Notes under the pieces: model-generated | Databases searched by the model: none | The model's input: only the letters and a program-made list of their open reading frames with translations | Told to the model about the DNA's origin: nothing | Shown: positions 1-64,000 of the stretch, piece by piece | Numbering within the stretch: the first letter of the stretch is position 1 | Layout: every line of letters starts with the position of its first letter | Assembly: GCA_947172415.1 (NCBI GenBank) | Contig: OX359198.1 | Location: forward strand, 1,953,401 to 2,017,400 | From: Chondrosia reniformis | Lineage: Eukaryota; Porifera; Demospongiae; Chondrillida; Chondrillidae | DNA: 64,000 nt | Reading direction: 5' to 3' | Position numbers and translations under genes: made by a program

Positions 1-160
1 TCTAAAATATTGGTAGTTTATCCTATACAGCTCCACACTTAGTGATGACCCCTAAATTATCTAAGTACGTACGTGCAGGATACTGGAGCTTTAAAATTTG
101 TATCCCAGTCTATTAGATAAAGTTCTATTCTTTGATTGCAATCCCTTCATTTTCTTTCAG

Positions 161-325
161 AGTCAACAGATGTACTTTGTGTCAGAGAGTGCTCTCTACG
201 AACTCTTCAAGTATTCTTCTAAATTCAGTTTAGACCTCATTGAAGCTTTAGAGGAGGAAGGATTGACCAATTTAGCTCAAAACTTTGAACAGCTGAAGGA
301 GTCCCTTGACCCTCCACCAAAGTAG
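161..325 (+). CDS. Plexin, last coding exon (3' end of an upstream gene)
   Basis: This is the terminal exon of a plexin-like gene whose body lies upstream of the window. A pyrimidine-rich acceptor (tttctttcag) precedes 55 codons ending in TAG. The peptide begins [16 protein letters not shown] and ends ESLDPPPK. It is nearly identical to the last exon of the longer plexin fragment at 7819-10031, which identifies it. In plexins this segment is the C-terminal helical end of the cytoplasmic RasGAP domain, which acts on Rap/Ras-type GTPases inside the cell after semaphorin binding. Bases 1-160 are the preceding intron. I infer that the parent gene upstream is complete; the window cannot show it. 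Confidence 0.75.
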   Translation, partial: SQQMYFVSESALYELFKYSSKFSLDLIEALEEEGLTNLAQNFEQLKESLDPPPK

Positions 326-1676
326 ACTTTTTCTGGGGCTGAAGTGTTACGTAAATTTTTAACATATTGATCGCTTGTTACTAAATTTAATATGTACTTT
401 CTGAAACTCTAGATCATTTGATATGATGTGCCTGAGCAACCTATATGTATGGACAGTAAATGTGTATACTTTCTTTAAACTGTTTATACTCTATTGTAGT
501 TGTTTAGCCAGTACTTGACACTTACTTGTTGTAAACTGATTCCACTTGTGCAGTTTCTTCTTATTGAATTGTGTAGTCATTGAAATTAAAATTCTTCGTA
601 TCCCCTTTGTAACTGAATATCCGTATATCAAGGAAAGCAGATTCTCCTTAGAGATGCGTCGTCTTAATGTAATACTAATAATAATAATATTCAGATGCCT
701 AAGAATAAATATACTATATTCTTTGTCCACTGTGTTCAAAAGGAACATTGAATTTGAACTAATGGTCTTGAACTAAAGTTCCACTCTGGTTATAAACAGT
801 AAAATCATTTCAGACAAATGGTCAGCTTTTTTATCCAAGAACTTTGATTCACTGGGTACCAGTCTCCAAAATTTCTAGTCTTAGTTTTGTTTAAATTCGA
901 GCAAACCTTCTCAAGTAAATTCTAATGACGAATACATACATATGAGTTTTGAAACATATCAAGTCCTATCTCTCACTTACACATTTGCACGTATAGGACG
1001 GTAGTTGGTGTATTGGTGTAATTTCTTTAGAAGGACTCTTAAGCTTGTTGCTGTTGCATATATGTATTATGATACTTACAGACCTTCAAAAGTATACTCT
1101 ACGCTCGAGTTTGAATAAAACATAAGTAAAAAAGATGCCAATCACATACAAGCGTTACCCGAGGAACTGAAAGCCTTGAACCCTTCGCATTTTGCACTAG
1201 TTGTACAACTCACAGCGAGCAATAACTAGTTTCTCAAGATAGCGATATATACGCACCTTTCTTATATACTCTAAAGCTATAGCTAGGGGTCTACTAGAGT
1301 AACCAATCAATAATCGGTCCCTCGTATCTCAAAAACTACGAAAGCTATCAACTTCAAATAAACATCATTACACAGGCCTTTCTGAGAGAACATAGTGTAC
1401 GTAATCAGGAATTTCTATCTCACTGCATCTTTGCGCTAGAGACGTTTGAAGAGGATGGCCGAAAATATCGATTATTACTCTATTAATTATGCAGAAACCC
1501 CGCGAAAACATCAGATTGTCCGCGAAAGAAATCAAATCTGATTGAAGGAAATATTCAGCCACTCATTGCCAAACAGTATATATACCGTACAGTGACTGAT
1601 ATAGGAGGTCAGAGCTTAACAGTAGTTAAATCAGTTACCGATCATTAGAAGAATTGATTTGTAGAATTGAATTATC
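326..1676. other. Intergenic, plexin 3' end to SHANK-like gene
   Basis: This stretch is AT-rich with no convincing coding potential. It is repeated at 10032-11324 with small indels, including loss of short ATA tracts, which argues against coding. A TATA-like stretch (gtatatata) at about 1576, roughly 100 bp upstream of the next start codon, is shortened in the second copy. It probably holds the plexin 3' UTR and the SHANK-like promoter. Confidence 0.5.
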
Positions 1677-4641
1677 ATGGAACTGCTTAAAACTATTAAG
1701 AGACATGTACCAGGAAGGAAAATGTTTGTATACGTGCCTATCCTAAAAAGAACGGTATGTGATGGAAATTTTCAGACCTATCTCCTCTCATTCTTTTCTA
1801 TTCTGTTATTAGAATGCATGTTTTCTGGTCCAATAAATGAAACCATATCTGTATATGCATACAGGAAATTCTTCACGCAAACGGGACGAAGCGGGTGGCT
1901 GAATCAAAGAAACTCTTCGCTTTAAAGTTGAATAACAAATACAAAACGGTACGTTGCCTATATAACTCCACATCCTCTATACGTCTATAATAGAGTTTAG
2001 TTCCTGCATATTCACTATTATTGTCAAGATTTCTTTAATTTCTTTCCTAAGTATTATAGTATTACAGTATTTCGCTCTAAGACGAGCTCATCAAAACTAA
2101 TATATACTGCTAATTAATCGCAATTAAATGGAATATGTATATATTCCTCTGTAGACCATATTTGAGGACCAAAATTTTGCTTTCTATAAGCAAAATTCAG
2201 AAAATGGTTTCAAAGGAAAATACCTGGATGAAGAAATAACATGGAAAGAACATCTTACTGATAATACCAACACTTTAGAGGTGTGTATTTTAAAATTATA
2301 TCTCTTAAAAACATGCATCCATCTCCACATTATATATTACACAGTTCAGTCTAATTGAACGGACCAGACGTACCAACCAGTTGACAAGAAAACAAATTTT
2401 TAAGATAAATGATAAATCTTCAAGGAAGAAATTTGCCAGGGCTGTAGAAAGAAACCAGGTCAGCAAAGCTGTAAAAATGCTAAACAAAGGAATGGATCCC
2501 AATTTTGTAACCGAAACAGGAAGTAAGTTTTTATACATATTGATATCTGCATGCTCGGAAGTTCCCTACAAAAATAATCATTCATGATTATTTAATGCTC
2601 CACTGCATTCAGATACTCCACTTGGTATTGCTTGTGAGAATAAAGGAACAGATGACATGATCCTCGAGTTGATAAGGAATGGAGCCAGTTTTCATTTCAG
2701 AGGAAAAGATGGCCTAACTCCATTGCACAGAGCAGCAATGTGTGCAAATTATAAGGCAATGTTAACTCTTCTTCGTGCAGGAGCTTCTCCAAACTACAGA
2801 GATGCCAAAGTACACACACACACACACACAAACACACCCATACACACATATATATATACCTTCACTGAAATTATATATATAGACACTGTGCATTTGTTTA
2901 TATATGTACAGTAAAACATTTGAGTTATTTAGGCTATATATACAGTGCCTTTGGGTCAGTTGTCCAGACCATAAATCGCAATTGATTGATAATTGTAAAA
3001 GGTTATATGGTGAAGTCATTCTAGTGGGAAAGTTTATTCAAATGGTAGTCGCGAGTTACCGATTGCAACGTCCCGTCTGGAAAACCGACCCAAAAAATAC
3101 AATATATGGATTCCCCTAGCATGCAGACTTTTGTAATTTGTAATGGTTCATCTTTATAGTCTTATATAGTCTAAAGACTATAAACTAGATGCATGAACCA
3201 TGTCAAAAATTATGTAACTTTATGTATATATACATGTTGACTTAGATATACACATAATGCTTGTATCTCTTGGACATACCTATAGGGACTTACTCCTGTG
3301 TATTACTCTGTGGCCACATCAGATCCATTTCCCTGCTGGGTCCTTTTGAACTGTTCTCCTTATCGCTGTGACGTGGATGCTGCAAAATCCTCTGCTGGTG
3401 AAACTGCACTCCTTCTTGCTGCCCAGAAGGGCCATCTTCTTCAAGTGAAAATGTTGGCAGAATATGGAGCTGATGTTAACGCACCAATTGAAAAATGCAA
3501 GGGCTTGACGCTGTATCACATAGCAGTGTTGAGTGGAAACACGGAGTTGGCAAAGGTAAGATGCATATAAATATACATTGTATACCTGTATTATTATTTT
3601 GTATATCAATAGACAATTGCAAGTGTATATATATAGGGCATGTGCAATATAAACGAACAGTACATATGCATGTCACATATTGACTTTTTGTAAATGTTTA
3701 TCTGTAGATTTTATTGGAAAATGGAGCTAACATAGACTGTGCAAATATTGAGAATGTTTCTCGCAGATATATCAACTCACCATTTAAGTTGATGTTCAAA
3801 ATTCATAAGTCAGGTTAGTATGGATAGGTAATCTATAGTATATTACAATTTATGAGCAACAAAGAACATAATGAGATTGAGCATATGCATGCAGGCATGC
3901 ATACACTGTAATTATTCAGGCAGTATATATATTCATAATTTAAAATATTATATATTGTTATTAAATTGCTTACTTCTCTAATCTGTAGATTCAAAGTCCA
4001 ACCACCAGTCTCATGATCACATGACTCCCCTTTCACCAGAACAACCTCCTTCTGTGTTAGATGAAGTAATTAAATTAAGCTTTTCATTGTCTTCGATTGA
4101 GTCTTGTGACTCGTTTGAATCTTGTGACACACTTGAGGCAGAAGAAACAGAAATTCCCTCTGTAATAGGACCATCTGAAAGGGACTCTACAACACACCTG
4201 CACAGCACTAGAATACCTCAATGTAACTTGCCATCAAGCACTACTTCAAACTCTCCTTCTTCTGTACATGTGTCAAGTGACTCTGATCAGAGGGATTGTG
4301 TTACCAGTCACCAGTTTCATGATGAGGGTATTGCATCTGCACTAGCCAGCAAGGAATCTGTCGGTTCTAGTCGGATTAATAGTTGGGCCATCCACCAATT
4401 GAAGGCATTATTGGGTCAGGGTTCAACCTCAACCAAACTTTTCAACTTGGAGAGATCTCGATCAAGCCCAAACTTTTGCTCAGGTTATGATAAACTTGAA
4501 CATGATGCAGCAGAGTTTGTAAAGTTCAAAGCTAATTCTAAAGTCTTTTTGCAATTGCAGTCACAGTGTAAACTATTTTGGAATGCTTGCTCCCAATTTG
4601 ACAGTGTTTTGTCGAGTGTAGCTTGTACTATGGTGTATTGA
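1677..4641 (+). CDS. SHANK-like N-terminal protein (SPN + ankyrin repeats), copy 1
   Basis: Eight exons: 1677-1754, 1865-1948, 2155-2280, 2345-2522, 2613-2809, 3286-3555, 3708-3813, 3989-4641. All introns are GT-AG and the phases agree, giving 563 residues. Residues about 10-110 resemble the SHANK/ProSAP N-terminal (SPN) domain, a Ras-association-like fold. Note GFKGKYLDEE, where human SHANKs have a GKFLDEE motif. Residues about 110-345 hold ankyrin repeats very like those of SHANK: LNKGMDPNF, DGLTPLHRAA, RAGASPNYRD, GLTPVYYSVA, EYGADVNAP. The last 215 residues are Ser/Glu-rich and low in complexity. There is no SH3, PDZ, Pro-rich or SAM region, so this is only the front part of a SHANK. Human SHANK SPN binds GTP-loaded Ras/Rap and folds onto the ankyrin repeats; the same role here is an inference. 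The protein lacks a signal peptide or membrane helix and is probably cytoplasmic. Confidence 0.85.
2941..3104. mobile_element. MITE in intron 5 of SHANK-like copy 1
   Basis: An approximately 165 bp non-coding element begins tacagtgcctttgggtcagt and ends with the inverse, gacccaaaaaatac. The same element sits at equivalent positions in the other SHANK-like copies (about 12612-12775, 22723-22878, 41703-41860), so it was present before the duplications. A better preserved relative lies at 8236-8400. Confidence 0.7.
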
Positions 4642-5598
4642 TTACATATTTATTATAATTTTTATGACTAGTAATATTAATATTAATTTTAATTTGGGTT
4701 TGTGATAATTATATTGTACATATGCAGTTGTTCATAAATGAATGTGAAATACATTATATTGTGTATAAACTCTCCAGAATAATTACCAACAAATAACTTT
4801 TTCACTTGTATTTTTTATTATAACAATCTAAACTGATCATGATCGAATACATGTATAAGCCATATTATGAAACGAGAAAAGTCATATTATATCAGTAATT
4901 ATAATAAATGAAGTGAAATGATTAATGCAGCGAAGGAAAAACCATATACCTAATTAAGTGCTCATCTATTTGAGAGGTAGTTAAGTCCGGTGGAGATCAT
5001 CACTGTAGTCACATGTTGGGTTAATGAAAGCATGACCTTGAGACACATTATCGCCGAGTCAATCAATGAGAAGGAGACTTTGCACTTGACAGAGCATTTC
5101 TTCATTCCATTTCTATTTCCATTCCACTTTGAGTTGATTATCTTCTCAAGTCATCTAATTAAATATGGACCATTTTCACATGTACATACATGTATGCGAA
5201 ACGGTAGGCAGTTTGAACACAGTCATAGACCCGATTTCTTACAGGAACAGTTAAGGCAGCGACCGCTACCTTTATACATCCGCAATAATATGGCATTATC
5301 CATGCATATTGGAGGCAATCACGCCGGCGGCCTCACAACGCGGTCGGCCATTTTCTGTCATTTTTCGCATAATTTGCATGTATGTTTTTTTAACTCCTAC
5401 AATAATCTACAAGGAATGAAACTTGATTTATATCCGCCAATCAGAGAGCTCCATGTTAGCTTGAACCGTATATCTGCAATTACATGTACATGGTGTATGG
5501 TCGGCGACTGAGGAATTCTGAATATATATTTGATCTGAACTATCTATAGCTACTATTTAGTAGACTTGGAGTGGTATAATATAACAGTTTCATGAAAA
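4642..5598. other. Intergenic, SHANK-like to two-helix gene
   Basis: This is AT-rich non-coding sequence that probably holds the SHANK-like 3' UTR and the promoter of the next gene. An open frame at 4990-5511 looks long, but the duplicate at 14311-15232 carries indels that shift it, so I do not call a protein. Confidence 0.5.
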
Positions 5599-6441
5599 AT
5601 GGATCGTTCTTTGCAATACAGGATGGAGAGTTGGGAACAACTGTCTGTCAGTGCAGCTGGAATGCTAATTGACAAGTGTCTCTTCAATCCTGTCAGTGTA
5701 GCGATATTACTTTCAATTAGTTATTTCACGTTGTACTCAATGAAATCAAGTTTGAAAGGATTGACTATGGGAGTGTTCATTAAGACAGTAATTATATTTT
5801 TTATTACAGCAATTGTATTGATTATGGCGATCCCGACTCTACATTTAGCAACAGACCGTGTGATATTTCGTCCCCATCCAACGTGTACAATCTTCTATAA
5901 TCCTTGCAGATACGTTTGCGCTATTTTGGGAGACTATGGAAATCAAAGGAACTACGTAACTGAATGGCAAAACTGCAGCAAAGCCGACCCAAGAATTAAT
6001 GAAGCCGAACAATTTTATATTGTATCCACATGGATACCATCTCCAGATCATTTTAGGACAAAGAATCGCGTTTGGTTTGTACCAGACGGTAATCGTTCTA
6101 AAGGTTATTGGTTATCAAGCGACTATTGTGTACGTGCTAGTAGTGCTGTCATCAAAGATCAATATTATCGCGTAACATTTTACAGCTTAAATGGTACTGA
6201 ACTAATACTCCAGGATACCGGATTAATGGAAACAGCAGTTTTAGAGCCGTTCTATTTTGGATGGTATCTGATAAGTAATTGTAGAACTGAATTACATCGA
6301 TGGATTTGGTCATCGGCATGTAAGATTGGCTACGTGTCAACCAAATACATAAGACTTCCGCAATATTCTAGAATTTTACTGCTTGAAGATAGCAGTAAAG
6401 AAAAAGAAAAAGAAAAAAATCTATGCACAGAACTCAATTGA
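5599..6441 (+). CDS. Unrecognised two-helix membrane glycoprotein, copy 1
   Basis: An intronless gene of 280 codons starts in a good context (gaaaaATGG). I do not recognise the family. Two hydrophobic helices lie at residues 31-49 and 57-83. They are followed by a region of about 175 residues rich in Trp, Tyr and Cys (C96, C103, C107, C126, C177, C228, C241), with three N-glycosylation sequons at N125, N165 and N198. The sequons suggest this domain is luminal or extracellular. With two helices the short N-terminus would then also face outside. The tail is basic and charged (KEKEKEK). Two close relatives exist, at 15233-16075 and, inverted, at 36039-36854. It lies about 960 bp downstream of the SHANK-like gene and was duplicated with it. 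No function is assigned. Confidence 0.7.
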   Translation: MDRSLQYRMESWEQLSVSAAGMLIDKCLFNPVSVAILLSISYFTLYSMKSSLKGLTMGVFIKTVIIFFITAIVLIMAIPTLHLATDRVIFRPHPTCTIFYNPCRYVCAILGDYGNQRNYVTEWQNCSKADPRINEAEQFYIVSTWIPSPDHFRTKNRVWFVPDGNRSKGYWLSSDYCVRASSAVIKDQYYRVTFYSLNGTELILQDTGLMETAVLEPFYFGWYLISNCRTELHRWIWSSACKIGYVSTKYIRLPQYSRILLLEDSSKEKEKEKNLCTELN

Positions 6442-7320
6442 ACTGTATAGCTAGGCAGAGTCCAAACTATAATAGTGCATGCATGCTCAACTGTTATTTA
6501 AAGTAAACTTTAATTGTAATATAGTCTACGTCATTTATCAATGCAACACTAGTATATATTCTTGCCAGATGGTAAACATAGATGAATCACCTGTCATTCA
6601 AATTCACTGTGTCCGAAATTTCACCCCTAGCTGCTCCCATTTCTTATATTCTTTCACACCTCTGTATATTGATTATTTGAGTGTCAGCTTTTCAAAATAA
6701 ATTTACAGTATCACAAAAGGTTAAGTTTAAGCTTTGATGCTTTATGTACTCTAAGAAAAGGTCAAAGTTCAAAGTGTCATATATAAGGGTCATATTGAGA
6801 AAAGGTTTTTGTTGTATCTTTTGAAAATTAACACCTTTAACAGAAGCCAGCTGACTTATAACTTATACATGTCAATTCAAGCGGATAGGTATAGATGTGT
6901 GGTGTCTATATATATAGTTGGGAGAACACATAGAGGCCTAGGGCAACACTTAGGTCACAATCATTTATGTAACACTCACAGGATCAAATTTCAGGTTTCA
7001 CACTCACAGGATCAAATTTCAGGTTTCATATGGCATGAAATCTATTTGAAACTTTTGAAAAACCAGGTTTCAAAGGGTGCTCTAACAGTTTAATTTCACT
7101 GGTTTAAAGTTTTTAACAGCCCCCTTTCTGAGTTTTTAAATACATGCTTTCATACTTTTTGAAACCTGACAGTTCATAGAGTTTCAACTAGGTTTCATGC
7201 CTTCTGAAACCTGAGATTTGATCCTGTGACTGTAAACCGGCTGCCCATGTGATAGTAAATGACCTCGCTCTGCCAACCAATAAGTATACCAAATTAAACC
7301 TATATGCCAGTTGTTTGTTT
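6442..7320. other. Intergenic with inverted-repeat element
   Basis: The first several hundred bases match, in reverse, the flank of the two-helix gene copy near 35640-36000 and 37140-37660, so this flank was duplicated with that gene. The second part holds the inverted repeat listed separately. No gene is seen. Confidence 0.5.
6973..7232. repeat. Inverted-repeat element (MITE-like)
   Basis: The left end is cactcacaggatcaaatttc, repeated twice in tandem. The right end is the inverse, gagatttgatcctgtgact. Several inner blocks built on aggtttca/tgaaacct face each other. A relative lies at 37601-37898, interrupted there by extra sequence. It is non-coding and behaves like a small foldback transposon. 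Confidence 0.6.
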
Positions 7321-7626
7321 CTCACAGATATATCAACTCACCATTTAAATTGATGTTAAGTCAGGTTAGTATGGATAGGTAATCTATGGTGTATATATTA
7401 CAATTGATGAACATATGAAATACTTTATAATGAGATTGCAGGCATGCATGCATACACTGTAATTATACAGGCAGTATAATAATTATATATTCATAGGGAT
7501 ATAAGTTAAAATATAGCTCTCTTATAAGGGCTCTCTATAATTGCTTACTTCTCTAATCTGTATATAGATTCAAAGTCCTACTACCAATCTCATGATCACA
7601 TGACTCCCCTTTCACCAGAACAACCT
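7321..7626 (+). pseudogene. SHANK-like relic (exon 7 tail, intron 7, exon 8 head)
   Basis: Sequence matching the end of exon 7, all of intron 7 and the first codons of exon 8 of the SHANK-like gene (through the SPEQ codons) is stranded here. The exon 7 part has lost about 10 bases, which breaks the frame. The match stops abruptly at about 7627, where plexin intron sequence begins. This is a duplication breakpoint joining two genes, not a working exon. Confidence 0.75.
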
Positions 7627-7818
7627 GATGTTTTTGAGTATTATTACATACTGTACATGTGTTTTCATTATCACTGCAATTAGTATTCATAGTCTCTGGA
7701 GTCTATTGAACCAATATCTTGGATCCTTTTTGGGCTTCCGAGGGGGAGGGGGTATTTTTCTTATACAAGGACAGAGTAAGGAGTGTTGTGTTTTATCTAA
7801 TTTCCTTCTCACTTGCAG

Positions 7819-10031
7819 CGTATCTTACAGAGTTATGTTGACGATCTCTTCATGTCAATCTTCACAATACCAAGAGGAAAATCTCTACCAAAGGCTATCA
7901 AATATTTGTTTGATTTTCTGGATTTGCAAGCTGCTGAACTCTCTCAGAATGACCCAGATGTACTACATACATGGAAGACAAACAGGTTGGTGCAGTTGCA
8001 GATCTCCTCCCAGCTTTGTTGCTAGTAGTGATGATATGCGTACATAAAACTTCTTATATTATTAAATTCTGTATATGGCTCGGTGGAGAAGAAGTAGAAG
8101 AGAAAACACTCTTGTATCTTCATCCAAAGCTTTAATTACATATTAGCCTTTTACTCAAGAATAGGTGTTAGTAGCCTTTTAGTGTATAATCTAAATATAC
8201 ATACTCTACATATACGTACTGTACATATATACATATACAGTACTTTTTGGGTCGGTTGTCCAGACCAGACATTGCAATCAGTAATCAGTAAGCACTTGTG
8301 ACTACCATTTGAACAAACTTCCTACTAGAATAACGTCACCATGCAGTGATCACCTTTTTACCAATTACCAATTGCAACAACTGACCCAAAAAGTACTGTA
8401 TATACGTACATACGTAGTTTTATTTCATTATTGTACGTAGTTGTATCTACCTATCTGATTTAATAAGCTTACATTATTGTGTATGGTACTTGATGATTCG
8501 GCCTTCTTCTGGTGCTTGTACATAAATTCCTATCAAGAGTTATTTTACTGTTTAGTATATGTACACTACATGTACGTTTGTGTAATAGTGAGCTATGTAG
8601 TTATGCTACATACGGATAATACCTCCTATAGTCTTCCCCTTCGTTTCTGGGTGAACATTATCAAGAACCCTGAATTTGTGTTTGACATTCACAAGTCTGC
8701 CACAGTGGATGGGTGTTTAACTGTTGTAGCTCAAGCCTACATCGATGGAACCTCCACAAGTGATTTGCAGTACAATAAGGACACTCCTTCTGCTAGACTG
8801 CTCTATGTTAATGAAGTCAAGGCCTACAAGAAGAGAATTAATGAGTAAGTAACAGAAAAGTGTATTTACCTAGCTTATCACAATAAATGGATATCTATTT
8901 GTTTGTTACACGTACAATCTACGTCTATATAACCAACCTGACGTCCTATATTAGGAAGTGTATGTATGTATAATGTATTTCTAGTTAATTTCTTCCTTTT
9001 CTGTGAGATTCTGACTTAAAGCTGTTCACTTTTAGCTATTACGATGCTATTTATTAGAATGGTCTTGAATCCAATATTTAAACATATGTATGAAATAGCT
9101 TGTATGACATTGTGCTAATTTAAAATTGAATGTCGATAATTTGAACACACTGGACCTAAAAAAATTTACTGTAAATGTAAATTGGCGGTATTATTCAAAT
9201 TAACCACTCATTGTGTAGGCAAATGACACTGTATTGAAATTTGAGAATGTTCGTATAAAGCTTGAAGATTGCACTGTATTCAAATCTCTACTCTAGAAAA
9301 GCTGCATTCTCACTGTTAACTGTTAATTGTTGACTTACTCTTTTTTTCATTTTTTTTCATTTTCAGTTACTACAGTAACATTCAAGCATTGCCCAAGACA
9401 AATGAGTATGAGATGTCTGCGTACTTAAAGGAAATGTCACAGGTAATACAGGTACATATTATAATGCATATCAATTCACTTGAAGAGGAATAACTGTAAG
9501 TACATACGTACGTATACATAGGCTTCATAATAGTGTCCCTCACAAGTTGAAGACTGTAGATGCATATAGGCAAATTGGAAAGGTTCCTGATTCCTACAGT
9601 TTAATCCATGGGAATGTTTCTTGTAATAAAATGCACTGATAGAGTTTAAAATTACTGTTACAACAAGGAAAGAGCTTTAATGAATTTAACAAGTTCATTT
9701 GTAAGCTCTAAAATATTGGTAGTTTATCCTATACAGCTCCACACTTAGTGATGACCCCTAAATTATCTAAGTATGGACGTGCAGGATACTGGAGCTTTAA
9801 AATTTGTATCCCTGTCTATTAGATAAAGTTCTATTCTTTGAATGCAATCCTTTTATTTTCTTTCAGAGTCAACAGATGTACTTTGTGTCAGAGAGTGCTC
9901 TCTACGAACTCTTCAAGTATTCTTCTAAATTCAGTTTAGACCTCATTGAAGCTTTAGAGGAGGAAGGATTGACCAATTTAGCTCAAAACTTTGAACAGCT
10001 GAAGGAATCCCTAGACCCTCCACCAAAGTAG
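7819..10031 (+). CDS. Plexin cytoplasmic RasGAP C-terminal part, 5'-truncated duplicate
   Basis: Four exons, 7819-7985, 8632-8844, 9367-9442 and 9867-10031, join in frame to encode 206 residues. The product matches the C-terminal plexin RasGAP region closely: [25 protein letters not shown], then [20 protein letters not shown] and [13 protein letters not shown]. The LPLRFW motif carries an arginine of the second RasGAP segment. Everything N-terminal (Sema, PSI, IPT, transmembrane, first GAP segment, Rho-binding insert) is missing. Upstream of 7819 the sequence runs into the SHANK-like relic at 7627. No start codon or promoter is evident. Frames and splice sites are intact, so it may be a recent partial duplicate that is transcribed only by read-through. 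A functional truncated GAP fragment is possible but unlikely. Confidence 0.8.
8236..8400. mobile_element. MITE in plexin-fragment intron
   Basis: A 165 bp element has near-perfect terminal inverted repeats: tacagtactttttgggtcgg at the left and gacccaaaaagtactgta at the right. It is the best preserved member of the family also found in intron 5 of the SHANK-like genes. There is no coding capacity. Confidence 0.8.
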
Positions 10032-11324
10032 ACTTTTTCTGGGGCTGAAGTGTTACGTAAATTTTTAACATATTGATCGCTTGTTACTAAATTTAATATG
10101 TACTTTCTGAAACTCTAGATCATTTGATATGATGTGCCTGAGCAACCTATATGTATGGACAGTAAATGTGTATACTTTCTTTAAACTGTTTATACTCTAT
10201 TGTAGTTGTTTAGCCAGTACTTGACACTTACTTGTTGTAAACTGATTCCACTTGTGCAGTTTCTTCTTATTGAATTGTGTATTCATTGAAATTAAAATTC
10301 TTCGTATCCCCTTTGTAACTGAATATACGTATATCAAGGAAAGCAGATTCTCCTTAGAGATGCGTCGTCTTAATATTCAGATGTTTAAGACTAAATATAC
10401 TACATTCTTTGTCCACTGTTTTCAAAAGGAACATTGAATTTAAACTAATGGTCTTGAACTAAAGTTCCACTCTGGTTATAAACAGTAAAATTTCAGACAA
10501 ATGTTCAGTTTTTATCCAAGAACTTTGATTCACTGGGTACCAGTCTCCAATATTTCTAGTTTCTAATGGCGAAAACATACATATGAGTTTTGAAACATAT
10601 AAAGTCCTATCTCTCACTTACACATTTGCACGTATATATAGGACGGGAGTTTGGTGTATTGGTGTAATTTCTTTAGAAGGACTCTTAAGCTTGTTGGTGT
10701 TGCATATATGTATTATGATACTTACGGACCTTCAAAAGTATACTCTACGCTCGAGTTTGAATAAAGCATAAGTAAAAAAGATGCCAATTACATGCAAGTG
10801 TTACCTGAGAAACTGAAAGCCTTGAACCCTTCGCATTTTGCACTAGTTGTACAACTCACAGCGAGCAATATAACTAGTATTTCTCAAGATAGCGATATAT
10901 ACGCACCTTTCTTATATACTCTAAAGCTATAGCTAGGGGTCTACTAGAGTAACCAATCAATAATCGGTCCCTCGTATCTCAAAAACTACGAAAGCTATCA
11001 ACTTCAAATATACATCATTACACAGGCCTTTCTGAGAGAACATAGTGTACGTAATCAGGAATTTCTATCTAACTGCATCTTTGCGCTAGAGACGTTTGAA
11101 GAGGATGGCCGAAAATATCGATTATTACTCTATCAATTATGCAGAACCCCCGCGAAAACATCAGATTGTCCGCGAAATAAATCAAATCTGATTGAAGGAA
11201 AAATTCAGCCACTCATTGCCAAACAGTATACCGTACAGTGAGTGGTATAGGAGGTCAGAGCTTAACAGTAGTTAAATCAGTTACCGATCTCATTAGAAGA
11301 ATTGATTTGTAGAATTGAATTATC
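10032..11324. other. Intergenic, second unit
   Basis: This is the duplicate of 326-1676, non-coding, differing by substitutions and several short indels. I see nothing further in it. Confidence 0.5.
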
Positions 11325-14310
11325 ATGGAACTGCTTAAAACTATTAAGAGACATGTACCAGGAAGGAAAATGTTTGTATACGTGCCTATCCTAAAAAGAA
11401 CGGTATGTGATGGAAATTTTCAGACCTGTCTCCTCTCATTCTTTTCTATTCTGTTATTAGAATGCACATGTTTTTTTGGTCCAATAAATGAAACCATATC
11501 TGTATATGCCTACAGGAAATTCTTCACGCAAACGGGACGAAGCGGGTTGCTGAAACAAAGAAACTCTTCGCTTTAAAGTTGAATAACAAATACAAAACGG
11601 TACGTTGCCTATATAACTCCACATCCCTTATACGTCTATAATAGAGTTTAGTTCCTACATATTCACTATTATTGTCAAGATTTCTTTAATTTCTTTCCTA
11701 AGTATTATAGTATTACAGTATTTCGCTCTAAGACGAGCTCAACAAAACTAATACTGCTAATTAATCGCAATTGAATGGAATATGTATATATTCCTCTGTA
11801 GTCCATATTTGAGGACCAAAATTTTGCTTTCTATAAGCAAAATTCAGAAAATGGTTTCAAAGGAAAATACCTGGATGAAGAGATAACATGGAAAGAACAT
11901 CTTACTGACAATACCAACACTTTAGAGGTATGTATTTTAAAATTATATATCTCTTAAAAACATGCATCCATCTCCACATTATATATTACACAGTTCAGCC
12001 TAATTGAACGGACCAGACGTACCAACCAGTTGACAAGAAAACAAATTTTTAAGATAAATGATAAATCCTCAAGGAAGAAATTTGCCAAGGCTGTAGAAAG
12101 AAACCAGGTCAGCAAAGCTGTAAAAATGCTAAACAAAGGAATGGATCCCAATTTTGTAACCGAAATAGGAAGTAAGTCTTTATATATATATTGATATCTG
12201 CATACTCAGAGTTCCTACATACGTATATTCTACAAACCTGCATCTTGTGATAATTCATGATTAATTAATGCTCCACTGCATTCAGATACTCCACTTGGTA
12301 TTGCTTGTGAGAATAAAGGAACAGATGACATGATCCTCGAGTTGATAAGGAATGGAGCCAGTTTTCATTTCAGAGGAAAAGATGGCCTAACTCCATTGCA
12401 CAGAGCAGCAATGTGTGCAAATTATAAGGCAATGTTAACTCTTCTTCGTGCAGGAGCTTCTCCAAACTACAGAGATGCCAAAGTACACACACACACACAA
12501 ACACACCCACATAAATATATATACATATATACCTTCACTGAAATTATATATATAGACACTGTGCATTTGTTATATATGTACAGTAAAACATTTGAGTTAT
12601 TTAGGCTATATATACAGTGCCTTTGGGTCAGTTGTCCAGACCATAAATCGCAATTGATTGATAATTGTAAAAGGTTATATGGTGAAGTCATTCTAGTGGG
12701 AAAGTTTATTCAAATGGTAGTCGCGAGTTACCGATTGCAACGTCCCGTCTGGAAAACCGACCCAAAAAATACAATATATGGATTCCCCTAGCATGCAGAC
12801 TTTTGTAATTTGCAATGGTTCATCTTTATAGTCTTTAAAGTGTCTAAAGACTATAAACTAGATGCATGAACCATGTCAAAAATTATGTAACTTTATGTAT
12901 ATATACATGTAGACTTAGATATACACATAATGCTTGTATCTCTTGGACATACCTATAGGGACTTACTCCTGTGTATTACTCTGTGGCCACATCAGATCCA
13001 TTTCCCTGCTGGGTCCTTTTGAACTGCTCTCCTTATCGCTGTGACGTGGATGCTGCAAAATCCTCTGCTGGTGAAACTGCACTCCTACTTGCTGCCCAGA
13101 AGGGCCATCTTCTTCAAGTGAAAATGTTGGCAGAATATGGAGCTGATGTTAACGCACCAATTGAAAAATGCAAGGGCTTGACGCTGTATCACATAGCAGT
13201 GTTGAGTGGAAACACGGAGTTGGCAAAGGTAAAATGCATATAAATATACATTGTATACCTGTATTATTATTTTGTATATCAATAGACAATTGCAAGTGTA
13301 TATATATAGGGCATGTGCAATATAAACGAACAGTACGTATGCATGTCACATATTGACTTTTGGTAAATGTTTATCTGTAGATTTTATTGGAAAATGGAGC
13401 TAACATAGACTGTGCAAATATTGAGAATGTTTCTCGCAGATATATAAACTCACCATTTAAGTTGATGTTCAAAGTTCATAAGTCAGGTTAGTATGGATAA
13501 GTAATCTATAGTATATTACAATTTATGAGCAACAAAGAAATAATGAGATTGAGCATATGCATGCAGGCATGCATACACTGTAATTATTCAGGCAGTATAT
13601 ATATTCATAATTTAAAATATTATATATTGTTATTAAATTGCTTACTTCTCTAATCTGTAGATTCAAAGTCCAACCACCAGTCTCATGATCACATGACTCC
13701 CCTTTCACCAGAACAACCTCCTTCTGTGTTAGATGAAGCAATTAAATTAAGCTTTTCATTGTCTGAGTCTGAGTCTTGTGACTCGTTTGAATCTTGTGAC
13801 ACACTGGAGGCAGAAGAAACAGAAATTCCCTCTGTGTTAGGACCATCTGAAAGGGACTCTACAACACACCTGCACAGCACTGAAATACCTCAATGTAATT
13901 TTCCATCAAGCACTACTTCAAACTCTCCTTCTGTACATGTGTCAAGTGACTCTGATCAGAGGGATTGTGTTACCAGTCACCAGTTTCATGATGAGGGTAT
14001 TGCATCTGCACTAGCCAGCAAGGAATCTATCGGTTCTAGTCGGATTGATAGTCGGACCATCCACCACTTGAAGGCATTATTGGGTCAGGGTTCAACCTCA
14101 ACCAAACTTTTCAACTTGGAGAGATCTCGATCTAGCCCAAGCTTCAGCTCAGGTTATGATGAACTTGAACATGATGTAGCAGAGTTTGTAAAGTTCAAAG
14201 CTAATTCTAAAGTCTTTTTGCAATTGCAGTCACAGTGTAAACTATTTTGGAATGCTTGCTCACAATTTGACAGTGTTTTGTCGAGTGTAGCTTGTACTAT
14301 GGTGTACTGA
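11325..14310 (+). CDS. SHANK-like N-terminal protein, copy 2
   Basis: Eight exons: 11325-11402, 11516-11599, 11802-11927, 11994-12171, 12286-12482, 12959-13228, 13381-13486, 13661-14310. The frame is intact and encodes 562 residues. The structure is identical to copy 1, with all splice sites conserved. Differences are few: Ser for Thr at the start of exon 3, TEIG for TETG at the end of exon 4, Val for Ile in exon 7, one Ser codon lost in the tail, and several changes in the Ser/Glu-rich tail (SESESCDSF against SSIESCDSF). The ankyrin core is practically unchanged while the tail varies most. It sits in the second 9.7 kb unit, upstream of the second two-helix gene. Both copies look functional. 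Confidence 0.85.
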
Positions 14311-15232
14311 TTACATATTAATTTTATTATAATTTTTTGACAATACTAGTAATATTAATTTTAATTTGGGTTTGTGATAATTATATTGTACATATTTAGT
14401 TGTTCATAAATGTATGTGAAATACATTATATTGTGTATAAATTCTCCAGAATAATTACCAACAAATAACTTTTTCACTTGTATTTTTTATTATAACAATC
14501 TAAACTGATCATGATCGAATACATGTATAAGCCATATTATGAAACGAGAAAAGTCATATTATATCAGTAATTATAATAAATGAAGTGAAATGATTAATGC
14601 AGCGAAGGAAAAACCATATACCTAATTAAGTGCTCATCTATTTGAGAGGTAGTTAAGTCCAGTGGAGATCATCACTGTAGTCACATGTTGGGTGAATGAA
14701 AGCATGATCTTGAGACACATTATCGCCGAGTCAATCAATGAGAAGGAGACTTTGCACTTGACAGAGCATTTCTTCATTCCATTTCTATTTCCATTCCACT
14801 TTGAGTTGATTATCTTCTCAAGTCATCTAATTAAATATGGACGATTTTCACATGTACATATGCGAAACGGTAGGCAGTTTGAACACAGTCATAGACCCGA
14901 TTTCTTACAGGAACAGTTAAGGCTGCGACCGCTACCTTTATACATCCGCAATAATATGGCATTATCCATGCATATTGGAGGCAATCACGCCTCACAACGC
15001 GGTCGGCCATTTTCTGTCATTTTTCGCATAATTTGCATGTATGCAAGGAATGAAACTTGATTTATTTCCGCCAATCAGAGAGCTCCATGTTAGCTTGAAC
15101 CGTATATCTGCAATTACATGTACATGGTGTATGGTCCGCGACTGAGGAATTCTGAATATATATTTGATCTGAACTATCTATAGCTACTATTTAGTAGACT
15201 TGGAGTGGTATAATATAACAGTTTCATGAAAA
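14311..15232. other. Intergenic, second unit
   Basis: This is the duplicate of 4642-5598. Relative to that copy it has lost short blocks, around 14860, 14990 and 15040, that would shift any reading frame. It is therefore treated as non-coding flank and promoter. Confidence 0.5.
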
Positions 15233-16075
15233 ATGGATCGTTCTTTGCAATACAGGATGGAGAGTTGGGAACAACTGTCTGTCAGTGCAGCTGGAATGCT
15301 AATTGGCAAGTGTCTCTTCAATCCTGTCAGTTTAGCGATATTACTTTCAATTAGTTATTTCACGTTGTACTCAATGAAATCAAGTTTGAAAGGATTGACT
15401 ATGGGAGTGTTCATTAAGACAGTAATTATATTTTTTATTACAGCAATTGTATTGATTATGGCGATCCCGACTCTACATTTAGCAACAGACCGTGTGATAT
15501 TTCGTCCCCATCCAACGTGTACAATCTTCTATAATCCTTGCAGATACGTTTGCGCTATTTTGGGAGACTATGGAAATCAAAGGAACTACGTAACTGAATG
15601 GCAAAACTGCAGCAAAGCCGACCCAAGAATTAATGAAGCCGAACAATTTTATATTGTATCCACATGGATACCATCTCCAGATCATTTTAGGACAAAGAAT
15701 CGCGTTTGGTTTGAACCAGACGGTAATCGTTCTAAAGGTTATTGGTTATCAAGCGACTATTGTGTACGTGCTAGTAGTGCTGTCATCAAAGATCAATATT
15801 ATCGCGTAACATTTTACAGCTTAAATGGTACTGAACTAATACTCCAGGATACCGGATTAATGGAAACAGCAGTTTTAGAGCCGTTCTATTTTGGATGGTA
15901 TCTGATAAGTAATTGTAGAACTGAATTACATCGATGGATTTGGTCATCGGCATGTAAGATTGGCTACGTGTCAACCAAATACATAAGACTTTCGCAATAT
16001 TCTAGAATTTTACTGCTTGAAGATAGCAGTAAAGAAAAAGAAAAAGAAAAAAATCTATGCACAGAACTCAATTGA
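15233..16075 (+). CDS. Unrecognised two-helix membrane glycoprotein, copy 2
   Basis: An intronless frame of 280 residues differs from the copy at 5599 at only four positions: Asp to Gly in the N-terminus (LIGKC), Val to Leu before helix 1, Val to Glu after VWF, and Pro to Ser near the C-terminus. All cysteines and the three sequons are kept. The 16076-16130 flank still matches the first unit, then similarity ends, marking the right edge of the 9.7 kb duplication. Confidence 0.7.
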   Translation: MDRSLQYRMESWEQLSVSAAGMLIGKCLFNPVSLAILLSISYFTLYSMKSSLKGLTMGVFIKTVIIFFITAIVLIMAIPTLHLATDRVIFRPHPTCTIFYNPCRYVCAILGDYGNQRNYVTEWQNCSKADPRINEAEQFYIVSTWIPSPDHFRTKNRVWFEPDGNRSKGYWLSSDYCVRASSAVIKDQYYRVTFYSLNGTELILQDTGLMETAVLEPFYFGWYLISNCRTELHRWIWSSACKIGYVSTKYIRLSQYSRILLLEDSSKEKEKEKNLCTELN

Positions 16076-17238
16076 ACTGTATAGCTAGGCAGAGTCCAAA
16101 CTATAATAGTGCATGCATGCACAACTGTCATCTATGTCATTTATCAATAATATGCAACACTATAATAGTATATAATATGCAAAGGTAAATGAACCACTAG
16201 CCAAGTTTGTGTCTGTGCATGTCTGCTATGTGTGACCTTTCCTATTTCAGTAATTGAATTATCAACTGTACACACTGTGCTGAGAGGACCTGGCACATTT
16301 AATTAACCACACTCAATGTATGACATGCTATGACTGTTGCCCGGGTAACATGATGTAACACCGTTTATCTAAATGTACTTGTAGAATACAGTATCTATAT
16401 GCTTTTGTGTATACATGCACATTAATATATGTTCATATATATGATTGGTATACGTAGGCCATGCATGTGTTCTACCTTGTAATTGGATGATCCGTATCAA
16501 CTACTACTCTCTATGCAGTAGTTGAGGATTTCAAAGTCTGCAACTATACGTACTATATAAAATACTGATTATCCTTAGGGTCCCTTGGATCTATTTAATT
16601 TTGTATATAACTGGCACTGTGTAGCTAGTACTTGATTGTAATTTTAATATTACATAGTCACTGGATCTCTTAAATTTGTAACTTGTACTGTGTAGTACTT
16701 GATTGTAATTATATATATACGTACATCCGTAACATGAAGCCATACATAAATCGTGTTATGAAAACAATATAGGGGCTGACGCAGGCAAAAAGGTTAAGTT
16801 ACCAACCACGTGCACGTTACCTGCATGAGGAACTGAAAACGCTGAACCCTTCGCATTTTGCATGATCATGAGTTGCACAACTCACAGCAATCTAAACTGA
16901 TCATGATTGAATACACCATGCAATTCCCAAATATAAATATACAAAAATGAAGTCAGTTTCATTACATTTTCTATATATATAGATGTGCCAATCACTGTTG
17001 TATATAGGCCCTATATATATATATAGCTACTTCTGATAGTCTGGCTAGCTAGCATACAACAAGATCGACAGTGATCATATGGTAAGACCAACCATGAAGT
17101 GGTATATGCATATATTGAAACTTATCACTTGCTAATTGCATGTTTGGGCGCATCATCCCTAGATATATACTTCAATAGATTGTGCAAATTAATGTATGTA
17201 TTATGTAATATGTACATAACTATTGCTTTCTGATATCC
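16076..17238. other. Intergenic, low-complexity and transposon debris
   Basis: This is AT-rich sequence with TA-rich tracts and no gene. About 17066-17160 is a diverged relative of the foldback element at 26806-27183 (shared tgtttgggcgca and neighbouring words). Around 16790-16890 there is a diverged copy of the flank found near 1140-1210. Confidence 0.45.
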
Positions 17239-17460
17239 CTATATACGTACATTATGCAATTCTTCTATAATTACAGTAAATGCTATAGCATATTGGAGTG
17301 GACCCGCCCAACCAATGGCGATTGGACATGGATGGCTTCTGATCACCCCCATCCACTTTGAGGGGTGCACCCTTTGGCAATCAGATGTACTTGATATATA
17401 GACATTTGTGTACTCTGCTAAAGATGACTGGATATTCATGATCACAAACATGGATGACAA
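17239..17460 (-). pseudogene. Relic of the seven-helix gene (helix 4 region)
   Basis: On the minus strand a short frame contains IGWAGPLQYA preceded by an arginine-containing VIRSHP. This corresponds to LGWAGPLYSI preceded by VIRCHA in the complete gene just downstream at 17690-19340. Similarity is limited to this patch, and the rest is eroded. It is read as an old, decayed paralogue in the same orientation, or less likely a single surviving exon of a diverged gene. Confidence 0.5.
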
Positions 17461-17689
17461 CTATTCAAAGTTTAACAATGAGATTTATTACAGAATCAGG
17501 CATGCATGCTGAAAGTACACCAAATAATATTCTTCATGTGACAATTGAAGATGGATATATTTGGATAGAATTCAAATCCCATTGATCTTACAGGAAAATT
17601 ACATTGTTAAAATCATGCTCACAAAATGCAGGAATTTAATACTTCAGATTAAAGATTCACACAAATACAAAACTCAAGATAAATATCAA

Positions 17690-19340
17690 TCAATATGGCA
17701 ACATGTTCACATTTTCATCCTCCCTTCTCTCATCTTCATTATTATCACCTGCTTCATACCAATCCTTCATTTTCCTCTTCCCAAAGTACCCAAGACCAGC
17801 CACTAACAAGGTTGATATTACATATTCCATCAACTTGGTGCTATCAAAGAGAGGTGACCCGTCCCTGTAATGTCTCAACAAGGCAATAACATACAGCGAC
17901 AAGCCTGTATAAATGAACACTATAGCAATGCAAAAAAAGATAGTTGCATAATTGCTACAAATGCAACAATTCTTAGGATGTCTCAACATCAGATACACTT
18001 CATGTAGAATGACAACAATTGCTGCTAACAGTAAAATATACCAGAAAGTGTATATTACACTTTCGAATGGTGACCTAATAAAAGATATTACAAGATACAC
18101 TATGGCTACTCCAAACACTTGAATACTATAGAGTGGACCTGCCCATCCAAGAGATACTGCATGACATCTGATCACCCTCCTCCATCTTGCAGATATTTGC
18201 TGCTGGTTATAATTAGATGTATCATAAAGATATTTGTTTATTTTGCTATAAATGAGTGGATATTGACCTATCAAGATGATGAACCCTAATACTTCAATCA
18301 TGAGAGCAATCACACAGTTCGGAAGGAAAAACTCGGGATAGTACTCTTCATGTGACATCAGAAGTAGAGTACATTTTAAGTTGCTCGCGAAATAATAACT
18401 GAGATAAAACAGAGACAGACACCAAGTAAAGAGTTTGAATCTTTTTATTTGTCTCTTTTGACTCTGATTCAGAAAAAAAATGAAAATTTTATTCTCACTT
18501 CTGATGAGTCTTACCATTACCAAATTTCCAAGGATCATTACTCCAACAACAGCAATGTTCTTTGCTAGAGTGTAGGTCCAACTTGAAGGAGTAAAAGATT
18601 TTAGTATGCCAAGAGGTGAAAATGTAGCTAGTGATAATCCATATGGTTTTCCCTCATACCACATTGGTGCATAGCGAAAGAACACCCCTTGTTGGTCATT
18701 CATCACCTTTGATAACAGAAAGTATAGTAATCAATAAACTGAAACAGTGTCCATAATACCACTTGAAAGTGATCATAAATACATAATATAGCTATCCTTA
18801 TAATTATAATGAAAGTGCATAGTAAATATACAAGTTCTGCATATAGTCACTTACATTAGCTGCAAAGTCCTCCAAAAGGGAAGGATCACATAAAGTTGGA
18901 ACAGACAAGCAGAGTGTTTGAGGTAGAATATGTGAGTCCTTTCTGAGGACATTAAACATGAGTGGAGGTAGTACTAAATAGTAATAATAGTAGTACCACA
19001 TAAATATATCACAATCCTTAGTGTTCCACTGACAACAAGACTTCTCTATATCTAACACTGTATTATTCTGACTAGATACATTGATCATTTTGAAGTGGAA
19101 CACTTTGATTCGCTTTGAAAAATTGAAAATTTCCTTTATATCCAGTGGATTGCCAAAGTAATCATGAATACCAAAGTGCTTGTTTCCACTTCTCAGGGCA
19201 TCCATCATCTGATCTAAATTCTCTACACATTCCTTGTTCTTGTAATTTTCCTCTCCACTTGTGTATCTAACCTGAAGCAGTACTAGTATCAGTAAGTAGA
19301 CAGTGAAGGTCCAGGATAGAGGACACTTCACAGAAGTCAT
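17690..19340 (-). CDS. Unrecognised seven-helix membrane protein with ectodomain, copy 1
   Basis: Two exons on the minus strand, 19340-18855 and 18706-17690, are joined at phase 0 (donor AAT|gtaagt, acceptor caaag|GTG), giving 500 residues. A signal peptide (residues 1 to about 29, VYLLILVLLQV) leads a Cys-containing N-terminal region of about 170 residues with sequons NVS and NNT. Seven hydrophobic helices follow at about 205-229, 253-272, 291-315, 343-372, 379-402, 415-438 and 455-470. The tail is acidic (NNEDERRED). The layout is that of a receptor with an external N-terminus. However, I see no DRY, NPxxY or other signature of a known GPCR class, so I give no family. Copies lie at 24316-25960 and 44040-45687. 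Confidence 0.7.
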
Positions 19341-21914
19341 AGCTGCGCTTCGATCTCAATCAGCTGCAGAGATGGGCAATTTAGAAAAAATTAGAACACT
19401 TTAAAGAATTTACAAAGCTATATATTTTCATTTATACCATGCATACTCTTATATACACTGGTCTGGTAATGCAAGCATTCATCTAGTTTGACATGGTATA
19501 AATAGGCTGCATTCACTGTATGTTAACAACCATACACATGTATTATTCTTTTGAATGCAAACTGAATGACTGATTTAATATTGCCGTTTCACTACGGATT
19601 TTCATTATTTATAAATATTAATAAACAGTGTTTTAGTTTCACACAAAACTGTCTCTGTACTCTCCTATACATGTGTTTACAGTGAAGGAGTTACCTATAT
19701 ATATATACGTACATACAAACTGTATACTCTCAACTGAACTATCAGTACTTACTAGTTAATCTTCATGTACATATCTGTAGACTAGTGGTAAGTCGACGTC
19801 ACAATGTACATATATATAATGCTAAGAGAACCAAGTTTTTCTAGACTTTTAACAAGAAATTAAAGGCATTGTACGTAAATCCCAAAATAGTTGTTATTCA
19901 ATTTGTGCATGCTCAGACACAAATCCTGCCAAAACATGTTATTACATCAACCACTGTCATGTGGTGTTTCACAGAGAAACAGATATAAAGAAAATGTCTC
20001 AATGTTAATTTATAATTTAACAAAGTAATTCTCTACCTACGTACATATAGCAGTTACAGATATGTGGGTCATATTAAAAAGATGTTCACATTATGTCACA
20101 AATTAATGTTTGTTTCTTTCATGTACATCCATTAAAAAAGACTTTGGAGAAACTGCCTTGTCTAAATTTCAATCAGCTGCTAGGTAAATATACCCGACTT
20201 ACATGTAAATTTGTTCTACAAGTGAGAGCCACATTAACAATTGATTACTTAATTTCCAATTGAATGGTTGCCAGGGAACTGTATCTGGTTGCTATGGAGA
20301 CCCTTCTATGAAATGAAGGCGTGCATGCTATATAGAAGCAAACAAGAGGTACAATGTAAGCACCTTAATGTACACCTAAGATGGGACAGCACTGTAACCA
20401 CTCCACCAATAGCCATAGCTGCAATGGATTCAAAATCAGATATGCCCATTGGGCAAATTTAATCTAGAAGATTTCTTCTATCTAGTTACCATGGATACTA
20501 AATAAAAGTAAAACAAATACATTATCTAAATAGCTATAGCTATACAGAAACAACTTACTTCTTGAACAGTTGTACCTAGTCAACTTTAATAAACTTGCTC
20601 AAAGGGATTGTACAGTTTCATAGCCAAATATTACGACAAACTGATTAATAGGATACAGAGAACCACACACCTCCCCCAACTGCCAATTGAATGGTTGCCT
20701 GGGAACTGCACCTGGTTGCTATGGAGACTCTTTTATGAAATAAATGAAGGTACATAGGCTTTAATACAGAAGCAAGCAAGATGCACAATGTAAGTACATT
20801 TAGACAAGGCCAGCACTGTAACCACTCCCCCAAATGAGTGTAGCCATAGGGAGCTGTAATGGACCCCAAATCAGGTATACCCATTAGTTCATTTGAAGAA
20901 TTCCTCTATCTAGTTACCATGGATACTAAGTAAGAGTAAAACAAATATATAGATTATCTAAGTAGCTATACAAAAACAAGAAACTTTCTGAACAGTTTTA
21001 CAATTTACCTACCAGCTAACGTCAAAGCCAACTTTAACAATCTTGCTCAAAGGGATTTTACAGTTTCACAGCCATTTATATTGGTAAGCCTGTACTACAC
21101 TGTCACACATATATACCCAAACTGAACTATGGGAGCCAGGACTTGCTAGTTACTATAGGGGCTGGTATATGTAGACATGCTAAATATGGCAGTCTTATTG
21201 AACAGATGTAGTTTACAGTTGTTATACTCACTTCTGATTCCATGCTAATTTCCCTTGATCCAATATTTTCTTTCACTATCTTCTCCCACCAGGATGGGTT
21301 AAGCCATTAATTATGATTCCCTATCACTCAGTCCTTCTTAAATTGGCCATGTTGTTAGGAAACAGACATTTGATTTCCATGACAATTCTTCTGTATACAT
21401 ACAGCAAATAAAGTATATATAGGCTTCTTTGCGTAAACAAAAATGCATAGACGTATACTTGAAGTTCAAATTAGATTTTGAATAGTCTCACAAGTAAGTA
21501 TTCTTATTGATTAATGTGCGATTCTTAACATTGTAACTTAGATGAAAACAAACTTTAATTAAACTTATTAAAGTATTGGGTTAGGTATATACAGTATTAG
21601 GTATATTTTATTATTATAGTTTGTCTGATTCCTTAAACAAGATAACCTACCTTAAGGGCATGTACAACGCCAAAGTTCTCAATAGAGCGTCAATAGCAAC
21701 GGCCATTTTGGATTCCCTACTTGATTTTAGTAATAATAAACAAAAAGTCATTGCATAAAACATGTCTATAATAGAGTTTAGTTGCTACATATTCACTATT
21801 ATTGTCAAGATTTCTTTCCTAAGTATTACAGTATTTCGCTCTAAGACGAGCCCAACAAAACTAATACTGCTAATTAATCGCAATTGAATGGAATATGTAT
21901 ATATTCCTCTGTAG
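19341..21914. other. Non-coding upstream block of the seven-helix gene
   Basis: This is AT-rich non-coding sequence, repeated in whole or part at 25961-29660, 38400-40760 and 45688-48480. It includes a roughly 375 bp direct repeat, listed separately. The part after about 21760 is the 5' flank of the truncated SHANK-like copy 3. No coding region is supported; several short open frames here are disrupted between copies. Confidence 0.5.
20258..21065. repeat. Direct repeat, two units of about 375 bp
   Basis: Units at about 20258-20640 and 20686-21065 share ccaattgaatggttgcc, ggttgctatggagac, ctagttaccatggatact and ctcaaagggatt in the same order. The corresponding region holds two units near 39208-40070 but only one near 28575-28985 and one near 47375-47780. 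Copy number therefore changes between duplicons. Confidence 0.7.
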
Positions 21915-23768
21915 TCCATATTTGAGGACCAAAATTTTGCTTTCTATAAGCAAAATTCAGAAAATGGTTTCAAAGGAAAATACCTGGATGAAGAAATAAC
22001 ATGGAAAGAACATCTTACTGATAATACCAACACTTTAGAGGTGTGTATTTTAAAATTATATCTCTTAAAAACATGCATCCATCTCCACATTATATATTAC
22101 ACAGTTCAGCCTAATTGAACGAACCAGACGTACCAACCAGTTGACAAGAAAACAAATTTTTAAGATAAATGATAAATCTTCAAGGAAGAAATTTGCCAGG
22201 GCTGTAGAAAGAAACCAGGTCAGCAAAGCTGTAAAAATGCTAAACAAAGGAATGGATCCAAATTTTGTAACCGAAACAGGAAGTAAGTCTTTATATACAT
22301 ATTGATATCTGCATGCTCGGAAGTTCCCTACAAAAATATAAATTAACCTGCATTTAATTATTCATGATTATTTAATGCTCCACTGCATACAGATACTCCA
22401 CTTGGTATTGCTTGTGAGAATACAGGAACAGATGACATGATCCTTGAGTTGATAAGGAATGGAGCCAGTTTTCATTTCAGAGGAAAAGATGGCCTAACTG
22501 CATTGCACAGAGCAGCAATGTGTGCAAATTACAAGGCAATGTTAACTCTTCTTCGTGCAGGAGCTTCTCCAAACTACAGAGATGCCAAAGCACACACACA
22601 CACAAACACACCCACACATACATTCTCTGACACTAAAATATATATAGACACCGTGTGCATTTGTTATATATGTAATATATGTATATACAGTAAAACATTT
22701 GAGTTATTTAGGCTATATATATATAGTGCTTTTTGGGTCAATTGTCCAGACCAGACATTACAATTGATCGATATAGGTTATATGGTGAAGTCATTCTAGT
22801 GGGAAAGTTTGTCAAATGGTAGTCGCAAGTTACTGATTGCAACGTCCAGTCTGGAAAACCGACCCAAAAAGTACCATATACGGATTCCCCTCTTGGACAT
22901 ACCTATAGGGACTTATATACTCCTGTGTATTACTCTGTGGCCACATCAGATCCATTTCCCTGCTGGGTCCTTTTGAACTGCTCTCCTTATCACTGTGACG
23001 TGGATGCTGCAAAATCCTCTGTTGGTGAAACTACACTCCATCTTGCTGCCCAGAAGGGCCATCTTCTTCAAGTGAAAATGTTGGCAGAATATGGAGCTGA
23101 TGTCAACGCACCAATGGAACAATGCAAGGGCTTGACACTGTATCACATAGCAGTGTTGAGTGGAAACGCGGAGTTGGTAAAGGTAAAATGCATATAAATA
23201 TACCTATTATCAATACAATATGTGTACCGTAATTCGGGAAATTTTCGTTGTTAAAATTTCGTGGCAGAAGAAACAGAAATTCCCTCTGTGTTAGGACCAT
23301 CTGAAAGGGACTCTACAACACACCTGCACAGCACTGAAATACCTCAATGTAACTTTCCATCAAGCACTACTTTAACTCTCCTTCTTCTGTACATGTGTCA
23401 AGTGACTCTGATCAGAGGGATTGTGTTACCAGTCACCAGTTTCATGATGAGGGCATTGCATCTGCACTAGCCTGCAAGGAATCTGTCGGTTCTAGTCGGA
23501 TTAATAGTTGGACCATACACCACTTGAAGGCATTATTGGGTCAGGGTTCAACCTCAACCAAACGTTTCAACTTGGAGAGATCTCGATCAAGCCCAAGCTT
23601 CAGCTCAGGTTATGATGAACGTGAACATGATGCAGCAGAGTTTGTTAAGTTCAAAGCTATATAATTCTAAAGTCTTTTTGCAATTGCAGTCACAGTGTAA
23701 ACTATTTTGGAATGCTTGCTCACAATTTGACAGTGTTTTCGAGTGTAGCTTGTACTATGGTGTACTGA
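21915..23768 (+). pseudogene. SHANK-like copy 3, decayed
   Basis: Exons 3 to 6 (21915-22040, 22105-22282, 22393-22589, 22909-23182) and most of exon 8 (from 23265) are present. Exons 1 and 2 are absent. Lesions seen by comparison with copy 1: the exon 5 donor GT is GC (22590); exon 6 has a 4-base insertion (274 instead of 270 bases); exon 7 and the head of exon 8 are deleted, with the break inside a transposon end at 23264; exon 8 has a 1-base loss (actttaact), a 4-base gain (gctatataattc) and a 2-base loss near the end. It cannot encode the full protein. The 5' truncation point is shared with copy 4. Confidence 0.85.
23225..23264. mobile_element. Left end of a MITE, truncated
   Basis: About 40 bases starting taccgtaattcgggaaattt match the left terminus of the complete element at 42207-42499. 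The match ends exactly where SHANK-like exon 8 resumes. The deletion that removed exon 7 therefore occurred after this element had inserted. Confidence 0.75.
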
Positions 23769-24315
23769 TTACATAATATTATTTATTATAATTTTTATGA
23801 CATTAATATTAATTTCATTTTGCGTTTGTGAGAATTATTGTACATAAGACATTTATTTGGAATCCAGTAAAGAAGCTAATGAACTTTCAGAAATTATGCT
23901 AACGTATATATGGCTTCCTGTTCTTAACCTTGTATCTGTCACCAAAATAGTGGACGTTCGGCTGGCTTTCGTTTTCAATAGAGCTTAAAACTAGTTTGTC
24001 TTTATAAGCGTCGAATATTAAATGGACGAAAAGGATTTAGAAACCACCTTTACTAATACTATGTAACGTAAAGCCTGCGTAAAAACGTTTTTTTACGAGA
24101 TATAGCCTTGAAATATTAACGGCAATCAAGCGACGACCCGATGAGTAGTTAGAGTTTGCCCTTGCGCCCCACGTGTTTTTTAAACTCGAACTACTTGGTT
24201 GGATTAAGCAACTTTTTTGCTGATCTCTTATTCACAATTCCATACAGGAAAATTATATTGTTAAAATGTTTATATAATTCAGATTAAATTAATGTTCACA
24301 CAAACACAAAACTCA
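23769..24315. other. Intergenic, convergent gap between SHANK-like copy 3 and seven-helix copy 2
   Basis: Non-coding. It is repeated almost unchanged at 43499-44039. I see no gene or recognised element. Confidence 0.45.
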
Positions 24316-25960
24316 TCAATATGGCAACATGTTCACATCTTCATCCTCCCTTCTCTTATCTTCACCTGCTTCATACCAATCCTTCATTTTCCTCTTCCCA
24401 AAGTATCCAAGAGCAGCCACTAACAAGGTCGATATTACATATTCCATCAACTTGGTGCTATCAAAGAGAGGTGACACGTCCCTGTAATGTCTCAACAAGG
24501 CAATAACATACAGTGACAAGCCTGTATAAATGAACACTATAGCAATGCAAAAAAAGATAGTTGCATAATTGCTACAAATGCAACAATTCTTAGGATGTCT
24601 CAACATCAGATACACTTCATGTAGAATGACTACAATTGCTGCTAACAGTAAAATATACCAGAAAGAGTAAGTTACAGTTTCTAAGGGTGAGTCTAAAAAG
24701 AATATTACAAGATACACAATGGCTACTCCAAACATTTGAATACTATAGAGTGGACCTGCCCATCCAAGAGATATCGCATGACATCTGATCACCCTCCTCC
24801 ATCTTGGAGATATTTGCTGCTGGTTATAATTAGATGTATCATAAAGATATTTGTTTATTTTGTTATAAATGAGTGGATATTGACCTATAAAGATGATGAA
24901 TATTAACACTGCAATCGTAAGAGCAATCACACAGTCTGGAAGGAAAAACTCGGGATAGTACTCTTCATGTGACACCAGAAATAGAGTACATTTTAAGTTG
25001 CTCGCGAAATAATAACTGAGATAAAACAGAGACAGACACCAAGTAAAGAGTTTGAATCTTTTTATTTGTCTCTTTTGACTCTGATTCAGAACAAAAATGA
25101 AAATTTTATTCTCACTTCTGATGAGTCTTATCATTAGCAAATTTCCAAGAATCACTACCCCAACAACAGCAATGTTCTTTGCTAGAGTGTAGGTCCAACT
25201 TGAAGGAGTAAAAGATTTTAGTATGCCATCAGGTGAAAATGTATCTAGTGATAATCCATATGGTTTTCCCTCATACCACATTGGTGCATATCGAAAGAAC
25301 ACCCCTTGTGGGTCATTCATCACCTTTAATAACAGAAAGTATAGTAAATCAATAAACTGAAACAGTGTGCATAGTACTACTTGAAAGTGATCATAAATAT
25401 ATATACAATATAGCTATCCTTATAATTATAATGAAAGTGCGGCATATATACAAGTTCTGCATATAGTCACTTACATTAGCTGCAAAGTCCTCCAAAAGGG
25501 AAGGATCACATAAAGTTGGAACAGACAAGCAAAGTGATTGAGGTAGGATATGTGAGCCCTTTCTGAGGACATGAAACATGAGCGGAGGTAGTACTAAATA
25601 GTAATAATAGTGGTACCACATAAATATATCACAATCCTTAGTGTTCCACTGACAACAAGACTTCTCTATATCTAACACTGTATTATTCTGACTAGATACA
25701 TTGATCATTTTGAAGTGGAACACTTTGACTATCTGTGAAAAATTGAAAATTTCCTTTATATCCAGTGGATTGCCAAAGTAATCACGAATACCAAAGTGCT
25801 TGTTTCCACTTCTGAGGGCATCCATCATCTGATCTAAATTCTCTACACATTCCTTGTTCTTGTAACTTTCCTCTCCACTTGTGTATCTAACCTGAAGCAG
25901 TACTAGTATCAGTAAGTAGACAGTGTAGGTCGAGGATAGAGGACACTTTAGATAAGTCAT
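24316..25960 (-). CDS. Unrecognised seven-helix membrane protein, copy 2
   Basis: Exons 25960-25475 and 25323-24316 join as in copy 1, giving 497 residues. The splice sites are intact and the frame is open. The exon 1 product differs from copy 1 at scattered sites (MTYLKCPLSSTYT against MTSVKCPLSWTFT; FSQIVKVFHF against FSKRIKVFHF). Helix 3 differs (VIALTIAVLIFIIFIG against VIALMIEVLGFIILIG), as does the loop after helix 4 (FLDSPLETVTYS against FIRSPFESVIYT). The acidic tail is three residues shorter. It is close to identical to copy 3, its counterpart in the second duplicon. Confidence 0.7.
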
Positions 25961-26805
25961 AGCTGCGCTTCGATCTCAATCAGCTGCAGAGATGGGTAAT
26001 TTAGAAAAAATTAGAACGCTTTAAAGAATTAACAAAGCTATATATTTTCATTTATACCATGCATACTCTTATATACACTGGTCTGGTAGCGCAAGCATTC
26101 ATCTATATAGTTTGGGATGGTATAAATAGGCTGCATTCACTGTATGTCAACAACCATATACACTTGTATTATTCTTTTTGAGTGCAAACTGAATGACTAA
26201 TTTAATATTGCCGTTTCACTACGGATTTTCATTTTGATTAATATGTTACGTAGCCACAAACACGGGGAGATCCCCAGGTACCACAATTACGCATATTATG
26301 TTTGACTAAAATTAACCTGATTCAGAATGACAATACATATGTATATACGTACGTATATATACTTTCAAGTTGCCAATTTATCTACAGTATAATACATCCT
26401 AATACTCACTCAAGCAACTCAAACAATTAAGAACTGTATTGACACATGGATAAACCTATACATAGACAGTGTAAAACATCTTTCTTATGCACCATTCCAT
26501 AAGTACGGGAGGAAAATTTACACTGCTACAGGAAAATTATATTGTTAAAATTATGCTCACAAAACGCTGGAATTTAATGTTTATATAATTCAGAATATAT
26601 CATGTTACCAGGACAACTGGGTGATATCTGGGCTTTTATAAACCTTATATTTCATACTTGAACTAGTGATAAATGTTTATCACCAGTAGGCCTACTCATA
26701 TTTATAATTACTTATCATTACATTACCTTATCATCACCTTGCAATACCTTATTATCAACTTAAAGTTTACAATTGATTCAAGTCATACCTGATATATATT
26801 TATTA

Positions 26806-27183
26806 AAGTAAATAAAAAACATTTACAAAAATGATGTTAGAAGTAGAAATGGCAGTGTTCACTAATACATCTGCAAAAAGTATCGAAACAAGACACTGAT
26901 TATATGATAAGGCTAATCATACAGAAGTTGCATATATACTGAAATTTAAGTAACTTAACCATACACTTCTGTGTTTGGGCGCACTAACCTTAAGTAGGAA
27001 TGGTGCGCCCAAACACAGAAGTGTATGGTTAAGTTACTTAAATTTCAGTATATATATGCAACTTCTGTATGATTAGCCTTATCATATAATCAGTGTCTTG
27101 TTTCGATACTTTTTGCAGATGTATTAGTGAACACTACCATTCCTACTTCTAACATCATTTTTGTAAATGTTTTTTATTTACTT
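26806..27183. mobile_element. Foldback element with 180 bp arms
   Basis: Arms 26806-26984 and 27003-27183 are almost perfect reverse complements, with an 18-base loop. The outer ends read aagtaaataaaaaacattta and its inverse. The corresponding sites near 46535 and 38170 lack it and read straight through tttattatacca(a/c)ac. The arms carry no coding capacity. Confidence 0.85.
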
Positions 27184-27730
27184 GTATTCCCACTTTTTTC
27201 CTCTTAATATTACTAGTTTTAAGTTTTCTTGGCGAAGATCTCAAAATAACGTCTTAGACAAGAGAAATATGCCGAAAACCATGATCTCTTAATTAAAAAA
27301 TGGCGTCCGAGAAGACCACAATTTTCGCTCTTCACAATTAACATGCTTATTGTAGAGCGCATTCAGATTTAGGGCTGTCTATTCCCTAGTTTCGAAATAT
27401 TTATGACGATTTATAACTAGTACGTGCCCGCACAAGTTCGCATATTAGCGCTAGTCTATTCAATAAAAGAAGAAGAAGAAGAAGAAGAAAAAATGAATTT
27501 TGGAAGTGGGTCTATTCCTAGTTAGCCGCTTTTTGAACGTTATAGAGCGTGTAGAGCGTCGAAACATGTTTTGGCATTTAGGAAAGCGTGCATTAATCGC
27601 TGCAAATAACCGAATATAACCGAAAATCGCTTCGTTGGCGATTTATGAGGTGTTGATTGCTAATACATTGGATAGGGCGGCCATTTTTTTTCCGGCCATT
27701 CCTACTTAGAGAGTACTACCGTACTCTCTG
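27184..27730. mobile_element. Remainder of the insertion absent from the second duplicon
   Basis: Together with the foldback arms this stretch is missing from the equivalent site at about 46537. It is less AT-rich than the surroundings, has an (aga)n tract at 27468-27490, and ends with a short hairpin (agagagtac / gtactctct) at about 27707-27728. No protein is recognised. It may be the body of the same transposon or an older host element. Confidence 0.5.
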
Positions 27731-29810
27731 ATACCAAACTCAAGTGTGGTATAACTTGTACTTATAATACAAACCGAGTTCATGATATCAATTAATATTT
27801 TGACAATGCAATTGTAATGACTTTATAATATGTGTCTTGTGCTTTGCAGTTTCACTCAAAACGTTCAGTAAATCTATTAAAGTAAACATTTGTATGCAAG
27901 CTTGTGTTATGTTCAGTTATACAAGTGAAATGTCATATTTATAAATATTTATAAACAGTGTTTTAGCTTCACACAAATATGTCTCTGTACTCTTTTATAC
28001 ATGTGTTTACAGTAAAGAAGTTAACTATATACATACAAACTGTAACTCCCAACTGAACTATCAGTACTTACTAGTTAATCTTCATGTACATATCTGTAGA
28101 CCAGTGGTAAGTCGCGCGATCGACGTCACAATGTACGTATATATAATGCTAAGAGAACCGAGTTTTTCTAGACTTTTAACAAGAAATTAAAGGCATTATA
28201 CGAAATCCCAAGATAGTTGTTATTCAATTTGTGCATGCTCAGACACAAATCCTGCCAAAACATGTTATTATATCAACCACTGTCATGTGGTGTTTCACAG
28301 AGAAACAGATATAAAGAAAATGTCAATTAAACAAAGTAATTCTCTACCTACGTACATATAGCAGTTACAGATATGTGGGTCATATTAAAAAGATGTTCAC
28401 ATTATGTCACAAATTAATGTTTGTTTCTTTCATGTACATCCATTAAAAAAGACTTTGGAGAAACTGGCTGGTCTAAATTTCAATCAGCTGCTAGGTAAAT
28501 ATACCTGACTTACATATGTAAAGTTTGTTCTACAAGTGAGAGCCACATTAACAATTGATTACTTAATTTTACCAAGCCAGTTTCCAATTGAATGGTTGCC
28601 TGGGAACTGCACCTGGTTGCTATGGAGACTCTTTTATGAAATAAATGAAGGTACATAGGGTTTAATACAGAAGCAAGCAAGATGCACAATGTAAGTACAT
28701 TTAGAAAAGGCCAGCACTGTAACCACTCCCCCAAATGAGTGTAGCCATAGGGAGCTGTAATGGACCCCAAATCAGGTATACCCATTAGTTCATTTGAAGA
28801 ATTCCTCTATCTAGTTACCATGGATACTAAGTAAGAGTAAAACAAATATATAGATTATCTAAGTAGCTATACAAAAACAAGAAACTTTCTGAACAGTTTT
28901 ACAATTTACCTACCAGCTAATGTCAAAGCTAACTTTAACAATCTTGCTCAAAGGGATTTTACAGTTTCACAGCCATTTATATTGGTAAGCCTGTACTACA
29001 CTGTCACACATATATACCCAAACTGAACTATGGGAGCCAGGACTTACTAGTTACTATAGGGGCTGGTATATGTAGACATGCTAAATATGGCAGTCTTATT
29101 GAACAGATGTAGTTTACAGTTGTTATACTCACTTCTGATTCCATGCAAATTTTTCTTGATCCAATATTTTCTTTCGTTATCTTCTCCCACCAGGATGGGT
29201 TAAGCCATTAATTTTAATGATTCCCTATCACTCAGTCCTTCTAGCTTTTTCATTGGACATGTTGCTAGGTAACAGACATTTGACTTGCATGACAATTCTT
29301 CTGTATACATACATCAAATAAAGTATATATAGGCTGCTTTGCGTAAACAAAAATGCATAGACGTATACTTGAAGTTTAAATTAGATTTAGAATAGTCTCA
29401 CAAGTAAGTATTCTTATTGATTAATGTGCGATTCTTAACATTGTAACTTAGATGAAAACAAACTTTAATTAAACTTATTAAAGTATTGGGTTAGGTATAT
29501 ACAGTATTAGGTATAATATAGTTTGTCTGATTCCTTAAACAAGATAACCTACCAATCAGTGTACATGTAGTTAAGGGCATGTACAACGCCAAAGTTCATC
29601 AATTGAGCGTCAATAGCAACGGCCATTTTGGACTCCCTAAAAATTGATTTAGCAATAATAAACAAAGTCTTTGCATGAAACATGTCAATTCATGCACTCG
29701 CAAGAGGTTGTGCATTAGAAATGATTACTGCTGAAATTAACAATTAGAGGTTCATAAAGAGATATTAATAGCTTGCTTGTTAATTAATTAAACACTGGAC
29801 ATGCTATGAT

Positions 29811-30900
29811 TTGCTTCGCTGGATAGTCATGCACGTTTTCGAGTCTAGCAATAATAACTTGCTAAATAGGCTAGGTCATGTACTACATGTTGTCTATTGT
29901 TCTCGTACATGTTATCTATTGTTCTGGAACATGATCTCGAATGCAATAAACAGAATTTTAATTTCACGATTTTCCGCCAAGTTCACGATGTTTCCCGCCG
30001 ACAATTTCTAATAAAAAGGCGAGGAATTTTTCATTCTTTGGCCTCCGGGCTATCAACTCTGGAGGTTTACTTTGGTGTGGATCGATGCGAAAACCATTCT
30101 TGGAGTACGAGTAATGGTACATGCCTATCCGAAGGGTCATCGGTGTTCGTATAGTGGGGTGGTCTCTCTACCTATGGGTTAGTGCCTGGAGATGTATCTC
30201 ACTATTAATCCTGCTTGTGTGTTAAATTGGCACTTGCGGATTCTTGCTATACGACCCGTACCTGGAGGTTGGTGTGGTCCAGTGCCACTACGTAGTCGGT
30301 CAGGAAGCTATTGTAGGCTGCCACATCAGGTTGGTTTGGAAGAAATTGCATTTGCATTTGGAATTTTACATGCGCATGTGCTCAATGTTTATGTCCGTAT
30401 GCTGGTAATTATATATTCTCTAATTCTTTTCTTATAGTTCATCGATGGGTCCCTACTCTAAAGCGACCTGGCCGATCCCAATGAGCTAAAGTCTGTGTAC
30501 AGTGCTCTCAAGCTGCGTTGTGTGCACATGATGATTCTCATTGGTGGGAGTTTGTGGTCCGCCAGGGTCGGGCCTGTTCTGTCCGTAACGTGAGGCAGTG
30601 CAGGACTAGTAACTGGTCACAGGTCGGTCAGGTACGCCGGACCGTTCCCGAGCAACTTCTCTTACGACGCAAGTAGTGGAAGTGTCAAACAGAGTTGAGA
30701 AACCGGAGGCCTTTTGGGGCACGAAGTACTTCCACCTCCTCGCGGTGTGCCCTGGGATCACCTTTACTACACTCAGTAAAGTGATGCAAAGCGAAGTACT
30801 GCAGCAGCGATCCAGTAATACTCAAAAGGAGAAGAAACAGCATGGTCTCTTTGCAACCATGAAGAAATTGTTGAAGAACTACATATTTTGAACTGTTTTT
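29811..30900. other. Unidentified block of higher GC, first copy
   Basis: This stretch has clearly higher GC than its flanks. It is duplicated almost unchanged at 48607-49702. Several modest open frames occur on the plus strand: at 30192-30437, about 30484-30675 with many Cys and Arg, and 30676-30891 ending KKLLKNYIF. None resembles a protein I know. They lie in different frames and could be exons of a small gene (a ttcttatag acceptor-like site lies at about 30437) or the remains of a transposon. The near-identity of the two copies reflects recent duplication and is not evidence of selection. Confidence 0.35.
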
Positions 30901-31149
30901 CTTTTTTTAAAACCAAACAAAAATGATCATTGCAGTGGTTATATACAATCCCAATTGTCGATAATAATGAATTCATAACGAGATTTGTATACATTAAAAT
31001 ATAACCCGGCACGTCGTAAATCCCTACACGTACGTAAGCATTCAGTATATACTCTTGTAAATTATCATAAAACAAGTATCAAAAGGTCAGGCATTGTCTC
31101 TTAGATGTTTTAGGAAACAGTTATGTAGCATAAATTTCATTCGTGTTGT

Positions 31150-31385
31150 AAGTAAAGCCAGAAGAAAGCAAACGAAAAAGGAAAAAAGGAAAAAGGAGAG
31201 AGTAAAATGAAAGGAAAAAGGGAAAAAGGAAGAAAGTAAACGAAAAAGAAAAAAAGAAAAAAGGAGGAGAGTCAAATGAAAGAAAAAAGGGAAAAAAGAA
31301 GAAAGTAAACGAAAAGGAAAAAAGAAAAAAGGATGAAGGTAGGAAGGTAAACGTAAAGGAACAAAGAAAAAAAGATGTATATCCT
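31150..31385. repeat. Purine-rich minisatellite
   Basis: The plus strand is almost all A and G. It is built from degenerate units of roughly 75 bases containing gtaaacgaaaa, ggagagagt and atgaaag. The second copy at about 49990-50220 differs by small length changes. The Phe-rich open frame on the opposite strand is a by-product of the repeat. Confidence 0.75.
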
Positions 31386-31701
31386 TCAATAAAAAGGAAG
31401 ATGTCAAGGTAATTTGTAGACGTATAACTAGTCCAAAAACAACCAAATTAAGCTAGTCCATCTTCCTGAAAATATTCCATTATATAGCCAAATATATGAC
31501 CGATACCTATTTTATAATTCTAGATATGCTTGCATACCAAATGTACATTGGCCGATATTTAAAGAAGATTTCAGTTTTCAAATAACTTGGTTGCTAAAAG
31601 AAAAAAATCACTTCTGATTATACAACAAAGTACCAAGTCAACATATCCTCTTCCTCCGAACTCTTTGTCCATGGCTGGACGTTGGGTGAGATCTTTGGTA
31701 T

Positions 31702-32079
31702 TTAATTGTCTATAGTCATGGAGCTGGCCGGCAAATGAAGCTGGTGGATAATTGATCGCCATTGTAACCTGCCTTTCACAAGTACATCCCAGTTGGGGAT
31801 CTTGGACAGGTCCCTATGAATGATGTCTATCCATGGCCAGTGCTGCAAGGTCCCTCCAGGTTTCCGCTTCTTCCCACATGGTTGGCACCTCAAAACCGGC
31901 TTTTGTAGCCAATGGTTGGGCATTCTCTTGAGGTGACCAAACCACTGCAACCATTTTTGACGTAACTGCTCTTCTACCGGTAGTTCCCCTGTTTCTTCGA
32001 ATTTGAAGATGTCAACATTTCTCCTCCTATCCCATAGAGTCACCCCAACAATCTCCCGTAAGCACTTCATCTGTAGCAT
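31702..32079 (-). mobile_element. LINE reverse-transcriptase C-terminal tail
   Basis: The minus-strand frame of 125 codons matches the region downstream of the polymerase in many non-LTR retrotransposons. It has KCLREIVGVTLWDRRRN, then LRQKWLQWFGHLKRM, then WIDIIHRDLSKI and a WRSIIHQ end. The polymerase core (YxDD) and endonuclease are absent, so it is a 5'-truncated copy, as is usual for LINEs. It lies just downstream of the orphan ACAT1 exons and was duplicated with them. Confidence 0.75.
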
Positions 32080-32209
32080 TAATTAAATGGCTTTTTGATA
32101 ATTCATGTTTTTATTACAGTGTATAGAAGTGAACTTGTATAATTACACATGCAATAGCTACATATTTCATATTTTAATTAAGGTGAAATAGAGAGTTTTA
32201 GTTCAAAGT

Positions 32210-33307
32210 TCATAGTTTCTCAATAACAATAGCTGCTGCTCCTCCTCCTCCATTGCAAATAGTTGCCATGCCCTTTTCACCAGATTTGAGGTTGTGCACA
32301 AGATGGCTGACTATTCTGCAGCCAGACATTCCTATTGGATGTCCAAGTGACACTGCTCCACCATGAACATTCACCTTGTCGATATCCAACTCAAGAATTT
32401 TGACATTAGCTAAAACTACCACACTGAATGCTTCATTAATCTCCCATTTGGAGATATCATCAGTTCTTAGTCCCGTTTGAGACAGCACCTTGGGAACAGC
32501 TGCAGCGGGAGCCACTGGAAAGTCAATAGGCTGTACAGCAGCATCTCCGAATCCTGTTTTTGAACAATTTAACAAAAGTAGAAAGAAATGGATATAGTTA
32601 TATTTCAAAGTATTAAAAAGACAATGTATTTAAAGGAAACAATTACTGTAATTATAAAATAGCTACTGAGTGATTTTTTTGGCATAATACAAGCATACTT
32701 TGAGAAAGTAAATATGAAGAATATTAAAACACTAACATCAATAATTTTACATCAAAATACCACTTTTCCTACATACATACAAACGAACACCTAGAAGATG
32801 CAGACTGGAAAAGGGATATACGTACTTATACAGTCTTTATATCCTTCCTACAAACTTATGATACAGGAGTTAACAGCATTAAGCCTGTGCAAAGGTGATG
32901 TATTGACTACATATGGATTATGATTACATGTCATGTATCAAAGACAAGTGGAGATGAATTGTAGCTGCTCCTTAAAGAATGAGCCTGTTTCCATAGAAAC
33001 AAAGTGGGACTAACCAATAATTCTAGCCAAGGGTTTTACTCCAAGTCTTTCAGCTGCTCTGCCTGTCATTAGAACACAGGCTGCTGCTCCGTCATTCAGG
33101 GTGCTAGCATTAGCTGGTGTTATGGTGCCTCCGTCCTTCTTGAACACTGTTGGCAGTGTGGCAAACTTTTCAAAGGAGGCTCTGCGGAACTCCTCATCTT
33201 CAGCAACTGTTACATCTGGTTTACCCTTCTTGCCAGTAATGACTACTGGAGTGATTTCCTTGGATAGTATTCCCTCCTCTGCAGCCTTTGTAGCAAGTTT
33301 ATATGAC
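32210..33307 (-). pseudogene. ACAT1 orphan duplicate of exons 2 and 3
   Basis: Minus-strand exons 33307-33015 and 32553-32210 duplicate the last two exons of the complete ACAT1 gene at 51058-59911, with the same lengths (293 and 344 bases) and splice signals. They encode the C-terminal half of a thiolase, including [12 protein letters not shown] with the catalytic His, and CNGGGGA with the catalytic Cys. No exon 1 (targeting sequence, first catalytic Cys) lies between here and the real gene. The frame is still open. Relative to the complete gene it has [10 protein letters not shown] where the family usually has Met before Trp. It is either a young pseudogene or a distal alternative 3' end reached by read-through. 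Confidence 0.75.
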
Positions 33308-33942
33308 CTATACAAACATATGTACACAGAAATACACTTAATATTCATTAAGGTTCATTTCATATTGGTATTCACAAAAAACAATACACTATATTCACAG
33401 TAGTCAAATCAGTGAGCAGTTCCTAATTCCTAATCCTAATATGAAAAAATTTGTAGGAACTGACTAGGAAAGGTATGCAAACAAAGTTTAGTACATTTTA
33501 AGGATTTCTAATCAAGTGAAAGGAATGAGAGAATCACTCTATAACGTACAGTTGCCCTATTCCTAATACATCAGTCTAATTAATTACTATCTAAATGTTT
33601 AAAAGTATTGCACAAGAAGGTAAGGTCACTTAGCAATAATGAAAAACAAGGAGATTATTACGGTAAGTTTATCTTGACTAGGGAAATGAAATCATTTCAC
33701 ATTCACGCAAGATAAAGCAAAATATAACAAATTAAAGCACATAGTTTTGTGTTAATACCTGGAAGAAAATATATTAATGTAGTAAAGCATCACTTGCTTC
33801 ATACACCTACTTACGTACAACAGGTACTGCAGCCTGAGGAACACAAAAATACTAAACTGACTTCAATTGTGGATTATCAGAAATAACAAAACACTTTCTA
33901 ATCCTAATATGGAAAACCACAGCACAAATAAGTATTCACAAA
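33308..33942. other. Gap between ACAT1 orphan exons and collagen-like copy A
   Basis: Non-coding. About 33600-33730 is repeated upstream of collagen copy C (55410-55530) and of the collagen fragment (58075-58195), so it travels with the collagen promoters. Confidence 0.5.
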
Positions 33943-35619
33943 ATGTCTGCCAAGACTACTAGTGTGGCTGTTACTACAGCTCTTCTACTTTTAACAGGAG
34001 CTGTTATCATTGAAGGAATATTCATATTTTGGATGCAACAGGAAATCAATTACATCAAGACTACCATCAACAGACCTCAGACTGCTACTGTCACAACTGA
34101 AGGAACTTCACAAATTTCTAAACAATCAACAACCTCTGAAAGTGGTAAGCAACCAAATATATGATAGAATAAAGGTTCATTACTATGTTCCATGACAAAC
34201 TGTATAATGAGCAAAACAATTACTAAATATTTCAGTATGTTCCGGTCCATAGACTTTCCTCAGCTAATGAGTTACTGTACACTATATTATGTATACAAAT
34301 ATTAGGATAGAACCAAGTACCTAAAAGTGAAGCAAACAATGCATTAATTGTTTTAATGAGAAAACGGTAGTTAATTGCACTGACCCGTGCAAGGATATGT
34401 ATGATGATAAGCAAAAATAATCACTTCGATCATTAGTTGCCAATTTAATAGGACTTCGGTCCCCCGGCCAAGATTAGAGGTCACTTGGCTGGTTTGGCAT
34501 ATTACTTTCCAGTGATTATTTTTGCTTATCATTACGGATTCAATACTTGACAGACTTGTCACCAGTGGCACAACTGACAGGAAAGCTAATTTAAAGCTTG
34601 AAATTTGGAAGATGATCCATTTAAAAGATAAGTTTGCTGTATATAGTTAGAAGAAATCTTACTCTAAAAGCAACAAACAAAATATCCACAGTTAAACTAT
34701 TACGCACATGATTAGCCTACCATACAAAAAGCATTGCACTGCTAAGTCCTTTGAGTTAACTATTTCCATGGCATGTTTTAGGTCAAACATTCACTGGTCA
34801 TGTTCTAGAGAAGAGACAGTCTACTGATACAAAAAGATGTGAGAATGTGAAGATGGGAGCTCCAGGAAGAGATGGACGAGATGGACAACCTGGAACTAAT
34901 GGTTTACAAGGACCAACAGGACCTTCTGGAAGAGATAGAAATCCAGGGGGAGATGGTAATCCAGGTAGAGATGGACGTGATGGTCCCCCAGCTGCTCCTG
35001 GTACTCCTGGTGAGAATGGATTGAAAGGTGATATTGGAGAAAAGGGAATGACAGGTCCTAAAGGAGACATGGGATCAAGTGGTGTGATCTATATCAGGTG
35101 GGGGAAAACTACTTGTCCAAATGGAGCTGATGCAGTCTATTATCTGGATCACGATGGAGTGCTAAAGGTGGAACAAGTGATTATCTCTGTCTACCAGAAA
35201 CACCTCAGTACAAGAACTATTACAGTTCTGCTGGGTATTTGCCAGAATTATATGGAGTTGAGTATGACCTAGATAATGGTGGAACTTCACTCCTCAGGCA
35301 GGTGTTCCAAGCTGACATGCCATGTGTTCTCTGCAGTGTTAGTACAAGATCAAAGATGATAATGATACCAGCTCGTTATCAGTGTCCGTCTGACTGGAAT
35401 AGAGAATATTCAGGATATCTGAAGAGTGGAGCTGAAGATGGAAATCGTTTTGGAAGAAAGGCAACAATCTGTGTAGATGAAGCTTCAGAGTCTGTACCAG
35501 GAAGTGGAGCTAACACTGACCCAGCTATGATCTTTTTAATGAGAGCTGTCTGTAATGGTCTTCCATGTCCACCTTATGAAACTAACAAACTACTTACATG
35601 TGCAGTCTGTACTCAGTGA
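33943..35619 (+). pseudogene. Membrane-anchored short-chain collagen C4-like, copy A, frameshifted
   Basis: Exon 1 (33943-34144) encodes a short head, one hydrophobic helix ([18 protein letters not shown]) and a Thr/Ser stalk. Exon 2 (34782-35619) starts at phase 1 and encodes a KRQS dibasic site, about 22 Gly-X-Y triplets, and the C4/spongin-type C-terminal domain (VIYIRWGKTTCP...LTCAVCTQ). Near 35137, comparison with copy B shows a net loss of 10 bases. This shifts the frame so that the main reading ends at about 35272; the rest of the domain continues in another frame to 35619. Unless the break is an assembly error, the protein is truncated within its C-terminal domain. Confidence 0.75.
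34405..34531. mobile_element. Short MITE in the collagen copy A intron
   Basis: A 127 bp element has perfect inverted ends, tgataagcaaaaataatcac and its inverse. It is absent from the matching intron of copy B (about 52790), so it inserted after the 19 kb duplication or was lost from copy B. Confidence 0.75.
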
Positions 35620-36038
35620 GCACTTAAGACATTGAATATAATTCTGATACAAAAGAGTGACATTTATGTAGAGCTTTGAACTTTGACCTTTGCTTAGAGT
35701 ACATTAAGCATCAAAGCATAACTTAACCTTTTGTACAATACTGTATAAATTTATTTTGAAAAGGCGACACTCTAATAATCAATTTACAGAGGTGTGAAAG
35801 AATATAAGAAATGGGAGCAAGGGTGAAATCTCGGACACAATAAATTTGAATGACAGGCCGGTGATTCATCTATATATGTTTACCATCTGGCAAGAATATA
35901 TACTAGTGTTGCATTGATAAATGACGTATAATTATTACAATTAATTATAAAGTTTACTTTAAATAACAGTTGAGCATGCATGCACTATTATAGTTTGGAC
36001 TCTGCCTAGCTAAACAGTTAATGAGTTCTGTGCATAGA
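35620..36038. other. Convergent gap, collagen copy A and inverted two-helix gene
   Basis: Non-coding. Most of it is the reverse complement of the 3' flank of the two-helix gene at 6442-6800. The junction between collagen and two-helix flanks lies at about 35640. Confidence 0.55.
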
Positions 36039-36854
36039 TTATTTTTCTTTTTCATTATTGCTATCTTCAAGCAGTAAAATTCTAGAATATTGCGGAAGTC
36101 TTATGTATTTGGTTGACACGTAGCCAAACTTACATGCCGATGACCAAATCCATCGATGTAATTCAGTTCTACAATTACTTATCAGATACCATCCAAAATA
36201 GAACGGCTCTAAAACTGCTGTTTCCATTAATCCGGTATCCTGGAGTATTAGTTCAGTACCATTTAGGCTGTAAAATGTTACGCGATAATATTGATCTTTG
36301 ATGACAGCACTACTAGCACGTACACAATAGTCGCTTGGTAACCAATAACCTTTAGAACGATTACCGTCTGGTTCAAACCAAACGCGATTCTTTGTCCTAA
36401 AATGATCTGAAGATGGTATCCATGTGGATACAATATAAAATTGTTCGGCTTCATTAATTCTTGGGTCGGCTTTGCTGCAGTTTTGCCATTCAGTTACGTA
36501 GTTCCTTTGATTTCCATATTCTCCCAAAATAGCGCAAACGTATCTGCAAGGATTATTGAAGATTGTACACGTTGGATGTGGACGAAATATCACACGGTCT
36601 GTTGCTAAATGTAGAGTCGGGATTGCCATAATCAACAAAATTGCTGTAATAATACAAAATATAATTACTGTCTTGAACACTCCCATAATCAATCCTTGCA
36701 AATTTGATATCATTGAGTACAACGTGAAATAACCAATTGAAAGTAATATCGCCAAACTGACAGGATTGAAGAGACACATGTCAATTAGCATTCCACCTAC
36801 ACTGGCATACAGTTGTTCCCGACTCTCCATCCTGTATTGCAAAGAACGATCCAT
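36039..36854 (-). CDS. Unrecognised two-helix membrane glycoprotein, copy 3, inverted
   Basis: A minus-strand intronless frame of 271 residues. It is the same family as 5599-6441, but the divergence is uneven. The N-terminal 85 residues with both helices carry many replacements (MESREQLYASVGGMLID, ILLSIGYFTLYSMISNLQG) and lack one residue. The Cys-rich outer domain is almost unchanged: FNNPC for FYNPC, GEYG for GDYG, SSDH for SPDH, LPSDYC for LSSDYC, and CKFGYV for CKIGYV. The sequons remain. The charged tail is shorter, ending NNEKEK. It sits between the two 19 kb duplicons in the opposite orientation. Confidence 0.7.
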   Translation of the reverse strand: MDRSLQYRMESREQLYASVGGMLIDMCLFNPVSLAILLSIGYFTLYSMISNLQGLIMGVFKTVIIFCIITAILLIMAIPTLHLATDRVIFRPHPTCTIFNNPCRYVCAILGEYGNQRNYVTEWQNCSKADPRINEAEQFYIVSTWIPSSDHFRTKNRVWFEPDGNRSKGYWLPSDYCVRASSAVIKDQYYRVTFYSLNGTELILQDTGLMETAVLEPFYFGWYLISNCRTELHRWIWSSACKFGYVSTKYIRLPQYSRILLLEDSNNEKEK

Positions 36855-39800
36855 GTTAACGAAACTGCATGAACCTCTATGGCTATAGGTAGTTCATATA
36901 TATATACGGCTCAAGCCATATAATATGCATGGAGCTCTCTGATTGGCGGGAATAAATCAATTATATAATTCTCAAGGCATGCACGTATTTCCGTGAGTCT
37001 CACTAAATTGAAAGCATTCCGTTCTCACGGGCATGTGCAATAAACTCACGGAAATTCTAGAGTTTTAAATGGTATACACTAACACTCATTACTCGACTTC
37101 AACACTCCATTCCTTATTCATTTATCATGCAATATATGCAACACTAGTACATATTCTTGCCAGATGGTAAACATATATAGATGAATCACCTGTCATTCAA
37201 ATATACTGTGTCCAAGATTTCACCCTTGCTCCCATTTCTTATATTAATTCTTTCACACCTCTGTAAATTAATTATTTGAGTTTTTTCAAATACTTTTATA
37301 GTAAGAATCCATTGAAAGGTCCTTTGTGCAAAAGGTTAAGTTAAGCTTTGATGCTTAATGTATGTATACTCAAAGTAAAGGTCAAAGTTCAAAGTGTCAC
37401 ATAAGGGTCATTTTTGAAATAAGGTTTTGAAAATCTTTTGAAAATTAACACCTTTAACAGAAGCCAGCTGACTTATATCTTATACATTCAAGTCAATAGG
37501 TATAGATAGTGTGGTGTCTATATAGTTGGGAGAACACATAGAGGGCAACACTTTGTCAATTGCAAGTCATATTTATTCTTGATCATAATCATTTATGTAA
37601 CACTCACAGGATCAAATTTCAGGTTTCATATGGCATGAAATCTATTTAAACTTTTTGAACAGCCAGGTTTCAAAGGGTGCTCCAGAATGTGGTGCCAATC
37701 ACTTCTGTATTTCGGTGCACCATTACTACTTCAGGTTATGTGATCCTTTCCTAATACTCACTCAAGCAACTCAAACAAGTAAAAACTGTATTTATCTATA
37801 CATAGACAGTGTAAAATATCTTTCTTATGCAACATTCCATACGTACACAGGATCAAATTTCAGGTCATGCTTTATGAAACCTGAGATTTGATCCTGTGGT
37901 AGGGGAGAAAAATTTACACTAGTACTGTTACAGGAAAATTATACTGGTAAAATTATGCTCACAAAATGCTAGAATTTAATGTTAATATAATTCAGAATAT
38001 ATCACGTTACCAGGGCAACCTGGTGATATCTGGGGTGTTATAAACCTTATATTTCACACTTGAACTAGTCATAAATGTTATATCACCAGTAGGCCTACTC
38101 ATATTTACTTATCATCACCTTGCAATACCTTATTATCAGTGATTCAAGTCATACCTGATATATATTTATTATACCACACTCAAGTGTGGTATAACTAGTA
38201 CTTATAATACAAACCGAATTCATGATATAAATTAATATTTTGAACAATGCAATTGTAATGACTTTATAATATGTGTCTTGTGTTTTGCAGTTTCACTCAA
38301 AACGTTCAGTAAATCTATTAAAGTAAACATTTTTATACTTTCCATTGCTATAAATATTATATAGGTATGCAAGCTTGTGTTATGCTCAGTTGAGGAGTAT
38401 ATAATAAGTGAAAAGTCATATTTATAAATAATAATATACAGTGTTTTAGTTTCACACAAAAATGTCTCTGTACTCTTCTATACATGTGTTTACAGTGAAG
38501 GAGTTAACTATATACATACAAACTATAACTCCCAACTGAACTACCAGTATTTACTAGTTAATCTTCCTGTATATATCTGTAGACTAGTGGTAAGTCGACG
38601 TCACAATGTACGTATAATGCTAAGAGAGCCGAGTTTTTCTAGACTATTTTAAGTAACTTAACCATATACTTCTGTGTTTGGGTGCACCATTCCTACTTCA
38701 GGTTATGTGATCATTTCCTAATACTCACTCAAGCAACTCAAACAATTAAGAATTGTATTTATATTAATAAAGTTATACATAGACAGTGGTTTTTTCTATA
38801 CTTTTAACAAAAAATTAAAGGCATTGTACGTAAATCTCAAGATAGTTGTTATTCAATTTGTGCATGCTCAGACACAAATCCTGCCAAAACATGTTATTAC
38901 ATCAACCACTGTCATGTGGTGTTTCACAGTGAAACAGATAGAAAGAAAATGTCTCAATAATATATAATTTAATAATTTAACAAAGTAATTCTCTACCTAC
39001 ATATAGCAGTTACAGATATGTGGGTCATATTAAAAAGATGTTCACATTATGTCACAAATTAATGTTTGTTTCTTTCATGTACATCCATTAAAAAGACTGG
39101 AGAAACTGCCTTGTCTAAATTTCAATCAGCTGCTAGGTAAATATACCTGACTTACATATGTAAAGTTTGTTCTACAAGTGAGAGCCACATTAACAATTGA
39201 TTACTTAATTTCCAATTGAAAGGTTGCCAGGGAACTGTATCTGGTTGCTATGGAGACCTTTCTATGAAATGAAGGCATGCATGCTATATAGAAGCAAACA
39301 AGAGGTACAATGTAAGCACCTTAATGTACACCTAAGATGGGACAGCACTGTAAACACTCCACCAATAGCCATAGCTGCAATGGATTCAAAATCAGATATG
39401 CCCATTGGGCAAATTTAATCTAGAAGAATTCCTCTATCTAGTTACCATGGATACTAAAGAAAAGTAAAACAAATAAATTATTTAAGTAGCTATAGCTATA
39501 TATATATATACTGAAACAACTTATATACTTCTTGAACAGTTGTACCTAGTCAACTTTAATAAACTTGCTCAAAGGGATTGTACAGTTTCATAGCCAAATA
39601 TTACAACAAACTGATTAATAGGATACAGAGAACCACACACCTCCCCCAACTGAACTAAGCCAGTTTCCAATTGAATGGTTGCCTGGGAACTGCACCTGGT
39701 TGCTATGGAGACTCTTTTATGAAATAAATGAAGGTACATAGGCTTTAATACAGAAGCAAGCAAGATGCACAATGTAAGTACATTTAGACAAGGCCAGCAC

Positions 39801-40901
39801 TGTAACTACTCCCCCAAATGAGTGTAGCCATAGGGAGCTGTAATGGACCCCAAATCAGGTATACCCATTAGTTCATTTGAAGAATTCCTCTATCTAGTTA
39901 CCATGGATACTAAGTAAGAGTAAAACAAATATATAGATTATCTAAGTAGCTATACAAAAACAAGAAACTTTCTGAACAGTTTTACAATTTACCTACCAGC
40001 TAATGTCAAAGCCAACTTTAACAATCTTGCTCAAAGGGATTTTACAGTTTCACAGCCATTTATATTGGTAAGCCTGTACTATACTGTCACACATATATAC
40101 CCAAACTGAACTATGGGAGCCAGGACTTACTAGTTACTATAGGGGCTGGTATATGTAGACATGCTAAATATGGCAGTCTTATTGAACAGATGTAGTTTAC
40201 AGTTGTTATACTCACTTCTGATTCCATGCAAATTTTTCTTGATCCAATATTTTCTTTCGTTATCTTCTCCCACCAGGATGGGTTAAGCCATTAATTTTAA
40301 TGATTCCCTATCACTCAGTCCTTCTTAAATTGGACATGTTGCTAGGAAACCGACATTTGACTTGCATGACAATTCTTCTGTATACATACAGCAAATAAAG
40401 TATATATAGGCTTCTTTGCGTAAACAAAAATGCATAGACGTATACTTGAAGTTCAAATTAGATTTTGAATAGTCTCACAAGTAAGTATTCTTATTGATTA
40501 ATGTGCGATTCTTAACATTGTAACTTAGATGAAAACAAACTTTAATTAAACTTATTAAAGTATTGGGTTAGGTATATACAGTAATAGGTATATTTTATTA
40601 TTATAGTTTGTCTGATTCCTTAAACAAGATAACCTACCTTAAGGGCATGTACAACGCCAAAGTTCTCAATAGAGCGTCAATAGCAACGGCCATTTTGGAT
40701 TCCCTACTTGATTTTAGTAATAATAAACAAAAAGTCATTGCATAAAACATGTCTATAATAGAGTTTAGTTGCTACATATTCACTATTATTGTCAAGATTT
40801 CTTTCCTAAGTATTACAGTATTTCGCTCTAAGACGAGCTCATCAAAACTAATACTGCTAATTAATCGCAATTAAATGGAATATGTATATATTCCTCTGTA
40901 G
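36855..40901. other. Non-coding block between duplicons
   Basis: No gene is supported. The first 200 bp match the two-helix gene promoter. From about 37900 the sequence matches the upstream block of the seven-helix gene (compare 26530 onward), but the seven-helix gene itself is missing here. Two units of the 375 bp repeat lie at about 39208-40070. From about 40745 it matches the 5' flank of truncated SHANK-like copy 3. Confidence 0.5.
37601..37898. repeat. Inverted-repeat element, interrupted
   Basis: The ends match the element at 6973-7232 (cactcacaggatcaaatttc and gagatttgatcctgtg). The middle, about 37690-37850, contains unrelated sequence, including a fragment resembling the foldback family (ttcggtgcaccatt) and ctcactcaagcaactcaaac. 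Confidence 0.55.
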
Positions 40902-43496
40902 TCCATATTTGAGGACCAAAATTTTGCTTTCTATAAGCAAAATTCAGAAAATGGTTTCAAAGGAAAATACCTGGATGAAGAGATAACATGGAAAGAACAT
41001 CTTACTGATAATACCAACACTTTAGAGGTGTGTATTTTAAAATTATATCTCTTAAAAACATGCATCCATCTCCACATTATATATTACACAGTTCAGCCTA
41101 ATTGAACGGACCAGACGTACCAACCAGTTGACAAGAAAGCAAATTTTTAGGATAAATGATAAATCTTCAAGGAAAAAATTTGTCAAGGCTGTAGAAAGAA
41201 ACCAGGTCAGCAAAGCTGTAAAAATGCTAAACAAAGGAATGGATCCCAATTTTGTAACCGAAACAGGAAGTAAGTCTTTATATATATTGATATCTGCATG
41301 CTCGGAAGTTCCCTAAAAAAAATAAAAATTAACCTAAATCAAATTATTCATGACTATTTAATGCTCCACTGCATTCAGATACTCCACTTGGTATTGCTTG
41401 TGAGAATAAAGGAACAGATGACATGATCCTCGAGTAGATAAGGAATGGAGCCAGTTTTCATTTTAGAGGAAAAGATGGCCTAACTCCATTGCACAAAGCA
41501 GCAATGTGTGCAAATTATACGGCAATGTTAACTCTTCTTCGTGCAGGAGCTTCTCCAAACTACAGAGATGCCAAAGTACACATGCACACAAACACACCCA
41601 CACATACATTCTCTGACACTAAAATATATATAGACACCGTGTGCATTTGTTATATATGTAATATATGTATATACAGTAAAACATTTGAGTTATTTAGGCT
41701 ATATATATATAGTGCTTTTTGGGTCAATTGTCCAGACCAGACATTACAATTGATCGATATAGGTTATATGGTGAAGTCATTCTAGTGGGAAAGTTTGTCA
41801 AATGGTAGTCGCAAGTTACTGATTGCAACGTCCAGTCTGGAAAACCGACCCAAAAAGTACCATATACGGATTCCCCTCTTGGACATACCTATAGGGACTT
41901 ACTCCTGTGTATTACTCTGTGGCCACATCAGATCCATTTCCCTGCTGGGTCCTTTTGAACTGCTCTCCTTATCACTGTGACGTGGATGCTGCAAAATCCT
42001 CTGTTGTTGAAACTACACTCCATCTTGCTGCCCAGAAGGGCCATCTTCTTCAAGTGAAAATGTTGGCAGAATATGGAGCTGATGTCAACGCACCAATGGA
42101 ACAATGCAAGGGCTTGACACTGTATCACATAGCAGTGTTGAGTGGAAACGCGGAGTTGGTAAAGGTAAAATGCATATAAATATACCTATTATCAATACAA
42201 TATGTGTACCGTAATTCGGGAAATTTTCGTTGTTAAAATTTCGTGGTTGGCTGAAACCACGAAAATTTATCACACGAAATATTTTTAACAACGAATAATA
42301 ACACGTTGTACAATCTACGTACAGCTGAGCGCGGCCAAAATGACTCTACTGTGATACCTGCAGCGCAAAGACGATTTACCAGACCCAAAGGGCTCACTTT
42401 CGTCCGAAGTACCAGCAGCAACAATCGCTCGTGCGACCCAGACCACGAAAATATTTTAACACGAAAATTTTTCCCACGAAAATTTCCCGAACTACGGTAT
42501 TATATAGACAAGTGTATATATACATAAAGGGCATGCGCAATATAAACCAACCGTACATGTCACATTGACTTTTTGTAAATGTTTATTTGTAGATTTAATT
42601 GGAAAATGGAGCTAACATAGACTGTGAGAATATTGAGAATGTTTCTCACAGATATATCAACTCACTATTTAAGTTGATGTTCAAAATTCATAAGTCAGGT
42701 TAGTATGGATAGGTAATCTATATAGTATATTATGATTTATGAGCAACAAGGAATATGAAATACTTTAAATTATAATGAGATTGCATGCATGCATACACTG
42801 TAATTATACATACAGTATATTCATAGGGATATATCTCTCTTTAATTGTCTAATCTGTAGATTCAAAGTCCAACCACCAATTTCATGATCACATGACTCCC
42901 CTTTCACTAGAACAACCTCCTAGAACAAGCAATTATATTAATTGTCCTCGTTTGAGTCTTGTGACTCATTTGAATCTTGTGACACACTGGAGGCAGAAGA
43001 AACAGAAATTCCCTCTGTGTTAGGACCATCTGAAAGGGTCTCTACAACACACCTGCACAGCACTGGAATACCTCAATGTAACTTGCCATCAAGCACTACT
43101 TCAAACTCTCCTTCTTCTGTACATGTGTCAAGTGACTCTGATCAGAGGGATTGTGTTACCAGTCACCAGTTTCATGATGAGGGCATTGCATCTGCACTAG
43201 CCAGCAAGGAATCTGTCGGTTCTAGTCGGATTAATAGTTGGACCATACACCACTTGAAGGCATTATTGGGTCAGGGTTCAACCTCAACCAAACGTTTCAA
43301 CTTGGAGAGATCTCGATCAAGCCCAAGCTTCAGCTCAGGTTATGATGAACGTGATCATGATGCAGCAGAGTTTGTAAAGTTCAAAGCTAATTCTAAAGTC
43401 TTTTTGCAATTGCAGTCGCAGTGTAAACTATTTTGGAATGCTTGCTCACAATTTGGCAGTGTTTTGTCGAGTGTAGCTTGTACTATGGTGTACTGA
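40902..43496 (+). pseudogene. SHANK-like copy 4, decayed
   Basis: Exons 3 to 8 are present: 40902-41027, 41092-41269, 41379-41575, 41895-42164, 42593-42698, 42860-43496. Exons 1 and 2 are missing, with the same truncation point as copy 3. Lesions: exon 5 has TAG in place of a Leu codon (41435-41437); exon 7 begins ATT TAA where copies 1 and 2 have ATT TTA; exon 8 is 16 bases shorter at its head, which shifts the frame. Exon 6 remains open. Unlike copy 3 it keeps exon 7 and a normal GT donor after exon 5. The two copies therefore carry different disabling changes on top of a shared truncation. Confidence 0.85.
42207..42499. mobile_element. MITE in intron 6 of SHANK-like copy 4
   Basis: A 293 bp element starts taccgtaattcgggaaattt and ends with the inverse, aaatttcccgaactacggta. 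Inner blocks of cacgaaaattt point both ways. Copies 1 and 2 lack it. Copy 3 keeps only its left end. It inserted in the ancestor of copies 3 and 4. Confidence 0.8.
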
Positions 43497-44039
43497 TTAC
43501 ATAATATTATTTATTATAATTTTTATGACATTAATATTAATTTCATTTTGCGTTTGTGAGAATTATTGTACATAAGACATTTATTTGGAATCCAGTAAAG
43601 AAGCTAATGAACTTTCAGAAATTATGCTAACGTATATATGGCTTCCTGTTCTTAACCTTGTATCTGTCACCAAAATAGTGGACGTTCGGCTGGCTTTCGT
43701 TTTCAATAGAGCTTATAAAACTAGTTTGTCTTTATAAGCGTCGAATATTAAATGGACGAAAAGGATTTAGAAACCACCTTTTCTAATACTATGTAACGTA
43801 AAGCCTGCTACGTTTTTTTACGAGATATAGCCTTGAAATATTAACGGCAATCAAGCGACGACCCGATGAGTAGTTAGAGTTTGCCCTTGCGCCCCACGTG
43901 TTTTTTAAACTCGAACTACTTGGTTGGATTAAGCAACTTTTTGCTGATCTCTTATTCACAATTCCATACAGGAAAATTATATTGTTAAAATGTTAATATA
44001 ATTCAGATTAAATTAATGTTCACACAAACACAAAACTCA
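43497..44039. other. Intergenic, second duplicon
   Basis: This is the non-coding duplicate of 23769-24315. Nothing further is recognised. Confidence 0.45.
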
Positions 44040-45687
44040 TCAATATGGCAACATGTTCACATCTTCATCCTCCCTTCTCTTATCTTCACCTGCTTCATAC
44101 CAATCCTTCATTTTCCTCTTCCCAAAGTACCCAAGAGCAGCCACTAACAAGGTCGATATTACATATTCCATCAACTTGGTGCTATCAAAGAGAGGTGACA
44201 CGTCCCTGTAATGTCTCAACAAGGCAATAACATACAGTGACAAGCCTGAATATATGAACACTATAGCAATGCAAAAAAAGATAGTTGCATAATTGCTACA
44301 AATGCAACAATTCTTAGGATGTCTCAACATCAGATACACTTCATGTAGAATGACTACAATTGCTGCTAAGTTAAACAGTAAAATATACCAGAAAGAGTAA
44401 GTTACAGTTTCTAAGGGTGAGTCTAAAAAGAATATTACAAGATACACAATGGCTACTCCAAACATTTGAATACTATAGAGTGGACCTGCCCATCCAAGAG
44501 ATATCGCATGACATCTGATCACCCTCCTCCATCTTGGAGATATTTGCTGCTGGTTATTAGATGTATCATTAAGATATTTGTTTATTTTGCTATAAATAAG
44601 TGGATATTGACCTATAAAGATGATGAACATTAACACTGCAATCGTAAGAGCAATCACACAGTCTGGAAGGAAAAACTCGGGATAGTACTCTTCATGTGAC
44701 ACCAGAAATAGAGTACATTTTAAGTTGCTCGCGAAATAATAACTGAGATAAAACAGAGACAGACACCAAGTAAAGAGTTTGAATCTTTTTATTTGTCTCT
44801 TTTGACTCTGATTCAGAACAAAAATGAAAATTTTATTCTCACTTCTGATGAGTCTTATCATTAGCAAATTTCCAAGAATCACTACCCCAACAACAGCAAT
44901 GTTCTTTGCTAGAGTGTAGGTCCAACTTGAAGGAGTAAAAGATTTTAGTATGCCATCAGGTGAAAGTGTAGCTAGTGATAATCCATATGGTTTTCCCTCA
45001 TACCACATTGGTGCATATCGAAAGAACACCCCTTGTTGGTCATTCATCACCTTTCATAACAGAAAGTATAGTAAATCAATAAACTGAAACAGTGTGCATA
45101 GTACCACTTGAAAGTGATCATAAATATATATACAATATAGCTATCGTTATAATTATAATGAAAGTGCGGCATATATACAAGTTCTGCATATAGTCACTTA
45201 CATTAGCTGCAAAGTCCTCCAAAAGGGAAGGATCACATAAAGTTGGAACAGACAAGCAAAGTGATTGAGGTAGAATATGTGAGCCCTTTCTGAGGACATG
45301 AAACATGAGCGGAGGTAGTACTAAATAGTAATAATAGTGGTACCACATAAATATATCACAATCCTTAGTGTTCCACTGACAACAAGACTTCTCTATATCT
45401 AACACTGTATTATTCTGACTAGATACATTGATCATTTTGAAGTGGAACACTTTGACTATCTGTGAAAAATTGAAAATTTCCTTTATATCCAGTGGATTGC
45501 CAAAGTAATCACGAATACCAAAGTGCTTGTTTCCACTTCTGAGGGCATCCATCATCTGATCTAAATTCTCTACACATTCCTTGTTCTTGTAACTTTCCTC
45601 TCCACTTGTGTATCTAACCTGAAGCAGTACTAGTATCAGTAAGTAGACAGTGTAGGTCGAGGATAGAGGACACTTTAGATAAGTCAT
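44040..45687 (-). CDS. Unrecognised seven-helix membrane protein, copy 3
   Basis: Exons 45687-45202 and 45050-44040 give 498 residues. The exon 1 product up to the splice site matches copy 2 exactly as far as I can read. In exon 2 there is a two-residue gain in helix 5 (YILLFNLAAIV against YILLLAAIV), one residue lost before the QQQ, and SGLSLYV for TGLSLYV in helix 6. Splice sites and frame are intact. All three copies therefore appear able to encode protein, unlike the SHANK-like neighbours in the same duplicons. Confidence 0.7.
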
Positions 45688-48606
45688 AGCTGCGCTTCGA
45701 TCTCAATCAGCTGCAGAGATGGGCAATTTAGAAAAAATTAGAACGCTTTAAAGAATTAACAAAGCTATATATTTTCATTTATACCATGCATACTCTTATA
45801 TACACTGGTCTGGTAGCGCAAGCATTCATCTATATAGTTTGGGATGGTATAAATAGGCTGCATTCACTGTATGTCAACAACCATATACACTTGTATTATT
45901 CTTTTTGAGTGCAAACTGAATGACTAATTTAATATTGCCGTTTCACTACGGATTTTCATTTTGATTAATATGTTACGTAGCCACAAACACGGGGAGATCC
46001 CCAGGTACCACAATTACGCATATTATGTTTGACTAAAATTAACCTGATTCAGAATGACAATACATATGTATATACGTACGTATATATACTTTCAAGTTGC
46101 CAATTTATCTACAGTATAATACTTCCTAATACTCACTCAAGCAACTCAAACAATTAAGAACTGTATTGACACATGAATAAACCTATACATAGACAGTGTA
46201 AAACATCTTTCTTATGCACCATTCCATAAGTACGGGAGGAAAATTTACACTGCTACAGGAAAATTATATTGTTAAAATTATGCTCACAAAACACTGGAAT
46301 TTAATGTTTATATAATTCAGAATATATCATGTTACCAGGACAACTGGGTGATATCTGGGCTTTTATAAACCTTATATTTCATATTTGAACTATATAGTGA
46401 TAAATGTTTATCACCAGTAGGCCTACTCATATTTATAATTACTTATCATTACATTACCTTATCATCACCTTGCAATACCTTATTATCAACTTAAAGTTTA
46501 CAATTGATTCAAGTCATACCTGATATATATTTATTATACCAAACTCAAGTGTGGTATAACTTGTACTTATAATACAAACCGAGTTCATGATATCAATTAA
46601 TATTTTGACAATGCAATTGTAATGACTTTATAATATGTGTCTTGTGCTTTGCAGTTTCACTCAAAACGTTCAGTAAATCTATTAAAGTAAACATTTGTAT
46701 GCAAGCTTGTGTTATGTTCAGTTATACAAGTGAAATGTCATATTTATAAATATTTATAAACAGTGTTTTAGCTTCACACAAATATGTCTCTGTACTCTTT
46801 TATACATGTGTTTACAGTAAAGAAGTTAACTATATACATACAAACTGTAACTCCCAACTGAACTATCAGTACTTACTAGTTAATCTTCATGTACATATCT
46901 GTAGACTAGTGGTAAGTCGCGCGATCGACGTCACAATGTACGTATATATAATGCTAAGAGAACCGAGTTTTTCTAGACTTTTAACAAGAAATTAAAGGCA
47001 TTATACGAAATCCCAAGATAGTTGTTATTCAATTTGTGCATGCTCAGACACAAATCCTGCCAAAACATGTTATTATATCAACCACTGTCATGTGGTGTTT
47101 CACAGAGAAACAGATATAAAGAAAATGTCAATTAAACAAAGTAATTCTCTACCTACGTACATATAGCAGTTACAGATATGTGGGTCATATTAAAAAGATG
47201 TTCACATTATGTCACAAATTAATGTTTGTTTCTTTCATGTACATCCATTAAAAAAGACTTTGGAGAAACTGGCTGGTCTAAATTTCAATCAGCTGCTAGG
47301 TAAATATACCTGACTTACATATGTAAAGTTTGTTCTACAAGTGAGAGCCACATTAACAATTGATTACTTAATTTACCAATTGAATGGTTGCCTGGGAACT
47401 GCACCTGGTTGCTATGGAGACTCTTTTATGAAATAAATGAAGGTACATAGGGTTTAATACAGAAGCAAGCAAGATGCACAATGTAAGTACATTTAGACAA
47501 GGCCAGCACTGTAACCACTCCCCCAAATGAGTGTAGCCATAGGGAGCTGTAATGGACCCCAAATCAGGTATACCCATTAGTTCATTTGAAGAATTCCTCT
47601 ATCTAGTTACCATGGATACTAAGTAAGAGTAAAACAAATATATAGATTATCTAAGTAGCTATACAAAAACAAGAAACTTTCTGAACAGTTTTACAATTTA
47701 CCTACCAGCTAACGTCAAAGCCAACTTTAACAATCTTGCTCAAAGGGATTTTACAGTTTCACAGCCATTTATATTGGTAAGCCTGTACTACACTGTCACA
47801 TCCAGATACCCCAACTGAACTATGGGAGCCAGGACTTACTAGTTACTATAGGGGCTGGTATATGTAGACATGCTAAATATGGCAGTCTTATTGAACAGAT
47901 GTAGTTTACAGTTGTTATACTCACTTCTGATTCCATGCAAATTTTTCTTGATCCAATATTTTCTTTCGTTATCTTCTCCCACCAGGATGGGTTAAGCCAT
48001 TAATTTTAATGATTCCCTATCACTCAGTCCTTCTAGCTTTTTCATTGGACATGTTGCTAGGTAACAGACATTTGACTTGCATGACAATTCTTCTGTATAC
48101 ATACAGCAAATAAAGTATATATAGGCTGCTTTGCGTAAACAAAAATGCATAGACGTATACTTGAAGTTTAAATTAGATTTTGAATAGTCTCACAAGTAAG
48201 TATTCTTATTGATTAATGTGCGATTCTTAACATTGTAACTTAGATGAAAACAAACTTTAATTAAACTTATTAAAGTATGGTTCATCTTGGGTTAGGTATA
48301 TACAGTATTAGGTATAATATAGTTTGTCTGATTCCTTAAACAAGATAACCTACCAATCAGTGTACATGTAGTTAAGGGCATGTACAACGCCAAAGTTCAT
48401 CAATTGAGCGTCAATAGCAACGGCCATTTTGGACTCCCTAAAAATTGATTTAGCAATAATATACAAAGTCTTTGCATGAAACATGTCAATTCATGCGCTC
48501 GCAAGAGGTTGTGCATGTGTTTACATTAGAAATGATTACTGCTGAAATTAACAATTAGAGGTTCATAAAGAGATATTAATAGCTTGCTTGTTAATTAATT
48601 AAACAC
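45688..48606. other. Non-coding repeat-rich block, second duplicon
   Basis: This is the duplicate of 25961-29800 without the insertion at 26806-27730. It holds one unit of the 375 bp repeat and an X-box-like word at 48053-48065. No gene is supported. Confidence 0.5.
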
Positions 48607-49702
48607 TTGACATGCTATGATTTGCTTCGCTGGATAGTCATGCACGTTTTCGAGTCTAGCAATAATAACTTGCTAAATAGGCTAGGTCATGTACTACATG
48701 TTGTCTATTGTTCTCGTACATGTTATCTATTGTTCTGGAACATGATCTCGAATGCAATAAACAGAATTTTAATTTCACGATTTTCCGCCAAGTTCACGAT
48801 GTTTCCCGCCGACAATTTCTAATAAAAAGGCGAGGAATTTTTCATTCTTTGGCCTCCGGGCTATCAACTCTGGAGGTCTACTTTGGTGTGGATCGATGCG
48901 AAAACCATGATTGGAGCACGAGTCATGGTACATGCCTTTCCGAAGGGTCATCGCTGTTCGTATAGTGGGGTGGTCTCTCTACCTATGGGTTAGTGCCTGG
49001 AGATGTATCTCACTATTAATCTTGCTTGTGTGTTAAATTGGCACTTGCGGATTCTTGCTATACGACCCGTACCTGGAGGTTGGTGTGGTCCAGTGCCACT
49101 ACGTAGTCGGTCAGGAAGCTATTGTAGGCTGCCACATCAGGTTGGTTTGGAAGACATTGCATTTGCATTTGGAATTTTACATGCGCATGTGCTCGATGTT
49201 TATGTCCGTATGCTGGTAATTATTTATTCTCTAATTCTTTTCTTATAGTTCATCGATGGGTCCCTACTCTAAAGCAACCTGGCCGATCCCAATGAGCTAA
49301 AGTCTGTGTACAGTGCTCTCAAGCTGCGTTGTGTGCACATGATGATTCTCATTGGTGGGAGTTTGTGGTCCGCCAGGGTCGGGTCTGTTCTGTCCGTAGC
49401 GTGAGGCAGTGCAGGACTAGTAACTGGTCACAGGTCGGTCAGGTACGCCGGACCGTTCCCGAGCAACTTCTCTTACGACGCAAGTAGTGGAAGTGTCAAA
49501 CAGAGTTGAGAAACCGGAGGCCTTTTGGGGCACGAAGTACTTCCACCTCCTCGTGGTGTGCCCTGGGATCACCTTTACTACACTCAGTAAAGTGATGCAA
49601 AGCGAAGTACTGCAGCAGCGATCCAGTAATACTCAAAAGGAGAAGAAACTGCATGGTCTCTTTGAAACCATGAAGAAATTGTTGAAGAACTACATATTTT
49701 GA
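48607..49702. other. Unidentified block of higher GC, second copy
   Basis: This is almost identical to 29811-30900, with scattered substitutions. The frames corresponding to 30192-30437 and 30676-30891 stay open at 49003-49248 and 49487-49702. That is weakly consistent with coding but uninformative at this level of identity. Confidence 0.35.
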
Positions 49703-49989
49703 ACTGTTTTTCTTTTTTTTTAAAACCATGTATATTTTAGAATTATCAAACAAAAATGATCATTGTGCAGTGGTTATATACAATCCCAATTGTCGATAAT
49801 AATGAATTCATAACGAGATTTGTATACATTAAAATATAACCCAGCACATCGTAAATCCCTACACGTACGTAAGCATTCAGTATACTCTTGTAAATTATCA
49901 TAAAACAAGTATCAAAAGGTCAGGCGTTGTCTCTTAGACGTTTTAGGAAACAGTTATGTAGCATAAATTTCATTCGTGTTGTAAGTAAA

Positions 49990-50220
49990 GCCAGAAGAAA
50001 GCAAACGAAAAAGGAAAAAAGGAAAAAGGAGAGAGTAAAATGAAAGAAAAAAGGGAAAAAGGAAGAAAGTAAACGAAAAAGAAAAAAAAGAAAAAAGGAG
50101 GAGAGTCAAATGAAAGAAAAAAGGGAAAAAAGAAGAAAGTAAACGAAAAAGAAAAAAGAAAAAAGGATGAAGGTAGGAAGGTAAACGTAAAGGAACAAAG
50201 AAAAAAAGAAAAAAAAAGAT
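49990..50220. repeat. Purine-rich minisatellite, second copy
   Basis: This is the counterpart of 31150-31385 with small length differences in the A runs. It is low complexity, with no gene. Confidence 0.75.
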
Positions 50221-50549
50221 GTATATCCTTCAATAAAAAGGAAGATGTCAAGGTAATTTGTAGACGTATAACTAGTCCAAAAACGACCAAATTAAGCTAG
50301 TCCATCTTTCTGAAAATATTCCATTATATAGCCAAATATATGACCGATACCTATTTTATAATTCTAGATATGCTTGCATACCAAATGTACATTGGCCGCC
50401 GATATTTAAAGAAGATTTCAGTTTTCAAATAACTTGGTTGCTAAAAGAAAAAAAATCACTTCTGATTATACAACAAAGTACCAAGTCAACATATCCTCTT
50501 CCTCCAAACTCCTTGTCCATGGCTGGACGTTGGGTGAGATCTTTGGTAT

Positions 50550-50927
50550 TTAATTGTCTATAGTCATGGAGCTGGCCGGCAAATGAAGCTGGTGGATAAT
50601 TGATCGCCATTGTGACCTGCCTTTCACAAGTACATCCCAGTTGGGGATCTTGGACAGGTCCCTATGAATGATGTCTATCCATGGCCAGTGCTACAAGGTC
50701 CCTCCAGGTTTCCGCTTCTTCCCACATGGTTGGCACCTCAAAACCGGCTTTTGTAGCCGATGGTTGGGCATTCTCTTGAGGTGACCAAACCACTGCAACC
50801 ATTTTTGACGTAACTGCTCTTCTACCGGTAGTTCCCCTGTTTCTTCGAATTTGAAGATGTCAACATTTCTCCTCCTATCCCATAAAGTCACCCCAACAAT
50901 CTCCCATAAGCACTTCATCCGTAGCAT
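50550..50927 (-). mobile_element. LINE reverse-transcriptase tail, second copy
   Basis: This is the duplicate of 31702-32079. Here one Gln codon has become TAG (about 50690), so the frame ends after KPGGTL. The two copies share the same truncation, so they arose by segmental duplication rather than two insertions. Confidence 0.75.
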
Positions 50928-51057
50928 TAATTAAATGGCTTTTTGATAATTCAAGTTTTTATTACAGTGCATAGAAGTGAACTTGTATAATTACACATGC
51001 AATAGCTACATATTTCATATTTTAATGAAGGTGAAATAGAGAGTTTTAGTTCAAAGT

Positions 51058-54000
51058 TCATAGTTTCTCAATAACAATAGCTGCTGCTCCTCCTCCTCCA
51101 TTGCAAATAGTTGCCATGCCCTTTTCACCAGATTTGAGGTTGTGCACAAGATGGCTGACTATTCTGCAGCCAGACATTCCTATTGGATGTCCAAGTGACA
51201 CTGCTCCACCATGAACATTCACCTTGTCGATATCCAACTCAAGAATTTTGACATTAGCTAAAACTACCACACTGAATGCTTCATTAATCTCCCACATGGA
51301 GATATCATCAGCTCTTAGTCCAGTTTGAGACAGCACCTTGGGAACAGCTGCAGCGGGAGCCACTGGAAAGTCAATAGGCTGTACAGCAGCATCTCCGAAT
51401 CCTGTTTTCGAACAATTAAACAGAAAAAGAAATTAATGGCTATATCTCAGAGCATTAGACAACGTATTTCAAGGAAACAATTACTGTTAATATAAAATAG
51501 CTACTGAATGATTTTTTGGCATAATACAAACATACTTTGAGAAAGTAAATAATACTAAAACACTAACATTAATAATTTCACACAATTCATCAAAATATCA
51601 CTTTTCCTACATACATACGAACACCTAGAAGATGCAGACTGGAAAAGGGATATACTTATACAGTCTTTATCTCCTTCCTACATATGTACATATAATACAT
51701 TAACAACACTAAGCCTGTGCAAAGGTGATGATGTATCAACTACATATGGATTATGATTACATGTCATGTATCCAAGACAAATGGAGATGAATTGTAGCTG
51801 CTCCTTAAAGAATAAGCCTGTTTCCATAGAAACAAAGCGGGACTAACCAATAATTCTAGCCAAGGGTTTTACTCCAAGTCTTTCAGCTGTTCTGCCTGTC
51901 ATTAGAACACAGGCTGCTGCTCCGTCATTCAGGGTGCTAGCATTAGCTGGTGTTATGGTGCCTCCATCCTTCTTGAACACTGTTGGCAGTGTGGCAAACT
52001 TTTCAAAGGAGGCTCTGCGGAACTCCTCATCTTCAGCAACTGTTACATCTGGTTTACCTTTCTTGCCAGTAATGACCACTGGAGAGATTTCCTTGGATAG
52101 TATTCCCTCCTCTGCAGCCTTTGTTGCAAGTTTATATGACCTATACAAATGTACGTAAGTACACAGAACAACACTTAATACATGTACATGTTCATTAAGG
52201 TTCATTTCATATTGGTGGTGTTCATGAACATATATACAATATTCACAGTACAGTATATCCCATTGCCAGGCAATATAAATAACAAACAAAACAGTTTCTA
52301 ATCCTAATATGGAAAACCACAGCACAAATAAGTATTCACAAAATGTCTGCCAAGACTACTAGTGTGGCTATCACTACAGCTCTTGTACTTTTAACAGGAA
52401 CTGTTATCATTGAGGGAATATTCATATTTTGGATGCAACAAGAAATCAACTACATCAAGACTACCATCAACAGACCTCAGACTGCTACTGTCACAACTGA
52501 AGGAACTTCACCAAAATCTAAACAATCAACAACCTCTGAAAGTGGTAAGCTTATGCAACCATATATATGATCATAGAATAAAGGTACATTACTACGAAAC
52601 ATGACAAACTAGATAATGAGCTTTCCGTAGTAGCTCAAACAAATACTAAATTATTTCAGGATGTTCCGGTCCACAAGCTTTCATCAGCTAAATGACACTA
52701 ATGAGTTACTGTACACATATATAATATATATAAATATTACTGGAAAAGGAACCAAGTACCTAAAAGTGAAGCAAACAATGATTTTTAATGGATGGCTGTA
52801 CTCTTACTGAGGTGTAGTGTATTTACAATAAACAAAATTTGATTCAATACTTAAATAATTGTTGTTATCAGTTTAATTTGCGGCACAATTAAAGGAAAAG
52901 CTAATTTAAAGTTTAAAAATTGAAAGATGACCCATTTAAAAGAGAACTTTGCTGTAGTTAGAAGAAATCTTACTCTATAAGAAACAAAAAAATTCACAGT
53001 TAAACTATTACACACATGATTAGTCATACACTGCTAAGTCCTTTGAGTTAACTATTTCCATGGCATGTTTTATGTAGGTCAAACAGTCACTGGTCATGTT
53101 CTAAAGAAGAGACAGTCTACTGATACAGAAAGATGTGAAAATGTGAAGATGGGAGCACCAGGTAGAGATGGACGAGATGGACAACCTGGAGCTAATGGAG
53201 CTCCTGGAACTAGTGGGGCTCCTGGAGCTAATGGTTCGCAAGGACCAACAGGACCTTCTGGAAGGGATGGAAATCCAGGGGGAGATGGTAATCCAGGTAG
53301 AGATGGACGTGATGGTCCCCCAGCTGCTCCTGGTACTCCTGGTACTCCTGGTCTTCCTGGTGAGAAAGGATTGAAAGGTGATATTGGAGAAAAGGGAATG
53401 ACAGGTCCTAAAGGAGACATGGGGTCAAGTGGTGTGGTCTATATCAGGTGGGGGAGGACTACTTGTCCAGATGGAGTTGATAGAGTCTATTATGGTAGAG
53501 CTGCTGGATCACATTACAACACAAAAGGAGGAACAAGTGATCATCTCTGTCTACCAGAAACACCTCAGTACAAAAACTATTACAGCTCTGTTGGGTACTT
53601 GCCTGAGCTCTATGGAGTTAAGTATGACATAGAAACAGGTCAAGCTTCACTTCTTAGACATTTAAATGGAGCTCACATGTCATGCGTTCTCTGCAGTGTC
53701 AGTACAAGATCAAAGATGATAATGATACCAGCTCGTTATGAGTGTCCGTCTGACTGGAATAGAGAATATTCAGGATATCTGATGAGTGGATCTGAACACA
53801 TTGGACATGTAGGAAGTAAATCAACGATCTGTGTAGATGAAGCAGCAGAAGCAGCTTTACTAGGAAGTGGAGGTCTTGCAGACTTAGCCTATATTTATTT
53901 CATGAGAGCTGTCCGCAATGGTCCACCCTATGAAGCTAACAAACTACTTACATGTGCAGTCTGCACTCAATGAACACTTAAGACATTGACACTTACATAT

Positions 54001-57000
54001 ATAAAAGTTAAAGATATGTAGAGTTCTAGATCATTGTGTCTGCCATTAATTCAGCCTTAAGATATTTTTGAACAGTCAAATCATTTCACTTTAACATCTA
54101 TTAGTTTTATTAATCACATAAATCCAGGCATCAACGGGACATAAAATCTTACCTCTAGAGACTGTTGCACTAGAGAGTGATTATCTCTGCCTATCAGAAA
54201 TACCTCTTTAAGAGTAAGATACCATATGGCGCCAAATTTTGGAGAAGCACAATTTTCATGTTTTTCGTGGACAAGTTTCAACTGTAAAATTGTGTTCTGT
54301 GAAATTCTGAGAAATATGAAGCATACAGGCGATATCTACTTCGGAATGTGGCCAACCGTAACTCCTGACCTCACCATTGCCATAGCGAAGGTATCCTAAC
54401 GATTCACTGGCTCTCCTTCACAACAGAGTTCCTCCCCAAGAGCAGCTTCCCAGATGTCTTCGTACACATGATAGCCGCACACCATTACCTCTATGCTGAA
54501 GCTTTCGCTTGTCATCTCTAGACTACATGTCTTCAACACGATTTGCTCCTTTGAAATCCTTCAGCATTGGAATGACACCTCATGTCACACCAAATAAAAT
54601 GATTACTGCTATTGAAAATTATATCTGCGAAATCTTGGGGAAGGCCATTCCGCGAAACTTGTGCTCTCAAAAATTTGGCGTCATACGGTAGTAAATATAA
54701 AAGTAGACCTTGAGCTTTCTTTATGAAATTACTACTACATTGACAATAAAGAAAGATAGGAAGTGCCCAAAAAGTAATATCTTGATTGGGGTATTGAAAT
54801 CATTTCATATTTTAATCATTCTTTTGTCCAGAATTGTGCTACTAATTACCCATTCCTATTATATAGTTAAATAAAAACATTCAAATATGAAGTTAAAAGT
54901 AGGGATGGCACTATAATAGTGATTGGTACATCTAAAAAAGGTAACAAAACAAGACAGTGATTATATGGTAAGGCTAACATTACAGAAGTGGCATACTGAA
55001 ACTTAACTATACACATCACTTCTATGTTTGGGTGCATCATGGATATACTAGAAGTAGGGATCGATGTGCTAGCCTTACCTTATGATTACTGTCTTGTTTC
55101 GTTACTGAGCATTGAAGACATTGACTTAACTATAACAATTTTGAAAAAAATCCGGACCAGGTACAATTTATGTAGAGTTCGTGTTGTATCTGCTATTTAC
55201 TGTCTGCATTATTCAATCATAAGATACAATCAAACTTTGTTATAACGAACCCCTTTGGGACTGCAATAAAAGTTCACTATATCAGCATGTTCACTGCAAT
55301 AGGGTTTAAAAAGTAAACGCAATATTCTGTAATAGAAATAGAAAATCCTTTTTCTGCATGAAGAAGACACTCCATCATTGTGACAGTACTCTTTGATAGA
55401 TTTTTTCTCAAGTATTGCATAAGAAGGTAAGGCCATTAAGCAATAATGGAAAACAAGAAGATTATTACGGTAAGTTTAGGGTTAGGGAACTGAAATCATT
55501 TCACATTTAAGCAAAATATAACAAATTAAAGTGCATAGTTTTGTGTTAGTACCTGGCAGTAAATATATTAATGTAGTAAAGCATCACTTACTTCATAAAC
55601 TAATGTTATCAGAAATAACAAAACACTTTCTAATCCTAATATGGAAAACCACAGCACAAATAGGTATTCACAAAATGTCTGCCAAGACTAATAGTGTGGC
55701 TGTTACTACAGCTCTTCTACTTTTAACAGGAGCTGTTATCATTGAAGGAATATTCATATTTTGGATGCAACAAGAAATCAACTACATCAAGACTACCATC
55801 AATAGACCTCAGACTGATACTGTCACAACTGAAGGAACTTCACCAATCTCTAAGCAATCAAACATACAACCCAAAACCTCTGAAAGTTAGCTAAAGTAAC
55901 TATTATAAATTATCTATTAAAATTAAAAGGTATCTAAAAGTTAAGCCAACACAGACATTTAATGAACATGGCTCCATTAACACACTAGAGTGGAAATATG
56001 TTAATAAAAACATTTTCGATGAGTCATCTTTAAACTTGTGAGCATTTAGAAATGCAGCTCTTTCATAGGACTTTTGTGCTTTGACATTTCAACCCTGCAG
56101 GTCTTCTGCAGCAACTGCTGTTGGTAAGAATGTGATCTCTTTTACAGACCTTGCTTCACAGTTATTACGTCCAACCATGAAAGACTTAGCAACTTCTAAA
56201 TACTCAAAATGCTAAAAAGATGACCCATTTAAAAAATATAAGCTTGATGGGAAATGTAACCTTAAAGTATTTTATGGTTGGATATTTCAACCCTGTAAGT
56301 CTTGCTCCATCAAACCACGAAAGGGTATCCAACTGCAACGCTAGTTTATAAACATTTATTTAAAAGACAGTTTTATGTTGTTAGGAAAAGACTTACCACA
56401 TAAATAAATAAAAACAAGTACGTACGTAACTATATTCACAATTATTACATGTGACTAGTCTCCCAGTATAGTCTGCTACATTCTTTCAGTAAAGTGTTTA
56501 AATGTCATGTTTTAGGTCAAACATTCACTGATCATGTTCTAAAGAAGAGACAGTCTACTGATACAGAAAGGTGTGAGAATGTGAAGATGGGAGCACCAGG
56601 AAGAGATGGACGAGATGGACAACCTGGAACTAATGGAAGGGATGGTAATTCAGGGAGAGATGGTAATCCAGGGACAGATGGTAATCCCGGGAGAGATGGA
56701 CGTGATGGTCCCCCAGCTGCTCCTGGTCTTCCTGGTACTACTGGTGAGAAAGGATTGAAAGGTGATATTGGAGAAAAGGGAATGATAGGTCCTAAAGGAG
56801 ACATGGGATCAAGTGGTGTGGTCTATATCAGGTGGGGGAGGACTACTTGTCCAAATGGAGCTGATAGAGTCTATTATGGTAGAGCTGCTGGATCACAGTA
56901 CTACACAAAAGGAGGAACAAGTGATTTCCTCTGTCTACCAGAAACACCTCAGTACAAGAACTATTACAGCTCTGTTGGGCATTTACCAGAATTATATGGA

Positions 57001-59911
57001 GTTGAGTATGATCTAAGTGCGGATGGAACTTCACTTCTTAGACATTTAGACCTAGTTGACATGCCATGTGTTCTCTGCAGTGTCAGTACAAGATCAAAGA
57101 TGATAATGATACCAGCTCGTTATGAGTGTCCATCTGACTGGAATAGAGAATATTCAGGATATCTGATGAGTGGAGCTGAACTAGAAAATCGACCAGGAAG
57201 AAAGGCAACAATCTGTGTAGATGAAGCTTCAGAAGCTGTTCCAGGAACTGCAGGTGTCGAAGGAGCTTCTTTAATATATTTCATGAGAGCTGTGTGTAAT
57301 GGTCTTCCATGTCCACCTTATGAAAGTAACAAACTACTTACATGCGCAGTCTGTACTCAGTGAGCACTAAAGACATTGACTTAACTATAACAATTTTCAA
57401 AATAATTCTGGTACAATTTATTTAGAGTTCATGTTGTGTCTGCTATTTACTGTCTGCATTATTCAACCTCAATATACACTCAAACTTCGTTATAACGAAC
57501 CCCTTTGGGACTGCAATAAAGGTTCACTATATCAGCATGTTTACTGCAATAGGGTTTAAATAGTAAATGCAATATTCTGCAATAGAATTAGAAAATCCTT
57601 TTTCTGCATGAAGAAGACACTCCATCATTGTGACAGTACTCTTTGATAGATTTTTCTCCTGTAGATCAATGCCTGTGTCTTCTTATCTGTTTCTAGATCA
57701 TTCACAATCGATAGCTTGTCTTTTAAGCAATTGAATTCCTTCGCACTTCAACAATTTTTAACACGTTATGATAGTTATATTTGATCATTATATCAAGGAT
57801 GGGAAATTTGAACGTACATTATAATAGGGCCAATTTACAAACACAGGAAATGGTTCTAAGCCGATGGATCATTATAAGCAGGGCAATCATTATAAACAAG
57901 GTTGGTTATAACAATGTTTGACTGCATTGAGACAGTTAAATCATGATATTTCATTAAATAAAGATAAAATAAAATCCAGGCATTAACTGGACTTAGATAC
58001 GTACAAAGAAAAGTTCTAACTCTAGTGAACCGCAGCAGTAGTGTAAGATAATATTACTATCTACATATTTACAAGTATTGCATAAGAAGGTAAGGCCATT
58101 ACATAATAATAATAAACAAGGAGATTATTACGGTAAGTTTATCTTGACTAGGGAACTGAAATCATTTCACATTCACGCAAGATAAAGCAAATTAAATCAG
58201 TTAGTTCTACTTTATACCAGTTAATCCCTGATAGTGAATATATCAATAAGGCAACAATCTGTGTAGATGAAGTATCAGAAGCTGTTCCAGGAAGTGGAGC
58301 TAACACTAACCCGGCTGTTGTCTATTTCATGAGTGCTGTCTGTAATGGTCTTCCATGTCCACCTTATGAAGCTAACAAACGACTTACATGTGCAGTCTGT
58401 ACTCAGTAATAGAGGTTATAACAGACCCATAAACATGTAGTACATGCACCCACACCTGTGGACACCATACAGTTTAGAACACTTTACTTTATCAAAAAAC
58501 TGCATCGTAGCTATAAATAATTAATGAAAAATGATGACCAAATGTATAGAAAAAATGGCATAGAGGTTATGACAAATCTTATCATTACTCAATGAGCACT
58601 TAAGACATTGACTTATATAAAATGGTACAGAAGAGTGAAATTATGTAGAGTTTAGAATTCGGGATTATTGTGTCTACTATTAACCAACCTTAAGATATAT
58701 TCAAACAGTCAAATTATTTCAACATCTATTATTAATCACAAGAAATACAGGCATCAACACTTAGAGAAAAGAGTTACCTTTCAGACAAAATTATATTTGT
58801 ATACAAGTACGCATGTATTATATGCTCTGGTACACAATGTATACAATGAATAATTTAACGTACCACTTTTCGTAAATGCTACATCTACCTTAGAAGAAAG
58901 ACTTACGTACAAGGAACTAAACCTAGTGAGAGCTTTGGATGAGGATACAAGAATTTTCTCCTTCCATTCCTCTTCTTCTCCACAGCTATTTCTGGGAATT
59001 CCACCCTTCATCAGTAACCCTGGGAATCTCTGGCTTCTTCTTGATATTGTGTGAGTACTCAGAGTGTATGACTCAAAAGATCAAGAAGAAAACAAAGATT
59101 CACAGGGTCACTGATGAAGGTCTATAGAACTCTCAGAATCAGCTGTTTGACCCAGAAGAAAGGGAAATGTCTTGTATCTTCATCCAAAGCTCTCCCTAGG
59201 TTTAGTTCCCTACAGGCCTTTAGTAGATGTAGCATGTAAGAAATGGTATATTAAGTATTCATGTAATATTGAGGTACACAGTAGTTACCTTATAGCATAT
59301 TCATCCTGCTCTTCACGAGAGATGCTATAATCAACTGCTGTCTTCTCAGCACAGCTTCCCATGTGAATATTATTATAAGCATCCCAGAGTCCATCCTTGA
59401 TAATCCCGTCTTCTACAGTTGAATGACCCAAATTCATTCCATCCCGAGCTCTAGGCAGGTAGTACGGCACTTGGGACATGCTCTCCATCCCCCCAGCCAC
59501 CATCACCTCCTGGCTACCAATCGCTAAGCTCTGAGATGCCATCATGATGGCTTTCATACCTGAAGCACACACCTTGTTAATGGTCGTACAGGGGGTGGAG
59601 ATCGGAAGCCCCGCCCCCAGAGTTGCTTGTCTGGCAGGAGCCTGCCCTGAGCCGGCGGTCACGACGTTGCCCATGTAAACCTCTTGAACATCTTCGGGTC
59701 TTATGGCTGCCCTCTTAACAGCTTCTTGGATGGCTATTGAGCCAAGCTTCGAGGCTGGGAAAGACGCTAAAGAGCTCCTGAAGCTTCCTATAGGCGTACG
59801 AACGGCACTTACGATGACTACATCATTTATCTGCTTCTCCCTTCCAAAGAACTTTGGAGTTGTAGTGGATAAGTGGCGAAATTGAATCTGTATGATTCTT
59901 CGGAACGCCAT
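51058..59911 (-). CDS. ACAT1: Mitochondrial acetyl-CoA acetyltransferase (thiolase)
   Basis: Three minus-strand exons, 59911-59289, 52140-51848 and 51401-51058, join in phase to encode 419 residues (human ACAT1 has 427). The enzyme interconverts two acetyl-CoA and acetoacetyl-CoA in ketone-body and isoleucine metabolism in the mitochondrial matrix. The first 20 or so residues are Arg-rich and acid-free, as in a targeting peptide. Catalytic residues are visible: C115 in [11 protein letters not shown]377 in GHPIGMSG, C405 in [14 protein letters not shown] and NEAF motifs are also present. Intron 1 (52141-59288) is 7.1 kb, very long for this locus, and contains collagen-like genes on the opposite strand. 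The start lies 78 bp from the divergent ZMYND10 start. Exons 2 and 3 are duplicated at 32210-33307. Confidence 0.93.
52343..53973 (+). CDS. Membrane-anchored short-chain collagen C4-like, copy B
   Basis: Exons 52343-52544 and 53078-53973 join at phase 1 to encode 365 residues. Residues 9-31 form a hydrophobic anchor with no obvious cleavage site, followed by a Thr/Ser-rich stalk and a dibasic KKRQ at about residues 77-80. About 31 Gly-X-Y triplets (residues 93-185, one gap where AAP replaces a triplet) lead to a Cys-rich domain of 180 residues: [57 protein letters not shown]. This last domain is that of sponge short-chain collagen C4/spongin proteins, which also occur in other invertebrates. 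A type II orientation with the collagen outside is likely. Shedding at the dibasic site is an inference. The gene is nested in ACAT1 intron 1 on the other strand. Confidence 0.85.
54170..54216 (+). pseudogene. Collagen C4-domain relic
   Basis: A stretch of about 45 bases (gtgattatctctgcctatca...) matches the LCLPETPQY coding region of the collagen genes with several changes. It stops at the left end of the transposon at 54220. It is a remnant of another family member. Confidence 0.5.
54220..54690. mobile_element. DNA transposon or MITE, 471 bp
   Basis: The terminal inverted repeats taccatatggcgccaaatttt... and ...aaatttggcgtcatacggta are about 32 bases long with a few mismatches. No transposase frame is seen inside. 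The interior is GC-richer than its flanks. Confidence 0.75.
54941..55105. mobile_element. Foldback-family relative
   Basis: The left block gtaacaaaacaagacagtga...ggtaaggcta faces its inverse at about 55068-55105. It shares words with the large foldback at 26806-27183 (acaagaca, tgattatatg, tttgggtgca). The arms are shorter and more diverged. Confidence 0.6.
55226..55408. mobile_element. Truncated pogo/Tigger-like element
   Basis: It begins caatcaaactttgttataac, a terminus typical of pogo/Tigger-type elements. It matches the first 180 bases of the longer element at 57477-57924 and stops where the collagen upstream block (agtattgcataagaaggtaa) starts. Confidence 0.6.
55675..57363 (+). CDS. Membrane-anchored short-chain collagen C4-like, copy C
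   Basis: Exons 55675-55885 and 56516-57363 encode 352 residues. The anchor is as in copy B ([18 protein letters not shown]). The stalk has an extra SNIQPK insertion. The exon 1 donor differs from copies A and B: the usual AGTG|gtaagc is altered, and reading on would hit TAG. Using gttagc two codons earlier keeps phase 1 and gives SES-QTF. That donor is weak, so splicing is less certain. The collagen stretch has about 25 triplets, fewer than B, with varied GRDGNS/GTDGNP units. The C-terminal domain is intact and ends LLTCAVCTQ. It too is nested in ACAT1 intron 1. Confidence 0.78.
57477..57924. mobile_element. Non-autonomous pogo/Tigger-like element
   Basis: The left end cactcaaacttcgttataac and the right end, the inverse of cagtcaaacattgttataac, define a 448 bp element. 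These termini resemble those of pogo/Tigger DNA transposons. There is no transposase frame. Confidence 0.65.
58250..58410 (+). pseudogene. Collagen C4-domain 3' fragment
   Basis: About 160 bases encode the last 53 residues of the C-terminal domain (KATICVDE...LTCAVCTQ) and a TAA stop. They are joined directly to the upstream block that normally precedes collagen exon 1. The rest of the gene is missing. It is a relic with small changes ([14 protein letters not shown]). Confidence 0.8.
58911..59213. mobile_element. Long-inverted-repeat MITE in ACAT1 intron 1
   Basis: The outer arms, aaggaactaaacctagtgag... and ...ctccctaggtttagttccct, and inner arms (ttcatcagtaaccctggga / its inverse) pair over most of the 300 bp. 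It forms an imperfect hairpin. The word tgtatcttcatccaaagct is also found at 8113, so the family recurs in the window. Confidence 0.7.
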
Positions 59912-59989
59912 TTTAAATTAAAATTTGGAGTTGAGCAATGAAGATTGCCTTTTCCCTTTTTTTTCTTTTATTTAATTTCTCGGCTCAAA
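59912..59989. promoter_or_regulatory. Shared divergent promoter of ACAT1 and ZMYND10
   Basis: Only 78 bp separate the two start codons, which face away from each other. Transcription start sites and both 5' UTRs must fit in or overlap this interval and the first exons. It has a T-rich run (about 59951-59970) and no clear TATA box. The assignment is from position only. Confidence 0.6.
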
Positions 59990-62115
<2,126 letters not shown>

Positions 62116-62266
62116 TGAGTAGCTTCATTTTGTTTAATTTGTATGTATTTGAATGTTAGATATACGTATGGTATTTATACAAGTGCCGTGCTCCTTAGGG
62201 GGCAGGGGAGGGGGATATTTGCCTCTTGTTGACTTTCCATCCCTTTGAAGAAAGTCAAATTGCCAA

Positions 62267-62490
62267 TGTTTAATGGCAAATAAGCATACTGAACTAGGTT
62301 ATATCCCTATATGATGTTTAATGGCAAATAAGAATACTGAACCAGGTTATATCCCTATATGATGTTTAATGGCAAATAAGCATACTGAACTAGGTTATAT
62401 GATGTTTAATGGCAAATAAGCATACTGAACTAGGTTATATGATGTTTAATGGCAAATAAGCATACTGAACTAGGTTATATCCCTATATGA
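62267..62490. repeat. Tandem repeat, five units of 48 or 40 bp
   Basis: Units begin tgtttaatggcaaataagca and end ggttatat, with or without an extra 8 bases (ccctatat). The order of lengths is 48, 48, 40, 40, 48, which sums exactly to the span. The array lies in the sequence after ZMYND10 exon 6. Confidence 0.85.
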
Positions 62491-62767
62491 TAAAAGGTAA
62501 CTGTTAAAAGAAACAAAAAATACTTGCTATACAAGTTACTTATTATCCATGCTTGTGTAATGTTCAATAAACAATATTAACATCAACTACATGCAGTACT
62601 AAGTAATACATATATAGTAGATAAATGCACTGATATTTAGGCTCACCCCTTGTATTGTTTTCATTACTTTCAGTTCCTAAGCCTGTCTCATAGATATACG
62701 TTATGCGTTTGTACACAATCATTAAAACACTTTATTTATATTATACTAATTATTGATAGTCATTTGG

Positions 62768-63007
62768 TCAATTCATTATGGGAAATTGTCCTACCATCTT
62801 TTCTGGGTTGTTCATGTGGCCTCTTGCTTCCTCCATGTACACTGTCTTTACCAGCCTGTCCTTGCTCATTTGCTCTAACTTTGGCATCCAGTTTCTTTGC
62901 TTCTCCTTCACTATCTCTATCACTGCTTCCTGCCCGAGTGCCTCACTAACCTCCACATTTCTAACTCTGTTCATCCTTGTCACCATTTCAACCCTTCTCA
63001 AACACAT
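62768..63007 (-). mobile_element. LINE reverse-transcriptase tail relic
   Basis: The minus-strand frame contains VTRMNRVRNVEV, EIVKEKQRNWMPKLEQM and RLVKTVYMEEARG. It follows the same pattern as the post-polymerase region of non-LTR retrotransposons but is clearly different from the copies at 31702 and 50550. It is short and decayed. Confidence 0.55.
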
Positions 63008-63451
63008 CCTCTCAAAAGCTTGCAGCTTGCTCTCACGCTTCTACTGTAAGAGTGTGACACCACCATCTCATTTTATGTATGTACGTATTTGCAAGTGGTG
63101 GCATTTGAGAAGATTACAAATTAACTAAACTTCTCTATTCTTTATTATTTAGTTATTTGGTTTTCCCTGGATCCTTTAGTCATCTGCCCCCCTAATTTGA
63201 ATCTGGTATACTAGATACATATATACAGTGATTACTAAGAATTATTTATGTTAATCATCTTGTCACCATGCGCTTATGAATATATGTATATGAATACACT
63301 GTAGAACAGTCATTGTTCTTCATTAATAACTTATGTTATAGATACTACACTCTTGTTTTATGAAAAGAGAGTAAAATAGTTCTAAACTCTATAGTGTCCA
63401 CAGGTGTGGGTGCATGTACTACATGTTTGTAATGATCTGTTATAACCTCTA

Positions 63452-64000
63452 TTACTGAGTACAGACTGCACATGTCAGTAGTTTGTTAGTTTCATAAGGT
63501 GGACATGGAAGTCCATTACAGACAGCTCTCATGAAGAAGACAGGAGCTGGGTTAGTATTAGCTCCACTTCCTGGAACAGCTTCTGAAGCTTCATCCACAC
63601 AGATTGTTGATTTCCTTCCAATACGATTTTCATGCTCAGCATCACTCATCAGATATCCTGAATATTCTCTATTCCAGTCAGATGGACACTCATAACGAGC
63701 TGGTATCATTATCATCTTTGATCTTGTACTAACACTGCAGAGAACACATGGCATCTCTGTTTGGTATAAATGTCTAAGAAGTGAACTTGTACCCTCATCT
63801 AGGTCATACTCAACTCCGTATAATTCTGGTAAATATGACAAAGAGCTGTAAAAGTTCTTGTACTGGGGTGTTTCTGGTAGACAGAGATGATCACTTGTTC
63901 CTCCTTTTGTGTTGTAATGTGATCCAGCAGCTCTACCATGATAGACTCTATCAACTCCATTTGGACAAGTAGTCCTCCCCCACCTAATATAGACTACACC
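63452..64000 (-). CDS. Short-chain collagen C4-like, copy E, 3' part
   Basis: The minus-strand frame is open from the window edge to a TAA stop and encodes 183 residues of the C4/spongin-type domain. It starts at [15 protein letters not shown], which directly follows the collagen stretch in the other copies. It continues through [22 protein letters not shown] and [12 protein letters not shown] to LTCAVCTQ. All domain cysteines seen in copies B and C are present. The Gly-X-Y part and the membrane anchor lie beyond the window. It is opposite in orientation to copies A to C and probably nested in a ZMYND10 intron. Confidence 0.85.
   Translation of the reverse strand, partial: GVVYIRWGRTTCPNGVDRVYHGRAAGSHYNTKGGTSDHLCLPETPQYKNFYSSLSYLPELYGVEYDLDEGTSSLLRHLYQTEMPCVLCSVSTRSKMIMIPARYECPSDWNREYSGYLMSDAEHENRIGRKSTICVDEASEAVPGSGANTNPAPVFFMRAVCNGLPCPPYETNKLLTCAVCTQ

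Follow-up and report, generated by a model that had tools for sequence, protein, structure and literature searches.

Stand-alone SPN-ankyrin genes of the SHANK family in the sponge Chondrosia reniformis: candidate adaptors that may be uncoupled from Ras/Rap

Chromosome 10 of the kidney sponge Chondrosia reniformis carries, within the 64-kb stretch of DNA analysed here as a whole (positions 1,953,401-2,017,400; hereafter, the window), a cluster of short genes encoding an SPN-type N-terminal region followed by ankyrin repeats and a serine-rich tail. Two members, copies 1 and 2, together account exactly for positions 1677-14310, the span in which the preliminary description had placed two intact genes. 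Both are indeed intact, and the 563-residue model proposed earlier was reproduced for copy 1, whereas copy 2 encodes 562 residues with the same layout and, likewise, only GT-AG introns.

1677-4641, + strand: copy 1, intact, 8 exons, 563 amino acids; all 7 introns GT-AG, frame open throughout
1677-1754, + strand: copy 1 exon 1, start of the SPN, with its last codon just before the position of SHANK3 K22 (splice/ORF model; intron 1 has the column and phase of that of the full SHANK gene)
1865-1948, + strand: copy 1 exon 2, SPN
2155-2280, + strand: copy 1 exon 3, SPN, with the motifs QNFAFYKQ and GKYLDEE
2345-2522, + strand: copy 1 exon 4, end of the SPN, linker and first ankyrin repeat
2613-2809, + strand: copy 1 exon 5, ankyrin repeats (Pfam ankyrin)
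3286-3555, + strand: copy 1 exon 6, ankyrin repeats (Pfam ankyrin)
3708-3813, + strand: copy 1 exon 7, end of the repeat region
3989-4641, + strand: copy 1 exon 8, serine-rich tail of ~216 amino acids and stop codon; the tail has matches only in the cluster
11325-11402, 11516-11599, 11802-11927, 11994-12171, 12286-12482, 12959-13228, 13381-13486 and 13661-14310, + strand: the 8 exons of copy 2, intact, 562 amino acids, laid out as in copy 1

Across a duplicated block of ~9.65 kb, which also holds an open frame of 281 codons, the DNA of copies 1 and 2 is about 95-96% identical. Their tail had been described as rich in serine and glutamate; serine does make up 20% of it, but glutamate, at 6.5-7.9%, is not notable. 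A Pfam search with copy 1 returned no match in the tail, and the tail has no relatives elsewhere in the genome, all 8 of its genome matches falling inside the window cluster. The other members of the cluster are damaged to different degrees.

7316-7626, + strand: relic retaining parts of exon 7 and of the beginning of exon 8
20683-21766, no strand assigned: unrelated repeated segment in place of the expected 5' end of copy 3, with more copies at 28584-29686, 39664-40753 and 47376-48487
21915-23768, + strand: copy 3, pseudogene lacking exons 1-2 and 7; the donor following exon 5 is GC, exon 6 holds 4 additional bases, and exon 8 is truncated and shifted
40902-43496, + strand: copy 4, pseudogene without exons 1-2; exon 5 contains an in-frame stop, and exon 8 has two gaps of 8 bases each

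Upstream of copies 3 and 4, the DNA changes to the unrelated repeat inside intron 2; both copies thus begin within that intron and lack exons 1-2, and given this loss and their further lesions, we regard them as pseudogenes. The count of four copies plus a relic given previously is therefore correct, but only two of the four are intact, and with half of the copies dead the locus is under gene turnover. We also considered whether the copies could be assembly duplicates, which is disfavoured: copies 3 and 4 bear different lesions on one scaffold, and the window contains no N. The window is also crossed by large direct duplications (19836-33402 against 38791-52250), which form three blocks of about 96-98% identity and mark a region of recent duplication.

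The genome searched for further family members comprised 117,379,552 bases in 15 contigs; the assembly, odChoReni1.1, is reported to consist of 117.37 Mb in 14 chromosomes and a mitochondrion (PMC12181767). Searching it with the SPN-ankyrin region yielded 115 matches, of which those with at least 48% identity fell in the window cluster and on chromosomes 5, 2 and 6, the remainder being ankyrin matches of at most 43%. Two other SPN queries (15 and 11 genome matches) led to the same four places and to none further. A separate full SHANK gene, the presence of which had been suggested as a check, exists: one such gene was found, on chromosome 6 (about 3,378,827-3,393,331), with SPN, ankyrin repeats, SH3 (SH3_2, E 2.7e-6), PDZ (E 4.6e-11) and SAM (SAM_1, E 1.8e-20), as well as a 1,172-codon, partly proline-rich open frame ahead of the SAM exon. 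In the PDB, its PDZ is matched best by SHANK1 and its SAM domain by SHANK2, while the SPN-ankyrin part hits SHANK3 at an E of 1.3e-69. The genes on chromosomes 5 and 2, hereafter the C5 and C2 genes, are short: the former encodes 540 amino acids with a different tail of ~222 residues, and the latter 356 amino acids, with a stop soon after the last repeat. Together with copies 1 and 2, they bring the number of intact short genes in the genome to four. The models of the full SHANK, C5 and C2 genes were built from splice signals and homology only. For exons 2-3 of the full SHANK gene there are two splice options, of which we took the longer (phase-1 intron, weak donor), its length being nearer to that of SHANK3; the alternative is in phase 0 and about 10 residues shorter. 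R12 and K22, the residues considered below, lie outside the disputed stretch, K22 being the first codon of exon 2 either way. Upstream of the C5 gene, a 531-codon frame (L031, about 233-1825, complement) looks by eye like PNKP, the polynucleotide kinase 3'-phosphatase.

The short genes almost certainly encode the SPN-ankyrin module of the SHANK family, as had been proposed from the letters of the window. In a phmmer search of the PDB with copy 1, the SHANK3 chains 6kyh, 5g4x and 6kyk match co-linearly over residues 18 to 327-328 (best E 8.4e-39), ranking 8th, 11th and 12th among the best 60 of 420 matches. Above them stand ankyrins and designed ankyrin proteins matched through the repeats, and it is because of the repeats that ankyrin-type chains outrank SHANK3 with copy 1, the full sponge SHANK and the C2 gene as queries; accordingly, what counted for the assignment was how long the SHANK3 match is and where it begins, not its rank. 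Similarly, residues 1-182 of the C2 gene match SHANK3 as one stretch, from 4 to 179, at an E of 3.3e-11 (ranked 32nd). Since many ankyrin proteins match the repeats, some with better E values, the SPN was searched separately. On its own, the SPN of a single copy gave an E of 0.97, which is not significant, yet this was its sole match in the PDB up to E 10. A profile of the SPN from three short genes, without the full SHANK, retrieved SHANK3 in all four of its PDB matches up to E 1 (best E 2.5e-4), and inclusion of the full sponge SHANK lowered the best E to 1.1e-9, one of the five matches being a non-SHANK protein at E 0.53. Pfam, searched with the whole copy 1 protein and with the SPN alone, gave no SPN family but ankyrin families and one sub-threshold match each; because of this, Pfam alone is no test here and PDB sequences and profiles were used instead. 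A bacterial or phage origin of the SPN was also considered and rejected: the SPN profile fitted 218 stretches in a collection of prokaryote genome contigs, of which tblastn confirmed none, and the SPN of the C2 gene found nothing among phage records, neither collection containing sponges.

The exon structure ties the short genes to each other and to the full SHANK of the same sponge, the gene with which they were compared. The first six exons measure 78/84/126/178/197/270 nt in copies 1 and 2, 84/84/126/178/197/264 nt in the C5 gene and 78/84/126/178/197/264 nt in the C2 gene, and all six SPN-ankyrin introns share alignment column and phase across the four. The full SHANK agrees with them in column and phase for five of the six, the exception being intron 2, which in the chosen model is one column off and in phase 1 and is the least certain splice choice. 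From SPN to first ankyrin repeat, the full sponge SHANK is 35.6-37.7% identical to the short genes. An unrooted FastTree phylogeny of six sequences sets SHANK3 and the full sponge SHANK apart from the short genes (support 1.00) and places the C2 gene with the SHANKs, apart from the C5 gene and copies 1-2 (support 0.86); as the tree has no root, the order of duplications is tentative. The short genes are likely to have been made by duplication of the 5' half of a SHANK gene at the DNA level, with its introns retained, rather than via RNA, giving rise to paralogues that now occupy three places, namely, the chromosome-10 cluster (two intact and two broken copies), chromosome 5 and chromosome 2.

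Selection has acted unevenly along these genes. Between copies 1 and 2, dN/dS of the SPN-ankyrin part is 0.17, a value resting on 13 changes (8 synonymous and 5 nonsynonymous; Fisher p 0.002), compared with 0.71 in the tail (7 synonymous and 18 nonsynonymous; p 0.46), and per site nonsynonymous changes are rarer in the former than in the latter (p 0.0001). Of 1,267 aligned intron sites, 46 differ between the two copies. Between loci, dN/dS of the ankyrin part is 0.29-0.30 for three pairs of short genes and 0.27-0.28 for short genes against the full SHANK; for the SPN, it is 0.28 between copy 1 and the C5 gene, synonymous sites being saturated for the other four pairs tried. Thus, the SPN-ankyrin part of the short genes is under constraint and the tail much less so.

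The constraint can be compared with what is known of individual residues in SHANK3. When aligned with a SHANK3 chain, the five sponge sequences are all identical to it at N52, L68, Q106 and P141 and all have L in place of I102. The two residues of the GTPase face behave differently: K22, which we take to be a Ras/Rap contact residue of SHANK3, is E in all four intact short genes and K in the full SHANK, and R12 is replaced by F in three of the four (copies 1 and 2 and the C5 gene), with R in C2 and the full SHANK. Our comparison of this face covers the R12/K22 site and positions 19-20, which read KR, KR, GK and RR in the short genes, QQ in SHANK3 and NA in the full sponge SHANK. Studies of SHANK3 report that the SPN folds back onto the ankyrin repeats, with N52 and P141 in that interface, that L68 is required for the SPN fold, that Q106 lies beside the linker binding inactive CaMKII, and that R12 contacts Ras/Rap and CaMKII (PMC8766471, PMC10861631); a second Rap1 site has been reported in the SHANK3 N-terminus (PMC10861631). 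With K22 changed in every intact short gene and R12 in most, the Ras/Rap binding that the preliminary description associated with SHANK is doubtful here.

From these observations, we infer, at about even odds or slightly below, how the short proteins might work. They most likely fold as the closed SPN-ankyrin tandem of SHANK and would serve as small adaptors in which the ankyrin groove and the linker bind partners of the SHANK N-terminus. Since SH3, PDZ, the proline-rich region and SAM are missing, they would compete with or buffer the full SHANK rather than assemble it. As the face for Ras/Rap-GTP is altered, GTPase binding has probably been lost or changed, leaving the proteins insensitive or differently sensitive to Ras/Rap. 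Taken as a whole, the reading of the short genes as SHANK N-terminal paralogues that encode folded SPN-ankyrin adaptors, probably uncoupled from Ras/Rap, seems to us evenly poised between right and wrong; pointing away from uncoupling, a GTPase contact could be restored by the one or two basic residues found at positions 19-20, and R12 is retained in the C2 gene. It is possible, if on the unlikely side, that the genes form a natural family of SHANK antagonists in a nerveless animal, in which a closed tandem competes for N-terminal partners independently of Ras/Rap and the GTPase face was lost stepwise, first by the change of K22 to E, seen in every intact short gene, and later by that of R12 to F in the genes of chromosomes 5 and 10.

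Several other explanations have to be weighed against this reading. Because the models come from DNA alone, exon 8 might be alternatively spliced to further 3' exons, so that the stand-alone form would be an artefact of annotation. This is very improbable: with a cutoff of E 1, tblastn searches of the 64-kb window and of the 25-kb regions surrounding the C5 and C2 genes with the sponge's own SHANK SH3, PDZ and SAM found none of these domains, although the control, the chromosome-6 SHANK region, returned all three, and the three loci end in three different C-termini after the repeats. As far as the DNA shows, then, the module stands alone, and the absence of SH3, PDZ or SAM noted in the preliminary description holds. 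Whether such a module is a source or an offshoot of SHANK had been left undecided. That it is ancestral, with SHANK arising by its fusion to SH3-PDZ-SAM, is scarcely credible, there being nothing in its favour beyond the existence of the short genes: the choanoflagellate Monosiga is reported to have a full-length SHANK with the complete domain set, two SPN introns of which are common to animal SHANKs (PMC2824662), and in the unrooted six-sequence tree SHANK3 pairs with the sponge SHANK. Descent as a derived branch of SHANK appears more likely on both counts, so that of the two options the offshoot is favoured and the source is not. Finally, the window genes could be debris, recent duplicates on their way to becoming pseudogenes and without present function, as might be expected where two of four copies are broken, a relic persists, and a tail found only in the cluster evolves almost freely. 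We nevertheless consider this improbable, since copies 1 and 2 are fully open with every splice site present and the low dN/dS of the SPN-ankyrin part, both between these copies and, for its ankyrin portion, between loci, argues against it.

The main rival accepts that the proteins are functional and concerns the GTPase instead. Overexpressed SHANK3 SPN is reported to block Rap1 activation, which the R12C mutant does not do (PMC11928058), and the short proteins might, by analogy, have retained Ras/Rap-GTP binding by way of shifted basic residues and sequester the GTPase, limiting Rap1-driven adhesion. The basic residues at positions 19-20 of all four intact short genes and the R12 of the C2 gene would suit such a role, whereas the exchange of R12 for F in three of them and of K22 for E in all four, at a site where the full SHANK keeps both, would not; on the residues compared, we judge sequestration unlikely. 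Our preferred reading is that of the short proteins as adaptors probably uncoupled from Ras/Rap.

SHANK is a master scaffold of excitatory synapses, and C. reniformis has neither nerves nor synapses. SHANK was present in the sponge Amphimedon according to a 2007 study (PMC1876816), and is reported to be upregulated in choanocytes of another sponge (PMC6823388). With SHANK1-3/ProSAP, of which the SHANK3 N-terminus has been solved (5g4x, 6kyh, 6kyk), the short genes share the order of SPN and then ankyrin repeats, and they retain the four SHANK3 residues N52, L68, Q106 and P141, but they differ in that no SH3, PDZ, proline-rich region or SAM was found in them, in their altered R12/K22 pair and in having three C-termini at three loci. 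The chromosome-6 SHANK, with which they have five of six introns in common by column and phase, differs from them in possessing SH3, PDZ, the long, partly proline-rich frame and SAM, and in keeping R12 and K22. The short genes also have the architecture of the SPN-ankyrin fragment of SHANK3 described as a laboratory construct (PMC10861631, PMC11928058); the sponge set, by contrast, consists of natural genes, and R12, reported as necessary for the laboratory SPN to block Rap1 activation, is changed in three of the four intact ones. One of these studies remarks that SHANK variants without just the SPN or just the ankyrin part have not been reported, and that the two hence seem to occur in tandem (PMC10861631). 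Among the papers listed by our search of the open PMC literature, judged by title and start of abstract, there was no report of stand-alone SPN-ankyrin genes; for the SHANK family, this architecture is new. Autism variants, among them R12C and L68P, are reported in the SPN-ankyrin switch of the SHANK N-terminus (PMC8766471, PMC10861631). In this context, the sponge set would amount to a natural separation-of-function series, with the GTPase face changed and the closing interface kept, making it possible to test, where synapses are absent, which tasks of the N-terminus depend on Ras/Rap and for which the closed tandem suffices. Should the antagonist family be real, it would tune a scaffold that predates synapses.

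Other genes of the window are repeated as well. An open frame of some 281-284 codons occurs three times (5596-6441, + strand; 15230-16075, + strand; 36039-36893, - strand) and, by eye, has hydrophobic stretches close to its start; two of these copies belong to the duplicated block that carries the SHANK-like genes, and the first has only an insignificant Pfam match, to MscL (E 0.02). A pair of neighbouring frames, of about 337-365 and 183-194 codons, is likewise present three times on the - strand (17690-19355, 24316-25975 and 44040-45702); the longer member shows many hydrophobic segments by eye, and neither frame of the second copy has a Pfam match up to E 0.1. Open frames at 51843-52355 and 59285-59917 (- strand) look, by eye only, like exons of a thiolase (acetyl-CoA acetyltransferase). 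Several copies of short collagen-like genes, in which a Gly-X-Y run is followed by a Cys-containing C-terminal region, lie at 34760-35272, 53047-53973 and 56455-57363 (+ strand), with an inverted piece near 63454-64000; the one at 53047-53970 matches Pfam Collagen with an E of 2.3e-14, and these genes presumably resemble the short-chain collagens of sponges.
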